Assembly (NCBI GenBank): GCA_949775045.1
Contig: OX459101.1
Span: forward strand, 8,168,601 to 8,232,600
Direction of reading: 5' to 3'
DNA length: 64,000 nt
Source: Metridium senile
Lineage: Eukaryota; Cnidaria; Anthozoa; Actiniaria; Metridiidae
The notes under the pieces were generated by a model, which was not told where the DNA came from, made no database searches, and worked only from the letters and a program-made list of their open reading frames with translations. The position numbers were made by a program, and so were the translations under genes. Of the stretch, positions 1 to 64,000 are shown in pieces (the first letter of the stretch is position 1; each line of letters opens with the position of its first letter).

Positions 1-426
1 GATGACGCTGCGCTGCGCTGTGTAAAAAGCGCTGCGGCGATCTTTCTCTTTTCAGTTTTCAAAGGTAAGCATCAACTTTTTTAGCGTTATTTCGGCACCA
101 AGATTAGAAGAAGGGACTTTTTCTTCTGACAACCTCCTAAAGGGAGTTGACAAACCCGTGTTTTTATTATTATAGCCCTAATTATGAATCACGATCAAAG
201 CCGCATGGATGCGAGCGAGCGAGTTTCTATCGAGCAACACATCTTCGTGAATGCATTGAATTGTGATTATTATCTTCTGTTATCCACGTTGTTGAACTGC
301 ATCTTCTTCTAATACTTCATCTTTGAAATGGAAGCGATGAACTGTCTCGACTAGAGTTAAAAAACTTCGTCACGAACTGAAAAACAAAATGGCCGCCGCG
401 AGCATGATTTTTTTTTGAGCGTCGTC

Positions 427-558
427 TTGGTAAATTTTTTAAAAAAAAAAATTTTAAAAAAATTTTAAAAAAATTTAAAAATTTTTTTTTTAAAATAAAA
501 AAAAAAATAAAAAAAAAAACGTTTTATAAAAAAAAAATTAAAAAAAAGTTTTTTAACT
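427..558. repeat. A/T homopolymer low-complexity tract
   Basis: Alternating runs of A and T with almost no other bases lie directly upstream of the polymerase gene. The rest of 1-630 shows no coding sequence. A donor-like GTAAGC follows CAAAG at 63-68. Confidence 0.85.
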
Positions 559-584
559 CTAGCGGAGATAGTTTTTGGTGCGCC

Positions 585-624
585 TATAAATACAAGTCCT
601 CAACCCGCTCTTTCTCATTCAGTT
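585..624 (+). promoter_or_regulatory. Core promoter or 5' UTR splice acceptor of the polymerase gene
   Basis: TATAAATA lies at 585-592 and TTCAGTTG at 618-625, a TATA-to-initiator spacing of about 30 bp, with the ATG at 631. The same CTCTTTCTCATTCAG stretch is also a good splice acceptor, and a GTAAGC donor lies at 63, so a 5' UTR intron of 63-622 is an alternative reading. The sequence alone does not decide between them. Confidence 0.4.
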
Positions 625-630
625 GCAGCG

Positions 631-3600
631 ATGCCGAACTACAAGTGTCCCATATGTAACCAAAACTTTACGAATCAGACGAATTTGGTCCGCCATCGGA
701 AGTCTGTGCATGAACGCCCTAGCTATAAATGCGATAATTGCGAGAAGACCTTCGCCCGTAAAGATGCCCTCAAGCGTCACCAGAGGACGCATGAGAAGAA
801 GGTAGAAAGCCCGAAACGGAAAGCTGAGGAAGAGGAAGAGGAGCAGGAGCGCAAGAGGCCCAAGACCAAAGACCTGGTGAATATTCCCCCTGCCGGACCT
901 AATACTACTATAGATGAAAAACCTTCCACCAGCGAAGAATGCAATTCAGCATTGAGTGGAGGATTGAAGACGTTTACTTATAAACCACGCGTAAATGAAA
1001 GACGTGACCTAACCCTGTCGTTACAGGGCAAGAAGAGTTTTATAATAAAGAAACTGAAAGCAGAACTCAATGCGAAAAAAGGACTAAAGTGGTATGTTAG
1101 TACTAAAGTAAAATTTGTGAAAGTTCAAGTAGGGGGCGAAGACATCACCTCGGAACCTCATTTCAGATCCGCATGTACTACCACAACTCACGAAGATGAG
1201 TTAGAGAAACAGTGGGATGCTGCTAGCGAGAAAGTGAGGAACAGTATGTTAGCATACCAGAGAGAGGGGAGTGGCTGGCTCCTCTCCCAAGTCCTACACC
1301 TCGACTTGAACATCGCCAAGTACACCCCCATCAAGGGATCCTCTTACATCCCACTCCCTGCAAAATTGGCTCATAAAAAGGCTATTATCAATGTTAAGAA
1401 CAAGGATAACAAATGCTTCATGTGGAGTGTTTTGGCGGCGCTCCATCCTCTGGAGGAGGGGGCACACAATGCTGAGCGGCTTCATCATTATAAGTCTTAC
1501 GAAAATGACTTAATTTTTACAGGAATTGATTTTCCTGTTCAGATTAGTCAAATAGCCAAGTTTGAGAAGATGAATAGCCTCGAAATCAACGTCTTTGGGT
1601 ATGAAGAGGGAAATTTATTCCCTCTTCATATCAGTAATGAAGAATTCCCTAGGCACGTGGACCTCCTATTGTACAGTCAAGGGGAGAACCAGCATTATGT
1701 TTGGTTGAAGAATTTGAACAGGCTCCTCTCCAGCCAGACGAAGCACAACGCCCAAATGTTTTATTGTCCGTACTGCCTACATGGCTTCGTGCGTCCTGAT
1801 TTGTTAGACGAACATCAACCAAGGTGTAGAACTCACGGGAATCAGCGGGTGGAATTACCCACAGAAGAGGACAAAGACTTGAGATTTCATGCTCATTATA
1901 AGGAACTTAAATCACCCATAGCCATCTATGCTGACTTTGAGAGTTTGACCACCAAGATACCGTCGGCCTCGCAAGATCCCAGGCAATCATCAACAGAGAA
2001 GTTGCAACAGCACGAAGCCTGCGGTTTTGCCTATGTTGTGGTGTCCGAAAGATCCGACTATTGTCAAGAGCCCGTGGTTTACCGAGGTCCAAATGCCATC
2101 GAACATTTTTTAGAACTGATGATACAGGAAGAGGAACGCATTCTAACGCTCTTGAAAGAGAGCGTCCCCATGCGCTTGACCCCCGAGGAAGAAGCGGCAT
2201 TCCAAAACGCCACACATTGCCATATCTGCAAGAAGCCTCTGGGGGACCAGCGTTACCGGGACCATTGCCATATTACGGGAGTGTATAGAGGCGCGACGCA
2301 CAATGCGTGCAATTTGCATTACAGGGTCATGAGAAGAATTCCCGTCTTCTTCCACAACTTAAAAAACTATGACGGGCATCTACTCATGCAAGCTCTGGGG
2401 AAAGTCAAGGAGAGAACCATCAACTGTATCCCAACCAATATGGAAAAATATATTTGTTTCACATTGGGGGCCCTCACCTTTATTGATACGCTACAATTTA
2501 TGAATGCCTCTTTGCAGAAACTGGTTGAGAACCTGGCCCAGGAGGGGGACGCGAAATTCAAAGTTTTGAAGAAATATACAGCAGATTGGGCCCAACTACC
2601 ATTACTTTTGAGAAAAGGGGTGTACCCCTATTCTTATATGGATGACGTTAATAAATTTGATGAAACAACTCTACCTCCTATTGAAGCCTTCTACAGCTCG
2701 TTGACTGAGAATCATATCAGTGTGGAAGACTATGAACATGCCCAAAGGGTGTTCGAGGTATTCAAGTGTCGGCATTTGGGCCAGTACCATGACCTCTACT
2801 TGCAGTTAGACGTACTCCTATTGGCGGACGTCTTCGAGAATTTCCGGGGAATATGTCATGTGAATTATGGGTTAGACCCCGCCCATTATTTTACGTCTCC
2901 AGGCCTGGCCTGGGACGCCTGCTTGAAAGTGAGTGGGGTCACCCTAGAATTGTTGACGGATCTAGATCAACACCTCTTCGTTGAGGAAGGGGTGCACGGC
3001 GGCGTCAGCATGATCAGCACTCGATACAGTCGGGCCAACAACTCTCACGTAGAAGGGTACAATCCTACAGAACCCTCCAAGTATCTCATTGATTTTGATG
3101 CCAACAACCTCTATGGCTGGGCCATGTCCCAGCCCCTTCCAACGGGAAAATTTAGATGGTTGACTGAAGAAGAAGTTCAACACTTCCAGGTGGAAAGACT
3201 CTCCGAGGATGGTGACGAAGGATATATTTTAGAAGTAGACCTCCATTATCCCCCAGACCTCCACGATGTCCATTCGGACTATCCCTTGGCCCCGGAGAAG
3301 ATGAAAGTGCGTATGGAGATGTTGTCCCCGTACTCTTTGGATCTACTCAAAGAGTTGAACATGGGTGCAGGAGAAACGGAAAAGCTCATACCCAATCTCT
3401 CCGATAAACAGAATTATGTACTGCACTACAGAAATCTCCAGCTGTACTTGGAACTTGGTATGAAGGTGACCCATATTCATCGGGTGCTGAAATTCGCACA
3501 GCGGCCGTGGTTGAAGACATATATCGACTTCAATACTGAAAAACGCAAAAATGCCTCGAATGAGTTCGAAAGAAATTTTTACAAACTCATGAACAATAGC

Positions 3601-4371
3601 GTCTTCGGCAAGACAATGGAGAATTTGCGAAATAGAGTGAACATCAAGTTGGTGACCGACGAGGAAAAATTAAGGAAACGAATTGCTTCGCCAGCATTTG
3701 ACCGCTTCCAGATCTTCTCGGAAGATCTGGCGGCCGTATGCCTCAGGAAGACAACTCTCTATCTCAATCGTCCAATCTATGTGGGGTTTACCATCCTGGA
3801 CATCTCGAAATTACTCATGTACCAATTTCATTATGGGTATATCAAGAAAAGATATGGGCCTAACGCCAAGCTCCTGTTTACAGATACAGATAGTCTTTGT
3901 TACAGCATCGTAACAAAAGATCTATACCAAGACATGACCGAACATCAAGATGAGTGGTTTGATACCTCAAACTATTCGGGTGATCACCCTCTACACAGTA
4001 GTAAGAACAAGAAAGTCATCGGCAAGATGAAGGATGAAACAAGCGGAGTCCCGATCGAAGAGTTTGTGGGGTTGCGTCCAAAAATGTACAGCCTCCTTTT
4101 TAGAAAGGAGGGAGAGAGAGAAATGGTGAAACAAGCGGCTAAAGGAATACCTAAGCGCAACTTACGCCATGAGGAATATAAGCGGTGTCTGATGACTAAA
4201 AGTCGTACTATGAATCAGAGCACCCAAATACGGAGTGAGAAGCATCAGATTTACACTGTTCAAATCAATAAAATTGGGTTGAGCCCCTACGACGACAAAC
4301 GTTACATTTTGCCTGATGGGTTTCAAACCCTCGCCCATGGACATTATAAGATAGAAAGCATGCCAAGATAG
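631..4371 (+). CDS. Protein-primed family B DNA polymerase, Polinton/Maverick type
   Basis: A single 1246-residue open frame. Two C2H2 zinc fingers are at residues about 4-27 and 32-54, and a third finger-like CPYC...H cluster is near 378. The exonuclease motifs are visible: ADFE near 435, NLKNYD in the Exo II position, and LQLDVLLLAD for Exo III. Between Exo I and Exo II, near 530-565, lies a CHIC...HCH...C...H cluster resembling recombination endonuclease VII. The polymerase motifs are A (DFDANNLYGW, near 821), B (KLMNNSVFGK), C (DTDS, near 1085) and KxY (PKMY, near 1150), so all catalytic residues seem present. This set is known from Polintons and adinto-like elements, which replicate from a terminal protein. 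No integrase, packaging ATPase, protease or capsid gene lies in the window, so the element is partial here, extends left of position 1, or is a domesticated copy. No introns or stops interrupt it. Confidence 0.93.
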   Translation: MPNYKCPICNQNFTNQTNLVRHRKSVHERPSYKCDNCEKTFARKDALKRHQRTHEKKVESPKRKAEEEEEEQERKRPKTKDLVNIPPAGPNTTIDEKPSTSEECNSALSGGLKTFTYKPRVNERRDLTLSLQGKKSFIIKKLKAELNAKKGLKWYVSTKVKFVKVQVGGEDITSEPHFRSACTTTTHEDELEKQWDAASEKVRNSMLAYQREGSGWLLSQVLHLDLNIAKYTPIKGSSYIPLPAKLAHKKAIINVKNKDNKCFMWSVLAALHPLEEGAHNAERLHHYKSYENDLIFTGIDFPVQISQIAKFEKMNSLEINVFGYEEGNLFPLHISNEEFPRHVDLLLYSQGENQHYVWLKNLNRLLSSQTKHNAQMFYCPYCLHGFVRPDLLDEHQPRCRTHGNQRVELPTEEDKDLRFHAHYKELKSPIAIYADFESLTTKIPSASQDPRQSSTEKLQQHEACGFAYVVVSERSDYCQEPVVYRGPNAIEHFLELMIQEEERILTLLKESVPMRLTPEEEAAFQNATHCHICKKPLGDQRYRDHCHITGVYRGATHNACNLHYRVMRRIPVFFHNLKNYDGHLLMQALGKVKERTINCIPTNMEKYICFTLGALTFIDTLQFMNASLQKLVENLAQEGDAKFKVLKKYTADWAQLPLLLRKGVYPYSYMDDVNKFDETTLPPIEAFYSSLTENHISVEDYEHAQRVFEVFKCRHLGQYHDLYLQLDVLLLADVFENFRGICHVNYGLDPAHYFTSPGLAWDACLKVSGVTLELLTDLDQHLFVEEGVHGGVSMISTRYSRANNSHVEGYNPTEPSKYLIDFDANNLYGWAMSQPLPTGKFRWLTEEEVQHFQVERLSEDGDEGYILEVDLHYPPDLHDVHSDYPLAPEKMKVRMEMLSPYSLDLLKELNMGAGETEKLIPNLSDKQNYVLHYRNLQLYLELGMKVTHIHRVLKFAQRPWLKTYIDFNTEKRKNASNEFERNFYKLMNNSVFGKTMENLRNRVNIKLVTDEEKLRKRIASPAFDRFQIFSEDLAAVCLRKTTLYLNRPIYVGFTILDISKLLMYQFHYGYIKKRYGPNAKLLFTDTDSLCYSIVTKDLYQDMTEHQDEWFDTSNYSGDHPLHSSKNKKVIGKMKDETSGVPIEEFVGLRPKMYSLLFRKEGEREMVKQAAKGIPKRNLRHEEYKRCLMTKSRTMNQSTQIRSEKHQIYTVQINKIGLSPYDDKRYILPDGFQTLAHGHYKIESMPR

Positions 4372-4439
4372 ATTATGGTAAATCCACTGTAATTTTATGA
4401 GATTTACGAATTAAAAACCCCGGATGACGTTTTGGGCTT

Positions 4440-5420
4440 CCTGTGGTGTTATTGGATCTCCTCGGGAGGGGGCCCCCAGACGCGCCTCCGGCGCGTCTCA
4501 CCCGTCTAGGGAGGGCGCCCTTCCAAACCCTTCGCCAGAGGGCTAGGGCTTAGGGCTATTCCACAGGGATCCCGAGCCAATCAGGGGTCTAGGAGGATCA
4601 CGTGACCCACAGGGCCCGGAGATCACGTGACCTGTTGCAAAGCCTGCTGGGAACGTAGATCGATGGGGGAAGACCGCTGACCCAAACTCCAAAAATGAGG
4701 ATCGCGGGCTTATGAAATGGTCAGTTCAGATCGCGGGCTCAGCATAGTACGCCTCAGGGGAATCACTGTGGACGAGTGGGACTTTGAATCGCAGGCCCAA
4801 GATGAGCGAGAGCAGGGATAGGGTTTGGGGCTGGGGCTGGGGTTGGGGTTAGGGGTTAGGGGTTAGGGTTAGGGGTGGGGGTTAGGGTTAGGGGTGGGGG
4901 TTAGGGTGAGGGTTGAAAAGCACAGGGAGTCCAAAAAGGATAAAGTGACCCATAAGTCACGTGACCCGATATCACGTGATCTAACCCTAGGTCACGTGAC
5001 CCGAGATCACGTGACCTGTCGCAAAGCATGCTGGGACTGTAGATCGATGGGGGAAGACCGCTGACCAGTCCTTGACCTTGTATCGCGGGCGCAGGTCCTG
5101 TTCGGGGATCGCGGGCTCAGGTCCTGTTCAGGGATCGCGGGCGCAGAATCCACCCTCGCACTAGAGCGCGTGCTGCCCACCGCTGACCGGTAGTTAGGGC
5201 TAGATCGCGGGCTCAGCCAATGTCCGGGAAGAAACCGCTGACCAGTAGCTAGGGTTAGATCGCGGGCTGAGCCAATGTCCGGGACTCACCCTCGTGCTAT
5301 AGTGCGTGCGGGCTCAGAAAATGTCCGGTGCAAAAACCTCGTGCTAGAGCGCGTGGTGCCCACCGCTGACCAGTAGTTAGGGTGAGATCGCGGGCGCATG
5401 ATCCACCAAAATGATCCACA
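4440..5420. repeat. GC-rich repeat block with CACGTG palindromes
   Basis: This block is much richer in G and C than its surroundings and has no plausible gene. A unit of about 80-90 bp occurs at 4594-4683 and again at 4990-5068, with the order GATCACGTGACC, GCAAAG, GCTGGGA, AGATCGATGGGGGAAGACCG. Phrases such as ATCGCGGGCTCAG and ACCGCTGACC recur throughout. TCACGTGA appears about six times. It begins about 70 bp after the polymerase stop and may be part of the same element. Confidence 0.75.
4818..4913 (+). repeat. TTAGGG-like G-rich tract
   Basis: Degenerate repeats of GGGTTAGGG, GGGGTTAGG and GGGGTGGGGG over about 95 bp. This resembles the metazoan telomere repeat but is irregular, so it may be an old interstitial telomeric tract or a G-quadruplex-prone end of an element. 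Confidence 0.7.
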
Positions 5421-5953
5421 GCACCAGAACCCCCACCTTACACACTACTTGTGCAACACTGCGTAACACTTGCGTATGTTGAAATTATGACCCGACTACA
5501 ACTATTGTTCAACAACAATTAAATACAAGCATCTTTTGTTCAAAATCTAAAGATGTTCACATTCCGTACAATCTTTCATCTAACCTATTGTTTTAAAAGC
5601 GCAAGAAGTCGAAAATAGTGGTAAAGCAAAAAGGTCTAATGGAATGAAGCAATTAGCGAAATTCATTTTTATCGCCGGAAGTAATAACTTAACCAAGACC
5701 GTCACGGTGTATTGCGTCGTGACTCCAGAATGTAACGCAGATTTGCATCATTAGCGGCCGTGAACAGCCGAACGAGTCAACTTCGTTAAAGATATCCAAG
5801 TTTAATTTTTTTTACCACGTTTAAATGCCTCAATTGAAATGAAGCTTCAGGATAGCATTTCTAGTACTTTGGAGAAGAGTTTGTGAATTTTACAGAAAAA
5901 TGTAAACGGCAGTTTTGAACATTTATAGAAAAGCGCAACAGTGATGTGTTTTC
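5421..5953. other. Intergenic, nothing recognised
   Basis: AT-leaning sequence with no convincing coding frame, RNA gene or inverted repeat. Confidence 0.5.
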
Positions 5954-5960
5954 GCTTGAA

Positions 5961-6454
5961 CACAGGCAGCCCAAGCTCTGAATTATGTCATTGAATCTGC
6001 TTGTATATCGGTGAATAAAGACTCCAATTAAAAACTTTGTGGCATGCTGTTCTATGAATGTTATATTGTCTATGTGTGTCGTTTTTTACGCGAAAAACGA
6101 CTTATTTAGGGGTGAAATTGAAGTTTTAGTTTGACCTACCTCACCACTTACTAATAAGAAGACTTACTAATAAGAAGACTTATTAGACTTCTTATTAGTA
6201 AGTCGGTGGTGAGGTAGGTCAAACTAAAACTTCAATTTCACCCCTAAATAAGTCGTTTTTCGCGTAAAAAACGACACACATAGACAATATAACATTCATA
6301 GAACAGCATGCCACAAAGTTTGTATTTTATTCAAATTATGAAGTGAACATACTGAAGAATAAAGTGAAGACACTGAAACTGTTGTAATTCGAGTCTTTAT
6401 TCACCAATATACAAGCATAATCAATGACGTAATTCAGAGCTTGGGCTGCCTGTG
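5961..6454. mobile_element. MITE with CACAGGCAGCCCAAGC ends and 7-bp target duplication
   Basis: The termini are inverted copies of CACAGGCAGCCCAAGC, and the arms pair again over 6032-6150 and 6195-6321, giving a near-complete palindrome. GCTTGAA flanks both ends (5954-5960 and 6455-6461). The right arm has about 60 extra bases at 6322-6382. No coding capacity is visible. The same terminal motif recurs at 17276-17591 and, alone, near 11448 and 45089. Confidence 0.85.
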
Positions 6455-7787
6455 GCTTGAAGTCAAGCTCTAACATCTCTGAGAAAAGAAAAAAATTCTC
6501 AATATACTGTGAACGATTTATTGTCCCAAACTTAGTAACTAAAGACATATATGTACAGGGAAGGTTTTGACAGTTTTTGAGCGCTATTTGTTCAGTTATT
6601 GTACGTCACATTGCCACACATTGAGTGATTCCTTCTAACACTCAAAACTACTAGCAGAGTCTTCCACAGTTCGATTGTGACGAGAGAAATAGCCTGCGTT
6701 GCCGGCGGTCTGCGGTTTCGGGAGAAAAGAGAGGGCTTTCTATGGCGCGAAATACAAGTCAGAATACATGTTCCTGATACATGTATCAAATACAAGCAAC
6801 CTATTGTTTTAAACAATAGAACTTGACACTTTCTCTGGCGTTTGATACCGACTCGACATCATGTACAGGAATAAGGCGAGGATACCTAGGAAAAGATTGT
6901 CACGTGATTCACCACGTTTACGGGTATCTGATATCTGGAATCTGATATATAGAGCTTGGATTCCAAAAATAAACAAGTTTTAAAGCATACAACTTTGATC
7001 GCTTCTTGATAAAACATTTCGTACGCATAATTGCGAGAACAAAGATTTTCAAAGTAATTCAACTGATTATTAGGCTTTTAATAGTTTACTTTTAGAAAAT
7101 ACAGAAGTAAAAGTTGTCTGGTTGTAATATTTACTTTGCTTGCCGGACAGCTGTCAAAATATGACAGTTAACCCCGGGTCAAGCTGAAGCACACGTAACA
7201 CTCCTCGTATAAATACTTTTTTTTTACTTTATTAAAAAATAATAATAAAAAAAAAACTTATTAAAATAGGGCAAAGTCTGACGCAAATCTCGAATAAATG
7301 AGATCACCAAGACAGTTCGTTCATCAATTCCAGTTCTCCGACGAGTAATTGTACTCATCGCTGAGGCAAAATATGATAGCTATACCTCATTTTTCTTCAA
7401 AATTGCAGTTGCTCCAAAGTAATGATTAACTTTGGATGGCCGCTTTTCACCTCCCGCTTTCCCTGTGCTGTCATTTATCAATTCAGAGGGAAACGTTGTA
7501 TACGTACCATTCATTGTGGAAGGTTGTTATTGTTGTATATTTTTAATATGTGAACTTGCAGACGTTCTTTGTAAAATGATGCACGTAACCCATCTACACT
7601 TTGACTGCAACTAAAATTTTTAACTTCGGCAATAAGTGAAGAGGTAGCTTCAAAGAATTTTGCTATTTCTTCAGTAAATACACTGATTTTGTTCGAGTAA
7701 AAACGTTTAAAAACCCGTTGACCCCTGTTTGTCATTGATAGTTAGACTTGCGGTCGACGTGCGTGTCACATCTTAGTTATCAGTTTT

Positions 7788-8030
7788 AACCAATCCCCGC
7801 TTGTATTTCTAAAAGGGATTAGCGTCACCTATTGACCAATGGCGTTATGTATCAAGAAACTAATCAACCAATCCCCGCTTGTATTTCTAAAAGGGATTAG
7901 CGTCAGAAATTGACCAATGGCGTTATGTATCAAGAAACTAATCAACCAATCCCCGCTTGTATTCTAAAAGGGATTAGCGTCACCTATTGACCAATGGCGT
8001 TATGTATCAAGAAACTATAATCAACCAATC
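7788..8030 (+). repeat. 78-bp tandem repeat, three copies plus a partial
   Basis: Units begin AACCAATCCCCGCTTG at 7788, 7866 and 7944, with a diverged partial near 8022. The array lies inside the 6690-9520 element. Confidence 0.9.
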
Positions 8031-8111
8031 ACGCTCTGTATTCTGGATGTTGCAATACAAACTTAAACCAATCAATTAATGTATTACTGTTTTTAATCCT
8101 GTATCAAATAC

Positions 8112-9356
8112 GTGATACTATGGCGTGCCGTTTGTTTCAAAATTTTAAAACAAATCTATTTAGAGATCAATCAACACATCATGTATTAAAATACTCTTGG
8201 ATGTCAAAAAAACCTTTTGGATGTAAAAAAACCTTTTGGATGTAAAAAACCTTTTGGATGTAAAAAACCTTTTGGATGTTAAAAAAACCTTTTGGATGTA
8301 AAAAAACCTTTTCGATGTAAAAAACCTTTTCGATGTAAAAAAACCTTTTAGATGTTAAAAACCTTTTGGATGTTAAAAAAACCTTTTGGATGTAAAAAAA
8401 CCTTTTGGATGTAAAAAACCTTTTCGATGTAAAAAACCTTTTCGATGTTAAAAACCTTTTGGATGTTAAAAAAACCTTTTGGATGTAAAAAAAAAAACCT
8501 TTTGGATGTAAAAAAACCTTTTGGATGTAAAAAAAACCTTTTGGATGTTAAAAAAACCTTTTGGATGTAAAAAAATATTTTTTATGTAAAAAATATGTTT
8601 GATTTAAAAAACCTTAAAAAAAGTCGAAAACTTTCGAAATATCAGCGAAATAGTACTTACTTTGAAGCAAAACTCCTAAATGAAACCCCTTTGAAGTTTA
8701 ACGTCGAAATTGAAACATAGAAGCATTCCATCTATATCATCACATTGTCATTTTCTCGTTATCATTTGGCAAGTCAATTGATTACGAAAGCAATCTTCCT
8801 TGTTTTGTTTGTGTTTGGTTCGTGCTTGGAATTGTTTGAAAGCCTAATTTTTTGCGTGATGTTTACAGAGATTAAGGGAGAAAAGGTTTTTCTTACATCC
8901 AAAAGGTTTTTTACATCCCGAAAGGGTTTTTTTACATCAAAACGGTTTTTTTACATCAAAATGTTTTTTTTACATCAAAAAGGTTTTTTTTTTTTTACAT
9001 CAAAACGGTTTTTTTTTTACATCAAAAAGGTTTTTTTTAAAACAAAATTTTTTTTTTTATATCAACAAGGGTTTTTTTACATGAAAAAGGTTTCTTTTTT
9101 TTTTCTTCAAAAAGGTTTTTTTACATCAAAAATATTTTTTTTTTTTTACATCCAAAAGGTTTTTTTACATCCAAAAGGTTTTTTTACATCCAAAAGGGTT
9201 TTTTTACATCCAAAAGGTTTTTTACATCCAAAAGGTTTTTTTTACATCCAAAAGGTTTTTTTTTCATCCAATGGTATTTTAATACATGATGTGTTGATTG
9301 ATGTCTAAATAGATTTGTTTTAAAATTTTGAAACAAACGGCACGCCATATGATACA
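8112..9356. mobile_element. Foldback element with tandem-repeat arms
   Basis: Unique inverted ends (ATGGCGTGCCGTTTG near 8119 and its inverse near 9345, about 75 bp each) are followed inward by arrays of an 18-20-bp unit. The left array reads CCTTTTGGATGTAAAAAA (about 8208-8580) and the right array is its inverse, AAAAGGTTTTTTTACATCC (about 8884-9268). The core of about 300 bp is unique. Long inverted repeats built from short tandem units are the hallmark of foldback elements. Confidence 0.85.
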
Positions 9357-9649
9357 TGTATTTTGACGCCTTTCTTAAAAATACATGTATAAAATACATG
9401 TTCTAAACGTATAGTACTTGTATAATACATGTATAACACATGTTATTTTGACTTGTATTTTACCCCATACCTTTCCCTCTCTTTTCTCCCGAAACCGCAG
9501 ACCGCCGGCAACGCAGGCTACGAGAGAAAGGAAGACTCTGCCGAGCGAGACTGCTTTCTTTGTTGCGCATGCGTTAGGTAACTAAGCAACCCCTGACGTC
9601 ATGGTGACCTTTCGTGTCTCGACTTACGGCCAGCTTATATTACAACGAT

Positions 9650-9830
9650 GACTAGGCTCGAATCGCCAGCTTTAGCAGCCATTTGCTTGGCCGTTAGCAG
9701 GCTAAGTTGATAAATGTATGACTTTCCATATCCAGTTGGAAGACAAACAAACGTGTCCCTCTTGAGAGAAAAGATTTGATAGCTTTTCGTTGTTGCTTAG
9801 ATAAAGCATCTAAAATTACCAGTAAAAACC
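9650..9830 (-). pseudogene. RecQ-like helicase fragment
   Basis: On the minus strand, a stretch reading LSKQQRKAIKSF is followed, after a one-base frameshift, by CLPTGYGKSYIYQLSLL, then LVIVV and a stop. PTGYGKS is the Walker A motif in the form typical of RecQ-type helicases, and the Q-rich stretch before it fits their upstream helix. Only the first ATPase block is present. It lies inside the 6648-9977 element and so looks like captured or relic host sequence. Confidence 0.6.
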
Positions 9831-10143
9831 GGTTTTAAAACTGGTTTCGTTCGTCCGCGGTTGTGGACGGCGGCTTTACAAAGAAAGCAGTCTCGCTCGG
9901 CAGTCTTCCTTTCTCTCGTCAGAATCGAACTGTGGAAGACTCTGCTAGAATCGAACTGTGGAAGACTCTGCTAGCAGGGAAATTTTGACGCGACTGCACA
10001 AATACATATTATTCTCTAAGACTTCCTACCGATTCATTAATATCTCTTCTTCACAACATTGTTTCATTATTTTTGCACATTGATTTTTCAGTTATATCTG
10101 TTTCAAGCAGTAGCCTCATGCAGTCTTAGACTGCCTATTTTTA

Positions 10144-10770
10144 CGTGTCACGAAACTGGGCCAGCTGTCACGAAACTGGGCACCGAAGTTGTACCCTGGG
10201 TACCAGGGGTTATTTTCTCCTTGCTTTATCGTTTGCTTTAGCGTTTGTAAATTTGACGGTTTGTTATTCAACGAATCTAACCCCTGGCCAAATGAGCTTA
10301 GAATCTCACTTCCATGCTGTTTTGATTGACACCGCCAATTATAGCCATATTTGGAAACTTGGCAAACTTGTTGACATCTTGGTGTCAGCTTTCATCCAAT
10401 CAAAGGTCTTCATAGAGTTAAACCAATCAGAAGGCCGGGGTCACGCAGCGATCCCTCGCTTCTGATTGGCTCGGCGAATTCAAAAGAATAGGCTCGTTTG
10501 GCTAGAGGGTTTCTCTTGAAAAAAAACCGAACACAGACGTACAAATGATAAATACGAATACTAGATCAAGAAACCCTCTAGTTTCTAGGGTACCGAAGTT
10601 GCCGTCGAAATATTCCTTTTATTTTATCAATTAGTATTCAAAAAAAAATGTCTACATCATTAGGTTTACCTGATAAATTTGCATTTGTATGACAAAATTT
10701 CATAGTTATTTTTCTCTGTAGAGAAGATATAGTATTTAATACAAACTGAAGTGTCACGAAACTGGGCAAC
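10144..10770. repeat. GTCACGAAACTGGGC repeats and a nested inverted repeat
   Basis: GTCACGAAACTGGGC occurs twice in tandem at 10146-10182 and once at 10752. Between them CTAGAGGGTTTCTCTTG (10502) pairs with TCAAGAAACCCTCTAG (10566-10581). This is probably a degraded transposon; no coding frame is supported. Confidence 0.5.
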
Positions 10771-10856
10771 ATACCGTACTTGTGGTCTATCACATATTTC
10801 GAAGAATAATTGTTAATTTAATATTAGTTTTTGGATCCAGTTTACTTTCAACGTAC

Positions 10857-11430
10857 CTGGGAATTCATTCAGCAGCGCTCTTCTGTCTTCAGAGGAAATG
10901 GGTGCTGTACGGCTCTCCTCGATCGCCATTCGCCATTCGTCAACAACAGATCCTGGAGAGTAATGATGCATAATTCTCAGCAAAGCGTCTTGAATTTGCG
11001 GCCACAGATCATTGAACTCATGTTCGGTAAGGTCCATTTCATAAGTATGAGCATATGTTTCATTGCGGTGGAACTTGATTCTTGCTTCTACAGAAAGGTC
11101 GTTGTCATTCGGTAATTTATCCCATCCTGTGGCACGAGGCTCAGTGATGTTGTAAATGTTTCTGAGCAGCTTCACTAGCAAAGTCAAGTCGAAATTTTTT
11201 GACTCGCCGTAAGTCGTATTCGAAGGGAAAAGTTTCACCATCTCAATTTGAGCTATAATCTTTCTTGCTTTCAAAGCTCGGTGATTTTGAAGAATACGTG
11301 GAAGTATCGAAGGATCGTGAATGCTGTCGAACAATCCTCGCAAGATTTTTGTTCCTGCTTGAATTAAAACTCGAGAAAGTCGAATAAACTTGTCACTTTC
11401 CGGTGTTGGTTCTAGGGCTGCTTCGGCCAT
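10857..11430 (-). pseudogene. Orphan DZIP3-like HEPN exon (copy D)
   Basis: This encodes 191 residues from the conserved start MAEAALEPTPESDKF to the splice donor CAG/GTACGT at 10856, phase 1, exactly as in the other copies. The HEPN RNase motif is intact (RNETYAH). No Roc, COR, TRADD-N or Impact exon follows on this strand; the next 700 bp are repeats. Its upstream promoter homology stops after about 18 bp, where a MITE end begins at 11448. It was probably the first exon of another HEPN gene that has lost both promoter and downstream exons. The open frame argues for recent isolation or for retained use. Confidence 0.7.
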
Positions 11431-11447
11431 GAATGCTGCAATTTACT

Positions 11448-11502
11448 CACAGGCAGCCCTGCAAGCAATTCACTTTTACTTTTACAGTAGAGATATTTAG
11501 TC
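11448..11502 (+). mobile_element. Solo end of a CACAGGCAGCC-type MITE
   Basis: ACAGGCAGCCCTGCAAGC, then CAATTCACTTTTAC and CAGTAGAGATAT, match the end of the 17276-17591 MITE. It replaces the HEPN promoter seen in copies A and C and lies about 20 bp from the inferred inversion junction at 11523. Confidence 0.65.
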
Positions 11503-12091
11503 TCCCCCGCAGCCGTTTTTAATTTAACGTTCAAGGCGATCAAAGCTTTGGTAGAAAAGAATACCTATCACATTCTACTACCAGATCTGGAAAAGATCAT
11601 CGAGGAAGTGTGCTTCATAGAAGAAAGTGATGAAATCCATGCTATGTTAGACTACTATCATGACCTTGGTGTCATCATCAAACACGGTGACACGGTGGTT
11701 TTGCAAGCACAGTGGCTTATCGATCTCTTTAGGAAGTTGATTACCGTTAGACCGTACGACGACCAGGTAAAGTAGCGGTCTAAAAGGCGATATTACATTG
11801 TTTATTTATTTCAGCAATTTGTCTCACAATATTCCCCTTCACAGTTCCCTGCGCCATCTTGAAAGGTAGCCGGGACTTTGTATAGAGTAGAATGTTGAGC
11901 TGGCAATGATAGAGACGCGTGAATAATTGTCCCACAAGGTGCTAGAAAGTCTTCAGTATCATTGCAAGCACAACGTTCGTTTTGCTTCGATGCAAAAGGC
12001 CCCGCTATACTATTCAAGATGGCGAGTTGCTGGAGGGGCGCTACACCGTGCAATTTCATGTGTTCTCATTTCCATAATTTTTTGTGGTCAT

Positions 12092-12180
12092 CATCATCAC
12101 TATCATCATCAATATTACCATCATCATTTCTCGATAATACATTATGTCGTCATTATGAATATTATCATCATCGCTAACAT
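12092..12180 (+). repeat. CAT/ATC simple repeat in COR intron
   Basis: Short runs of ATCATC and CATCATTAT; the matching intron of copy B has a shorter version near 51900-52015. Confidence 0.8.
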
Positions 12181-13666
12181 CAACAGGACATCATTATTAT
12201 GATCATATGATGTATCTTTCCCAGAATTCCAAGTTCGAGAAATGTTGGAACGACCTTGAGGAAAGTGGAATCCTCCGCATGGAGCTCGTAGAGCACGTGT
12301 TTGGCGAGCTACTTGATAGTTTTCCGAGTAAAGAAGATCTTCTGTCCATGATGGAGCATTATGGGCTTATCGCTCGCTTTGAGGAAGGTACCGACGCCCG
12401 CTACTTCGTTCCTGCGCAACTCACATCATCACCAGAGTTAGTCGACACACAGCCCTCCTCCGTTGGACCATGCGCACTGTACGTGGATTTCGCCGACGGG
12501 TTCGTCCCACATGGGCTGTACTCGTACTTTATATCAAAGTTCATCGGTTGGTACTCGAAGTCTGTCGACGGAGGCCAACACGAGCCGAATCTTTACCGAA
12601 ACGTTTCTCGTTTCATCATCGGGAAGTCGTCGGATTACGAACTGTTTCTAATCTGCCGAAAACGTTTCATCAAGGTAGTTTTAAAGAGTATACAAGAAAG
12701 GAAGTCGTGCCTTTATCAACCAGCAGTGTCGGTTCGACTTTCTATCGAATCGACGCTAAGAGAGATTTCTGACGAATGCAATTGGTATCGATCGTTGAGG
12801 TATCAGTTCACTGTGCTGTGCCCGTCATGCTGTCAATCGTCTAAACTGTGTGCGAAACACAGGGTAGTTGGATGCAGTAACGATGATTGTATACATCTAT
12901 TGGAGGTGAGCCGACAACAAGTTCTTGTTTGCAGAAAGTGCTTCGGTAAAGATACGAAACCTGAAGTACAGAACCTTGAAGTTTGGTATGCCACACCAAA
13001 GGTATGTACCATTTACTAGTTAACTCGAACCACGCGCGACTCAAACCACGCGCGACTCGAACCACACCATAACTCAAATCATGCACAACTCAAACCGTGC
13101 ATAACTCGTTCTTCGCGAGACTCGACTCCGCTCGTGGACTTTATAAAGGGGTTTACACCATCATAAGCGACTCAAAACCCAACCTTATCTAAACCTCACG
13201 CAATTACAAATCCACGAAAAATTAAAAAGATTTCAGAAACACTGTACATGTGACTAAGAAAATAATAATTGAACAAAAATGAATCTTTAATTTTTCCTCA
13301 GTTTAAAATAGCTGTTTTGAAGTAAATATACTTCTAAAGTATAAACATGCTTTTTCTCACAGCCCACCGAAGGCTCCATCCCAAGAGACAAACTCATGTG
13401 CCTAGCGTGTGACATAGGAGACAAGTGGAAAGTACTTGGTCGAGGACTTGGCCTGAGCGAAGCAGATTTGGATGAAATCGAAACTGATGAGAACCAGCTT
13501 TACGAGCGTTGCTATACTGTTCTAAAGAGATGGACAGAAATTCGAGGATCGTCTGCTAATTATGAAGCGCTTAATGTAGCGTTAACGCATCCTGCCGTGC
13601 AGTTGTCTGATCTAGCGTTGAAATACTGTGGAAACCTTGGCAGTGCTGTTAGGCCAGAAACTCCAG

Positions 13667-14690
13667 GTAGATGATGATGATGATGTCAAAAATGATGATA
13701 ATCTTGATAGTAACAATAATGGTGATGATGATGATGTCAATGTGTCTGTTAATACTCGAAGTATCATATATTTCTTTCTTATGTACACCTTATCAAAGAA
13801 TATATTACATGCTATTGAGTTGTTCTACAAGAACCCTTAAAAGGTCTATTACCATGTATTATTTATCAACCTCATTCTATTGTTAGGGTGAAGAAGGAAA
13901 AGTACCTAATTCATTTACAATGGGGAGACATACCTCTGACTTCATACACTCCAGACAAGCAGTTTACTTCATATATGATAATAATTATTGCTGGGGGATA
14001 GGGGTCCTTTTTACTTTATTACCCATATGGAAAAGGGGTACCCCTTACATCATTTTCCTCATTCTCCTTCAGGGCAGGGCTACTAACTTTATTGATAATA
14101 TATTGATATAATTGTTGTGATATCTTTGACTTCTTTGTACAAGTGACAGAGAAGATGAGACTGCCAACGAAAGACTACCTTCAAGACTAACTGGAAATGA
14201 ATCTGGTAAATAACTATTGATGGTGACTATGATGACGTATAGATGACGATGATGACGATGATGAAAATGATGATTGTTATGATGATGATGATGATGATGA
14301 TAACGAGGAAGGTCATGAAGATGATGGATTATGATGGTGATGATGATAGTGATGATGGATTATGATGATGATGGTGATGATAATGATGGTGATGGATTAT
14401 GATGATGATGGTGATGATGATGGTGATGATGGATTATGATGGTGATGATAATGGTGGTGATGATGGATTATGATGATGATGGTAATGGTGATGAAAGTAA
14501 ATGATTTTGATTGTGTTGATGACAATCACGACGATGACCTTAATTGAAGTTGTTGGTATCATAATCTCCTTTGTGATCATTATCAGTATTATCATCATCA
14601 TTACCACCACCATATCATCATCATTGTTACTACCATTACGACGACGACGACCACCATCATTATCATCATCGTCACCATCATTATAACCAA
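13667..14690 (+). repeat. GAT-rich simple repeats between the two Death exons
   Basis: GATGATGATG-type repeats, densest at 14220-14480, then one unit of the TATCATCATCATTGTTAC type near 14605-14640. That single unit is the counterpart of the large 26-bp array at 48895-50195 in copy B. Confidence 0.85.
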
Positions 14691-16363
14691 TATTGTCATT
14701 TACTTGTTGTCTTGAGGGCCATATTCAGTGGTATTAAAACTAAGAGTAAAGTACAAAAAGTTATACCAAGTTATTATCTTTCTTGAAATAGAGGAAATAT
14801 GTATATTGAATCTGCCTGACAAATCCTGTTCAAGCAGTCATGCAGCTTTTATTCTACACAAAAATATAAACATCTTATTAACAAGCTGCATGTTTCGTGG
14901 TCTTCCTGCTTGACTAGGAAGATCAGTTGGTTACTCGTAATACATAGATTGCATAAAACTAGCAGAGTTATAAATGTAATCATAAAATGTATATAAAGTA
15001 TTGTAGTTCTCAAAACCAGTGTAAAACTTAATCAATTTGTGGTCAGTAGAAAATCTTTCAATCCCAAATCTTTCCAAGGTTAATTGGTTCTTCAGCATTT
15101 CACATCCAGTCTCTAGACTTTTTCAGCTATTTTTTCTTTAAACCTGAGGATTTCTAGTCTCAAACTTTCTAGTTCTTTCTGTTCACTTTCTTCCAAGTAA
15201 CTGAGTAATAGACCAATAATAAAAATATAAGTTTACTCCATCTACACCATGCAGTTAACATGTTATAGTCATATTTACCTGTTTTCTTTTACTTCTACTT
15301 CTTCTACACTACTTGACTGCTTAGATCTTAAATAAAAATAGCAGTGTTCTAAAAAAATACTATTTTATTTTGCAAATTGTTTAATTAATTCACAATTTGA
15401 TATTTAACTATATTTAAAAAACATTTGATTGGTCTTGGTGACAGGAGTATTGTCAAAACATAATAACCAATATTGAATATCGTTTTCATGTTCGCGCCAA
15501 TAATATTAAGAATAGCGATGGTTAACTACTCACAGTAAGGTCCAGGTTGAAATCCCAGCTCCGCATGGATTATATGAGTAGATTTTGTTTGATGTGTTGT
15601 TCTCTTCCTTACAACAAGGGTTTTACGGTTCTACTTCCTTCTACTTGCCAATTTCTTTATGTAAAATACAAGGAAATTCCTTAACACAATTTTTTTTGGT
15701 AGGTTCCACACTACTGCCTCCATCTCAGTGTATCAAAAAAGAAACACTGGAAAAGTCTCCAATTACTCACAGACTAACTCAAGCACTCAAGATTTACCTT
15801 GATCCAAAAAGGCCTATGGGAAAAGATTACCAAGATCTGGCGGGCAGTTTTGGTTATAATAGTGTACAAATACAGTACTTGGGAACCATGGACTCACCGA
15901 CAGTTACACTTCTAGAAGAGAACAATCAGTGCACAATTGAACAATTACGTGATAAATTGAAAGATATGGGAAGAGATGATACAGTTGGTGTCATTGATGA
16001 GTTTGTCGAACAACATGCAACTGTGAAAATTGTAGCCAATAACACCATTTCAGTTGTCAAGACAGTCCATGCAGGTTTTGTCACAGACTGTTGAAATTGT
16101 TGAAACATCAGCAGTCTCGGGACCACAAAACATACTGTTTCCCTCGTTCCTAGGTAATAAGTGTTAAATATCATATAACCGTATTTACTCGCTCGCGTGC
16201 CCCTAATTAAAAACATGCAGTCTAGTCACGTGATGGGGGGTCGTACGTCTTTTGTTGAGCAGGCCGTAAAAAGCCGTCCGGACCGCTTAAAAAGGCGTAC
16301 GAACCCGCTTGCGAAAAAACATAGAAAATGGAAGGGTCATATGATAAAATGCTTATTGAGTCG

Positions 16364-16441
16364 GGCCGGACGGGAAAATATCGCTGCTTTCGTTCCGTAC
16401 GACATAACCTCGAGCCAAATATTTTCCCGTCCGGCCCTCCG
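16364..16441. repeat. GC-rich hairpin downstream of ROCO gene A
   Basis: GGGCCGGACGGGAAAATAT pairs with ATATTTTCCCGTCCGGCCC around a loop of about 40 bases. A copy with some changes lies near 47200-47278. Role unknown; it may be a small transposon. Confidence 0.7.
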
Positions 16442-16744
16442 ATCCCACTCAGTCAATAAGTACATAATAACAAGTTGTTGCAGTAGTAGATGACAAAGCA
16501 AACATTTCTTTAAAAACATGTAATAAATCACAAATTCTGTTCATATTACCGACATCCTTAGAAGGCTTCAGTGTGGACTGTAGCTTTGGGTGTGACAACG
16601 ATTTTTAAAATAGGCGTATGTAGTGCTTTTCACATGCGTCTCAATGCACTTTACTATAATTAATCATGTGTTTGGACTGTTAAACACTTTGCAGCCAAGT
16701 AGCTTATGTTCATGAGGAATTAGAAGTTAAAATAAAATGGTCTT

Positions 16745-17060
16745 TTTAGATGACAAACTCAACACTCTTTGTCCAAATGGTAGGAGATGAATGGTAGGGG
16801 TGATCGGCGGAGATTTTGAAAACGACCCCTAAAAGGTACGCACAGATAAAAATAACTGATAAAGCCTTGGTAATTTCTATCCTAACAATGCTACAAAACA
16901 GTGTAAAAATGACTCTTACAGGTACGAAATCATGTTACGTAACTGATTTTTGAGCCAGAACTCTAAAAGGACACTAAAAGGTACGCACAGGAAATATTTT
17001 TACCTTAAAAGGGAGTACCCCTCCCGGGGATACGGGAAGGGTATTTTAATGGGTGTAGAT
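16745..17060. mobile_element. Interspersed repeat with GGTACGCACAG and TTTGTCCAAATGG motifs
   Basis: AAAAGGTACGCACAG occurs at two internal places, and GGGAGTACCCCTCCCGGGGA lies near the right end. The matching repeat is at 46130-46440, and a partial end with GGGGGTACTCCCTTTGTCC lies at 60378, so this is a family. Confidence 0.55.
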
Positions 17061-17139
17061 AGGTGTCTTGAATTAGTTTTATCCTGTAAACTAGAAACTG
17101 ACATGACACGTTAATAAAGGTATTACGATTTCTATCAGA

Positions 17140-17658
17140 AAGTGAAGTGCTGCGAGGAAAAGGAAATAATTTATACAATACCAATTTGCAATACCACCGC
17201 AATAAGACATTTGCTAATATTTCGAAAATGAAGCTAACTAAACATGATTTCAATGAATTTTGGCCGCGAATTCAAGCACAGGCATCCCAAGCAATTCACT
17301 TTTACAGTAGAGATATGTGAGGAAAAACTCAATATTTTTTATTGAAATAAATTTGAACATATTTCAATCCTGTGTTGTTAAACTTATTTGGTGTCATTCT
17401 GGGTGGTTTTTAAACGTTTTAGAGCATTTTTTTTTATTTTTTGCCCACCTGTACTTAAATATGGATCCATATTCAAATAAGTTTAACAAGAACACAGGAT
17501 TGAAATATGTTCAAATTTATTTCAATAAAAAATATCGAGTTTTTCCTCACATATCTCTACTGTAAAAGTAAATTGCTTGGGCTGCCTGTGATCAAACCGC
17601 TTTGCTGAGAATTGTGCAAGATTACTCTCCAGAATGGAGGACTCCATTTAGCCTGAAG
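17140..17658 (+). pseudogene. HEPN fragment E, split by a MITE
   Basis: The plus frame reads LQYHRNKTFANISKM, LTKHDFNEFWPRIQA up to 17275, then after the MITE TALLRIVQDYSPEWR up to a stop. This matches the C-terminal half of the HEPN exon. The catalytic His is Asn (RNKTFAN). The N-terminal part is absent. The right duplication arm keeps the start of the same fragment near 46008-46070, so it predates the duplication. Confidence 0.75.
17276..17591. mobile_element. MITE, 316 bp, CACAGGCAGCCCAAGC ends
   Basis: Long inverted arms: CACAGGCATCCCAAGCAATT at 17276 and the inverse of CACAGGCAGCCCAAGCAATT at 17591, extended through ACAGTAGAGATATGTGAGG and into AATTTGAACATATTTC. It sits inside HEPN fragment E. 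Confidence 0.85.
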
Positions 17659-17659
17659 T

Positions 17660-18915
17660 AGCTTTTCAACTTCGATGTATTTCGAAGTTATGATATCGAC
17701 TTATTGGAGGTATAACGACTTTGAGTGTGCTATTATATTAAGTATTTGTTTCGTTTTTAACGACATTTCTGAACGGACGACTCTCAGTACTCTTGGGGAG
17801 AGAATGCACCGTAGGGGAGTGGGACGAGACTACTCAGGTCGTCTAAGGCATGGCTCAAAATGAAAAAAATGGTTATTTTTAATAAAAAAAATTCAGAGAA
17901 TTTGAATGCTTGCTTCAAATCGTCTGAAATTTTGCAGGTCAACTAAAAATGTCAAGACCATTATTTTGAGATATTTGTTGTCATGGAAACAATCACGTGA
18001 CAATTCTAATTTGCATAATCGTTAACAAAAATATACCTTTTATTCAAAGCCAGTGGAGACGCTGGTTTTATAACTTTTGCTCAATGCAACTATATCTAAA
18101 GAAAGTATACATATTGAAGTTACTGAAACTAACTGGATATCATGCACCAGTGTAAATCTAAAGCGGCAGCAGTAATCACAATTTCAATCTTCACGAGTAA
18201 AAGGGCTTTTGCGACTGATTTGCATGGGATATTCCAAAGCATAATAAGGTCATTTCATTAGATATCCAGTTACTTTTGTGTGAAGAAGGTATTAAACTAT
18301 AAGAAACAGTAATAATCTTTAAGAAAAGAGCAATTTCCACGCTCTCCACTCGCATTTAAGCAAACTAGTCGAATTTCTACGTATGACACAACGCGGGCTC
18401 TTTCAAAGGTCAGCAGTTCACGCAGTATAAAGCAAAATTCACGGCAAAAAGACTGGGGACAGCAGAAAAAGATGGCGGACGAAATAGAGCTTTTCAAACA
18501 GTTATGAAGAAGAACAATGACTTTTTCGCCACTCAAAAAAAAGCAAGATAGATTTTTATAAATTGTGATGTTAAAAGAGGATCTAAAGAACTAGTATGTG
18601 AAAAAGGAAGTGAGTATTTTAAATATTTTATGGTGAAAACATCGATAATGTAGTACAGAATATATCCATTATTCAATATTTTAACCAGTGTATTACCGTA
18701 TGCATAGCTTTTTAGAACACAGTCATTTGATTAAAAATAATTAAACTAATCGATATTGTTCTCATCACTGCGCATGTTTACTTTAAGCTAGTTTTAGCGG
18801 GATTTTCAAAATCATATAGTTATGGAATTTCTAAATAGTTTGCTCTTCTTTGGCGTTTCAAAAGTACATTCGACTTAAAATCAAGTTTCCATCAATCTTT
18901 TAAGGATTAATTGAA
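17660..18915. other. Intergenic and possible promoter region
   Basis: No coding frame is supported. CTCAGGTCGTCTAAGGCA at 17834 recurs in inverted form near 26760. AAGATGGCGGACG at 18470 is a common metazoan 5' UTR or start-site motif and may mark transcription of the gene that begins at 18916. Confidence 0.4.
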
Positions 18916-21900
18916 ATGTCTGGGACATTTATTTGTCCTGGGACTTGTGGATTTGCTAAAGTTATAGCATTTGAGCTCTCGAACGGTGCATGCAGTTCTA
19001 TCACTAGAGGTGAAAAGGAAAGCAAAACTAAATATCAAGCACGATTAAAACAAGAGCAGTTTGCCGAATTTAATCGGATATACACAGTGGGGATAGACAG
19101 TTCAAGTTCTGGAGATATAAAATCAATATGCTTCCAGCAGTTTCACAAGAAACTCCCTGGTTTGAGGGAGAAGATTATAAAGTGGAATGGCAGAAAGCTG
19201 CACGAAAAGGAGAAATTCCTGGAGACTTTCTCATTAAAAGCTTGGCAGCAAATGAGTGAATCAAAGAGGAGAGAGCATTGCTTTACAAACTGTAAAGGAT
19301 GTACTGTTAGATTTTGTGAAATCCAAGCCTACTTTCCAGTAAAATCTAGTTTTCTAATAGGCAAAGCTATGCAAAACCCAGTTTTCACAGCTACCAAAGT
19401 CAACCCAACCCCCCAGGTGAAACCGCTGCAGAGGGACATAAAAAACACTGCAAAAGCAATCTATGACAAGGTTGATCCATTGTTTCAAAAACAATTTGGG
19501 ACCTCTTTTGCCGAAGCTCTGTCTAAAGTGCCAGCCATTGATTTGCAATATAATACGCCAAACCAACTACGGAATAAGAGAAGACAATTATATAGGAAAA
19601 ATAAGGAGAATATTGAAAAGCAAATGGAAGAAACAGCATTTTTGAGGTAAGTACACTAAAGTGATAAAAGATAAATTACATAAGTGGCCTCGGTTGAAGT
19701 ACTCAAGCATGTTAAGGCATGGTATTTTGTCGGATTGTTGAAAAATACATTTTCTGTGATAACTTAAACCTATCAAATTGTGTTTTGAATATTTAGTAAT
19801 ATTTAGGTTTCTTGAAATTTAAGGAAAATTGTTATATCACTTTAGGCCTAAAACTCAATTTCATAGGTTTAAGGTTAAAAAAGTTATTACAGAAACTTTG
19901 TTTTTAAGCAACACTGTAAAAAAACATGCCTTAACATGCTTGAGAAGTTGCACTGTAAGTAAGAAAATAATAATTCACAGCCAATGATATTTGATTCATG
20001 TTGAAATTGTAATTATTATATAGATTGATTCTAACGCGCGCTCTGATTGGCCAAACAAGCGTGGTTTATGAGAGTATAAACCATGGTTGTAAGTTTTCGA
20101 AATCAAACAGAATTTTTTTGAACGATTTTTGAACAATTTTTAATCGAAATTTATATAATAAAATAAATAATTAAGGTTCAGCCTTGGTTTATACTCTGAT
20201 AACCGCACGCTTGGCATTTGAACACACTTAAAAATGTCCAGAAGCACTCGCTTTCAGCTCGTGATTCTTGACATTTTCTCGTGTGTTCAAATTGCCAAGC
20301 GTGCGGTTATCTGAGAGTATAAACCACGGCTGAACCTTAATTATTTGTTAATTAATCAATTTTGATCATGTGGTTTTCATAAAAAAAAAACTAGATGCTA
20401 TGGTAGTGGCCAATCATTAAGTGCCTGGGATCGTGGACGAAGAGCCTTGTGTTTTGAAACAAAGGAAGCTGCAAAAGAGAGGAGAGAGAAATTAGAATTG
20501 CTGCCATCGAAGAAGAAGAAGAAAGACCATACTGGAGACATTAAATCAATGGATTTTGATAAGGAAGCCTTAAAGACTGTGGTGGAAAGTAAAGGTGATA
20601 ATGACAAGATCAATTGGACTGAATTAGCACAACTACATAATGTTAAAACAAGGTAATAATAATAATTATACTGTAAGTCCTGTAAGTCAGAACAAATTTG
20701 ATAATAACTCCTTCAAAATATTGTTTAACCTTTTTTTAAATTATAAAGGAATTATATATACACCTACTTGCAGTAAGGTTGTCATACAAACATTAAGCAA
20801 TTATTGGATGAGGTTGAGTATGATATCGTAAATTATCAAGACCGAGGTCTGTGTTATCTGCCGAAGCCTCCTGGCTGAGGCAGATAATACTGACTCGAGG
20901 TCTTGATAATTTACAATATCATGCAAAAACCGAATTCAATAATTGTTTTATTATACATTTTTTAAAGTAAAAGTACAATTATAATCAGGTAAAAGAGACA
21001 ATAACAAGCAAATCTCGCTGCCATTTTCACATCAACTCCCTGAGAACGGAGAGAGCCTGGGAACTTGACAGTGATAACTACAGACAATGCAATTATCACT
21101 GTCAAGTTCACATGCTATTCAGATTTAGCCGTGTGCTTTCAGCCAATCAGATTCAATGTAGTTAGTAAAATGTATAATAAATACATTTGTTATAAAGAAA
21201 ATAGAACATTTGTGATTTAGTACGATTAGGAATTGATTAAAAGACAAAAGAAGATCACTCAAGCTGAACTCTCTCTTTTGTCTTTTAATTAATTCCTTTC
21301 GCACTAAATCACAAATGTTCTATTTTCTTTGTGACAAATGTTCTATTTTGTATGACAACCTTACCGCAAGTAGGTGTATATATATCCATATGCATATAGA
21401 TAATTATCAATCAATTATTGCCAATATTGTAATTTTTCTCTTTCGCTCAGGTCGGGAGAACAAGCAAATAATGGAGGCCAAATCATAAAAGAGTGGCTTT
21501 CTTCTCAGAATGTCGATGTTCAGAGGTTCACAATTAAGAGAAAAAGATCAGATTCCCCAATAATCAGACGAAAAAAGAGAAAAGGGCATGGTGGCGAAAT
21601 TAGTGTTCCTTCAGAAATTGATCAGAAGCACCTAAGAGGAATTTTGAAAGAGAAAATAGTGAACAAAGAGTACACCATTGGTCAGATAATTGTTCCACGG
21701 AAGGTGAGAATCAACTTGCATATATATGCAGATGTATGTATATATTCAATATAGTAATACTATATAAGGATGATCTTTGTCATGCTGGATAGGACATACT
21801 GTGTTTTAAGTAATGTTTCTGAATATGTTATAAAAAAAATCAATTTGCATTTTCGAAATCTAAAAAAGAGACTTAGGTTGAGTGTAATTATTATTTAAAT

Positions 21901-24900
21901 TATGTACCCATCACCAGATAGACATGTATAATAATATCATTAATAATGAAGGAATCCATATTTCTGTACTTAGTTCCTAGCCCCTTTTTGAATCAGAAAG
22001 GGCAATTAGTTATATAATTATAAACTTATTGCCCATTCCGAATTATATAATTATTTTATATCATCAGCTTCAATTCTTCATTGTCATTTCTAAATTCTAA
22101 TTCTTCATTGTCATTTCTAAATTCTAATTCTTCATTGTCATTTCTAAATTATATTCATTATATTATATTATATTTGAGATTCAAATTACATGTACTGTAC
22201 ATGCATGACATATAGCATATATACTATATATCACACATGTACATTTACATGTAATTTGAATCTCAGATAGTCATTCTGAATAAAATTTACAAATGCCAAT
22301 AACAAATTGAAGCTGATAAATATATAATTTGTAATTAAATTTAGATAATTTTATTGTTTAATTACAGTATGAAAAGCTTGTACTTACTAAAGACCTCAAG
22401 ATAGAGAAGGTGGAGTTCTGGGCTGAAGGCAGGAAAAATCCCCTAAAAGAAATCAGAGAAAAAATGTTAAACAAACAAAGCAAATACCTTAGAGCAACAA
22501 CAGATGACAACTTGAATAGTATGACAAGAGAACAACTTATTGCTGAGTTAGAAAGAGTTGGTGAGACAGATAAGAATGACACAAATGATGAAGAAGCTAT
22601 GAAGAAAAAGCTAAAAAACATTGAGAGAACAAGAAATATTATGGTCTGGCTCGACAATTCAACCGTAGCAAATGCTGGATACCTTGTTTGCCTCATCACT
22701 TGCCTATATGACCCTGCTGTGTTTTACACAGATGAAGAATACATTGCAGCATTTGGTGAGAAAGTCAACATTCAGCAAATCATAGAAGAACCGGAACTGC
22801 ACTTTATAGCAAGGTGTGGGAGTTCAGATAAAGAGCAATTGCTGTATAGCGAAACACGTCTGGAATGTATCCTTGAGATGAGAACCAGCCACACAACAAA
22901 TCAGAAGCAAATTAAGTTTTGTGACAAGCTCCGATTCTGTCATGGGGATATGCCTCTTAGAGCTTTTGAGGCAGGACAGCAGAAAGGAGGAAACTTCTTC
23001 TGCGCAAGCTGTGGGTTACACTGTGACTTTACATTTTCTTTAGAGCACGCCCTTAACTGCCAAGTTTTATCCCTACAAGACAGGATCGACACCATGATGC
23101 AAGGGGCAGTTACACGCAAAAACACCCTACTAAAGAAAGCGAAACCACTGGAAGGCCTCACAAAACAAGAACTGGAGCAAGAACTAGCTTCAAGGTCAAT
23201 CTATGAAGGGAAAAACAAACATGAACTACAAGATCTCTTGGTTGAGAAAATGGCTGGTCAAAAGCGTATTCCAGCGCTTGTAGTTAACAACCCAACAAGC
23301 TCACTTCAAGAACTTGGCCTGGCAAATTATGAGATTTTGCCTTGTGAGCCACTTCATGACCTGGGACATCACATTGAGAATTTTTTCGCAGAGTTCCCTA
23401 AGCATCTACCTTCCCCTGAAGCCACATTGCTTGAAGACACCATCAACCTCAGCCTTGCTGGAAAAGATAGCAAGAGATGTGTGGACTATAGAATCACTCT
23501 TATTAAAACAACTTCTGTAGCACACCAGTCTCCTTTAATATCAGAGAAAACACTCCTAGCACTAGACACTCTTGTTGAGATGCAAAGAATTCTGTACTCA
23601 GATGACAAAACTCGTTGCCCTTCACAGATCTTAAGGTATTACAACCAAGCATGGTATCATTCTATTCTACTTTATGACCTGATTGTCAACAACCCCAAGA
23701 AACTCACTCTTAGAAAGATGTTTGGTGTCTACTTTCATAATCTTAGCGCACATGCAGGAGATATGCTGAGATTGATCTCTGGCCAGTCCACTAATGCTGA
23801 AAGACAGGAGAGAATCTTTAATAGTGTCAAGCGTATCACAAAGCTAACAAGCAACTACCACCCTGGGCACATAATCCCAAACCTTTTTGTTCGTCTACAA
23901 GCAGAGAAAGAAATGGGACTGCAAGGAAATGATGCCCGCTCTCAGCAAGCCCATGTAAGCGACCTAAGCAAGAGTCTGCCACCTGGAAAAAACACCTATA
24001 TACCATACACAGTCATCAGAAAACATCCACGGGCATGGCAAGCCCACCTACAACACATAAGCGACTTCTTGTTAGAGGGTGAAGGTGTCTGGTTCACACT
24101 ATTAGATGAAGGAGTTGAACTACATGACTGTACAGGTTACCCAGAACTATTACTCAGAGGTCCACAACTTCACCATTTCCGCTCAAGCAGTCTTAAGCAA
24201 GAAGAGGAATATCTAAATAGCTGCTGGAAGAAACTTCTAGATGGTAAATGTACTATCCCTCTGCACACAATCAGGATAGTTGGGCCTGGTGGAAAAAGGA
24301 AAGTTCTACAAACAAACTTTCTTAAAGATGACATCAACACCCCTTCAGCTCCTGATCAATCATTTGATAAAGACCATGAGCCTGAACATGTACTAGACAT
24401 GCCTGTAGAACCTCCTTGCTCTCCAGATGATAACCTCCCTGGTGAGCTAAATCGAGCGAGCAGTCCTGCCAAACAAGATCATGTGAGCAGTCTTGATGAA
24501 AGAGACCACGTAAGCAGTCCTGATGAACAAGAGCATGTGGGCAGTCACGATGAAAGAGACCACGTGATCAGTCTTGATGAACAAGATCAATTGAGTCCTG
24601 ATGAGCCAAATGAGACAGTTGTAGAAGTATCCCTTTCATCAGAGGAAATCATTGAGCTGGAAGAAAATGCTGAAAATGAAGTCACTATTGACATTAATCA
24701 AAGCACATCTAGTCCGCAATACATCATTCAAAGCCGCCTTTGCAAAGTTATTGAAATAGTCATAGGAACCACCAATGAAGTTATTGCCCTTGATCAATGC
24801 CACCTCTACCTGAAGAAGCTAAAGAGAGAGAACAAAAGAAGCAAGGAACACGAGAAAGCCTACTTTACACAGCTAGCCCAACTTCAGACAAGAGTCTTGG

Positions 24901-25076
24901 CAGAAAAAAGAAAAGCAAAGGAGAGACTGGTAAATTGGGAAAAGGACTTTGTCTTGAAGAATGGGTTACAATCCCCTTCTGTGCAAATGATGAGCTCTGA
25001 CAGAACTGCTTCAGAACTTTTAAAGAAGATAAAGAATGCAACAGCTTTATTAGGACAATGGAAAATTTCCTTTTGA
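18916..25076 (+). CDS. Uncharacterised four-exon protein with SAP-like motifs
   Basis: Exons: 18916-19646, 20395-20652, 21451-21703, 22368-25076; 1316 residues. Every intron is GT-AG and phases match (2, 2, 0). The N-terminus is Cys-rich (CPGTCGF; later CKGCTVRFC). Exon 3 is very basic. Exon 4 has two SAP-like helical stretches (MTREQLIAELERVG and LTKQELEQELASR), a zinc-ribbon-like CASCGLHC...H..NC cluster, and a His-rich region around FHNLSAHAGDMLRL that resembles the C-terminal part of some transposase-derived proteins. An acidic repeat of the HVSSPDEQ kind (24470-24600) precedes a charged coiled-coil tail. A DNA-bound nuclear role is a guess from the SAP-like motifs. An AATAAA lies near 25093. 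The gene lies wholly within the inverted segment. Confidence 0.75.
20035..20347. mobile_element. Inverted-repeat MITE in intron 1
   Basis: AAGGTTCAGCC, GTTTATACTCTGATAACC and CGCACGCTTGGC at 20172-20228 pair with 20281-20340. AACGCGCGCTCTGATTGG at 20034 is also found near 29126 in another insertion. Confidence 0.7.
20754..21385. mobile_element. MITE with ATATACACCTACTTGC ends in intron 2
   Basis: The 37-bp inverted termini at 20754-20790 and 21348-21385 match nearly perfectly. Nested inside are a hairpin at 20818-20923 (GATATCGTAAATTATCAAGA) and another at 21185-21335. Confidence 0.8.
22071..22266. repeat. Short tandem repeat and hairpin in intron 3
   Basis: AATTCTTCATTGTCATTTCT occurs three times at 22072-22146. 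GAGATTCAAATTACATGTA pairs with its inverse at 22247-22266. Confidence 0.75.
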
Positions 25077-25215
25077 ACACAGTGAGCTTCAAAATAAAAT
25101 GCACACTTTGTAATCATGATATACATGTTACTATAATTAATCCACATTTGACTCGGTTTTCTTTGTTATTCACAGGGATGTATCTAGGATAATAACCGGC
25201 TCATTTCAAATTGAA

Positions 25216-25270
25216 GTGCTTTATCTAGATAAAGCCCGCTTTTAGCGTGCTTTATCTAGATAAAGCACTT
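25216..25270. repeat. Palindrome AGTGCTTTATCTAGATAAAG
   Basis: Two copies of the self-complementary CTTTATCTAGATAAAG flank GCCCGCTTTTAGCGTG, so several hairpins are possible. Probably a tiny MITE. Confidence 0.65.
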
Positions 25271-25339
25271 GCATTAATAATTACTTGCATCTCCTTGTCT
25301 CTACTAGTAAACATCAGTTGACTTATAAATAATTTACTT

Positions 25340-25447
25340 GACAGCGATTTTTGTCGAAAAAAAGTATTTGAGTACCAACGCCAGGATTCGAACCGAGATC
25401 TCCTGTATTGCTGTATCCGCATTTAAGCTATTATGCTACCATGTCAA
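25340..25447 (-). mobile_element. tRNA-derived SINE, copy 1
   Basis: On the minus strand TGGTAGCATAATAGC (box A-like) is followed by GGTTCGAATCCTGG (box B), then TACTCAAATAC and TTTTTTTCGACAAAAAT. The same order occurs on the plus strand at 33665-33783. Confidence 0.65.
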
Positions 25448-25689
25448 TTGACGATAATTTTGCAACAAAAACATGTTTAATGCATTAAGTCGTTAGCATT
25501 CAAGTTTGTTAGTATTCCTCTGAATAGAATTGAAAAGCGATTGTTTAACATTTCCTCGTGGGAATTCATTGACAATGAACAATAAATTATTTACAGATTG
25601 TTGATATATTTTGGGAATGCTTTTATTTCTTGAATACAATCAAATTCATTGTTTCTTTTCAGAAAACCTTATCAAGTATGGATTAAGTC

Positions 25690-25920
25690 AGTTAAATACC
25701 TCGAATATGGCCCTCGGGCTTTATATGGCTTATTGCCTCCATTCTCGGTATTTAACTCTTACATACGGTTGTATGTCTTGAGCAAAACTAAAAAGTCAGA
25801 GTGCATTTAATATGTCTGTGAAGAAAATCTAATTGTAGTTTCTAAAAATCAGCTATAAGTAGTACCTACCTATTTAGATCTAGAATATATTTCACAGACA
25901 TATGAAATGCACTCTAATCA
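25690..25920. mobile_element. Two small inverted-repeat elements
   Basis: GTTAAATACCTCGAATATGG (25689) pairs with CCATTCTCGGTATTTAAC (25739). AGAGTGCATTTAATATGTCT (25798) pairs with the inverse near 25895-25915. No coding sequence. Confidence 0.6.
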
Positions 25921-26786
25921 AACAACAGTAAACAAAGGTTTTTGGACCTAATTTGCACAGCAGTTGTTAGTAAACTGGTTCACGGATAGTGAACTCAATC
26001 TAAACCAGAAGTACTAAATGTTTTTTGCACTTTTAGTATTTGTTTTGTGGAAGTTATTTTATAGATACACACAGTCTTTTTAAGATGTAAGTTATAAGAT
26101 GTGCAGTTTACTTTTATACTGCTTAACATATGTGATAAAAAGGACAGTATTTTGAGCTTATAATACTGTATGAAGTATGAACAAGCTACGAATCATGTAA
26201 ATAAACCTAGCCGAACTGCGTAACGGTCGCATGTATATATGTAAATACTATATAAGAAACAAGAAAATGTACTTAAAGTGTAGATATTTAACAACCATAT
26301 TTAAGCTTATAAGTTGAGAACAAAGTTCGCGTCCAGAATATCGATACAACAAAACTCAATAGTCAAGAAAACATCGAAAATGATGATATCAAATGCCAAT
26401 AAATTACAACTTAACTAGAAAACTGTATTGTTATTTCTCTAAAGCTTTATCGCGAGCGGCCGCGTGTAAATTAAAACTGAATGCATACAAATTTTGCTTA
26501 CCTTAAAAGCACTTGTACATCTCCACAGTCCTGCAAAAGCTACTTCCATTATTGAGAATCGATAAACTGTACACTTTTTCCTCACAACCGAACAAAAATG
26601 TCCATATTTCCAGACTATCGTTGTTGCCGAACAAACACATATCGGAAGCCATGTTTAATTTCAGATCGAACGCATTATCGAGGCGTTGCCATGGCAAACT
26701 CATTCCCAGGCTTCTTCGGAGAAAATCATCGCTGGGGGTAAAAATTCATTTCTCAGCCGTGCCTTAGATGACCTGAGCTAAATATT
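25921..26786. other. Intergenic up to the inversion junction
   Basis: No gene or clear repeat recognised. It ends where homology to locus B (52577 onward) begins abruptly. Confidence 0.45.
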
Positions 26787-26864
26787 TAATTATTTACTAG
26801 TGAAATCTGACAAAAACATGTCATCATAAAAAACATCATCATCATCATTATGATCATCATCACA

Positions 26865-27269
26865 ATAGAGTACCGAAGTGATGACGTCACAATTTTGTTT
26901 TTTTATCTTTTCGTATTCAGACTACTTTCATCATAGAATGCTAGTCAAAATATAGGCTGCCCGAAAATTTGGTATCATTTGAGTGTGAAACCGCTGAGAT
27001 ATGATTTTTTGAATGTAAAATTTTCTCCATACAAAGTCTCTTATTTTTGCCCTGGTTCCAACCGGTTAGAACAAGGCCAAAAATAAGAGACTTTGTATGG
27101 AGAAAATTTTACGTTCAAAAAATCATATCTCAGCCGTTTCACGTACCGTCACTCAAATGATCCCAAATTTTCGGGCAGCCTATTTTTTGACTAGCATTCT
27201 ATGATGAAAATTATTTTAATAGGAAAAGACATAAAAAAAAAATTGTGACGTCACACTTCGGTACTCTAT
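26865..27269. mobile_element. MITE with ATAGAGTACCGAAGTG ends (copy A)
   Basis: Inverted termini, with long inner arms of the GGCTGCCCGAAAATTTG and AAAATTTTCTCCATAC type meeting near 27055. The equivalent in copy B is 52675-53074, so it predates the duplication. Confidence 0.85.
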
Positions 27270-27303
27270 TATCACCATCATTATCATCAATATGATCACC
27301 ATA

Positions 27304-27898
27304 GCTTACTATAATCAACGAAACGAAATGGGAACGAAATGGGAACGAAATGAAATGGGAACGAAATGAAAACGAAATGAAAACGAAATGAAAACGAAAT
27401 GGAAACGAAATGAGATAATATACATTTTTACACGATAAAGCGATTGAAGGTCATGTAAGATTCAAGATGGCGGCGATAAACAACTCTGTACAAAACAAAC
27501 TGACTATTTACCCTCCAAAAGGCTCTTTCATGTAAAATCTTTGATGAAAAATACTCGTGTTGTATACATCATTCTTTTTTTCATTCAGTATCGAAAGAAT
27601 ACCGTAACAAACGAATGAATTTAGTCTCGTTCAAGACGATAAATCAGCCAGCGCCGGACTGTACTCATGCTGTCGAATATCCTGGGCGGTAAAACTACTT
27701 TCCCCCTCTATAAAACACTCCAAATCATCTCAAACTATGCCACGATTATTGCTCTTGCACAAATGAAGGTTTTGGAATAATAAAAGCAATCAAAACAAGG
27801 GAGAATGGCCTTCCAGTATCGCCGTTTCGCTGTTTATAGACTATAATCGACGAAATGAGATCCTATCCCTCCATAAATCACTCCAAATTATAGTAAGC
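27304..27898. mobile_element. MITE with GCTTACTATAAT ends, absent from copy B
   Basis: GCTTACTATAAT at 27304 pairs with ATTATAGTAAGC ending at 27898. Copy B reads straight through as GATCACCATCACAATTATC near 53098. The left interior has tandem ACGAAATGGGA units (27318-27412). Target duplication is unclear because the site is CAC/CAT-rich. Confidence 0.8.
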
Positions 27899-28734
27899 CA
27901 TCACCATCACAATTATCACCATCATCATCATCATTTATCTTTATTGTTATTATCGGTCACTATTACCGCATAAACCCCTATAATTGCCTACCTTCTCAAA
28001 GATCAGCCATCTTACAGGAATATGCTCACCCATGTATGGCTCCATCTGCAAAACATCATTGATCTTCTCTTGTAATCGCTGAATTCCTTGATCAGCCAAT
28101 GACAGGGTATTATTTACAGTGAAAAAAGGCTTTACCAAATGTTGCTGAAAACTCTTTCCAGAAATGCTCTTCTTAATGAGCACTTCCATTTCCTTAGTGT
28201 CTTCAAATGGACAGTCTGCATTGGTACCGACCACGATAACTGGCGGTCGCGAATAGGGAAGTTTTCCAGGAATTTTCCTGGAATCTGTATTCTCTTGATC
28301 CTCTTCCTGGTCATTTACTGGCAGAATGCTATTTATGGAAGCTAACCAAGAGAGAATTGATTCAAGATTCGTTTCTTTATCTGTATTTTCCAGTTTTTCA
28401 TAGGTCCCTTGCCTCACACATGACTCTGCCTCAGATTTAAGATCTTTACTAAGGTTGTAGACCATCAAATACAGCGCCCTAGGTGACAAAAACACAGGGT
28501 GCGAGGCGTAGTACAAATGTTGCCCCGCAAAGTCCCATATACTGAAGATGGTCTGTGGCTCCGTGGGAGAGTCATCGAGGCTTAAGCCTTGCAAGTAATG
28601 AATAACTTTTTCTATAACGTTTTCTGGGATCGACTCTTTTGTATTGTTGATGCTATCGCTTCGAGGTTCTTCTGTGTCTGGTGTTCTGTTGATATTGTTT
28701 TCATTCCTATCGGTATCATCTTCGGATGGTTCCT

Positions 28735-29000
28735 ATGAATCAATGAATGGATTGGCATAAATGAATGAATAAATGAATGAATGATTAGCTTGGCATAAAT
28801 AAATGAATGAATGAATTAATTAATTGAAATGAATGAGTAAATAGATTGACATGAATGAATGAATGAATTGATAGAGATGAATAAATGTATGAATGAAAAT
28901 ATGAATAAATAAATAAATAAACCAAAGTTATGTATGAATAAATGAGTGCATTTTTGAATGATTGATGGAATGGATGGATGAATAAATGGATTGATGGATA
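28735..29000. repeat. ATGA/TGAA microsatellite in Roc intron
   Basis: Irregular GAATGAATGA repeats; the copy B equivalent is about 53985-54255. Confidence 0.85.
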
Positions 29001-29102
29001 CATTTATAATTGAATGCCCGTGAAGTACAAATATTTAATCAATTAATATTATCAATCAAATAATAAATCAGTCAAACATTATATTTAAGAATGAATTGTT
29101 TT

Positions 29103-29372
29103 TTTATAAAATATTTGATTTAAAACGCGCGCTCTGATTGGCTGAGAAGCGTTCTCTATAACTCAACAGTGCACGGAGCATCGATTTGTTTGATTTTAAC
29201 TACTGAATATTTTATAAAAGAAATAGAAAACTCGGCAGCAGTGCTCTATCGAGTTACAGAGCACTTGGGGATTTTAAGAAGACTCGAGAAACGCTTCTCG
29301 CTTCTCGTCTTCTTAAAATTCCCGCGTGCTCTATAACACGACAGAGCACGCTGCCTCGTTTTCTATTTCTTC
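29103..29372. mobile_element. Inverted-repeat insertion absent from copy B
   Basis: Copy B runs GAATTGTTTTACATAAG without it. The element has paired arms of the AGAGCAC...GTTTCTCG type and the AACGCGCGCTCTGATTGG motif shared with 20034. Confidence 0.7.
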
Positions 29373-30619
29373 AACATAAGATGATCAACTAACGATGATG
29401 ATGATGACAATAAAGAAAGTGATGATGGCATTGATATTAATGATAGTGACGATGTTATTAATAACGATGATATTGATGAGGATGATGACGACAATGCTGA
29501 TGATAATTATACTAACCACATGACGTCGATGATAATAATGATAGTAGTGATGATGGCTTAGTTTGTCATTATCAATCGGACGATGGTCGATGCTGATAAT
29601 AATATTGATGATTATAACTACCTTATCAATGATCGGCTCTGCCACCTTGTCTGCATCCTCCACATCCTCCTTCTTTTCTTCCATATCCTCCTCCTTCTTT
29701 TCTTCCACATCCTCCTCCTTCTTTTCTTCCATATTCTCCTTCTTTTCTTCCACATCCTCCCTCTTTTCTTCCACATCCTCCTTCTTTTCTTCCAAATCCT
29801 CCTTCTTTTCCTCCTCTTCAACATGTTTAAGATCATCAGCGATCAACCTAGCAATGTTGTCTGTAAAGTCAGTCTGAGTGCATTCAGTTATTTTCTGCCA
29901 ATTCTTGACATTATCAACATCAATGCTGCAACATGAAGGATCAACCTCGACTCCCACTGTGCTTTCTTCGTAAGGGTTGAACGGCAGTCCAAGGAGTGAC
30001 TTCTTAAGGCTTGTTTTACCTGCTCGTGCTTGTCCCACAAGCATGATACGACCTCGATTAACGACAACCTTGCCGTGCTTTAATGCCTTACGGTATGCGA
30101 GTTCTGCTTGAGGGCCTCCTCCTTTTATCTCGGCGGGAACTAAGGAAGAAAAAATAAAATACAAATTGACATATCTGTACAGAGGGTCCTGAATTGTGGG
30201 TCCGAATCCCATTTCCCAGTTTTTATTTGGACCAAATCCCAGTCAAAAATCACATAATCCCATCAGTTTTGCTCAAGTTTTCAATCCCATTCCCATTTTC
30301 TATTGTTCTTTTATTTGTAAATTCCAGTCCCAGTGCATCTAATCCCATTTTCCCAGTCAAAAATAAGGCCAATCCCAGCTCCCATTTTACCCCTTCAGGA
30401 CCATCTGTACAAAATGCAAACGTGCATGATGTGTGCTCTCATAATGCACGTGTCTCACCTGTACCAATCAGAATGCTCCTATGGCAGGAGTGTTCATAAT
30501 CAACTCGCCTACAGACAAACTCGCCACCAAAAATAGTTGCGTACCAACAAAATATTTCTTCAAATGTTAACTTAAAGTTTTAAAATAATAAATAGGTATT
30601 ATTTTTCCAATACTTTATA

Positions 30620-31620
30620 GAAAATGTTGGAAATAAAACGTCAAAAAGCACAGGCTAGTTATAGGTGTGAACTTGGTGCGAAAAGCGTGTTTATCGATGT
30701 CTCGGCAAAGTGTACTTGACAACAATCACTAGAGTGATTTTCATCGTGCAAGAAATTTTTTTAACCCGCTGGCAAGTGCTCGAAATTTGTTTTGGTAAAT
30801 TTCAAAGACTTTAGTGGAGATTTTTTCAGGAGATTTTGCCTTGCACAAACTTTTTTTGGGCCCTTTGGGCGTGCAGGAATGTTTTTTTTAAAATCTGATA
30901 AAGTGTACTTACAGTTCACAAACGTAAGCCGCCATTTTCACCATGCGCTCCGAGCTAGTCGAGCTAGTCGACGTCGACACAACGTATGTGCAGTGGGTTG
31001 TGACCGCTGGTCAGCATTCGGCTCGTATATCGATTAATGGACTGGATGTGGTAATTTTAATGGCTTTGGCAAGGTTGATTCGCTCTACGTAGGTTTTACA
31101 ACAGTCTTCGTGATTTTATTATTATTAATATTATGAAAATTGAGTGCCGCAAAAGCAACTTTGGTCTTCCTGTGTACTGAATGGGCCTGTGTCGGGCTTC
31201 AAAATGGCGGCGGGTTTAAAACGGAGTTTTGCTTTGATAAATAAGAGTCGCCCGTGAGCATTCTCATTTTAAGGTATCATTTATTTGATGTAAATAAATT
31301 TATTTGATATAATACAAAACTTTATTTTACTTTTTGGTGGTATCCGCGGTATCCATGGTATCCATGGTATCCGCGTTTTCGCAATGCCGCTCTGGTTTAA
31401 CTTGGCGAGTTTGTTAATTTTGGTGGCGAGTTTGTGGACGTACGTGGTGGTGAGTGGTGAGTTTGTCTGAAGGCGAAAATATTACCGGTTACCAGCAGGA
31501 GCACATAATCCGGTGAAATAATAGAAATATCACTGCTGACTAAAAGTTGAAGCTTAAATTTGAAGAAATAAACCTAAACATAAAAAATCAGTATCGATTT
31601 TGTTTAATCACAAAGTACTC
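30620..31620. other. Copy A-specific non-coding stretch in HEPN-Roc intron
   Basis: Copy B lacks most of this segment and has a small inverted repeat (55433-55581, CACTAGAGTGATTTTCATA) near the same place. No coding sequence recognised. Confidence 0.4.
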
Positions 31621-31682
31621 TGAGCTATATTCTGATGGCCAAACATGATTTTCGCAGCAATCGTAGCGATCATATGGAAACC

Positions 31683-31757
31683 TAGCCTGCGTACAGCCGG
31701 TTTAATTACCCGTAATAACGGTTATTACGGGTAATTAAACCGGCTGTACGCAGGCTA
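31683..31757. mobile_element. 75-bp palindromic MITE, TAGCCTGCG family, 9-bp TSD
   Basis: A near-perfect palindrome starting TAGCCTGCGTACAGCCGG. ATGGAAACC is repeated exactly at 31674-31682 and 31758-31766. Copy B has the empty site ATATGGAAACCAGGC near 55701. Confidence 0.95.
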
Positions 31758-31883
31758 ATGGAAACCAGGCATTAGGAGTCATCATTTTGCCAGACCATCT
31801 ATATTTAGAACAGAGCTCAAGCCAATTAGCCAATCGAATTGCAATGCCTTTGCATATATCATGCATAAATTTAAGTTACTTTT

Positions 31884-32082
31884 CAGGCTCGTACCATGGT
31901 ATATTTTGAACCAATTTTTTCCAAACTTTTGATCCTTGATCCCCATTTTGATCCCTGATTCGGCTATATTTTCTCATGATCCCGATCCTAGTGGCTGTGA
32001 TCCCGATCCCAAAGCAAAAATTCTGATCCCTGATCCCAAAATAACGTTGATCCCTGATCCCATATACCATGTTACGAGCCTG
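31884..32082. mobile_element. MITE with CAGGCTCGTA ends, 7-bp TSD
   Basis: CAGGCTCGTACCATGGTATA at 31884 pairs with TATACCATGTTACGAGCCTG ending at 32082. TACTTTT flanks both sides. The interior repeats GATCCCTGATCCC. Copy B has the empty site GTTACTTTTTCATAAAA near 55830. Confidence 0.85.
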
Positions 32083-32329
32083 TACTTTTTTATGTTAAAG
32101 AAAAACCAACGGACAAAAGCGAAATATGATTCTAAAAATAGCTTTAGTCTGAGAGAACGTTAACTCGGGATATATAATGGGCTCCTGCTTATAGCTATTT
32201 TATTTTGTAAGGAGTCTTGAATAAAAATACTGTTTTACTATCCCATATAGCACACAACAGCATGAACCCCTGACAGAGATGCTTACGGAGAAGGGTAAGG
32301 TTACTGACACTTCGGTGGCTACTGAACCC

Positions 32330-32396
32330 TAGCCTGCGTCACATCCGAACTTTTTCTCGGTTAAGTCCGAGAAAAAGTCCGGATGTGACGCCTGCT
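32330..32396. mobile_element. 67-bp TAGCCTGCG-family MITE, 9-bp TSD
   Basis: TAGCCTGCGTCACATCC pairs with GGATGTGACGCCTGCT. ACTGAACCC is repeated at 32321-32329 and 32397-32405. Copy B has one ACTGAACCC and no element near 56060. A related solo end lies at 40733. Confidence 0.9.
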
Positions 32397-32501
32397 ACTG
32401 AACCCTCCATCAAAGTAAAAATAGTTACCTTGAGTGTCCATTACAACGTCAGCGAGTTTTTCTGTCGTGAAATAAATATTTTAGTCACAAACTAGAATGA
32501 T

Positions 32502-33555
32502 GATGTAATGTAATGTAATATATAATGTAATGTAATGTAATAATGTAATGTAATTTAATTTAATGTAATAATGTAATAATGTAATGTAATGATGTAATGT
32601 AATCTAATGTAATAATGTAATGTAATGTAATAATGTAATGTAATTTAATGTAATGTAATAATGTAATGTAATGTAATAATGTAATGTAATGTAATAATGT
32701 AATGTAATGTAATAATGTAATGTAATTTAATGTAATAATGTAATGTAATAATGTAATGTAATGTAATAATGTAATGTAAAGTAATGTAATGTAATGTAAT
32801 AATGTAATGTAATGTAATGTAATGTAATGTAATGTAATGTAATGTAATGTAATGTAATGTAATATAATGTAATTTAATGTAATGTAATAATGTAATGTAA
32901 TGTAATGTAATGTAATGTAATGTAATGTAATGTAATGTAATAATGTAATGTAATGTAATAATGTAATGTAATAACATGTAATGTAATGTAATAATGTAAT
33001 GTAATGTAATAATGTAATAGAGCATATTCGTATAGCCCACTTTTAAAATGCAAATGAGAATATGTGTAAAACAATATGCTAATTAGGTGTTCGTGTTATA
33101 AAATGCTTCAGTGAGTCGCGCTCTTGTCTTCAAATAATGAAAATAAAACATGATTGACAACGAAAACGTTTATAGATTTACTCGAAACAACTTTTATCAA
33201 TGTTTTCCAGTTACTTGTGGTTCAAAGAAAATAAAATGAGAGCAAATAGCTACAAGCACATCTCATTAACATGTTATTTCACACATATTCTCATTTGCAT
33301 TTTAAAAGTGGGTTATACGAATACGCTCTAATGTAATAATGTAATGTAATGTAATGTAATGTAATAATGAAATGTAATGTGAATGTGAACGTCAGTGAGT
33401 TTTTCTGTCATGAAATAAATATTTTAGTCATAATCTAGAATGATGATGTAATGTAATGTAATGTAATGTAATGTAATGTAATGTAATGTAATATGTAATG
33501 TAATAATGTAATGTAATGTAATGTAATATGTAATGAAATAATGTAATGTATATGG
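32502..33555. repeat. TAATG microsatellite interrupted by a MITE
   Basis: Units of AATGT and AATAATGT over about 700 bp, split by the element at 33018-33330. The equivalent array in copy B is interrupted instead by Crypton-related DNA. Confidence 0.95.
33018..33330. mobile_element. MITE with GAGCATATTCGTATA ends, TA target site
   Basis: Inverted arms of about 50 bp (TTTTAAAATGCAAATGAGAA on both). TA borders both ends within the TAATG array, which fits a Tc1/mariner-type or similar TA-targeting source. Not present in copy B. Confidence 0.8.
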
Positions 33556-33664
33556 GATTTCAAGTCCGCGCAATTAGTTCCAGTTCTAGGCGCCAAGGAA
33601 TGCTAACGAACTTGAATTCTAACTACTTGAACGTGTTTTTGTTTCAAACTTTTCTTTGAATTAC

Positions 33665-33783
33665 TCAGTGGTATAATGGTTTAAAACGGGGATACAGCAA
33701 TGCAGAAGCTCTCTGTTCGAATCCTGGCATTATTACTCAAAGACTTTTTTTCGACAAAAATCTCCAAGTAAAATTATTTCTAA
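33665..33783 (+). mobile_element. tRNA-derived SINE, copy 2
   Basis: GTGGTATAATGGTTTAA (box A-like), GTTCGAATCCTGGC (box B), then TTTTTTTCGACAAAAAT. Same family as 25340-25447. Confidence 0.65.
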
Positions 33784-34495
33784 GTCTGATGTTCCAGTAA
33801 CTGGAAATTTGTTCCAGTTACTGCTAGGAGGACTAGACCAGGTATCCAGTTTCCTCAAGGGATTAAAATCAGACCATTTTATTGGCTGAATACCTCGTGA
33901 ATAATTGATGAGGATTTGAACTTCAAATGAAATGTGTGGCCCTCCCCTTAAGCTTATAAATTTGACTATTGACCCTCCCCTCTGAGGCTCCAGCCCTCCC
34001 CCCCCCCCCCCCCCCCCTCCCTGATAATAAACGTACCTTCCCTAAACTAACTTCTTTGGATATTTACTCATAGATTTAATCCAATATACTAAGGAAATTC
34101 GTCATTTGTTTGCGCGTCCTGGTAAACTAACTATAGAAAAGGAAATAGTTCAGTATATTTCCTGTTTATTTGATTACGGAAAATTATATTTGAAAACTAA
34201 TTTATAACAACTACTAAATGTTCTGAAATGTTGTCTGTTTGACGCTGTCACACTATGACCTTCAGATAAAACTATCAGGAAAAACGTAGGTTGAGTTAAA
34301 TGTACACATTACGGAAATAAGCACATTCTAAAATGTATTTAAAACAATCAAACTAATTAGAAAACTGGTTACGAAATAAGATCAACTTCGATTTGAATAA
34401 GTAAATTAGCACGTAAGATTGACCGCATTGCGTTACACATCCGTAATGCTAAACTACGTCTTTCAGCGTACAATCAATCCAAATGCTTAATTATA
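33784..34495. other. Non-coding part of HEPN-Roc intron
   Basis: Contains a poly-C run at about 33991-34017 and otherwise AT-rich sequence with no recognised gene. Confidence 0.5.
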
Positions 34496-35216
34496 ACTAT
34501 ATCTTCAAAAATGATTGAAAGTGATGCAAAGTGACCCTGACACATAAACAATTGTTAATTATTAGTTTTTGAAATATATGTGTATTGCCTAATAAAGCCT
34601 TGTAGCTTGCTTTCAACATACCTGGGAATTCATTTAGCACTGCTGCGTGACTGTACTCAAATATAAGTGATACAGGTTTATGGCTCTTCTCAATCGCCTT
34701 TCGCCATTCGTCTACAGATCCTGGAGAGTAATGATGCACAATTCTCAGCAAAGCGTCTTGAATTTGTAGCCACAGATCATTGAACTCATGTTCAGTAAGT
34801 TCCATGTCCGGAGTATTAGCAAATATATGATTGCGGTAGTACTTGATTCTTGTTAAATCTGCTTCTAAAGAAAGGTCGTTGTCTTTCGGTAATATATCCC
34901 ATCCTGTAGCAGGTGCAGTGAGGTTGCAAATGTTTCTGAGCAGCTTCAATAGCAAAGTCAAGTCGAAATTCTTCGACTCGCCGTAAGTCGTGCTCGAAGG
35001 GAAAAGTTTCACCATCTCCTTGTGACTTATAATCTTGCTTGCTTTCAAATGATTCAGCATAGCTCGGTGATTTTGAAGAATTCGTGGAAGTATCGAAGGA
35101 TCGAGAATGCTGTTGAACAATCCTTGAACGATTTTTGTTCCTGCTTTAATTAAAACTCGTGAAAGTCGAATAAAATTGTCACTTTCTGGTGCTGGGGCTA
35201 GGGCTGCTTCGGCCAT

Positions 35217-35451
35217 GATTGATGGAATTCTCTCAATATCCTATTTAGACTAACATCTAGATCGTATTTTCTTGAACAGTGCCGAATAATCTCATATTTC
35301 AATCCAATTTATGCCACGCCAAAAAAAAAACAATTCTTCGAAATTTGAGTCACTGTAAATTTTGAGAAAAATCGGAAGTAAAAAAATATACTCACTTCTA
35401 GGACTGGGAACGATTCGATTCCAGACTCCCCGCGTCCTCGATGAAAACAAT
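35217..35451. promoter_or_regulatory. Divergent promoter, locus A
   Basis: The stretch from AATATCC and AGATCGTATTTTCTTGAAC through TTTATGCCACGCC to TTCGAAATTT is shared with 44765-44950 (copy C) and in part with 61107-61170 (copy B). It separates HEPN (minus) from the TMEM60 relic (plus). Confidence 0.5.
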
Positions 35452-35618
35452 ATGGCGACGGTTCATTGTGTCCTGTCACTTCCAGTGGTGTGTTTTTCTT
35501 TCTTTCTGATTTTACTAGTAATCTGCTTACACCAAAAGACCACTTGGTTTTGGTATTTTTAGTTGGAATTGCTTGCGTAACATCTTGGGTTTGGACTAGC
35601 TCTTGCAAAAGAAGATAG
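35452..35618 (+). pseudogene. TMEM60 pseudogene with internal deletion
   Basis: It starts MATVHCVLSL like the intact gene at 61368, runs to TTWFWYF, then stops. The DNA continues with sequence matching the end of TMEM60 (GIAC, TSWVW) in another frame. The middle, covering two membrane segments, is deleted. Confidence 0.8.
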
Positions 35619-35651
35619 TAAGTATGTAAAATGTGCATCTATATTCCACTG

Positions 35652-35871
35652 ACCTATTATCGCGCACATCCTATTATCGTGCTTTTCGTAAAAAATAATA
35701 TATATCTTTTATTCTGCGTAAAAGTTTATTGAAATAGAATTGACCAGAAACGTTGGTTGCAACAGAATAAGCCACCACAATTGTTTTAATTAATTTTGAA
35801 GCAGTTTTTTTTAGAAGATATATATTATTTTTTACAAAAAGCACGATAATAGGATGTGCGCGATAATAGGT
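35652..35871. mobile_element. MITE with CCTATTATCGCGCACATCC ends
   Basis: Inverted arms also include CTATTATCGTGCTTTT and AAAAAATAATATATATCTT. About 220 bp, no coding. Confidence 0.85.
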
Positions 35872-36467
35872 ACGACTAACTTTTAAAATAAGTAACAAAA
35901 GTTCTCATTTTAAAATAGCACTTCTTATTTTAAACACATCAGAACACTTACTATCAAACCTGTATTTCTTTAGAACTGTACGGTGCCCCAATACAAATAA
36001 ATTATATAAATTTACTACACGATTATTTATTTCAATAACCTAAGATTACATCAAATAAAATTGTTTTCAATACAAAGTTACATTTTCAGTATAAAATAAA
36101 TTTTTAATATGGAAATTTATTCTTTAAGGAAATCTTTCAGTACAAAAATATTTTCTCAGTACAGAATAATTATTTCAATGCGGAAAATTTTTCAATTCGG
36201 AAATCTTTCAATACGGAAATTTTTTTAATGCGGAAATCTTCCAAAACAAATTTTTCAATATGGAAATCTTTTCTGAAACGGAAATTTTCCAGAAATGGAA
36301 AAATGTTTTTGCAGTACAAATTAATTTTTTCAGTACAAAATATTTTTGTACTAAAAATAAAATTGTGTATTGAAGTTATGACAGAATAACGCTAACTGCT
36401 AGGATTGCGTGACATCGTAATTATCCATCGTAATTAATCAGAGATATAATATATCATATGATATAAT
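35872..36467. other. AT-rich, GGAAATCTTT/CAGTACAAA repeats
   Basis: Irregular short phrases such as TTTCAGTACAAA and ATGGAAATCTT recur between 36060 and 36350. No gene. Confidence 0.5.
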
Positions 36468-36947
36468 ACAGTAAACAACCGCAGTTAAGAACCTATATTT
36501 TTTAAAGTCTGGCAAAAAAGGTTCTTGTATAAAGAGGTAGTTGTTGGTAATTCAGGCATAACAGGTTCTTAATTAGGTTCTTAATTGTTATAAAGGGGAT
36601 ATGTTATTATTTCTTATTATAAGAATAATAAATAAGCTCGGTTTGGACTAACATTTTATATAACATTTACTGTGACTTTAAACCAACAAATAAACAATCA
36701 ACTTACAATTCACAACAGTAACTGTAAACAAAGATTTAATACTGTATTATATTATTTATTTCTCCAATTAACTGTGTCAAGTAACTTAGGGTTGTTTATC
36801 GTGTAATTTGGCTGTAACCCACATATAGGAACCTGCTTGATCCTGTTTGGCTAAACAGCTAGGTTCTTATATTAAGGGGTATTAAAATGGCAAATTTCTG
36901 CCAAGAGGTTCTTAATCCACTAGGTTCTTAACTGCGGGTGTTTACTA
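36468..36947. mobile_element. MITE with GTAAACAACCGCAGTTAAG ends
   Basis: AGTAAACAACCGCAGTTAAG at 36470 pairs with CTTAACTGCGGGTGTTTACT ending at 36946; AAGAACCT and GGTTCTTA also recur inside. Confidence 0.8.
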
Positions 36948-37085
36948 TATATGATTAAATATGGATCGCAAAGCTGGAAGCCAATGAATAAATCTGTATC
37001 TTTAAAACTTTTTACTGTGCAAAATTATATTTGCTTATGTGCTTCTGCAATTTAGGGCATGGTTTTGGAGCTTATTATATATTAT

Positions 37086-37460
37086 AGATTATTATGCATA
37101 CCACAACGCATACCCTATTTAAGACATAATATACTGTACAAAATTACTCCGACAATTCTGATTGGACAAGAGGAGTACAATTAAATTGTAAATTGTACTC
37201 TGCAGAGTACCAACTAGTTTTTCAGTATATTATAAATAAAAACTCTTGAAATCTTTTCGTACAATTCATAATTAATAGGTACGAGTGATGTTTTTCAAAA
37301 TTGGACACCAAGCCTTTTAGGTCTTTTTAATTTGATAACTTTGAAAACATCACAAGTATCTATTAATTACAAATTGTACGAAAAGATTGTGAGATCAAGT
37401 AATTTTGTACAGTATATTATGTCTTAAATAGGGTATGCGTTGTGGTATGCATAATAATCT
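37086..37460. mobile_element. MITE with AGATTATTATGCATACC ends
   Basis: Inverted arms of more than 60 bp, including CACAACGCATACCCTATTT and AATATACTGTACAAAATTAC. No coding. Confidence 0.85.
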
Positions 37461-37904
37461 TTTATAGCATAATTCTGAAAAGTATCATTATTTTCACTTT
37501 TATGTTTGTCTTGGATAAGATATCATTTTTGCCAAAAGTGCTGCATTCTGCTAACTAGTATTCATATCTGTTACAAAGCTGAACTAATAATAAATAGTGA
37601 GATTTGATAGTTTCTAGGTATATCAGACTTTAAGATTCTGTTTTGCCTTCAACAGGGGATGCATTTTTTCCATTTCTAGTGTCTTCAATAGAGTTGGGGT
37701 TTTAGACCTCTGGTTGGGTATCCCTTTACAATGATTTTCTTGGTATAAAGGATCCATATCATTTCTTAATACCATAATGGGTGTAAACCTGTAAAAATGC
37801 TGTTTTTTAATATTCAAGGCTCCAGTCCTCAGGTGTGTGTTATGTGCCTTTGTGTTGTCTGAACACACATATGACATGAAACTTAATGTATATAAATTAC
37901 TCCA

Positions 37905-38072
37905 ACTTAAGCCTGGTTCACACTGCGTCATAATTGTAATCATAAGCAAAACAAAAGAAATTAGAAAAGGAAACACTTTGGACTTTGTTTTCTAATTCCC
38001 CAGGGATAATAAATCTTTTGTTTTCTTGCTTATGATACTTATGGCACTTGTGTGAACCTGACTTTAAAAAAC
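37905..38072. mobile_element. Small inverted-repeat element, CCTGGTTCACAC ends
   Basis: TAAGCCTGGTTCACACTG pairs loosely with TGTGTGAACCTGACTTTA; TAATCATAAGCAAAAC also pairs with TTTTCTTGCTTATGA. Confidence 0.6.
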
Positions 38073-38281
38073 AACAGCAATTCTTTATTGTACCATTAAT
38101 AATGAATAAGTCTCAGCAGAAATTATAATTGATATTAAACAAATAAAAAAGTTACTTTCCTTAACCAGTCTGTGTGTCTCATGCTCACTTATTATAAACA
38201 GTAATTTTATAAACACTTTATAAAATATACAAATACATACACAACTTTTAACTTAGCATAACTTCATTGGTGGTGAAAATC

Positions 38282-38445
38282 CTAGACAGGATCCTCTAGG
38301 CTAATCCTGTGGGATCCTATGTTAATCCTAATGGATCCCATATCATAATTACTCCTTTCATATCCTATGCTAATCGTGTATGATCCTAGGCTAATCGTGT
38401 AGGATCTTAGGGTAATCCTGTAGGATCCTAGGCCAATCTTTAGTC
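38282..38445. repeat. Minisatellite TAGGATCCTAGGCTAATCCTG
   Basis: About seven degenerate units of 20-24 bp built on GGATCCTA and GCTAATC. Confidence 0.8.
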
Positions 38446-39120
38446 TCCTGTAAAAATATGTTGGTGAGTAATAAAGGCCTAGTAGAGATTTCTCATGATG
38501 GCAAAATATTGGACGCTGTAGCACAATAAGTATTTTCATTTGTATAACAATGATCTCATTGTCTTTGAGAAATTATTAAAACAAGAAATTAATTTCTTTT
38601 ATTCCCATAATACTTTGACAATGAGATTACTGAAAAGACTTGATGCGTAAAAGCTGCGTCAAAAATTTGCCATTGTGAGAAATCTCTAGTTACTGCGTTT
38701 TTTTTATCTTTTTTCCAAAGCCTATTATAGATGGTTCTCTAATATGACAGTGCTAAAATATTAAAATATCTGTTTACTTGTAAATCTCATTTTCCACTAT
38801 TTATGAAAGTGGTCTATATCATAATTGGTTTTTATAGATAATGGCTGATGGCTATTGTACGTCTGAAAGGAACTGGGTCATTGATATTAATTGGTTATTA
38901 TTTAAGGCCTCTTGTGGCAGAAAATGAATTTACTGCACAATAAAAAAAATAAAATAAAATTGAAGAAGAGCTTATGAAACTATGTTTAGCATATCCCCTT
39001 GCATAGATTGTATACATAACCACAAATCCTACTTGTCATGCAGTTGCCATCTGCTGTTTGCAAAGCTATTTAGTTGATCTTGATAGGCCTTCATGTCAAA
39101 ACAATCAAAGATTTGCCACA
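38446..39120. other. Intergenic, nothing recognised
   Basis: AT-rich sequence with no convincing gene or element. Confidence 0.45.
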
Positions 39121-39123
39121 TAT

Positions 39124-39622
39124 TGAGGTAGGGAGGGAGGGAGGTAGGTAGGTAGGTAGGTAGGTAGGTAGGTAGGTAGGTAGGTAGGTAGGTAGGTAGG
39201 TAGGTAGGTAGGTAGGTAGGTAGGTAGGTAGGTAGGTAGGTAGGTAGGTAGGTAGGTAGGTAGGTAGGTAGGTAGGTAGGTAGGTAGGTAGGTAGGTAGG
39301 TAGGTAGGTAGGTAGGTAGGTAGGTAGGTAGGTAGGTAGGTAGGTAGGTAGGTAGGTAGGTAGGTAGGTAGGTAGGTAGGTAGGTAGGTAGGTAGGTAGG
39401 TAGGTAGGTAGGTAGGTAGGTAGGTAGGTAGGTAGGTAGGTAGGTAGGTAGGTAGGTAGGTAGGTAGGTAGGTAGGTAGGTAGGTAGGTAGGTAGGTAGG
39501 TAGGTAGGTAGGTAGGTAGGTAGGTAGGTAGGTAGGTAGGTAGGTAGGTAGGTAGGTAGGTAGGTAGGTAGGTAGGTAGGTAGGTAGGTAGGTAGGTAGG
39601 TAGGTGGGTGGGTGGGTGGGTG
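39124..39622 (+). repeat. (TAGG)n microsatellite, about 480 bp
   Basis: Essentially uninterrupted TAGG units from about 39142 to 39605, edged by GGGA and GTGG variants. Confidence 0.98.
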
Positions 39623-40971
39623 CTTTAAAACATAGCAGCCAGAAGGCGGAATTGCGTATTAAATACAAAATATAAGTATATATATATAGAAATAGAAATA
39701 GTTCGATCCCTAATGGCCTCACACTTGTTTCGACTTCTTTCCATTCTGTGTAGCTTTGAGTAGCTTTAAATACCTGTAAAATGGAGCATTGATGGAGAGA
39801 GGGGGGAAAAGAGCGCATCGTCGGCTTCCTGGGAGACAAGATTACAGCTTACAGCTGAAGAAACTACCGACGCAAAATAATAGTACTTTTCATTTTTTTT
39901 GTCCTTTTTAACGTTTTCTGTTTTCATTCCTACTCTTCGCACCGCGCTAAGCGCGAGTAATAGCAAACGACAATAGGAGTGTGACAGTGCTTGGTGCCTG
40001 GTGGACAGCACGACCAGCAAAATTTATTTCATAAGTGTTACAAAAACTACAAAATATTCATATATGTTTTACAAATATGCTCATCTGACAAAACATTAAT
40101 ATATCTTACAACCGTATCTGATACAAAGATAAAGTGGAGCTCTACAACATTTACAATGCATAAGTTCGCTGCCCCCTACGAAACATTCATTGGATGGAGC
40201 TATCTAAATAAATCACCGACAAACTAGCTTAATTTAAGTTTGGTTCCAACACTGGCTGTCCAACAAGCGAGAGTAAAGACCGTTCAAATATCTACTAAAA
40301 TACCAACAAAAGTATATGACAGGTTATGTAATGACTCATTAAGAACAATACATTATCGATACCGATAAAGACATGACTATGAACCGTAATGATCATGCTT
40401 TCAAACTCCACGTTCTTACATTGGAAAGCCTTAATTTCATTCATCTTTTTTTTTTACATACTAGCAAACCATTTCATTTATCTGATTGACTGACCATAAC
40501 TGCTTTACCTATTTAGAATTATGCTTTTTTAAATCAATTTTTTTTTTGTAAACTGTAATTCACGAGTGCAAATAAAGTTCTTCATTTGTGATAATCAAGT
40601 GCAGTGGTGCTGGATATAACGTTGAAACTGGAGTCAGTATAGCCTGTGTACACCACAGGAAGCCCGCCTTTATTGTGTGTATTTTCTTCTATAACTTTCC
40701 ACTTTCTTTACAGATGGTAGGGTATTCAGTAGCCTGCGTCACATCCGGAATTTTCAAAGTGGCGTTGAGGAATGTTGAAGAATGTATTTACGAGCGCATT
40801 TCTGGCCGATCTGTTGATGCAGTGAAAAATAGTACTTGAAACGTTTTTGCAACTAAAATGTACTTTTGTTTTGTGCAAAAAGCCCAGGGTTTAATTCCCC
40901 TGTATGTCCCGGCTTTATCAAAAGTTTGAAAATCTAACCAGTCTTTTCCATGTTTTTTCTCTATAATTCCT
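39623..40971. other. Intergenic between (TAGG)n and gene C
   Basis: No gene supported. TAGCCTGCGTCACATCC at 40733 is a solo end of the 9-bp-TSD MITE family. TTTATT near 40669 could be the polyadenylation signal of gene C on the minus strand. Confidence 0.4.
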
Positions 40972-43900
40972 CTACTTGTGCTTCCCTTTTCCCTTTTTCT
41001 GCTTGGTTTGCACTTGTTCAGCACCACTACCACTGCTCTTACTACTAATAATAAGCTCTCGCTCAAGGCCCATCTTGATAACCTCTGAAGCACATGTGTT
41101 AATATGTTTAAATCTGTCAGGTCCAAGAGGGATTTCTCCATGCCAGCGTGTCACTATGACAACCACATCTTCCACTTTAGATACTTCTAATAGTTCCGAG
41201 AGTCTTTTGCCTGCTCTATTCTCACCATCATCACGGCCTTCTTCGAGATAGCTCTTCTTGTCTTTAACGTAGATCCTGTAAGCATACATGTTATACTTTG
41301 CTTTTGCAATATTATTATCCTCCTTCAATTGTTCCAACACCTGTTCAACTTGATCCTTTGATGTAACATGGGCGAGATGAGCCTGGAATTTACTCTTTCG
41401 ATCTGTAATCACCTCACTGTGAATAATGTCATAGGCAGCTGGTGCTTGTCTTTCTGCCTTTGCTTGGCGGGTGAGTTTCATTAACTTATGTGCCTTTCTG
41501 GCAATTTTATATTTCTGCATTTCAAATTCATACTCAAACATTGCTAAATGTTTTCGTATTTCTTGTTTAGATATCTTTTTTCCTGATAGATTACGTGACA
41601 GTAATAGTTCCAAGGCACGTTCATTAATATGCTTATACACGTTCATATGCAGATACACGTCTCCTTGCCAACAAGTCACTATGACAACCACGTTTGTAGC
41701 GTCAATATACCTCAGCAAATGTTGGAGTCTCATTCCTGCTAAATCTTCGTCATCATCATCACTGTCCTCGATATAAGTTTCTTTATCCCCATCATAATAT
41801 CTGTAAGCCCACACAGTGTTGGTTGCTTCAGAATACTTGGGGTCTTGCTCTATGTGATGTAGTACTTTCTCGATTTGATCCTTTGAAGTGAACTCCGCAA
41901 GATGGGCTTGAAATTTGTTTCCCTGATCTACAATGGGCTTTCCATGGACGATGTCTAGGGAAAGTTTTTCGAGTTTCTCTGTGACTTCTTCGATTTCTGT
42001 GAAAATAAACGTTTTCTCTTTCGTAAGAATCTACCTGACGGAAAGTATTGGATACAAATTTGATATGTATAACTATTGCTCGACGTTTATTGTGTATATA
42101 TTTATTAACTATTATTTGCTTTTTTCATCATAAATCACCGTCGATTATAAAACACCGATACAAACATTTCTAAAGACCACATGTACACCCGGATGATAAC
42201 AACTCACCATCGATTTTCAGACATCAACACAAACAGTCTTTCTCAAGACTACACACAACCGGATGATAACAACTCACCACCGATCGATTATCAGAAACCA
42301 ACACCAGACTTTCTCAAGACTACCACACCTGGATGATCACAACTCACCATAGATTATCAGACATCAGCACCAACAGTCTTTCTCAAGACTACACACAACC
42401 GGATGATAACAACTCACCACCGATCGATTATCAGAAACCAACACCAGACTTTCTCAAGACTACACACACCTGGATGATCACAACTCACCATAGATTATCA
42501 GACATCAGCACCAACAGTCTTTCTCAAGACTACACACAACCGGATGATAACAACTCACCACCGATCGATTATCAGAAACCAACACCAGACTTTCTCAAGA
42601 CTACACACACCTGGATGATCACAACTCACCATAGATTATCAGAAACCAACACCAGACTTTCTCAAGACTACACACACCTGGATGATCACAACTCACCATA
42701 GATTATCAGCACCAACAGTCTTTCTCAAGACTACACACACCTGGATGATCACAACTCACCATAGATTATCAGAAACCAACACCAGACTTTCTCAAGACTA
42801 CACACACCTGGATGATCACAACTCACCATAGATTATCAGAAAACAACAGTATTTCTCAAGACTACACACTCAGCTCATCAGCATCAGCTTACCTTTTTCT
42901 TTATGCTGAGTCAGTTCATCAAAGAAAATTAGTGCATCCTGGTATTGTTCGTCAGACATAGTAACTTCTATTTCCATGTGTTCACCAAGCTTCTGGGTTT
43001 CGATAAGAACTCTTTCAAGTGAAGATCTCAAATCACCGTTCTTATACCTTACAAAAATAAGTAAACATATCAAATTGTGGTGTGGTGTTGTTTGGTGTGG
43101 TATGGTGTGGTCAGTGTGTTTTGTTGTGGCATGATAGTATGATATGGTATTATGTCGTATACTGTTGTTGGGTGTGCTGTGGTATGGTATGGTGTGATGG
43201 GCTGTGGTCTTCTCTAGAATAGTGTGGTATGGTATAGTGTCAGTTGTGGTATGATAATGTGTGGTGTGCTGGGTTTTGCTTGGGTCTTTAGTGGCATGCT
43301 ATGTTGTGGTAAGGTATATTGTGTTGTGGTATGGTATGGTATTATGTAGTTTGGTGGGCTTTGCTGTGGTCTTTAGTGACGTGCACGTGGTGTAGCCAGT
43401 GCCACTCCAGTATGGTATAGTGTGTTGTGGTATGGTATTGTGTGGTTTAGTATAGTGGGTTATGCTGTTGTCTTCAGTGGTATATTATAGTAATCGGGAT
43501 TTATTTACAACATATAATACCTTTCCCAGAGATCCAGAAGGGCTTCAATAGTTTTAACACGTAGCTGAATGTTGATGGAGCCATCGAACATATTCTGTAC
43601 AATTATATCTCTTCCTGGGAACATGTTTTGAAATTTATCCAATAGTGTTGGAATGGGAACTTCAGAATCCAAGGATAGAATGAAATCGCCAACACCACTG
43701 ATATGAATCACCATTTCTAGAAATCACAAAAAATGCTTTTAGCCTTAAACTAACTTTTCAACTTTGGACGTACCAAAACCCGAGAGAGAGGCTTACTGGT
43801 CCGGGCTTACTGGTCCGGGTTCGATTCCCGGCCCGGGCGATTGTTTTATGTCCTTGGGCAAGACACTTACTCTCTATGTGCCTCGTCTTCTCGGATAAGG

Positions 43901-44764
43901 ACGTAAAGCAGGAGGTCCCGTCTGCTTTCACTCTAATCCTATTTAAGGTGGACGTTAAAGATCCTGTTGTGCTATTCACAAAGAGTAGGGGATTGCCTCC
44001 CGGTACAAAACAGTGATCAGGCATCGGAGACATCACTAACAACACTCATGATTGTATTAAACTGCTGGTTTTCAGAAGTCCGATAAGTCCTCCATAAACA
44101 CATTAGATTGTAAAGCATTATGAGCTATTCGAGAGATATATCTGCAAGCATTCTTGCTTGCTTTTAACGTACCTGGGAATTCGTTTAGTAGTGCTGCTTT
44201 GTCTCTAGATGAAATAGGTGCTGTACGGCTCCTCTCGATTTTCATTCGCCATTCCTCTATAGATCCAGCTGGAGAATAATAATGCACAATCCTTAGCAAA
44301 GCATCTTGAATTTGCGGCCAAAGATGATTGAATTCATGTTCAGTAAGTTCCATTTCATAAGTATGAGCAAATACAGTATTGCGGTGGTACTTGATTCTTG
44401 CTAAATCTGCTCCTAAAGAAATGTCGTTATCGATTGGTAATGCATTCCATCCTTTAGCAGGCGCAGTGAGGTTGCAAATGTTTCTGAGCAGCTTCAATAG
44501 CAGGGTCAAGTCGAAATTCTTCGACTCGCCGTATGTAGTGTCGGAAGGGAAAAGTATTTCCCACTCCGTTTGATTTATAACCCTTTTTCTTTTCAAATCC
44601 TCCAGAACAGCTTTGTGATTTTGAAGAATCCTTGGAAGTATTGAGGGATCGTAAATTTTGTCGAACAAACCTCGAACGATTTTTGATCCTCCCCTAATTA
44701 AAACTCGCGAAAGTCGAATAAAATTGTCACTTTCTCGTGTTGGTTCTAGGGCTGCTTCGGCCAT
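40972..44764 (-). CDS. HEPN / TRADD-N-like / double Impact protein (gene C)
   Basis: Exons read right to left: 44764-44173, 43716-43521, 43047-42893, 41996-40972; 655 residues with phases matching at every junction (1, 2, 1). Exon 1 is a DZIP3-like HEPN domain with an intact RNase motif (RNTVFAH). Exons 2-3 (residues about 198-314) form an alpha/beta region with LLDLWERYKNGDLRSSLE and IEVTMSDEQY, resembling TRADD-N domains of cnidarian immunity proteins; this call is tentative. Exon 4 has two Impact/UPF0029 domains at about 328-435 (GNKFQAHLAEFTSKDQ) and 510-615 (KSKFQAHLAHVTSKDQ, LGPDRFKHIN), separated by a basic helical linker, and ends in a Lys-rich tail. IMPACT proteins are known to bind GCN1 and restrain GCN2. 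A link between RNA cleavage and translation control is inference. No stops or frameshifts. Confidence 0.82.
42183..42860. repeat. Minisatellite of about 66-72 bp in gene C intron 3
   Basis: About ten units containing CTTTCTCAAGACTACACAC and GATGATCACAACTCACCA, alternating between CCGATCGATTATCAG and CATAGATTATCAG forms, so a higher-order unit of about 140 bp is visible. Confidence 0.92.
43080..43480. repeat. GTGGTATGGT-rich low-complexity tract in gene C intron 2
   Basis: Irregular TGTGGTATGGTATGGTGTG phrases on the plus strand. Confidence 0.8.
43795..44050 (+). mobile_element. tRNA-derived SINE in gene C intron 1
   Basis: GGTTCGATTCCCGG at 43818 is a canonical box B; an 18-bp duplication, CTTACTGGTCCGGG, precedes it and no clear box A remains. 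The body has CCTTGGGCAAGACACTTAC, a core found in conserved metazoan SINE domains of the Nin/V-like type. It is not a functional tRNA because the acceptor and D arms are missing. Confidence 0.65.
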
Positions 44765-44985
44765 GATGCTGCAATTTACTCAATATCCTTTTTAGACTAC
44801 ATCTAAATCGTATTTTCTTGAACAGTGCCCAATAATCTCATATTTCAATCCAATTTATGCCACGGCAAAAAAAACAATTCTTCGAAATTTCAGTCACTGT
44901 AAATTCTGCGAAAAATCAAAATACAAAACCGGAAGTAAAAAAAAAGACTCACTGCTAGGACTCATTCTCGTACCCAGACCCTACT
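44765..44985. promoter_or_regulatory. Promoter region of gene C
   Basis: Shares the block AAATCGTATTTTCTTGAAC...CCAATTTATGCCACG...TTCTTCGAAATTT with locus A. The TMEM60 start found in A and B is absent here; homology ends near 44970. Confidence 0.5.
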
Positions 44986-46007
44986 TAGCTTTCTAACGAA
45001 AGGTCGTAGGCTCTGGGAAACCTGATAATATCAAGTGATCTGATTTGCTGAGTGGTATAACAATAGCAATGGTCTAACTAGGCATATCCACAGGCAGCCC
45101 AAGAGTCAATATTTATATAAGAAACTATAAGGCGACTTTTGAAACCTTCGATATTTTTCCGGGGGGAGGGGGGGGGGGGAGTACTCCCTTATATTTACTA
45201 TACGGGGACGTTCCGCCAAATAGGGTATGGTTTTTTGCCTTGGCGTCTTGAATAGGGTATACAATATAGCCTAATTTGTCTTAAATAGCGTCGTACTTTC
45301 TAAATTTACTATGTCTTACACAGGATGTCAATATGTGTCAAATGAATAACAATGGGATATTGACATCTCTACGGGACCACTACCTGGCTATGTTAACATC
45401 TCATTAATGAATATAAACCCATTCAATATTGTCCGTGAAGTGGTGTTTGATCTTTAATCAGTTTAATGACTGACAAGGAAAGAAATAACGAGTTGAGTAC
45501 TTTCACATGTGACACTGAAGGAAGAATGCGGGTGGCTGTGGAAGTCGAAGCAGGCGAGGGAAATCTGCGGAAGTCGACCCGGAGGCAAACTGCTATATTT
45601 TACAACGATTAATTCCACTTGTATAAAAGAAGATTTTTCTTGCAATAATTTCCACAAGAGTTTTATAGTATAAATTGATAAAAGAAAAGAGATATAAAAA
45701 AAAAATATTAGAGTCGTTTTTGTTTGAAAGTGAAACGTACTGCGTCGTATGTTTTGTGGGATTCTATAGAAAACACTTGATATTAAATCTGTATAAAAGT
45801 TTGTTTTATTGAAATTCTATTATTTAGCACAATTTTTTTATTAAGTCTTGATTTTAGATATTTTTCAGTTTTGAAAAATTTTGTACCTTAAAAATTACAA
45901 AAAATATATTTTTTATATGTTTTATATATAACACAAACATTAAATTGTCGCTCTATGAATTATACTGTTCGCTGACTTATTCGGTTAATATGATATATAT
46001 TACGCAT
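44986..46007. other. Intergenic spacer between genes B and C
   Basis: Contains a solo CCACAGGCAGCCCAAG at 45087, a poly-G run near 45162-45180 followed by AGTACTCCC, and AT-rich DNA. No gene seen. Confidence 0.45.
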
Positions 46008-47174
46008 GCTTTCCTTTTCCTCGCAGCAGTTCACTTTCTGATAGAAATCGTAATAACTTTATTAACGTGTCATGTTTTCTAGTTTACAAGATAAAACTAA
46101 TTTAAGACACCTATCTACACCCATTAAAATACCCTTCCCGTGTCCCCGGGAGGGGTACTCCCTTTGTCCAAGTGGTAGTGGTGATCGGCGTACCTTTTAA
46201 GGTAAAAATATTTCCTGTGCGTACCTTTTAGTGTCCTTTTAGAGTTCTGGCTCAAAAATCAGTTACGTAACATGATTTCGTACCTGTAAGAGTCATTTTT
46301 ACACTGTTTTGTAGCTTTGTTGGGATAGAAACCACCAAGGCTTTATCAGTTATTTTTATCTGTGCGTACCTTTTAGGGGTCGTTTTCAAAATCTCTGCCG
46401 ATCACCCCTACCATTCATCTTCTACCATTTGGACAAAGGGTGCCCCCCCCCCCCCCCCCGTATCCCTACTAATTAATATTCCTACCCCGATACCCAATGT
46501 CCCCACCCCCTATCTACAATAATTCTCATTCCCACACTTGTTTCTATTTATAGCCTTAAAATTGAAATAATTATTTAAGAAAAAATCTGAAAGGAAAGAT
46601 ATATCAAATGTCTGTTCGGTTATTTAAAAAGTAGAATTAATTTGAACATAAATAACAGTTCTGACAATTGTCACTCGTAAAGTCATGTAGATTGAGGGTC
46701 CTGATTTTTCATTTTGAAATTCTTTAGTCTAATATGTAGTTTAGTCCACAAAACAGGCCCAAGATATCTGATGCTATGTTTGCCATAACTGATGGTACTA
46801 AATCTGGGTATAACAAAATCAGAATTTCTGAGATTGTATCTGCTACTAGACTGGTAGCACCTTTTTAGAATATATGGGTGTTGAGTTTGTCATCTAAAAA
46901 GACCATTTTATTTGAACTTCTAATTCCTCATGAACATAAGCTACTTGGCTGCAAAGTGTTTAACAGTCCAAACACATGATTAATTATAGTAAAGTATATT
47001 GAGACGCATATGAAAAGCACTACATACGCCTATTTTAAAAATCGTTGTCACACCCAAAGCTACAGTCCACACTGAAGCCTTCTAAGGATGTCGGTAATAT
47101 GAACAGGATTTGTGATTTATTACATATTTTTAAAGAAATGTTTGTTTTATCATCTACTACTGCAACAACTTGTT

Positions 47175-47199
<25 letters not shown>

Positions 47200-47205
<6 letters not shown>

Positions 47206-47278
47206 TGACGGGAAAATATTTGGCTCGAGGTTATGTCGTACGGAACGAAAGCAGCGATATTTTCCCGTCCGGCCTTAA
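47200..47278. repeat. GC-rich hairpin downstream of ROCO gene B
   Basis: Counterpart of the hairpin at 16364-16441: GGGAAAATATTTGGCTCGAG pairs with CGATATTTTCCCGTCCGGCC, with small changes. Confidence 0.65.
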
Positions 47279-47601
47279 TTCACTCAATAAGCATTTTATC
47301 ATATGACCCTTCCATTTTCAATTTTTTTCTTCGCAAGCGGGTTCGTACGCCTTTTTAAGCGGTCCGGACGGCTTTTTACGGCCTGCTCAACAAAAGACGT
47401 ACGACCCCCATCACGTGACTAGACTGCATGTTTTTAATTAGGGGCACACGAGCGAGTAAATACGGTTATATGATATTTAACACTTATTACCTAGGAACGA
47501 GGGAAACAGTATGTTTTGTGGTCCCGAGACCGCTGATGTTTCATCAATTTCAACAGTCTGTGACAAAACCTGCATGGACTGTCTTGACAACTGAAATGGT
47601 G

Positions 47602-50600
47602 TTATTGGCTACAATTTTCACAGTTGCAACCATGTTGTTCGACAAACTCATCAATGACACCAACTGTATCATCTCTTCTCATCTCTTTCAATTTATAACG
47701 TAATTTTTCAATTGTGCACTGATTGTTCTCTTCTAGAAGTGTAACTGTTGGTGAATCCCTGGTTTCCAAGTACTGTATTTGTACACTATTATAACCAAAA
47801 CTGTCCGCCAGATCTTGGTAATCTTTTCCCATAGGCCTTTTTGGATCAAGGTAAATCTTGAGTGCTTGAGTTAGTCTGTGAGTAATTGGAGACTTTTCCA
47901 GTGTTTCTTTTTTGATACACTGAGATGGAGGCAGTAGTGTGGAACCTACCAAAAAAAATTGTGTTAAGGAATTTCCTTGTATTTACATAAAGAAATTGGC
48001 AAGTACAAGGAAGTAGAACCGTAAAACCCTTGTGGTAAGGAAGAGAACAACACATCAAACAAACTCTACTCATATACTCCATGCGGAGCTGGGACTTGAA
48101 CCTGGTCCGTACTGTGAGTAGTTAACCATCGCTATTCTTAATATTATTGGCGCGAACATGAAAACGAGGCGAAGCACGGTGGTTCAAAATTCAAAATGGC
48201 GGCCGAGCATTGTTGTGTTCCGCTGTGTTCAATCAGTATAGAAAATCGCACGATCTTGAGTACAATTAGTGAATTAATAGGTACAAGTGATGTTTTGAAA
48301 ATTTTCAAAATTGGACGAGCCTTTAGGCGAAATTAAGAAAAAAAACGGAATTGAGCTTTCATAACTTTCATTAAACAATAAAATGGCAATGGATATTGAA
48401 GATAAAACGAGAAGAAGGGAGAAATTTTAAGGTGAAAAATCTTGTTATTTGCTGTTTTAACTCGAGTTCTAAAAAAGTATGAACCTCAATGTCCTCGAGT
48501 ACGGTATCTTTAAAGCTAGATTTGCTTCCCTGACAGCTTGATACGTACATTTGACCGATAGTGAAATGAGAGTTTTTATATGGAATTTAAAAGTCAAACA
48601 TCAAAAGACTACAGATGGATACTGAACCGTCGCTGTCTTTTGACAGGAGCTGTTCCGTCCATCTTTGCATATTTTGTGTAGAATGAAATACTTGACTGCT
48701 TGAACAGGATTTGGCAGTCAGCCTAATATACATATTTCCTTCATTTCAAGAACGATAATAACTTGGTGTAACCTTTTTGTACTTTACTCTTGGTTCAATA
48801 CCAATTAATATGGCCCTCAAGACAACAAGTAAATGACAATATTGGTTATAATGATGGTGACGATGATGATAATGATGCTGGTCGGGTCGTCGTCGTAATG
48901 GTAATAACAATGATGATATGGTGGTGGTAATAATGACGATGATATGGTGGTGGTAATAACAATGATGATATGGTGGTGGTAATAATGACGATGATATGGT
49001 GGTGGTAATAACAATGATGATATGGTGGTGGTAATAACAATGATGATATGGTGGTGGTAATAACAATGATGATATGGTGGTGGTAATAACAATGATGATA
49101 TGGTGGTGGTAATAATGACGATGATATGGTGGTGGTAATAACAATGATGATATGGTGGTGGTAATAATGACGATGATATGGTGGTGGTAATAACAATGAT
49201 GATATGGTGGTGGTAATAACAATGATGATATGGTGGTGGTAATAACAATGATGATATGGTGGTGGTAATAATGACGATGATATGGTGGTGGTAATAACAA
49301 TGATGATATGGTGGTGGTAATAATGACGATGATATGGTGGTGGTAATAACAATGATGATATGGTGGTGGTAATAACAATGATGATATGGTGGTGGTAATA
49401 ACAATGATGATATGGTGGTGGTAATAACAATGATGATATGGTGGTGGTAATAACAATGATGATATGGTGGTGGTAATAACAATGATGATATGGTGGTGGT
49501 AATAACAATGATGATATGGTGGTGGTAATAACAATGATGATATGGTGGTGGTAATAACAATGATGATATGGTGGTGGTAATAACAATGATGATATGGTGG
49601 TGGTAATAACAATGATGATATGGTGGTGGTAATAATGACGATGATATGGTGGTGGTAATAACAATGATGATATGGTGGTGGTAATAACAATGATGATATG
49701 GTGGTGGTAATAACAATGATGATATGGTGGTGGTAATAACAATGATGATATGGTGGTGGTAATAACAATGATGATATGGTGGTGGTAATAACAATGATGA
49801 TATGGTGGTGGTAATAACAATGATGATATGGTGGTGGTAATAATGACGATGATATGGTGGTGGTAATAACAATGATGATATGGTGGTGGTAATAACAATG
49901 ATGATATGGTGGTGGTAATAACAATGATGATATGGTGGTGGTAATAACAATGATGATATGGTGGTGGTAATAACAATGATGATATGGTGGTGGTAATAAC
50001 AATGATGATATGGTGGTGGTAATAACAATGATGATATGGTGGTGGTAATAACAATGATGATATGGTGGTGGTAATAACAATGATGATATGGTGGTGGTAA
50101 TAACAATGATGATATGGTGGTGGTAATAACAATGATGATATGGTGGTGGTAATAACAATGATGATATGGTGGTGGTAATAATGACGATGATAATACTGAT
50201 ATATGACCAACAACTTCAATTAGGGTCATCGTCGTGGTTGTCATCAACACAATCAAAATCACTTACTTTCATCATCATCATCATCATCATAATCCATCAT
50301 CTTCATCACCTTCTTCGTTACCATCAACATCATCATTATTATCATCATCATCATAATGCATTACAATCATCATTTTCATCATCACCACCATTATCGTTAC
50401 TATCACTCCATTATCATCATTTTCGTCATCATCATCATTATCTACCTGGAGTTTCTGGCCTAACAGCACTGCCAAGGTATCCACAGTATTCCAACGCTAG
50501 ATCAGACAACTGCACGGTAGGATGCGTTAACGCTATATTTAGAGATTCATAATTAGCAGACGATCCTTGAATTTCTGTCCATCTCTTTAGAACAGTATAG

Positions 50601-53600
50601 CAGCGCCCCTTAAGCTGGATCTCATCAGTTTCGATTTCATCCAAATCTGCTTCGCTCAGGCCAAGTCCTCGACCAAGTACTTTCCACTTGTCTCCTATGT
50701 CACACGCTATGTCACACGCTAGGCACATGAGTTTGTCTGTTGGGATGGAGCCTTCGGCGGGCTGTGAGAAAAAGCACGTTTATACTTTAGAAGTATATCA
50801 GATTTACTTCAAAACAGCTATTTTAAACTGAGGAAAAAATAAAGATTCAATTATGTTCAATTATTATTATCTTAGTCACAGTGTTTCTGAAATCTTTTTA
50901 ATTATATGTGGATTTGGAGTTGCGCGAGGTTTAGATAAGGTTGGGTTCTGAGTCGCTTATGATGATGTAAACCCCTTTATAAAGTTCACGAGCGGAGTCG
51001 AGTGTCGCGAAGAACTAGTTGTGCATGATTTGAGTTAGGGTGTGGTTCGAGTCGCGCGTGGTTCGAGTTAACAAGTAAATGGTACATACCTTTGGTGTGG
51101 GATACCAAACTTTAAGGTTCTGTACTTCAGGTTTCGTATCTTTACCGAAGCTCTTTGTGCAAACAAGAACTTGTTGGGGGCTCACCTCCAATAGATGTAT
51201 ACAATCATCGTTACTGCATCCAACTACCCTGTGTTTCGCACACTGTTTAGACGATTGACAGCATGACGGGCACAGCACAGTGAACTGATACCTCAACGAT
51301 CGATACCAATTGCATTTGTCAGAAATCTCTCTAAGCGTCGATTCGATAGAAAGTCGAACCGACACTGCTGGTTGATAAAGGCACGACTTCCTTTCTTGTA
51401 TACTCTTTAAAACTACCTTGATGAAACGTTTTCGGCAGATTAGAAACAGTTCGTAATCCGACGACTTCCCGATGATGAAACGAGAAACGTTTCGGTAAAG
51501 ATTCGGCTCGTGTTGGCCTCCATCGACAGACTTCGAGTACCAACCAATGAACTTTGATATAAAGTACGAGTACAGCCCATGTGGGACGAACCCGTCGACG
51601 AAATCCACGTACAGTGCGCATGGTCCTACGGAGGAGGGCTGTGTGTCGACTAACTCTGGTGATGATCTGAGTTGCGCAGGAACGAAGTAGCGGGCGTCGG
51701 TACCTTCCTCGAAGCGAGCGATAAGCCCATAATGCTCCATCATGGACAGAAGATCTTCTTTACTCGGAAAACTATCAAGTAGCTCGCCAAACACGTGCTC
51801 TACGAGCTCCATGCGGAGGATTCCACTTTCCTCAAGGTCGTTCCAACATTTCTCAAACTTGGGATAACGATTCTGGGAATGATACATCATATGATCATAA
51901 TAATGATGTCCTGTTGATATTAGCGATGATGATAATATTCATAATGACGACATAATGTATTATCGAGAAATGATGATGGTAATATTGATGATGATAGTGT
52001 TGATGATGACCACAAAAAATCATTTAAATGAGAACACATGAAATTGCACGGTGTAGCGCCCATCCAGCAACTCGCCATCTTGAATGGTAGTGGGGCCTTT
52101 TGCATCAAAGCGAAACGAACGTTGGGCTTGCAATGATACTGAGAGACTTTCTAACACCTTGTGGGACAATTATTCACGCGTCTCTATCATTGCAAGCTCA
52201 ACATTCTACTCTATGCAAAGGCCCGGCTACCTTTCAAGATGGCGCAGGGAACTGTGAAGGGGACTATTGGGAGACAAATTGCTGAAAAAAATAAACAATT
52301 AATGTAATATCGCCTTTTAGACCGCTACTTTACCTTGTCGTCGTAAGGTCTAACGGTAATCAACTTCCTAAAGAGATCGATAAGCCACTGTGCTTGCAAA
52401 ACCACCGTGTCACCGTGTTTGATGATGACACCAAGGTCATGATAGTAGTCTAACATAGCATGGATTTCATTACTTTCTTTTATGAAGCACACTTCCTCGA
52501 TTATCTTTTCCAGATCTGGTAGTAGAAGGTGATAGGTATTCTTTTCTACCAAAGCTTTGATCGCCTTGAACGTTAAAAGATTTAATTATTTACTAGTGAA
52601 ATCTGACAAAAACATGTCATCATAAAAAACATCATCATCATCATCATTATGATCATCATCACAAGGCCATCACAATAGAGTACCGAAGTGATGATGTCAC
52701 AATTTTGATTTTTTATCTTTTCGTATTCAGACTACTTTCATCATAGAATGCTAGTCAAAATATAGGCTGCCCGAAAATTTGGGATCATTTGAGTGTGAAA
52801 CGGCTGAGATATGATTTTTTGAATGTAAAATTTTGTCCATACAAAGTCTCTTATTTTTTGCCCTGAGTTCCAACCGGTTAGAACAAGGCCAAAAATAAGA
52901 GACTTTGTCTGATGGAGAAAATTTTACATTCAAAAAATCATATCTCAGCCGTTTCACACTCAAATGATCCCAAATTTTCGGGCAGCCTATTTTTTGACTA
53001 GCATTCTATGATGAAAATTATTTGAATAGAAAAAGATAAAAAAAAGATTGTGACGTCACACTTCGGTACTCTATTATCACCATCATTATCATCAATATGA
53101 TCACCATCACAATTATCACCATCATTATCATCAATATGATCATCATCACAATTATCACCATCATCATCATCATTTATCTTTATTGTTATTATCGGTCACT
53201 ATTACCGCATAAACCCCTATAATTGCCTACCTTCTCAAAGATCAGCCATCTTACAGGAATATGCTCACCCATGTATGGCTCCATCCCCAAAACTTCAATG
53301 ATCTTCTGTTGTAATCGCTGAATTCCTTGATCAGCCAATGACAGGGTATTATTTACAGTGAAAAAAGGCTTTACCAAATGTTGCTGAAAACCCTTTCCAG
53401 AAATGCTCTTCTTAATGAGCACTTCCATTTCCTTAGTGTCTTCAAATGGACAGTCTGCGTTGGTACCAACAACGATAACTGGCGGTCGCGAATAGGGAAG
53501 ATTTCCAGGAATTTTCCTGGAATCAGTATTTTCTTGATCCTCTTCCTGGTCATTTACTGGCAGAATGCTATTTATGGAAGCTAACCAAGAGAGAATTGAT

Positions 53601-56600
53601 TCAAGATTCGTTTCTTTATCTGTATTTTCCAGTAGAATATCATAGGTCCCTTGCCTCACACATGGCTCTGCCTCAGATTTAAGATCTTTGCTAAGGTTGT
53701 AGACCATCAAATACAGCGCCCTAGGTGACAAAAACACAGGGTGCGAGGCGTAGTACAAATGTTCCCCCGCAAAGTCCCATATACTGAAGATGGTCTGTGA
53801 CTCCGTTGGAGAGTTATCGAGGCTTAAGCCTTGCAAGTAATGAACAACCTTTTCTATAACGTTTTCTGGGATCGACTCTTTTGTATTGTTAAGGCTATCG
53901 ATTAGAGGTTCTTCTGTGTCTGGTGTTCTGTTGATATTGTTTTCATTCCTATCGGTATCATCTTCGGATGGTTCCTATGAATGGATTGGCATAAATGAAT
54001 GAATAAATGAATGAATGAATGGCTTGGCATAAATAAATAAATTAATTAATTAATTAATTAATTGAAATGAATGAGTAAATGGATTAACATGAATGAATGA
54101 ATTGATTGATAGAGATGAATAAATGTATGAATGAAAATATGAATAAATAAATAAATAAACCATGTTATGTATGAATGTTATGTATGAATAAATGAGTGAA
54201 TTTTTGAATGATTGATTGAATGGATGGATGAATAAATGGATTGATGGATATTTATAATTGAATGCCCGTGAACAAACGAATATTTAATCAATTAATATTA
54301 TCAATCAAATAATAAATCAGTCAAACATTATATTTAAGAATGAATTGTTTTACATAAGATAATGATCAAATAACGATGATGATGATGACAATAAAGAAAG
54401 TGATGATGGCATTGATATTAATGATAGTGACAATGTTATCAATAACGATGATATTGATGATGATGATGACGACAATGCTGATGATAATTATACTAACCAC
54501 ATGACGTCGATAATGTTCTTCCACATCCTCCTTTTTTTCTTCCACATCCTCCTTCTTTTCCTCCTCTTCAACATGTTTAAGATCATCAGCGATCAACCTA
54601 GCAATGTTGTCTGTAAAGTCAGTCTGAGTGCATTCAGTTATTCTCTGCCAATTCTTGACATTATCAACATCAATGCTGCAACATGAAGGATCAACCTCGA
54701 CTCCCACTGTGCTCTCTTCGTCAGGGTTGAACGGCAGTCCAAGGAGTGACTTCTTAAGGCTTGTTTTACCTGCTCGTGCTTGTCCCACAAGCATGATACG
54801 ACCTCGATTAACGACAACCTTGCCGTGCTTTAATGCCTTACGGTATGCGAGTTCTGCTTGAGGGCCTCGTCCTTTTATCTCAGCGGGAACTAAGGAGGAA
54901 AAAATAAAATACAAATTGACATATCTGTACAAGGGTCCTCAATTGTGGGTCCGAATCCCATTTCCCAGTTTATATTTGGACCAAATCCCAGTCAAAAATC
55001 ACATAATCCCATCAGTTTTGCTCAAGTTTTCAATCCCATTCCCATTTTCTATTGTTCTTTTATTTGTAAATTCCAGTCCCAGTGCATCCAATCCCATTTT
55101 CCCAGTCAAAAATAAGGCCAATCCCAGCTCCCATTTTACCCCTTCAGGGCCATCTGTACAAAATGCAAACATGCATGATGTGTGCTCTCATAATGCACGT
55201 GTCTCACCGGTACCAATCAGAATGCTCCTATAGCAGGAGTGTTCACAATCAACTCGCCTACAGACAATCTCGCCACCACAAACCCGCCACCAAAAATATT
55301 TGCTTACCAACAAAATATTTCTTCAAATGTTAACTTAAAGTTTTAAAATAATAAATAGGTATTGTTTTTCCAATACTTTATAGAAAATCTCGGCAAAGTG
55401 ACTTGTACTTGTACAGTACTTGACAATGATCACTAGAGTGATTTTCATATGACCGTGATGAGAAAATAGACCATTTAGTTTGTAGTAGTTGATAAAGAAC
55501 AAAAGAAAACAATGGATTTAGTGTTTACTACTTAACTATTAGTTTGTCTATTCTTTCACGGTCATAAGAAAATCACTCTATCAAATGTTTTTTTGCGTTT
55601 ATTGATCAAATATTGTTACAATGATTCGCTCAAAATTGTATCTATATAATGTGATAAAAAAGATTCTTTAAATACATATTTTAGGAATGAATGTGCGATC
55701 ATATGGAAACCAGGCTTTAGGAGTCATCATTTTGCCAGACCATCTATATTTAAAACAGATTCCAAGCCAATTAGCCAATCGAATTGCAATGTCTCTGCAT
55801 ATATCATTCATATATGCATAAGATTTAAGTTACTTTTTCATAAAAAAAAACCAACGGACAGAAGCGAAATATGATTCTAACAATAGCTAGTCTGAGAGAA
55901 CGTTAACTCGGGATAATGGGCTCCTGCTTATAGCTATTTTATTTTGTAAGGAGTCCTGAATAAAAATACTGTTTTACTATCCCATATAGGACACAACAGC
56001 ATGAACCCCTGACAGAGATGCTTGCGGAGAAGGCTAAGGTTACTGACACTTCGGTGGCTACTGAACCCTCCATCAAAGTAAAAATAGTTACCTTCAGTGT
56101 CCATTACAACTTTAAAGAGTATTCCTGTCGTGAAATAAATATTTTAGTCACAAACTAGAATGATGATGTAATGTAATGTAATATATATAATGTAATGTTA
56201 TATAATGTATTAAAAAATTCATGAATAATTAATGAGACATTTTCAAAAGAAACCATGACCATGACGAGTGTTGTAAATCTGATACAACACTAGTGTTGTA
56301 TATCCTGATTTGCATAAGTTTTAACTGGTAATTTTACGGCAAAATTTATTTTAATCTTGAAAATTTTGGTCAAATATGAAAGAGCTTACCTAGACATTTT
56401 TTAAGTAGTTTACAACATTCGCGTCCGTGTTGTATCGGCGATACAATCGCGCGCCTTCGGCTTGCGATTGTATCTGCCGATACAACACGGCCGCTCATGT
56501 TGTAAACACTACATGTAATGTAATAATGTAATGTAATGTAATTTAATGTAATGTAATAATGTAATGTAATAATGTAATGTAATTTAATGTAATGTAATAA

Positions 56601-59600
56601 TGTAATGTAATGTAATGTAATGTTATATAATGTAATGTAATGTAATGTAATAATGTAATGTAATAATGTAATGTAATAATGTAATGTAATAATGTAAGTA
56701 ATGTTTACAACATGAGCGGCCGTGTTGTATGGGCTGTTGTAAACGGCTTGTTAAATTAATGACTAATTAATGAACTCAAGGGAATAGTCAACTCAGATAA
56801 TTACAATCAATCGGGAATCTTTTATTAATGAGAGTTTATTCCTCTGAGAATTTATTATGGTAATTAAAATTCATTCTGACTTGAGCAACGAACATGGAAA
56901 CAACTAGAACCCGATTTTGCGAGCCCAAAACTGCCGAGGGGGAGCGAATTCTAATAGAAAGTACAGTTCCTAAAAACACTGAAATAACACCAAGTGGGCT
57001 GTGAAGCTATTCCATGAGTGGCAATTCAAGCGTCAAGATAAATTACCAAAACAACTGCATTCAAGCTCTATACGCTTAGAGTTTGAGAAAGTGCAACCGT
57101 TGAGCACTCCTTTGGAAGACATGAATGCCGAAACATTGAACTGGTGGCTGAGTCGGTTCATAGAAGAAGTTTCTAATCGTCGCGGTGAAAGATATCCTCC
57201 CAAAACGTTATATATATTAGCTTGAGGCATTAAAAGGTAATCTCAGTGATAAAAGTGGACACGACCCATTCGCAAGAGGTGATGAAAGGTTCATTAAATT
57301 ATTTAAACATTATAATGTTAACTTTTTCAATGCCGGAATATACTTATATTTGTGCCGTTGGTATTTGCATAGGTTTCTGCTGTTTCGTAAGATAATAGAT
57401 GGAGAGATGAGAGATGCAACCAAGTGTGGAGTTGATATTAAGACGAAACAAGAAGCGAGAGAGGAAATTACCATTGAAGAGGAAAAAATCTTTTGGGAAA
57501 AAGAACTGCTAGGACAGACATCAGCTGAGTGTCTTTTAAATACAATTTATTTTTATTGTGGAAAGTTATTCGGTTTGAGAGCAAATGAGCAAAGGCTCCT
57601 TAGATTGTCAAATATTATTCTGCAAGAAAATTTTATTGTTTTCGATGAAAGCATTTCAAAAACTTTTCATGGGGGTCTAAAGATTTGAAGTGCAATTCGA
57701 TCTAGATTGATTAAGCACATGTGCCATGATTTCGGTCAAATTCATTACCTACTTTATATTACATTTTATGCAGCATTATTGTGAAGCTATACAGTTAACC
57801 GATATATCATTTTAAAGCTTATGGATCTAGGATTTCATTTTTTTTTTAATTATTGCGTTTGACGTTGTCATGACAACAGCAGGCCGCTGCAAAAAGGACC
57901 TGAAATTCCTTTATTAAAGCTGATATCTCCAAATCCTTTAGGTGAAAGTTTTTTTAAACTTATACATGTCTAGTTCCCTACCTGGTCTTGCAACTGAGGA
58001 AAAATCAAAAAAATCTGTAATGCGAAACCTTTAAAATATTAAAAAAATGATTTTTTTCTAGATATAAATGGTTTTTCATTACAGATTTTTCTTAAAATGG
58101 ATCTACTAACTCTAAACCTTAATTGGAAAAAATTGCCAAAAAATAAAAAAAATCTACCATTTCAATGTTTGTTATTAATAAAAATACATTTTGTACGCGT
58201 CAGAGGGGTCTTGTAAAATTGGCGATATTGCATGCGCGCTCAAAAAAACCATTTCGAGCCTCCTTAAGCTATAATACATAGATAAAATCAAAGATTTTGC
58301 CGAGAATATTGATGCCTTCTATTTTCGTCCTTCTCGGGATGGATCATTTCGCTATGAAAAGAGTCCAGTAGGGATAAATACACTAACCAAAATACTCCCT
58401 GATAAATTGTGTGCAAAGGCAGGTATTAAGAGAAAGACATTGCATTGTTTAAGGATAACCTGTGCCTCTAGGCTATTCCAATACGGAGTTGACGAGAAAC
58501 AAACTCGAGAACGTACAGGACACAGGTCCGATTCATTATATCGTTATCAAAAGCCAAGTTTTGATCAAATGAAACACGTTAGTAATGTTTTGGCCCCACC
58601 TGTTGCTACTACGTCAAGCACTACGAAAGAAAGTAAGAATGAAGATTGCCTATCAATTGTAGATAGTTTGTTTGATGATGGCATATCAGACGAAATTTTG
58701 TCTACTCTAGATATTCCTGAGTGCAGTACTAGTCAGAATAGTAGCAATATTGTAATGCCAGTGTTCAATAGCTGCACTGTAAACTTTTGGATGAAGTAGA
58801 AGTAAGCTATACAATAATGCGTTGTTTACGTTACATGTTGTGGTTGTATTTAGTTTAAGTGGTTGTATTTTTATGATACATCCACTAGTGGTTGTATTTT
58901 TATGATACATCCACTAGTGAATGTATGTTCATTAGTATAACAATGGTGTAATTCATTCATCAACCCCAGCTATTCCCTGCCGTCTTTTCAAACCCTCCCC
59001 GTGCTTTTAGCTACTCGATCTTTATTGGGATTTACAATAGTATGCATGTGATCTGAATGCTGAGCAAGGTTTGGCTGTGGTACCCTCATTAATTATTCAT
59101 GAATTTTACAATGTAATTTAATAATGTAATGTAATAATGTAATGTAATGTAATAATTAATTAATGTAATGTAATGTAATGTAATGTGAATGTGAACATCA
59201 GTGAGTTTTTTCGGTCGTGAAATAAATATTTTAGTCACAATCTAGAATGATGATGTAATATAATGTCATGTAATGTAATGTAATGTGAATGTGAACGTCA
59301 CCAAGTTTTTCTGTTGTGAAATATATATTTTAGTCACAATCTAGAATAATGATGTGATGAATCTATGGTAATAATAGAAATAGTGAGAGCATAAAACAAA
59401 TCTTAGAATATAATAATAATAATAAGTATTGCTGCAAATCTTAACTTCAATTAAAAATTTAAAAAATTCATAGAACAAAATGTGTCAAATCAGTTTTGGT
59501 GGGTATTAATCTACGATTAATGTGAGTCTAGACCCAGGAACAGAGGAGCTCAGGCGTGGGATCAGGTAGTCAGTCACGTGCACCATATTGAGATATTATA

Positions 59601-61106
59601 CTGATCACACGATAGAGATGTACTAATATAGCCTATCAGGAGTGTGAACAGGAATGTACATGTCCAATGAAGTATATTAGCCAATCAGCAATGTACACAT
59701 ATAGTACGTATTACATATCTACCGCATGCTAACTATAGGAGGGCGTCTTTTGCAATCGGTACCGTTGCAGTATACATATATACTTAGTATTCGCCTTTTT
59801 GCCCACCCACCCTCTCCTGTAGGTAGTCTTGAGTCATATGTGGTTTTCTAAAGTTTTATACTTTTATTCATACAATAATTATAGGAATTACCCCACGTAG
59901 GGCACATGTCAGTAGGACATGTTATGATTTATATATGAATTGTTATAATAAATAGATATATTATAGATGTAATAGTTATGTTTTGTATGTGACAATAAAG
60001 ACTACTTAATCCCAAGCTGTGAGTGATGTCTTGTGTGTCTAGCTCAAATCTAAATGTAATCAAAATGTCAAAGTAATCATATTAATAGTCAATTCCATCA
60101 AACAAAATGCCAAATCCGGTAATCAAAATGCCAAAGTAATCAAATGAAAACTCAATGCCATTAAACAAATCGAATTGTATGCGGACTCTTCGGAAGCAGG
60201 AACCCATTGGACGAAAAACCATTGGAAAAACCCATTCTCACTACTAGTTTTAAGTGATTCCAACTACTCAAACCAAGATTGAAGTGAATTTTGACTCAGA
60301 ACTAAGATTTAAGTAATTTGAACTTGGTTCAAGCATAGTTAATGTCCAGGGGTTGGGGGTGGGAGGGGGGGGGGGGGGGGGTACTCCCTTTGTCCAAGTG
60401 GTAGGGGTGATTGCGGAGGTGGAGGTTTTGAAAACCACCCCTTAAACAATTGTTAATTATTAGTTTTTGCAATATATGTGTAAACCTAAGCATTCTAGCT
60501 TGCTTCCAACATACCTGGGAATTCATTCAGCAGCGCTGTTCTGTCTTCAGAAATAGGTGTTCTAAGCCTCTTCTCAATCGACTTTCGCCATTCGTCTACG
60601 TATTCAGATGCTGGAGAGTAATGTTCCACAATTCTCAGCAAAGCCCCTTGAATTGGCGGCCAAAGATGATTTAATTCATGTTCAGTAATGTCCATTTCAT
60701 AAGTATGAGCAAATGTAGTATTGCGGTAGTACATGATTCTTGCTAAATCTGCTTCTAAAGAAAGGTCGTTATCAATTGGTAATGCATTCCATCCTGTAGC
60801 AGGCTCAGTGAGGTTGCAAATGTTTCTGAGCAGCTTCAATAGCAAGGTCAAGTCGAAATTGTTCGACTCGCCGTATGTAGTGTCGGAAGGGAAAAGTTTT
60901 TCCCACTCCGTTTGATTTATAACCCTTTTTCTTTTCAAATCCTCCAGAACAGCTTTGTGACTTTGAAGAATCCATGGAAGTGTCTTAGGAAAGTTAATGT
61001 AGTCGAACAATCCTCGAACGATTTTTGTTCCTGCTTGAATTAAAACTCGAGAAAGTCGAAGAAAATTGTCACTTTCCGGTGTTGGTTCTAGGGCTGCTTC
61101 GGCCAT
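47602..61106 (-). CDS. HEPN / Roc-COR GTPase / Death / Death-like protein (gene B)
   Basis: Exons read right to left: 61106-60515 (HEPN, RNTTFAH intact), 54889-54498 (Roc part 1, GQARAGKTS), 53974-53231 (Roc part 2, DFAGE, TNAD), 52564-52334 and 51872-51090 (COR with Cys-rich tail), 50761-50446 (Death), 47945-47602 (Death-like, stop). Frame holds throughout; about 1133 residues. ROCO GTPases use the COR domain to dimerise and Death domains to recruit adaptors; HEPN domains with R-x4-6-H are often RNases. A membrane-free cytosolic sensor-effector is inferred. Oddities: a deletion removed the original Roc part 1 donor, so a nearby GTTAGT donor in the right phase is assumed; the Gln after DFAG is Glu; the first Death exon has a 12-nt in-frame duplication (ACDI); a 4-nt insertion alters the last residues relative to copy A. 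Confidence 0.75.
48895..50195. repeat. 26-bp minisatellite, about 50 units
   Basis: The unit AATAACAATGATGATATGGT plus GGTGGT, with a recurring variant AATAATGACGATGATATGGT, fills about 1.3 kb of the intron between the two Death exons of gene B. Copy A has about one unit at the same place. All three minus frames stay open because the unit has no stop in any phase. Confidence 0.97.
50270..50445 (-). repeat. ATC/GAT simple repeat next to Death exon 1 of gene B
   Basis: CATCATCATCATAAT phrases. The equivalent intron stretch in copy A is much longer (13667-14495). Confidence 0.85.
52675..53074. mobile_element. MITE with ATAGAGTACCGAAGTG ends (copy B)
   Basis: Same element as 26865-27269, in the intron between the second Roc exon and the first COR exon. 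Confidence 0.85.
53985..54255. repeat. ATGA/TTAA microsatellite in Roc intron of gene B
   Basis: GAATGAATGA and TTAATTAATTAA runs; counterpart of 28735-29000. Confidence 0.85.
55340..56160. other. HEPN-Roc intron, non-coding
   Basis: Homologous to parts of 30560-32490. Contains an inverted repeat at 55433-55581 (CACTAGAGTGATTTTCATA with GAAAATCACTCTA). Confidence 0.5.
56212..56508 (+). mobile_element. Short non-autonomous relative of the adjacent Crypton
   Basis: Begins TTCATGAATAATTAATGAG and ends ATACAACACGGCCGCTCATG then TTGTAAACA. Both ends match, in inverted orientation, the ends of 56702-59110. A hairpin GTTGTATCGGCGATACAATC lies inside. Located in the TAATG array. Confidence 0.65.
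56509..56701. repeat. TAATG microsatellite between the two Crypton-type elements
   Basis: AATGTAATAATGT units, the continuation of the array that copy A has at 32502-33555. Confidence 0.9.
56702..59110 (+). mobile_element. Crypton-like tyrosine-recombinase element
   Basis: The left end is TGTTTACAACATGAGCGG and the right end CTCATTAATTATTCATGAA. The ends are not inverted repeats of each other, as expected for Cryptons; they are the reversed ends of 56212-56508. Copy A has no insertion here. A tandem repeat of about 31 bp lies at 58859-58919. Confidence 0.65.
56894..58799 (+). pseudogene. Degraded Crypton tyrosine recombinase
   Basis: Fragments in order: NTKWAVKLFHEWQFKRQ (about 56985), YPPKTLYILA followed by a stop in place of a usual Cys (57226), EEEKIFWEKELLGQ and YFYCGKLFGLRANEQR (57480-57600), then about 550 bp of T-rich insertion, then SPVGINTLTKILPDKLC, TLHCLRITCASRLFQ, RERTGHRS and LYRYQKPS (58370-58560). 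These are the DUF3504/Crypton tyrosine-recombinase blocks, with the catalytic R, HxxR, H and Y visible. Frameshifts, a stop and the insertion inactivate it. The tail past 58600 is Ser/Asp-rich. Confidence 0.8.
59111..60440. other. Microsatellite remnants and non-coding intron
   Basis: TAATG units and two copies of GTGAATGTGAAC...CAGTGAGTTTTT-type sequence at 59185-59340, then AT-rich DNA. A poly-G run at 60362-60380 leads into GGTACTCCCTTTGTCC, an end of the 16745-17060 repeat family. Confidence 0.5.
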
Positions 61107-61367
61107 GATTGCTGCAATTCCCTCAATATCCTTTTTAGACTACATCTAGATCGTTTTTTTTCTTGAACACTACCGAGTTTCAATCCAGTCAATTATGAAA
61201 CGAAAGTATTCTCGCAGGCCAGGCCGTCGGGAACGCAGGCCAGGTCGGCCAGGTCGGTGGAAACAGACTCACTGCTCACTGCTATAGGACTGTAAACGAG
61301 TCGTATTGCGTGACGAACCAAAGGAGCGGCTGCATAGGAGGCTACCCGCGTCTTCGATGAAAACAAA
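61107..61367. promoter_or_regulatory. Bidirectional promoter between gene B and TMEM60
   Basis: Only 261 bp separate the HEPN start (minus) from the TMEM60 start (plus). The HEPN-proximal part resembles copies A and C; the TMEM60-proximal CTTCGATGAAAACAAAATGG resembles locus A. GC content rises over 61210-61270, where AGGCCAGG-type phrases repeat. Confidence 0.5.
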
Positions 61368-61772
61368 ATGGCGACGGTTCATCGTGTGCTGTCACTCTGG
61401 TGTGTTTTTCTTCTCTTTTTGATTTTCCTAGTAATCCGCTTAGACCGCGAGACAACTTGGTTTTGGTTCATCGTATTCATACCTTTTTTCGTGTTTGACT
61501 TTGTGCTGCTTTGCTACATCGTGGTACGATGTATTCAGCATTTGAGAAACGGTCAGCCGTACGGACAACAAAGTGACTTCAGTTTGAAAAGAAAATTGTG
61601 GTTTTTCTTCCTGGTTGCTTGTAAATTAACGTTTCTATTTGTTCTCGGTGCAAAGCTTGAAGGCTTGATCACTGCGTCGTATTACTATGTGTTTATTCCT
61701 CTCTGGGTATTTTTGATTGGAATTGCTTGTGATGTGACTTCCTGGGTTTGGATAAGCTCTCGAACAAGATAG
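61368..61772 (+). CDS. TMEM60: Transmembrane protein 60
   Basis: A single-exon 134-residue protein, the usual length for TMEM60. Four hydrophobic segments are visible: about residues 8-24, 32-54, 78-95 and 103-122. Family-like motifs include VLSLWCVFLLFLIFLVI, TTWFWFIVFIPFFVFD and YYYVFIPLWVFLIG. TMEM60 is a conserved multi-pass membrane protein of unclear molecular role. The start lies in AAAATGG. It is divergent from gene B, and a deleted copy lies beside locus A, so the TMEM60-HEPN pair was duplicated together. Confidence 0.88.
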   Translation: MATVHRVLSLWCVFLLFLIFLVIRLDRETTWFWFIVFIPFFVFDFVLLCYIVVRCIQHLRNGQPYGQQSDFSLKRKLWFFFLVACKLTFLFVLGAKLEGLITASYYYVFIPLWVFLIGIACDVTSWVWISSRTR

Positions 61773-63868
61773 TTGGGATTGTATTGGAAGGAACACAAAT
61801 TTGCGAACAAATCCTGGCCATTCGTGAGGACGACAGTTCATGTGGTCTACTAAGAAGAGACTCATGTGATGGAAGTACGAAGTTATCAACATTTTCTAAA
61901 TACAGAAAAAAAAGAAAATAACGAAAAATCTGCAGTCACAACAATATAAGTAAAGGGAAGTAATTACGTAATTAGTGGCAACTAATACACTGTTCATGTA
62001 ACACAGAATGACTTCCAACGTACTGTCAATGTTGTTAACATTGTCCACTAAAAAAGAAATTAATATCAACAAAAGAAATGATGTGTGACACCACATAAGT
62101 TCACTCTAAATGCTCGATAATAGCATTAATGGTAGGCTTGTCCCCAGCCATGGTATATCGCAGAGTATTGCGGGTGCCTAAAGCCACCACAGCTGGGAAC
62201 TGGGCCTACATTAATGGGTGAGCGTAGTGTTTACAAGTGTTTGGTATTGTGATGCTAAGTTGCCAACCATTTTCAAAATAGGTTCTTAATTTTCTTTGTT
62301 CTAATAACAATGGCTGGTTTGCAAAACCATAACAAAATACGTCACTGTATGTCCACCTATTTGTGAACATAGAATTAATAATTCTTATTCCATATTCACT
62401 GTTTCTCATTATACAGTTAAAAATTGAAATTTCAACTGCTGAAAACAAATAAACAAAGAATCACATGTCACTTGTAGTGTTGATCTCTACTTAACATGAT
62501 AGGTAATATAATGAAATTTGTAGCACCGTAAAAAATGTTGAACTAACTTTACCGACGTTTTGAGCTTTAGCCCTTTGTCGAACATGGACAATGTTAATGA
62601 CATAGCTGTATGTTGTGCAGAAAATTCTGCCAACACAACATTGCTTAAAAGCCAAGTATGTTGCTTTGTATTGCTCATAAAAATGATGGTGAGAATAATA
62701 TGTAATCCAAGCTCAAGAAAATACTTCAGATGTTGTTTCAGGTTCTTAAAACTAACAGCACGTTGCCAGTGGCAGTTCCAGGGAGGGGTCCAATGGTTCC
62801 ATGGAACCCTCCTATGTAACAACAAATACACTGTCTGGAATCTCTGCTCTTGAGCTACCTGTGGCTGCTCTCGCTCCAGTCCAAAACGTTACATTTATGT
62901 TCAAATTTATGTGTGCTTATTGTTGATAGTCAATAAAGTCCTAGTTACAAGAAAACACTTCTAAATATAGGGGTGGCGCAGCATTTTTTTAAGTGTGTGG
63001 GGGGCTGACATTTGTTGGTCTAATATTTGTCCAGAAACAATTTTGCCTAAAACCTCGCAACTTTTCGAAAAAGCCCCTGTCTGCGCCGCCCGTCAATATT
63101 CAGCTGTTTTTAGCATCGGTTTGACCTCTTGTTTACTTGGTTTAACAATCTCAATGGTCGATATTGTTCTCAGTAAATATGTAATGCTGTCCTAGTCAAC
63201 ACTGTCTATAGGGTTCTAGTGCCCTTGGACAGTGACATTACATCAAAATAACCATTAGTTTATGTTATGCTATGACAGCAACATTTGAGACAGAGAAAGG
63301 ACATCAACATTCTGACACTACCCAAAGGCAACAAGTCTTTTAAGTTAGTTACACCAGACTCCAGGGTCGGAGTTAGGGGAGGGGGGGATTGGGGGATTAG
63401 GCTGTAGCTCCTGCTTTTGTACCACAAAATATAAAAATTAAATTAAGAATATTATACCACGGTACGAGAAAACAAGAAAAAAGTCTGAAGAAAAATGCTA
63501 AACTATAAAAACGCAGTGGGCATCCCATACATGTAAACTGAATACAAGGTCTTGTTTCTGTGAATTTTTTCTGGCCACCCCTTCAGCCTAAATTCCTAGA
63601 TCTGCTCCTGGACTCCCCTTGATAAGCTCCCTCTTACCCCCTCAGCAATGTTAACACGTCCAGTCTGAAATGCATGTACATTGTAAAAACATTGATTACA
63701 CAATAAATAACAAGAGATTTGTTTCTATTTTTGACTAATTTGCTTGTAAAAAATAATGCATCTTGAAAATTTACCTATGCATCTATCCATCCAGCCTAAG
63801 AGCTGCCTTGTGGGCTTCCTGTGTAGAATGATGGGCTACCTGTGTTCCTGTGTAAAGTTCACGTCAAG
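61773..63868. other. Intergenic, no gene recognised
   Basis: Short frames look like chance. GACGTTTTGAGCTTTAGCCC at 62551 belongs to a motif of the TTTCGAGC-TTAGCCC-TTCGTC kind often seen in animal interspersed repeats. AATAAA at 62930 and 63701 could serve flanking genes. Confidence 0.4.
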
Positions 63869-64000
63869 ATGGAGGTTGAAAGCGGTGGCAAAGATTTTGA
63901 AGGATGGCTGTGCGCGAAGTTGAAAGAAATAGGTTTAGACGAGGATGTTTTTGGTACATATGTGACAGGGATTCTTGATGAAGAAGATGCGAATGATGAA
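63869..64000 (+). CDS. CCDC43: CCDC43-like protein, N-terminal part
   Basis: The ATG in GTCAAGATGG opens a frame that runs off the window (44 codons). FEGWLCAKLKEIGLDEDVFG and TYVTGILDEED match the conserved N-terminal helical domain of coiled-coil domain protein 43, a small conserved metazoan protein. The rest lies outside the window. Confidence 0.75.
   Translation, partial: MEVESGGKDFEGWLCAKLKEIGLDEDVFGTYVTGILDEEDANDE

Follow-up and report, generated by a model that had tools for sequence, protein, structure and literature searches.

A HEPN, TRADD-N-like and double Impact gene beside IMPACT in the sea anemone Metridium senile

The window analysed here, a 64,000-nucleotide stretch of the Metridium senile genome (C7:8168601-8232600), contains an intact gene, copy A, in which a HEPN domain, a divergent TRADD-N-like region and two Impact domains are joined in one predicted protein. 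The architecture is already present in databases, where it is unnamed; what is new is the Impact domain as a partner of HEPN and TRADD-N. Gene A lies on the minus strand (44764-40972), with its ATG at 44764 and its stop codon at 40974-40972. It consists of four exons separated by three GT-AG introns in phases 1, 2 and 1, and its 655 codons run without internal stop or frameshift. The initial annotation had read one intact gene of 655 residues with four exons in consistent phases here, and its coordinates prove exact. The domain order that it gave, HEPN - TRADD-N-like - Impact - Impact, also holds, by Pfam matches and, for the TRADD-N-like part, through relatives. No tRNA was found by ARAGORN in intron 1, and a tRNA-derived repeat suspected there by eye is a guess. 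The features of the gene are as follows.

44764-44173, minus strand: exon 1, ATG and HEPN_DZIP3 domain, residues 1-197, donor in phase 1 (gene model and Pfam)
44363..44383, minus strand: HEPN motif R128-N-T-V-F-A-H134 (sequence and the rule in PMC3710099)
43716-43521, minus strand: exon 2 (phase 1 to 2), opening part of the putative divergent TRADD-N region, which includes the G-S motif of the turn (gene model and alignment)
43047-42893, minus strand: exon 3, second part of the putative TRADD-N region, phase 2 to 1 (gene model and alignment)
41996-40972, minus strand: exon 4, Impact domains 1 and 2, linker, basic tail and stop codon (gene model and Pfam)
41608..41919, minus strand: Impact domain 1, degenerate (61.7 bits)
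41077..41400, minus strand: Impact domain 2, near-canonical (103.2 bits)

The HEPN domain is the clearest N-terminal module. The Pfam family HEPN_DZIP3 (PF18738) matches residues 41-162 of protein A with an E-value of 4.5e-40 and 137.2 bits, against a curated cut-off of 27. The motif in A is Rx5H with a polar residue after the arginine, in agreement with the rule for the HEPN superfamily in PMC3710099 (Rx4-6H, the residue that follows R being polar). Nine HEPN copies were compared by eye, namely the six of the cluster described below and those of three database relatives, P0001-P0003; eight retain the arginine and the histidine, and the exception is a solitary exon. This retention suggests catalysis, and R128...H134, which the initial annotation had called an intact catalytic motif, indeed looks catalytic. 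Protein A shares the PF18738 domain and the Rx4-6H motif with the DZIP3/hRUL138-type animal HEPN proteins treated in PMC3710099. The fusions in the table of that paper involve TPR, Zn-ribbon, RING, ankyrin, CARD, NACHT, DEATH and LRR modules, whereas the Impact pair belongs to protein A; in its main text "UPF0029" does not occur and "impact" occurs once, in a reference title.

The genome search covered 389,276,800 bases in 169 contigs and gave 93 HEPN_DZIP3 matches, among them the six HEPN exons of this family in the cluster region. The HEPN exon donor is in phase 1 in five of these six copies, and none was found for the sixth. Besides exon 1 of gene A, the window contains three related HEPN exons, found by genome search and inspection, and a HEPN fragment.

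60515..61106, minus strand: HEPN exon, motif kept, with neither a TRADD-N nor an Impact partner recognised
34622..35216, minus strand: HEPN exon, histidine of the motif changed to asparagine, with neither a TRADD-N nor an Impact partner recognised
10857..11430, minus strand: HEPN exon without recognised partner inside the window, motif kept
17186-17308, plus strand: HEPN piece of 41 residues

Splicing of the solitary HEPN exons to ROC exons would be phase-compatible at the one ROC acceptor examined, where no linking evidence was seen; in a second ROC copy the string matching that acceptor was not found.

The middle region of protein A is probably a divergent TRADD-N domain, and it is the weakest part of the domain call. 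The Pfam model PF20694 gives 16.4 bits with the whole protein and 20.1 bits with the region as a piece, both below the cut-off of 23.7, so that the TRADD-N-like reading of the initial annotation is upheld through relatives. First, the same model gives 24.2 bits with the paralogue B, just above the cut-off. Second, similar exons exist at other places in the genome: of 58 candidates scored, those of the C7 cluster included, 28 match one or the other exon at E 0.01. Cassettes with the same intron position were read at six further loci of eight fetched, L026 and L027 being the two left out. Three of these six were spliced and scanned with PF20694; L020 and L024 score 23.9 and 31.8 bits, above the cut-off, and L022 scores 20.6 bits, below it. 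Third, 10 of 12 aligned TRADD-N pieces match PF20694 at E 0.01 or better, each alone. For these reasons (copy B, the L020 and L024 cassettes and the ten pieces), the view that the call has no basis was set aside; the window copy alone would be insufficient. A uS motif in the turn between beta2 and beta3 of TRADD-N, with C allowed for S, is described in PMC8195603. At this turn, as placed by the alignment, eight of the 12 pieces, including the window copy, have G-S, one has S-S, one N-S and two K-C. Among the database relatives, P0001 and P0002 reach 16.6 and 21.7 bits, both below the cut-off, and P0003, which does not contain most of the region in the alignment with A, gives no match. Besides the sub-threshold score of the window copy, three observations count against the functional reading that we prefer below: the window copy is shorter in this region than its relatives; a profile of the 12 TRADD-N pieces did not find a TRADD chain in the PDB; and the absence of most of the region from P0003 suggests that the module is dispensable in some members. 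The three PDB chains that this profile did retrieve (E 0.044, 0.18 and 0.24) were taken as chance.

The two Impact domains called in the initial annotation are confirmed by Pfam, where UPF0029/Impact (PF01205) matches protein A in two stretches (E 2.9e-46). They differ in their state of preservation. The T-R-W signature of Impact 2 is kept in all seven proteins compared; in Impact 1 the same seven have T-C-W or S-C-W, and the G-G that follows this signature is gone from all of them. Which further signatures Impact 1 has lost differs between the proteins, DRKS being retained in P0001. Impact 2 of protein A keeps DRKS, DDGE and GPDRFKHIN, and has H-G-E versus the Y-G-G of the Metridium IMPACT protein. 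In a tree of 20 Impact domains (20 of 21 rows, one truncated domain of the three in P0004 being omitted), Impact 1 and Impact 2 form one group each, with modest support of 75/70 and 88/86. This grouping suggests that Impact may have been doubled before these anemones diverged.

The genome search scored 14 Impact candidates and found 12 matches, all of which fall within one 97-kb stretch, C7:8113810-8210519. One of them belongs to the ordinary IMPACT gene, composed of RWD and Impact, with the RWD in the upstream exon (E 6.3e-17). The other eleven belong to copies A, B and C and to three broken copies. Copy B (C7:8122635-8118577) lies about 87 kb from A and encodes 660 residues in four exons of the same phases and order. 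Copy C has exons 2-4, with no HEPN exon nearby. Broken copies and solitary HEPN exons are present in the same array.

A protein search, which goes part of the way towards the proteome search that the initial annotation had suggested, found HEPN together with Impact in three of nine database relatives, P0001-P0003, which come from Actinostola sp. and Actinia tenebrosa and combine HEPN_DZIP3 (PF18738) with Impact (PF01205). The nine were drawn from the 8000 candidates sharing most words; two further protein searches scored 8000 and 3196. P0001 (Actinostola sp. QZH41_007462) is 50% identical to A over 92%, and P0002 and P0003 (Actinia tenebrosa LOC116292323 and LOC116292303) are 39% and 38% identical to A; all three are uncharacterised. 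As in A, HEPN_DZIP3 is followed in each of them by two Impact domains, and the TRADD-N region is present in P0001 and P0002. They align with A along their length, except for the TRADD-N gap in P0003 and the end of P0001, which lies inside Impact 2. The longest contig listed for P0002 equals in length the one listed for P0003, which suggests a local pair in Actinia too.

Protein A may also be compared with fusions that are already described. In PMC8195603, cnidarian TRADD-N domains are reported in fusions with HEPN, RIG-I-like receptors (RLRs), Macro/PARP and other antiviral domains, and HEPN N-terminal to TRADD-N is among the arrangements described there. With these fusions of the DEDD2/TRADD clade, protein A shares a HEPN domain N-terminal to TRADD-N, a variable C-terminal module and a lineage-specific expansion in a sessile marine animal. 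It differs from them in its C-terminal module, the Impact pair; the word "impact" does not occur in the main text of that paper. If the sub-threshold TRADD-N match is accepted, protein A would belong by order, variable partner and expansion to these shuffled HEPN-TRADD-N proteins. A literature search, with most subscription papers and all preprints outside its scope, found no description of the order HEPN - TRADD-N - Impact. It also found no paper joining UPF0029 with HEPN, and the HEPN and cnidarian papers did not carry the term "IMPACT domain". The claim of the initial annotation that no described protein has this order was thus too strong: this search brought up no paper against it, but the database entries P0001-P0003 carry HEPN_DZIP3 and UPF0029. 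The architecture had been catalogued, an outcome that the initial annotation had named as refuting, at the level of unnamed sequence entries.

As to function, we tentatively favour, at somewhat less than an even chance, a cnidarian fusion of the innate-immune type in which TRADD-N would bring partners together, the HEPN domains would cleave RNA as pairs, and the two Impact domains would target the protein. Through its TRADD-N region the protein may associate with further proteins that carry TRADD-N, such as RIG-I-like receptors. Such clustering would allow the HEPN domains to pair, whereupon RNA would be cut. The Impact pair could bring the protein to the translation machinery or to some other conserved partner of Impact; in infection or cell stress, RNA would then be cleaved locally or translation would be arrested. 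There are several data consistent with an immune setting. First, cnidarian TRADD-N domains are fused to HEPN, RLRs and Macro/PARP, as reported in PMC8195603. Second, many N-terminal DZIP3-like HEPN domains are described in corals in PMC10236652. Third, at L020 the TRADD-N cassette is followed, after about 1 kb and in the same orientation, by helicase exons, possibly of the same gene, and the 144-residue piece of these exons that was tested has RIG-I as its best match (E 1.7e-21).

The Impact copies adjoin an intact IMPACT gene and are fused to immune-type modules, and Impact 1 is degenerate in all seven copies compared. These features would also suit an integrated decoy or scaffold. Pathogen factors that target IMPACT or translation-stress signalling would then be lured by the Impact copies, the assault would be signalled by HEPN and TRADD-N, and the role of HEPN may be no more than RNA binding. 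Integrated decoys exist in plant immune receptors, to which such a protein may be likened. The dN/dS ratios between A and B can be read on both sides. The linker has a ratio of 1.44, with a wide interval (0.63-6.11), as a decoy might; Impact 2 is conserved (0.39, 0.19-0.83), which speaks against one. The ratios of the other parts are 0.33 (0.17-0.67) for Impact 1, 0.48 (0.31-0.77) for HEPN and 0.57 (0.30-1.01) for TRADD-N. The HEPN motif kept in eight of nine copies, suggesting catalysis, also argues against a decoy, and we know of no pathogen factor directed against IMPACT in anemones. On balance we consider a decoy unlikely.

A different role for the Impact domains would be to modulate GCN1-GCN2 signalling and tie it to RNA cleavage, a link that the initial annotation had drawn. 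Protein A shares with IMPACT/Yih1 a C-terminal UPF0029/Impact domain, and its best match among solved structures is the IMPACT homologue 6bqi (E 1.9e-23), which Impact 2 resembles. It differs from them in having two Impact domains, the first degenerate, with HEPN and TRADD-N in front, and in giving no RWD match in Pfam at E-values up to 1. This difference bears directly on the proposal. According to PMC7140605, overexpressed Yih1, or its RWD alone, inhibits the starvation response through competition for Gcn1; what the ancient (Impact) domain does is described as unknown in that paper and as elusive in PMC4503747. The GCN1/GCN2 reading is weakened because the competition is ascribed to the RWD, the part without a match in A. 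On the other side, PMC4503747 maps stretches of Yih1 that are enough to bind Gcn1, actin and ribosomes, and these overlap the linker of Yih1, so that a role outside the RWD is conceivable. With no RWD match in A, and given the statements in PMC7140605 and PMC4503747, a GCN1 link by homology was set aside, and a regulator of this kind appears distinctly improbable. The overall interpretation of the initial annotation is thus partly supported: the gene, the order, the HEPN motif and the TRADD-N call hold, while "no described protein" was too strong and the GCN1/GCN2 link is weak.

It may be asked whether the family has a selected role at all. The complete copies A and B differ under purifying selection: dN is 0.140 and dS 0.271, giving a ratio of 0.52 with a bootstrap interval of 0.40-0.67, and none of 1000 replicates reached 1 or more (NG86). 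For copy C selection is less clear than for A and B, which counts against the functional reading that we prefer. The A-C ratio is 0.66 (0.47-0.95) by the NG86 bootstrap, on which our statements about selection rest rather than on YN00; by YN00, A-C is 0.84 and B-C 0.97. These B-C and A-B values, the latter not strict, would suit a drifting tandem family whose copies arise and decay and whose window copy no longer has a selected role, as would the presence of broken copies and lone HEPN exons in that array and the shortened TRADD-N of the window copy. Such drift is very unlikely in view of the uninterrupted reading frame of gene A, the A-B bootstrap and the order conserved in other genera.

Finally, the window holds three solitary HEPN exons of the same family and at least one ROC exon nearby whose phase-1 acceptor is compatible with the HEPN donor, as an artefact of the gene model with exon 1 taken from another transcript might require, but this is extremely improbable and was set aside, since copy B and P0001-P0003 appear to share the order and intron 1 of gene A is short (456 bases). 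Exon 1 is most likely part of gene A, because copy B has the same four exons and phases about 87 kb away, because the A-B ratio is 0.52, and because three of nine database relatives combine HEPN with Impact.

The arrangement of the locus gives some clues regarding the origin of the fusion. Within about 120 kb lie IMPACT, which is the likely donor, the complete fusions A and B, broken copies, and HEPN exons that stand alone. The TRADD-N cassette of A is in phase 1 at both ends, and in the ordinary IMPACT gene the donor of the RWD exon and the acceptor of the Impact exon can both be read as phase 1, as candidates only. Joining exons of this phase keeps the frame. The simplest and likely history is duplication beside IMPACT combined with joining of phase-compatible exons. 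The last exon of IMPACT would have been duplicated in place and then doubled; HEPN and TRADD-N exons of phase 1 would then have been linked to the resulting Impact exon, before the fusion was duplicated in tandem. This locus may be the birthplace of the fusion.

With this gene, Impact joins the list of cnidarian fusion partners of HEPN and TRADD-N. It is the domain of a translation-stress regulator, its own role being described as unknown in PMC7140605. The boldest reading, which we regard as doubtful, would be a translation-directed immune nuclease built by exon shuffling beside IMPACT, in which signalling brings RNA cleavage to the machinery watched by IMPACT or an integrated decoy senses attack on IMPACT, in an animal. 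Two questions become testable in anemones: what the binding partner of the Impact domain is, and whether targeted immune RNases or integrated decoys are found in animals.

The HEPN exon at 61106, a solitary one among the related HEPN exons with no recognised TRADD-N or Impact partner, has exons for Roc, COR-A and Death domains downstream of it. A second copy of this gene is also present and appears to be split:

47602-54938, minus strand: Roc GTPase, COR-A and two Death domain exons (Pfam cut-offs)
12159-16094, plus strand, and 27950-30242, minus strand: second copy of the Roc/COR-A/Death gene, apparently split (open frames, by eye)

In the first copy, the Roc GTPase and both Death domains score above the cut-off, the COR-A match falls below it, and the phase-1 acceptor on the first ROC exon is compatible with the HEPN donor. 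By eye, only the ROC part of the second copy is on the minus strand; the exons that come later, with the Death parts, are on the plus strand. This arrangement of exons appears to resemble the result of an inversion.

Repeats and one long open frame were also recorded in the window:

42185-42869: minisatellite in intron 3 of the HEPN/Impact gene
39120-39610: GGTA array, a long simple repeat
48746-50262: long tandem repeat stretch
511-4371, plus strand: 1286-aa open reading frame

The minisatellite can be read as roughly ten copies of a 67-base unit or five copies of a 141-base unit, and intron 2 of the same gene carries TGTGG-type repeats. All three minus-strand frames are open across the tandem stretch. 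The 1286-aa frame, judged by eye, resembles a DNA polymerase of a Polinton-type element and may encode one; no Pfam match was found for an 82-aa piece from one of its ends.

Several database proteins share domains with the HEPN/Impact gene. Actinostola sp. QZH41_003581 (P0011, 387 aa) contains HEPN_DZIP3 followed directly by a piece reading like the linker and the start of Impact 2, without TRADD-N and without Impact 1; it may be either a fourth HEPN plus Impact model or a fragment. The Exaiptasia diaphana 'Protein IMPACT' (P0014, 385 aa) has an Impact domain that clusters with Impact 2 in a tree of 20 Impact domains, followed by a Roc-like P-loop stretch that, at 22.5 bits, does not reach the cut-off of 27. 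This may represent Impact joined to ROC in another anemone, or else a model artefact. P0004 (569 aa, source ena) has an acidic repeat N-terminus and then three Impact domains, and no HEPN match was found in it.

TRADD-N exons like that of the window gene also occur elsewhere in the genome, including L020:

C3:3524500-3533500, one strand: TRADD-N cassette and RIG-I-like helicase exons (reading frames, domain searches)

An additional frame here, on the same strand as the cassette and helicase exons, is TRADD-N-like by eye, and no Pfam match was found for it. It is possible that L020 encodes a TRADD-N RIG-I-like receptor. At three other loci (L023, L026 and L027; C3, about 1.0 Mb), TRADD-N exons lie upstream of same-strand HEPN exons. 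These loci may therefore place TRADD-N ahead of HEPN, the opposite order to that of the window gene.
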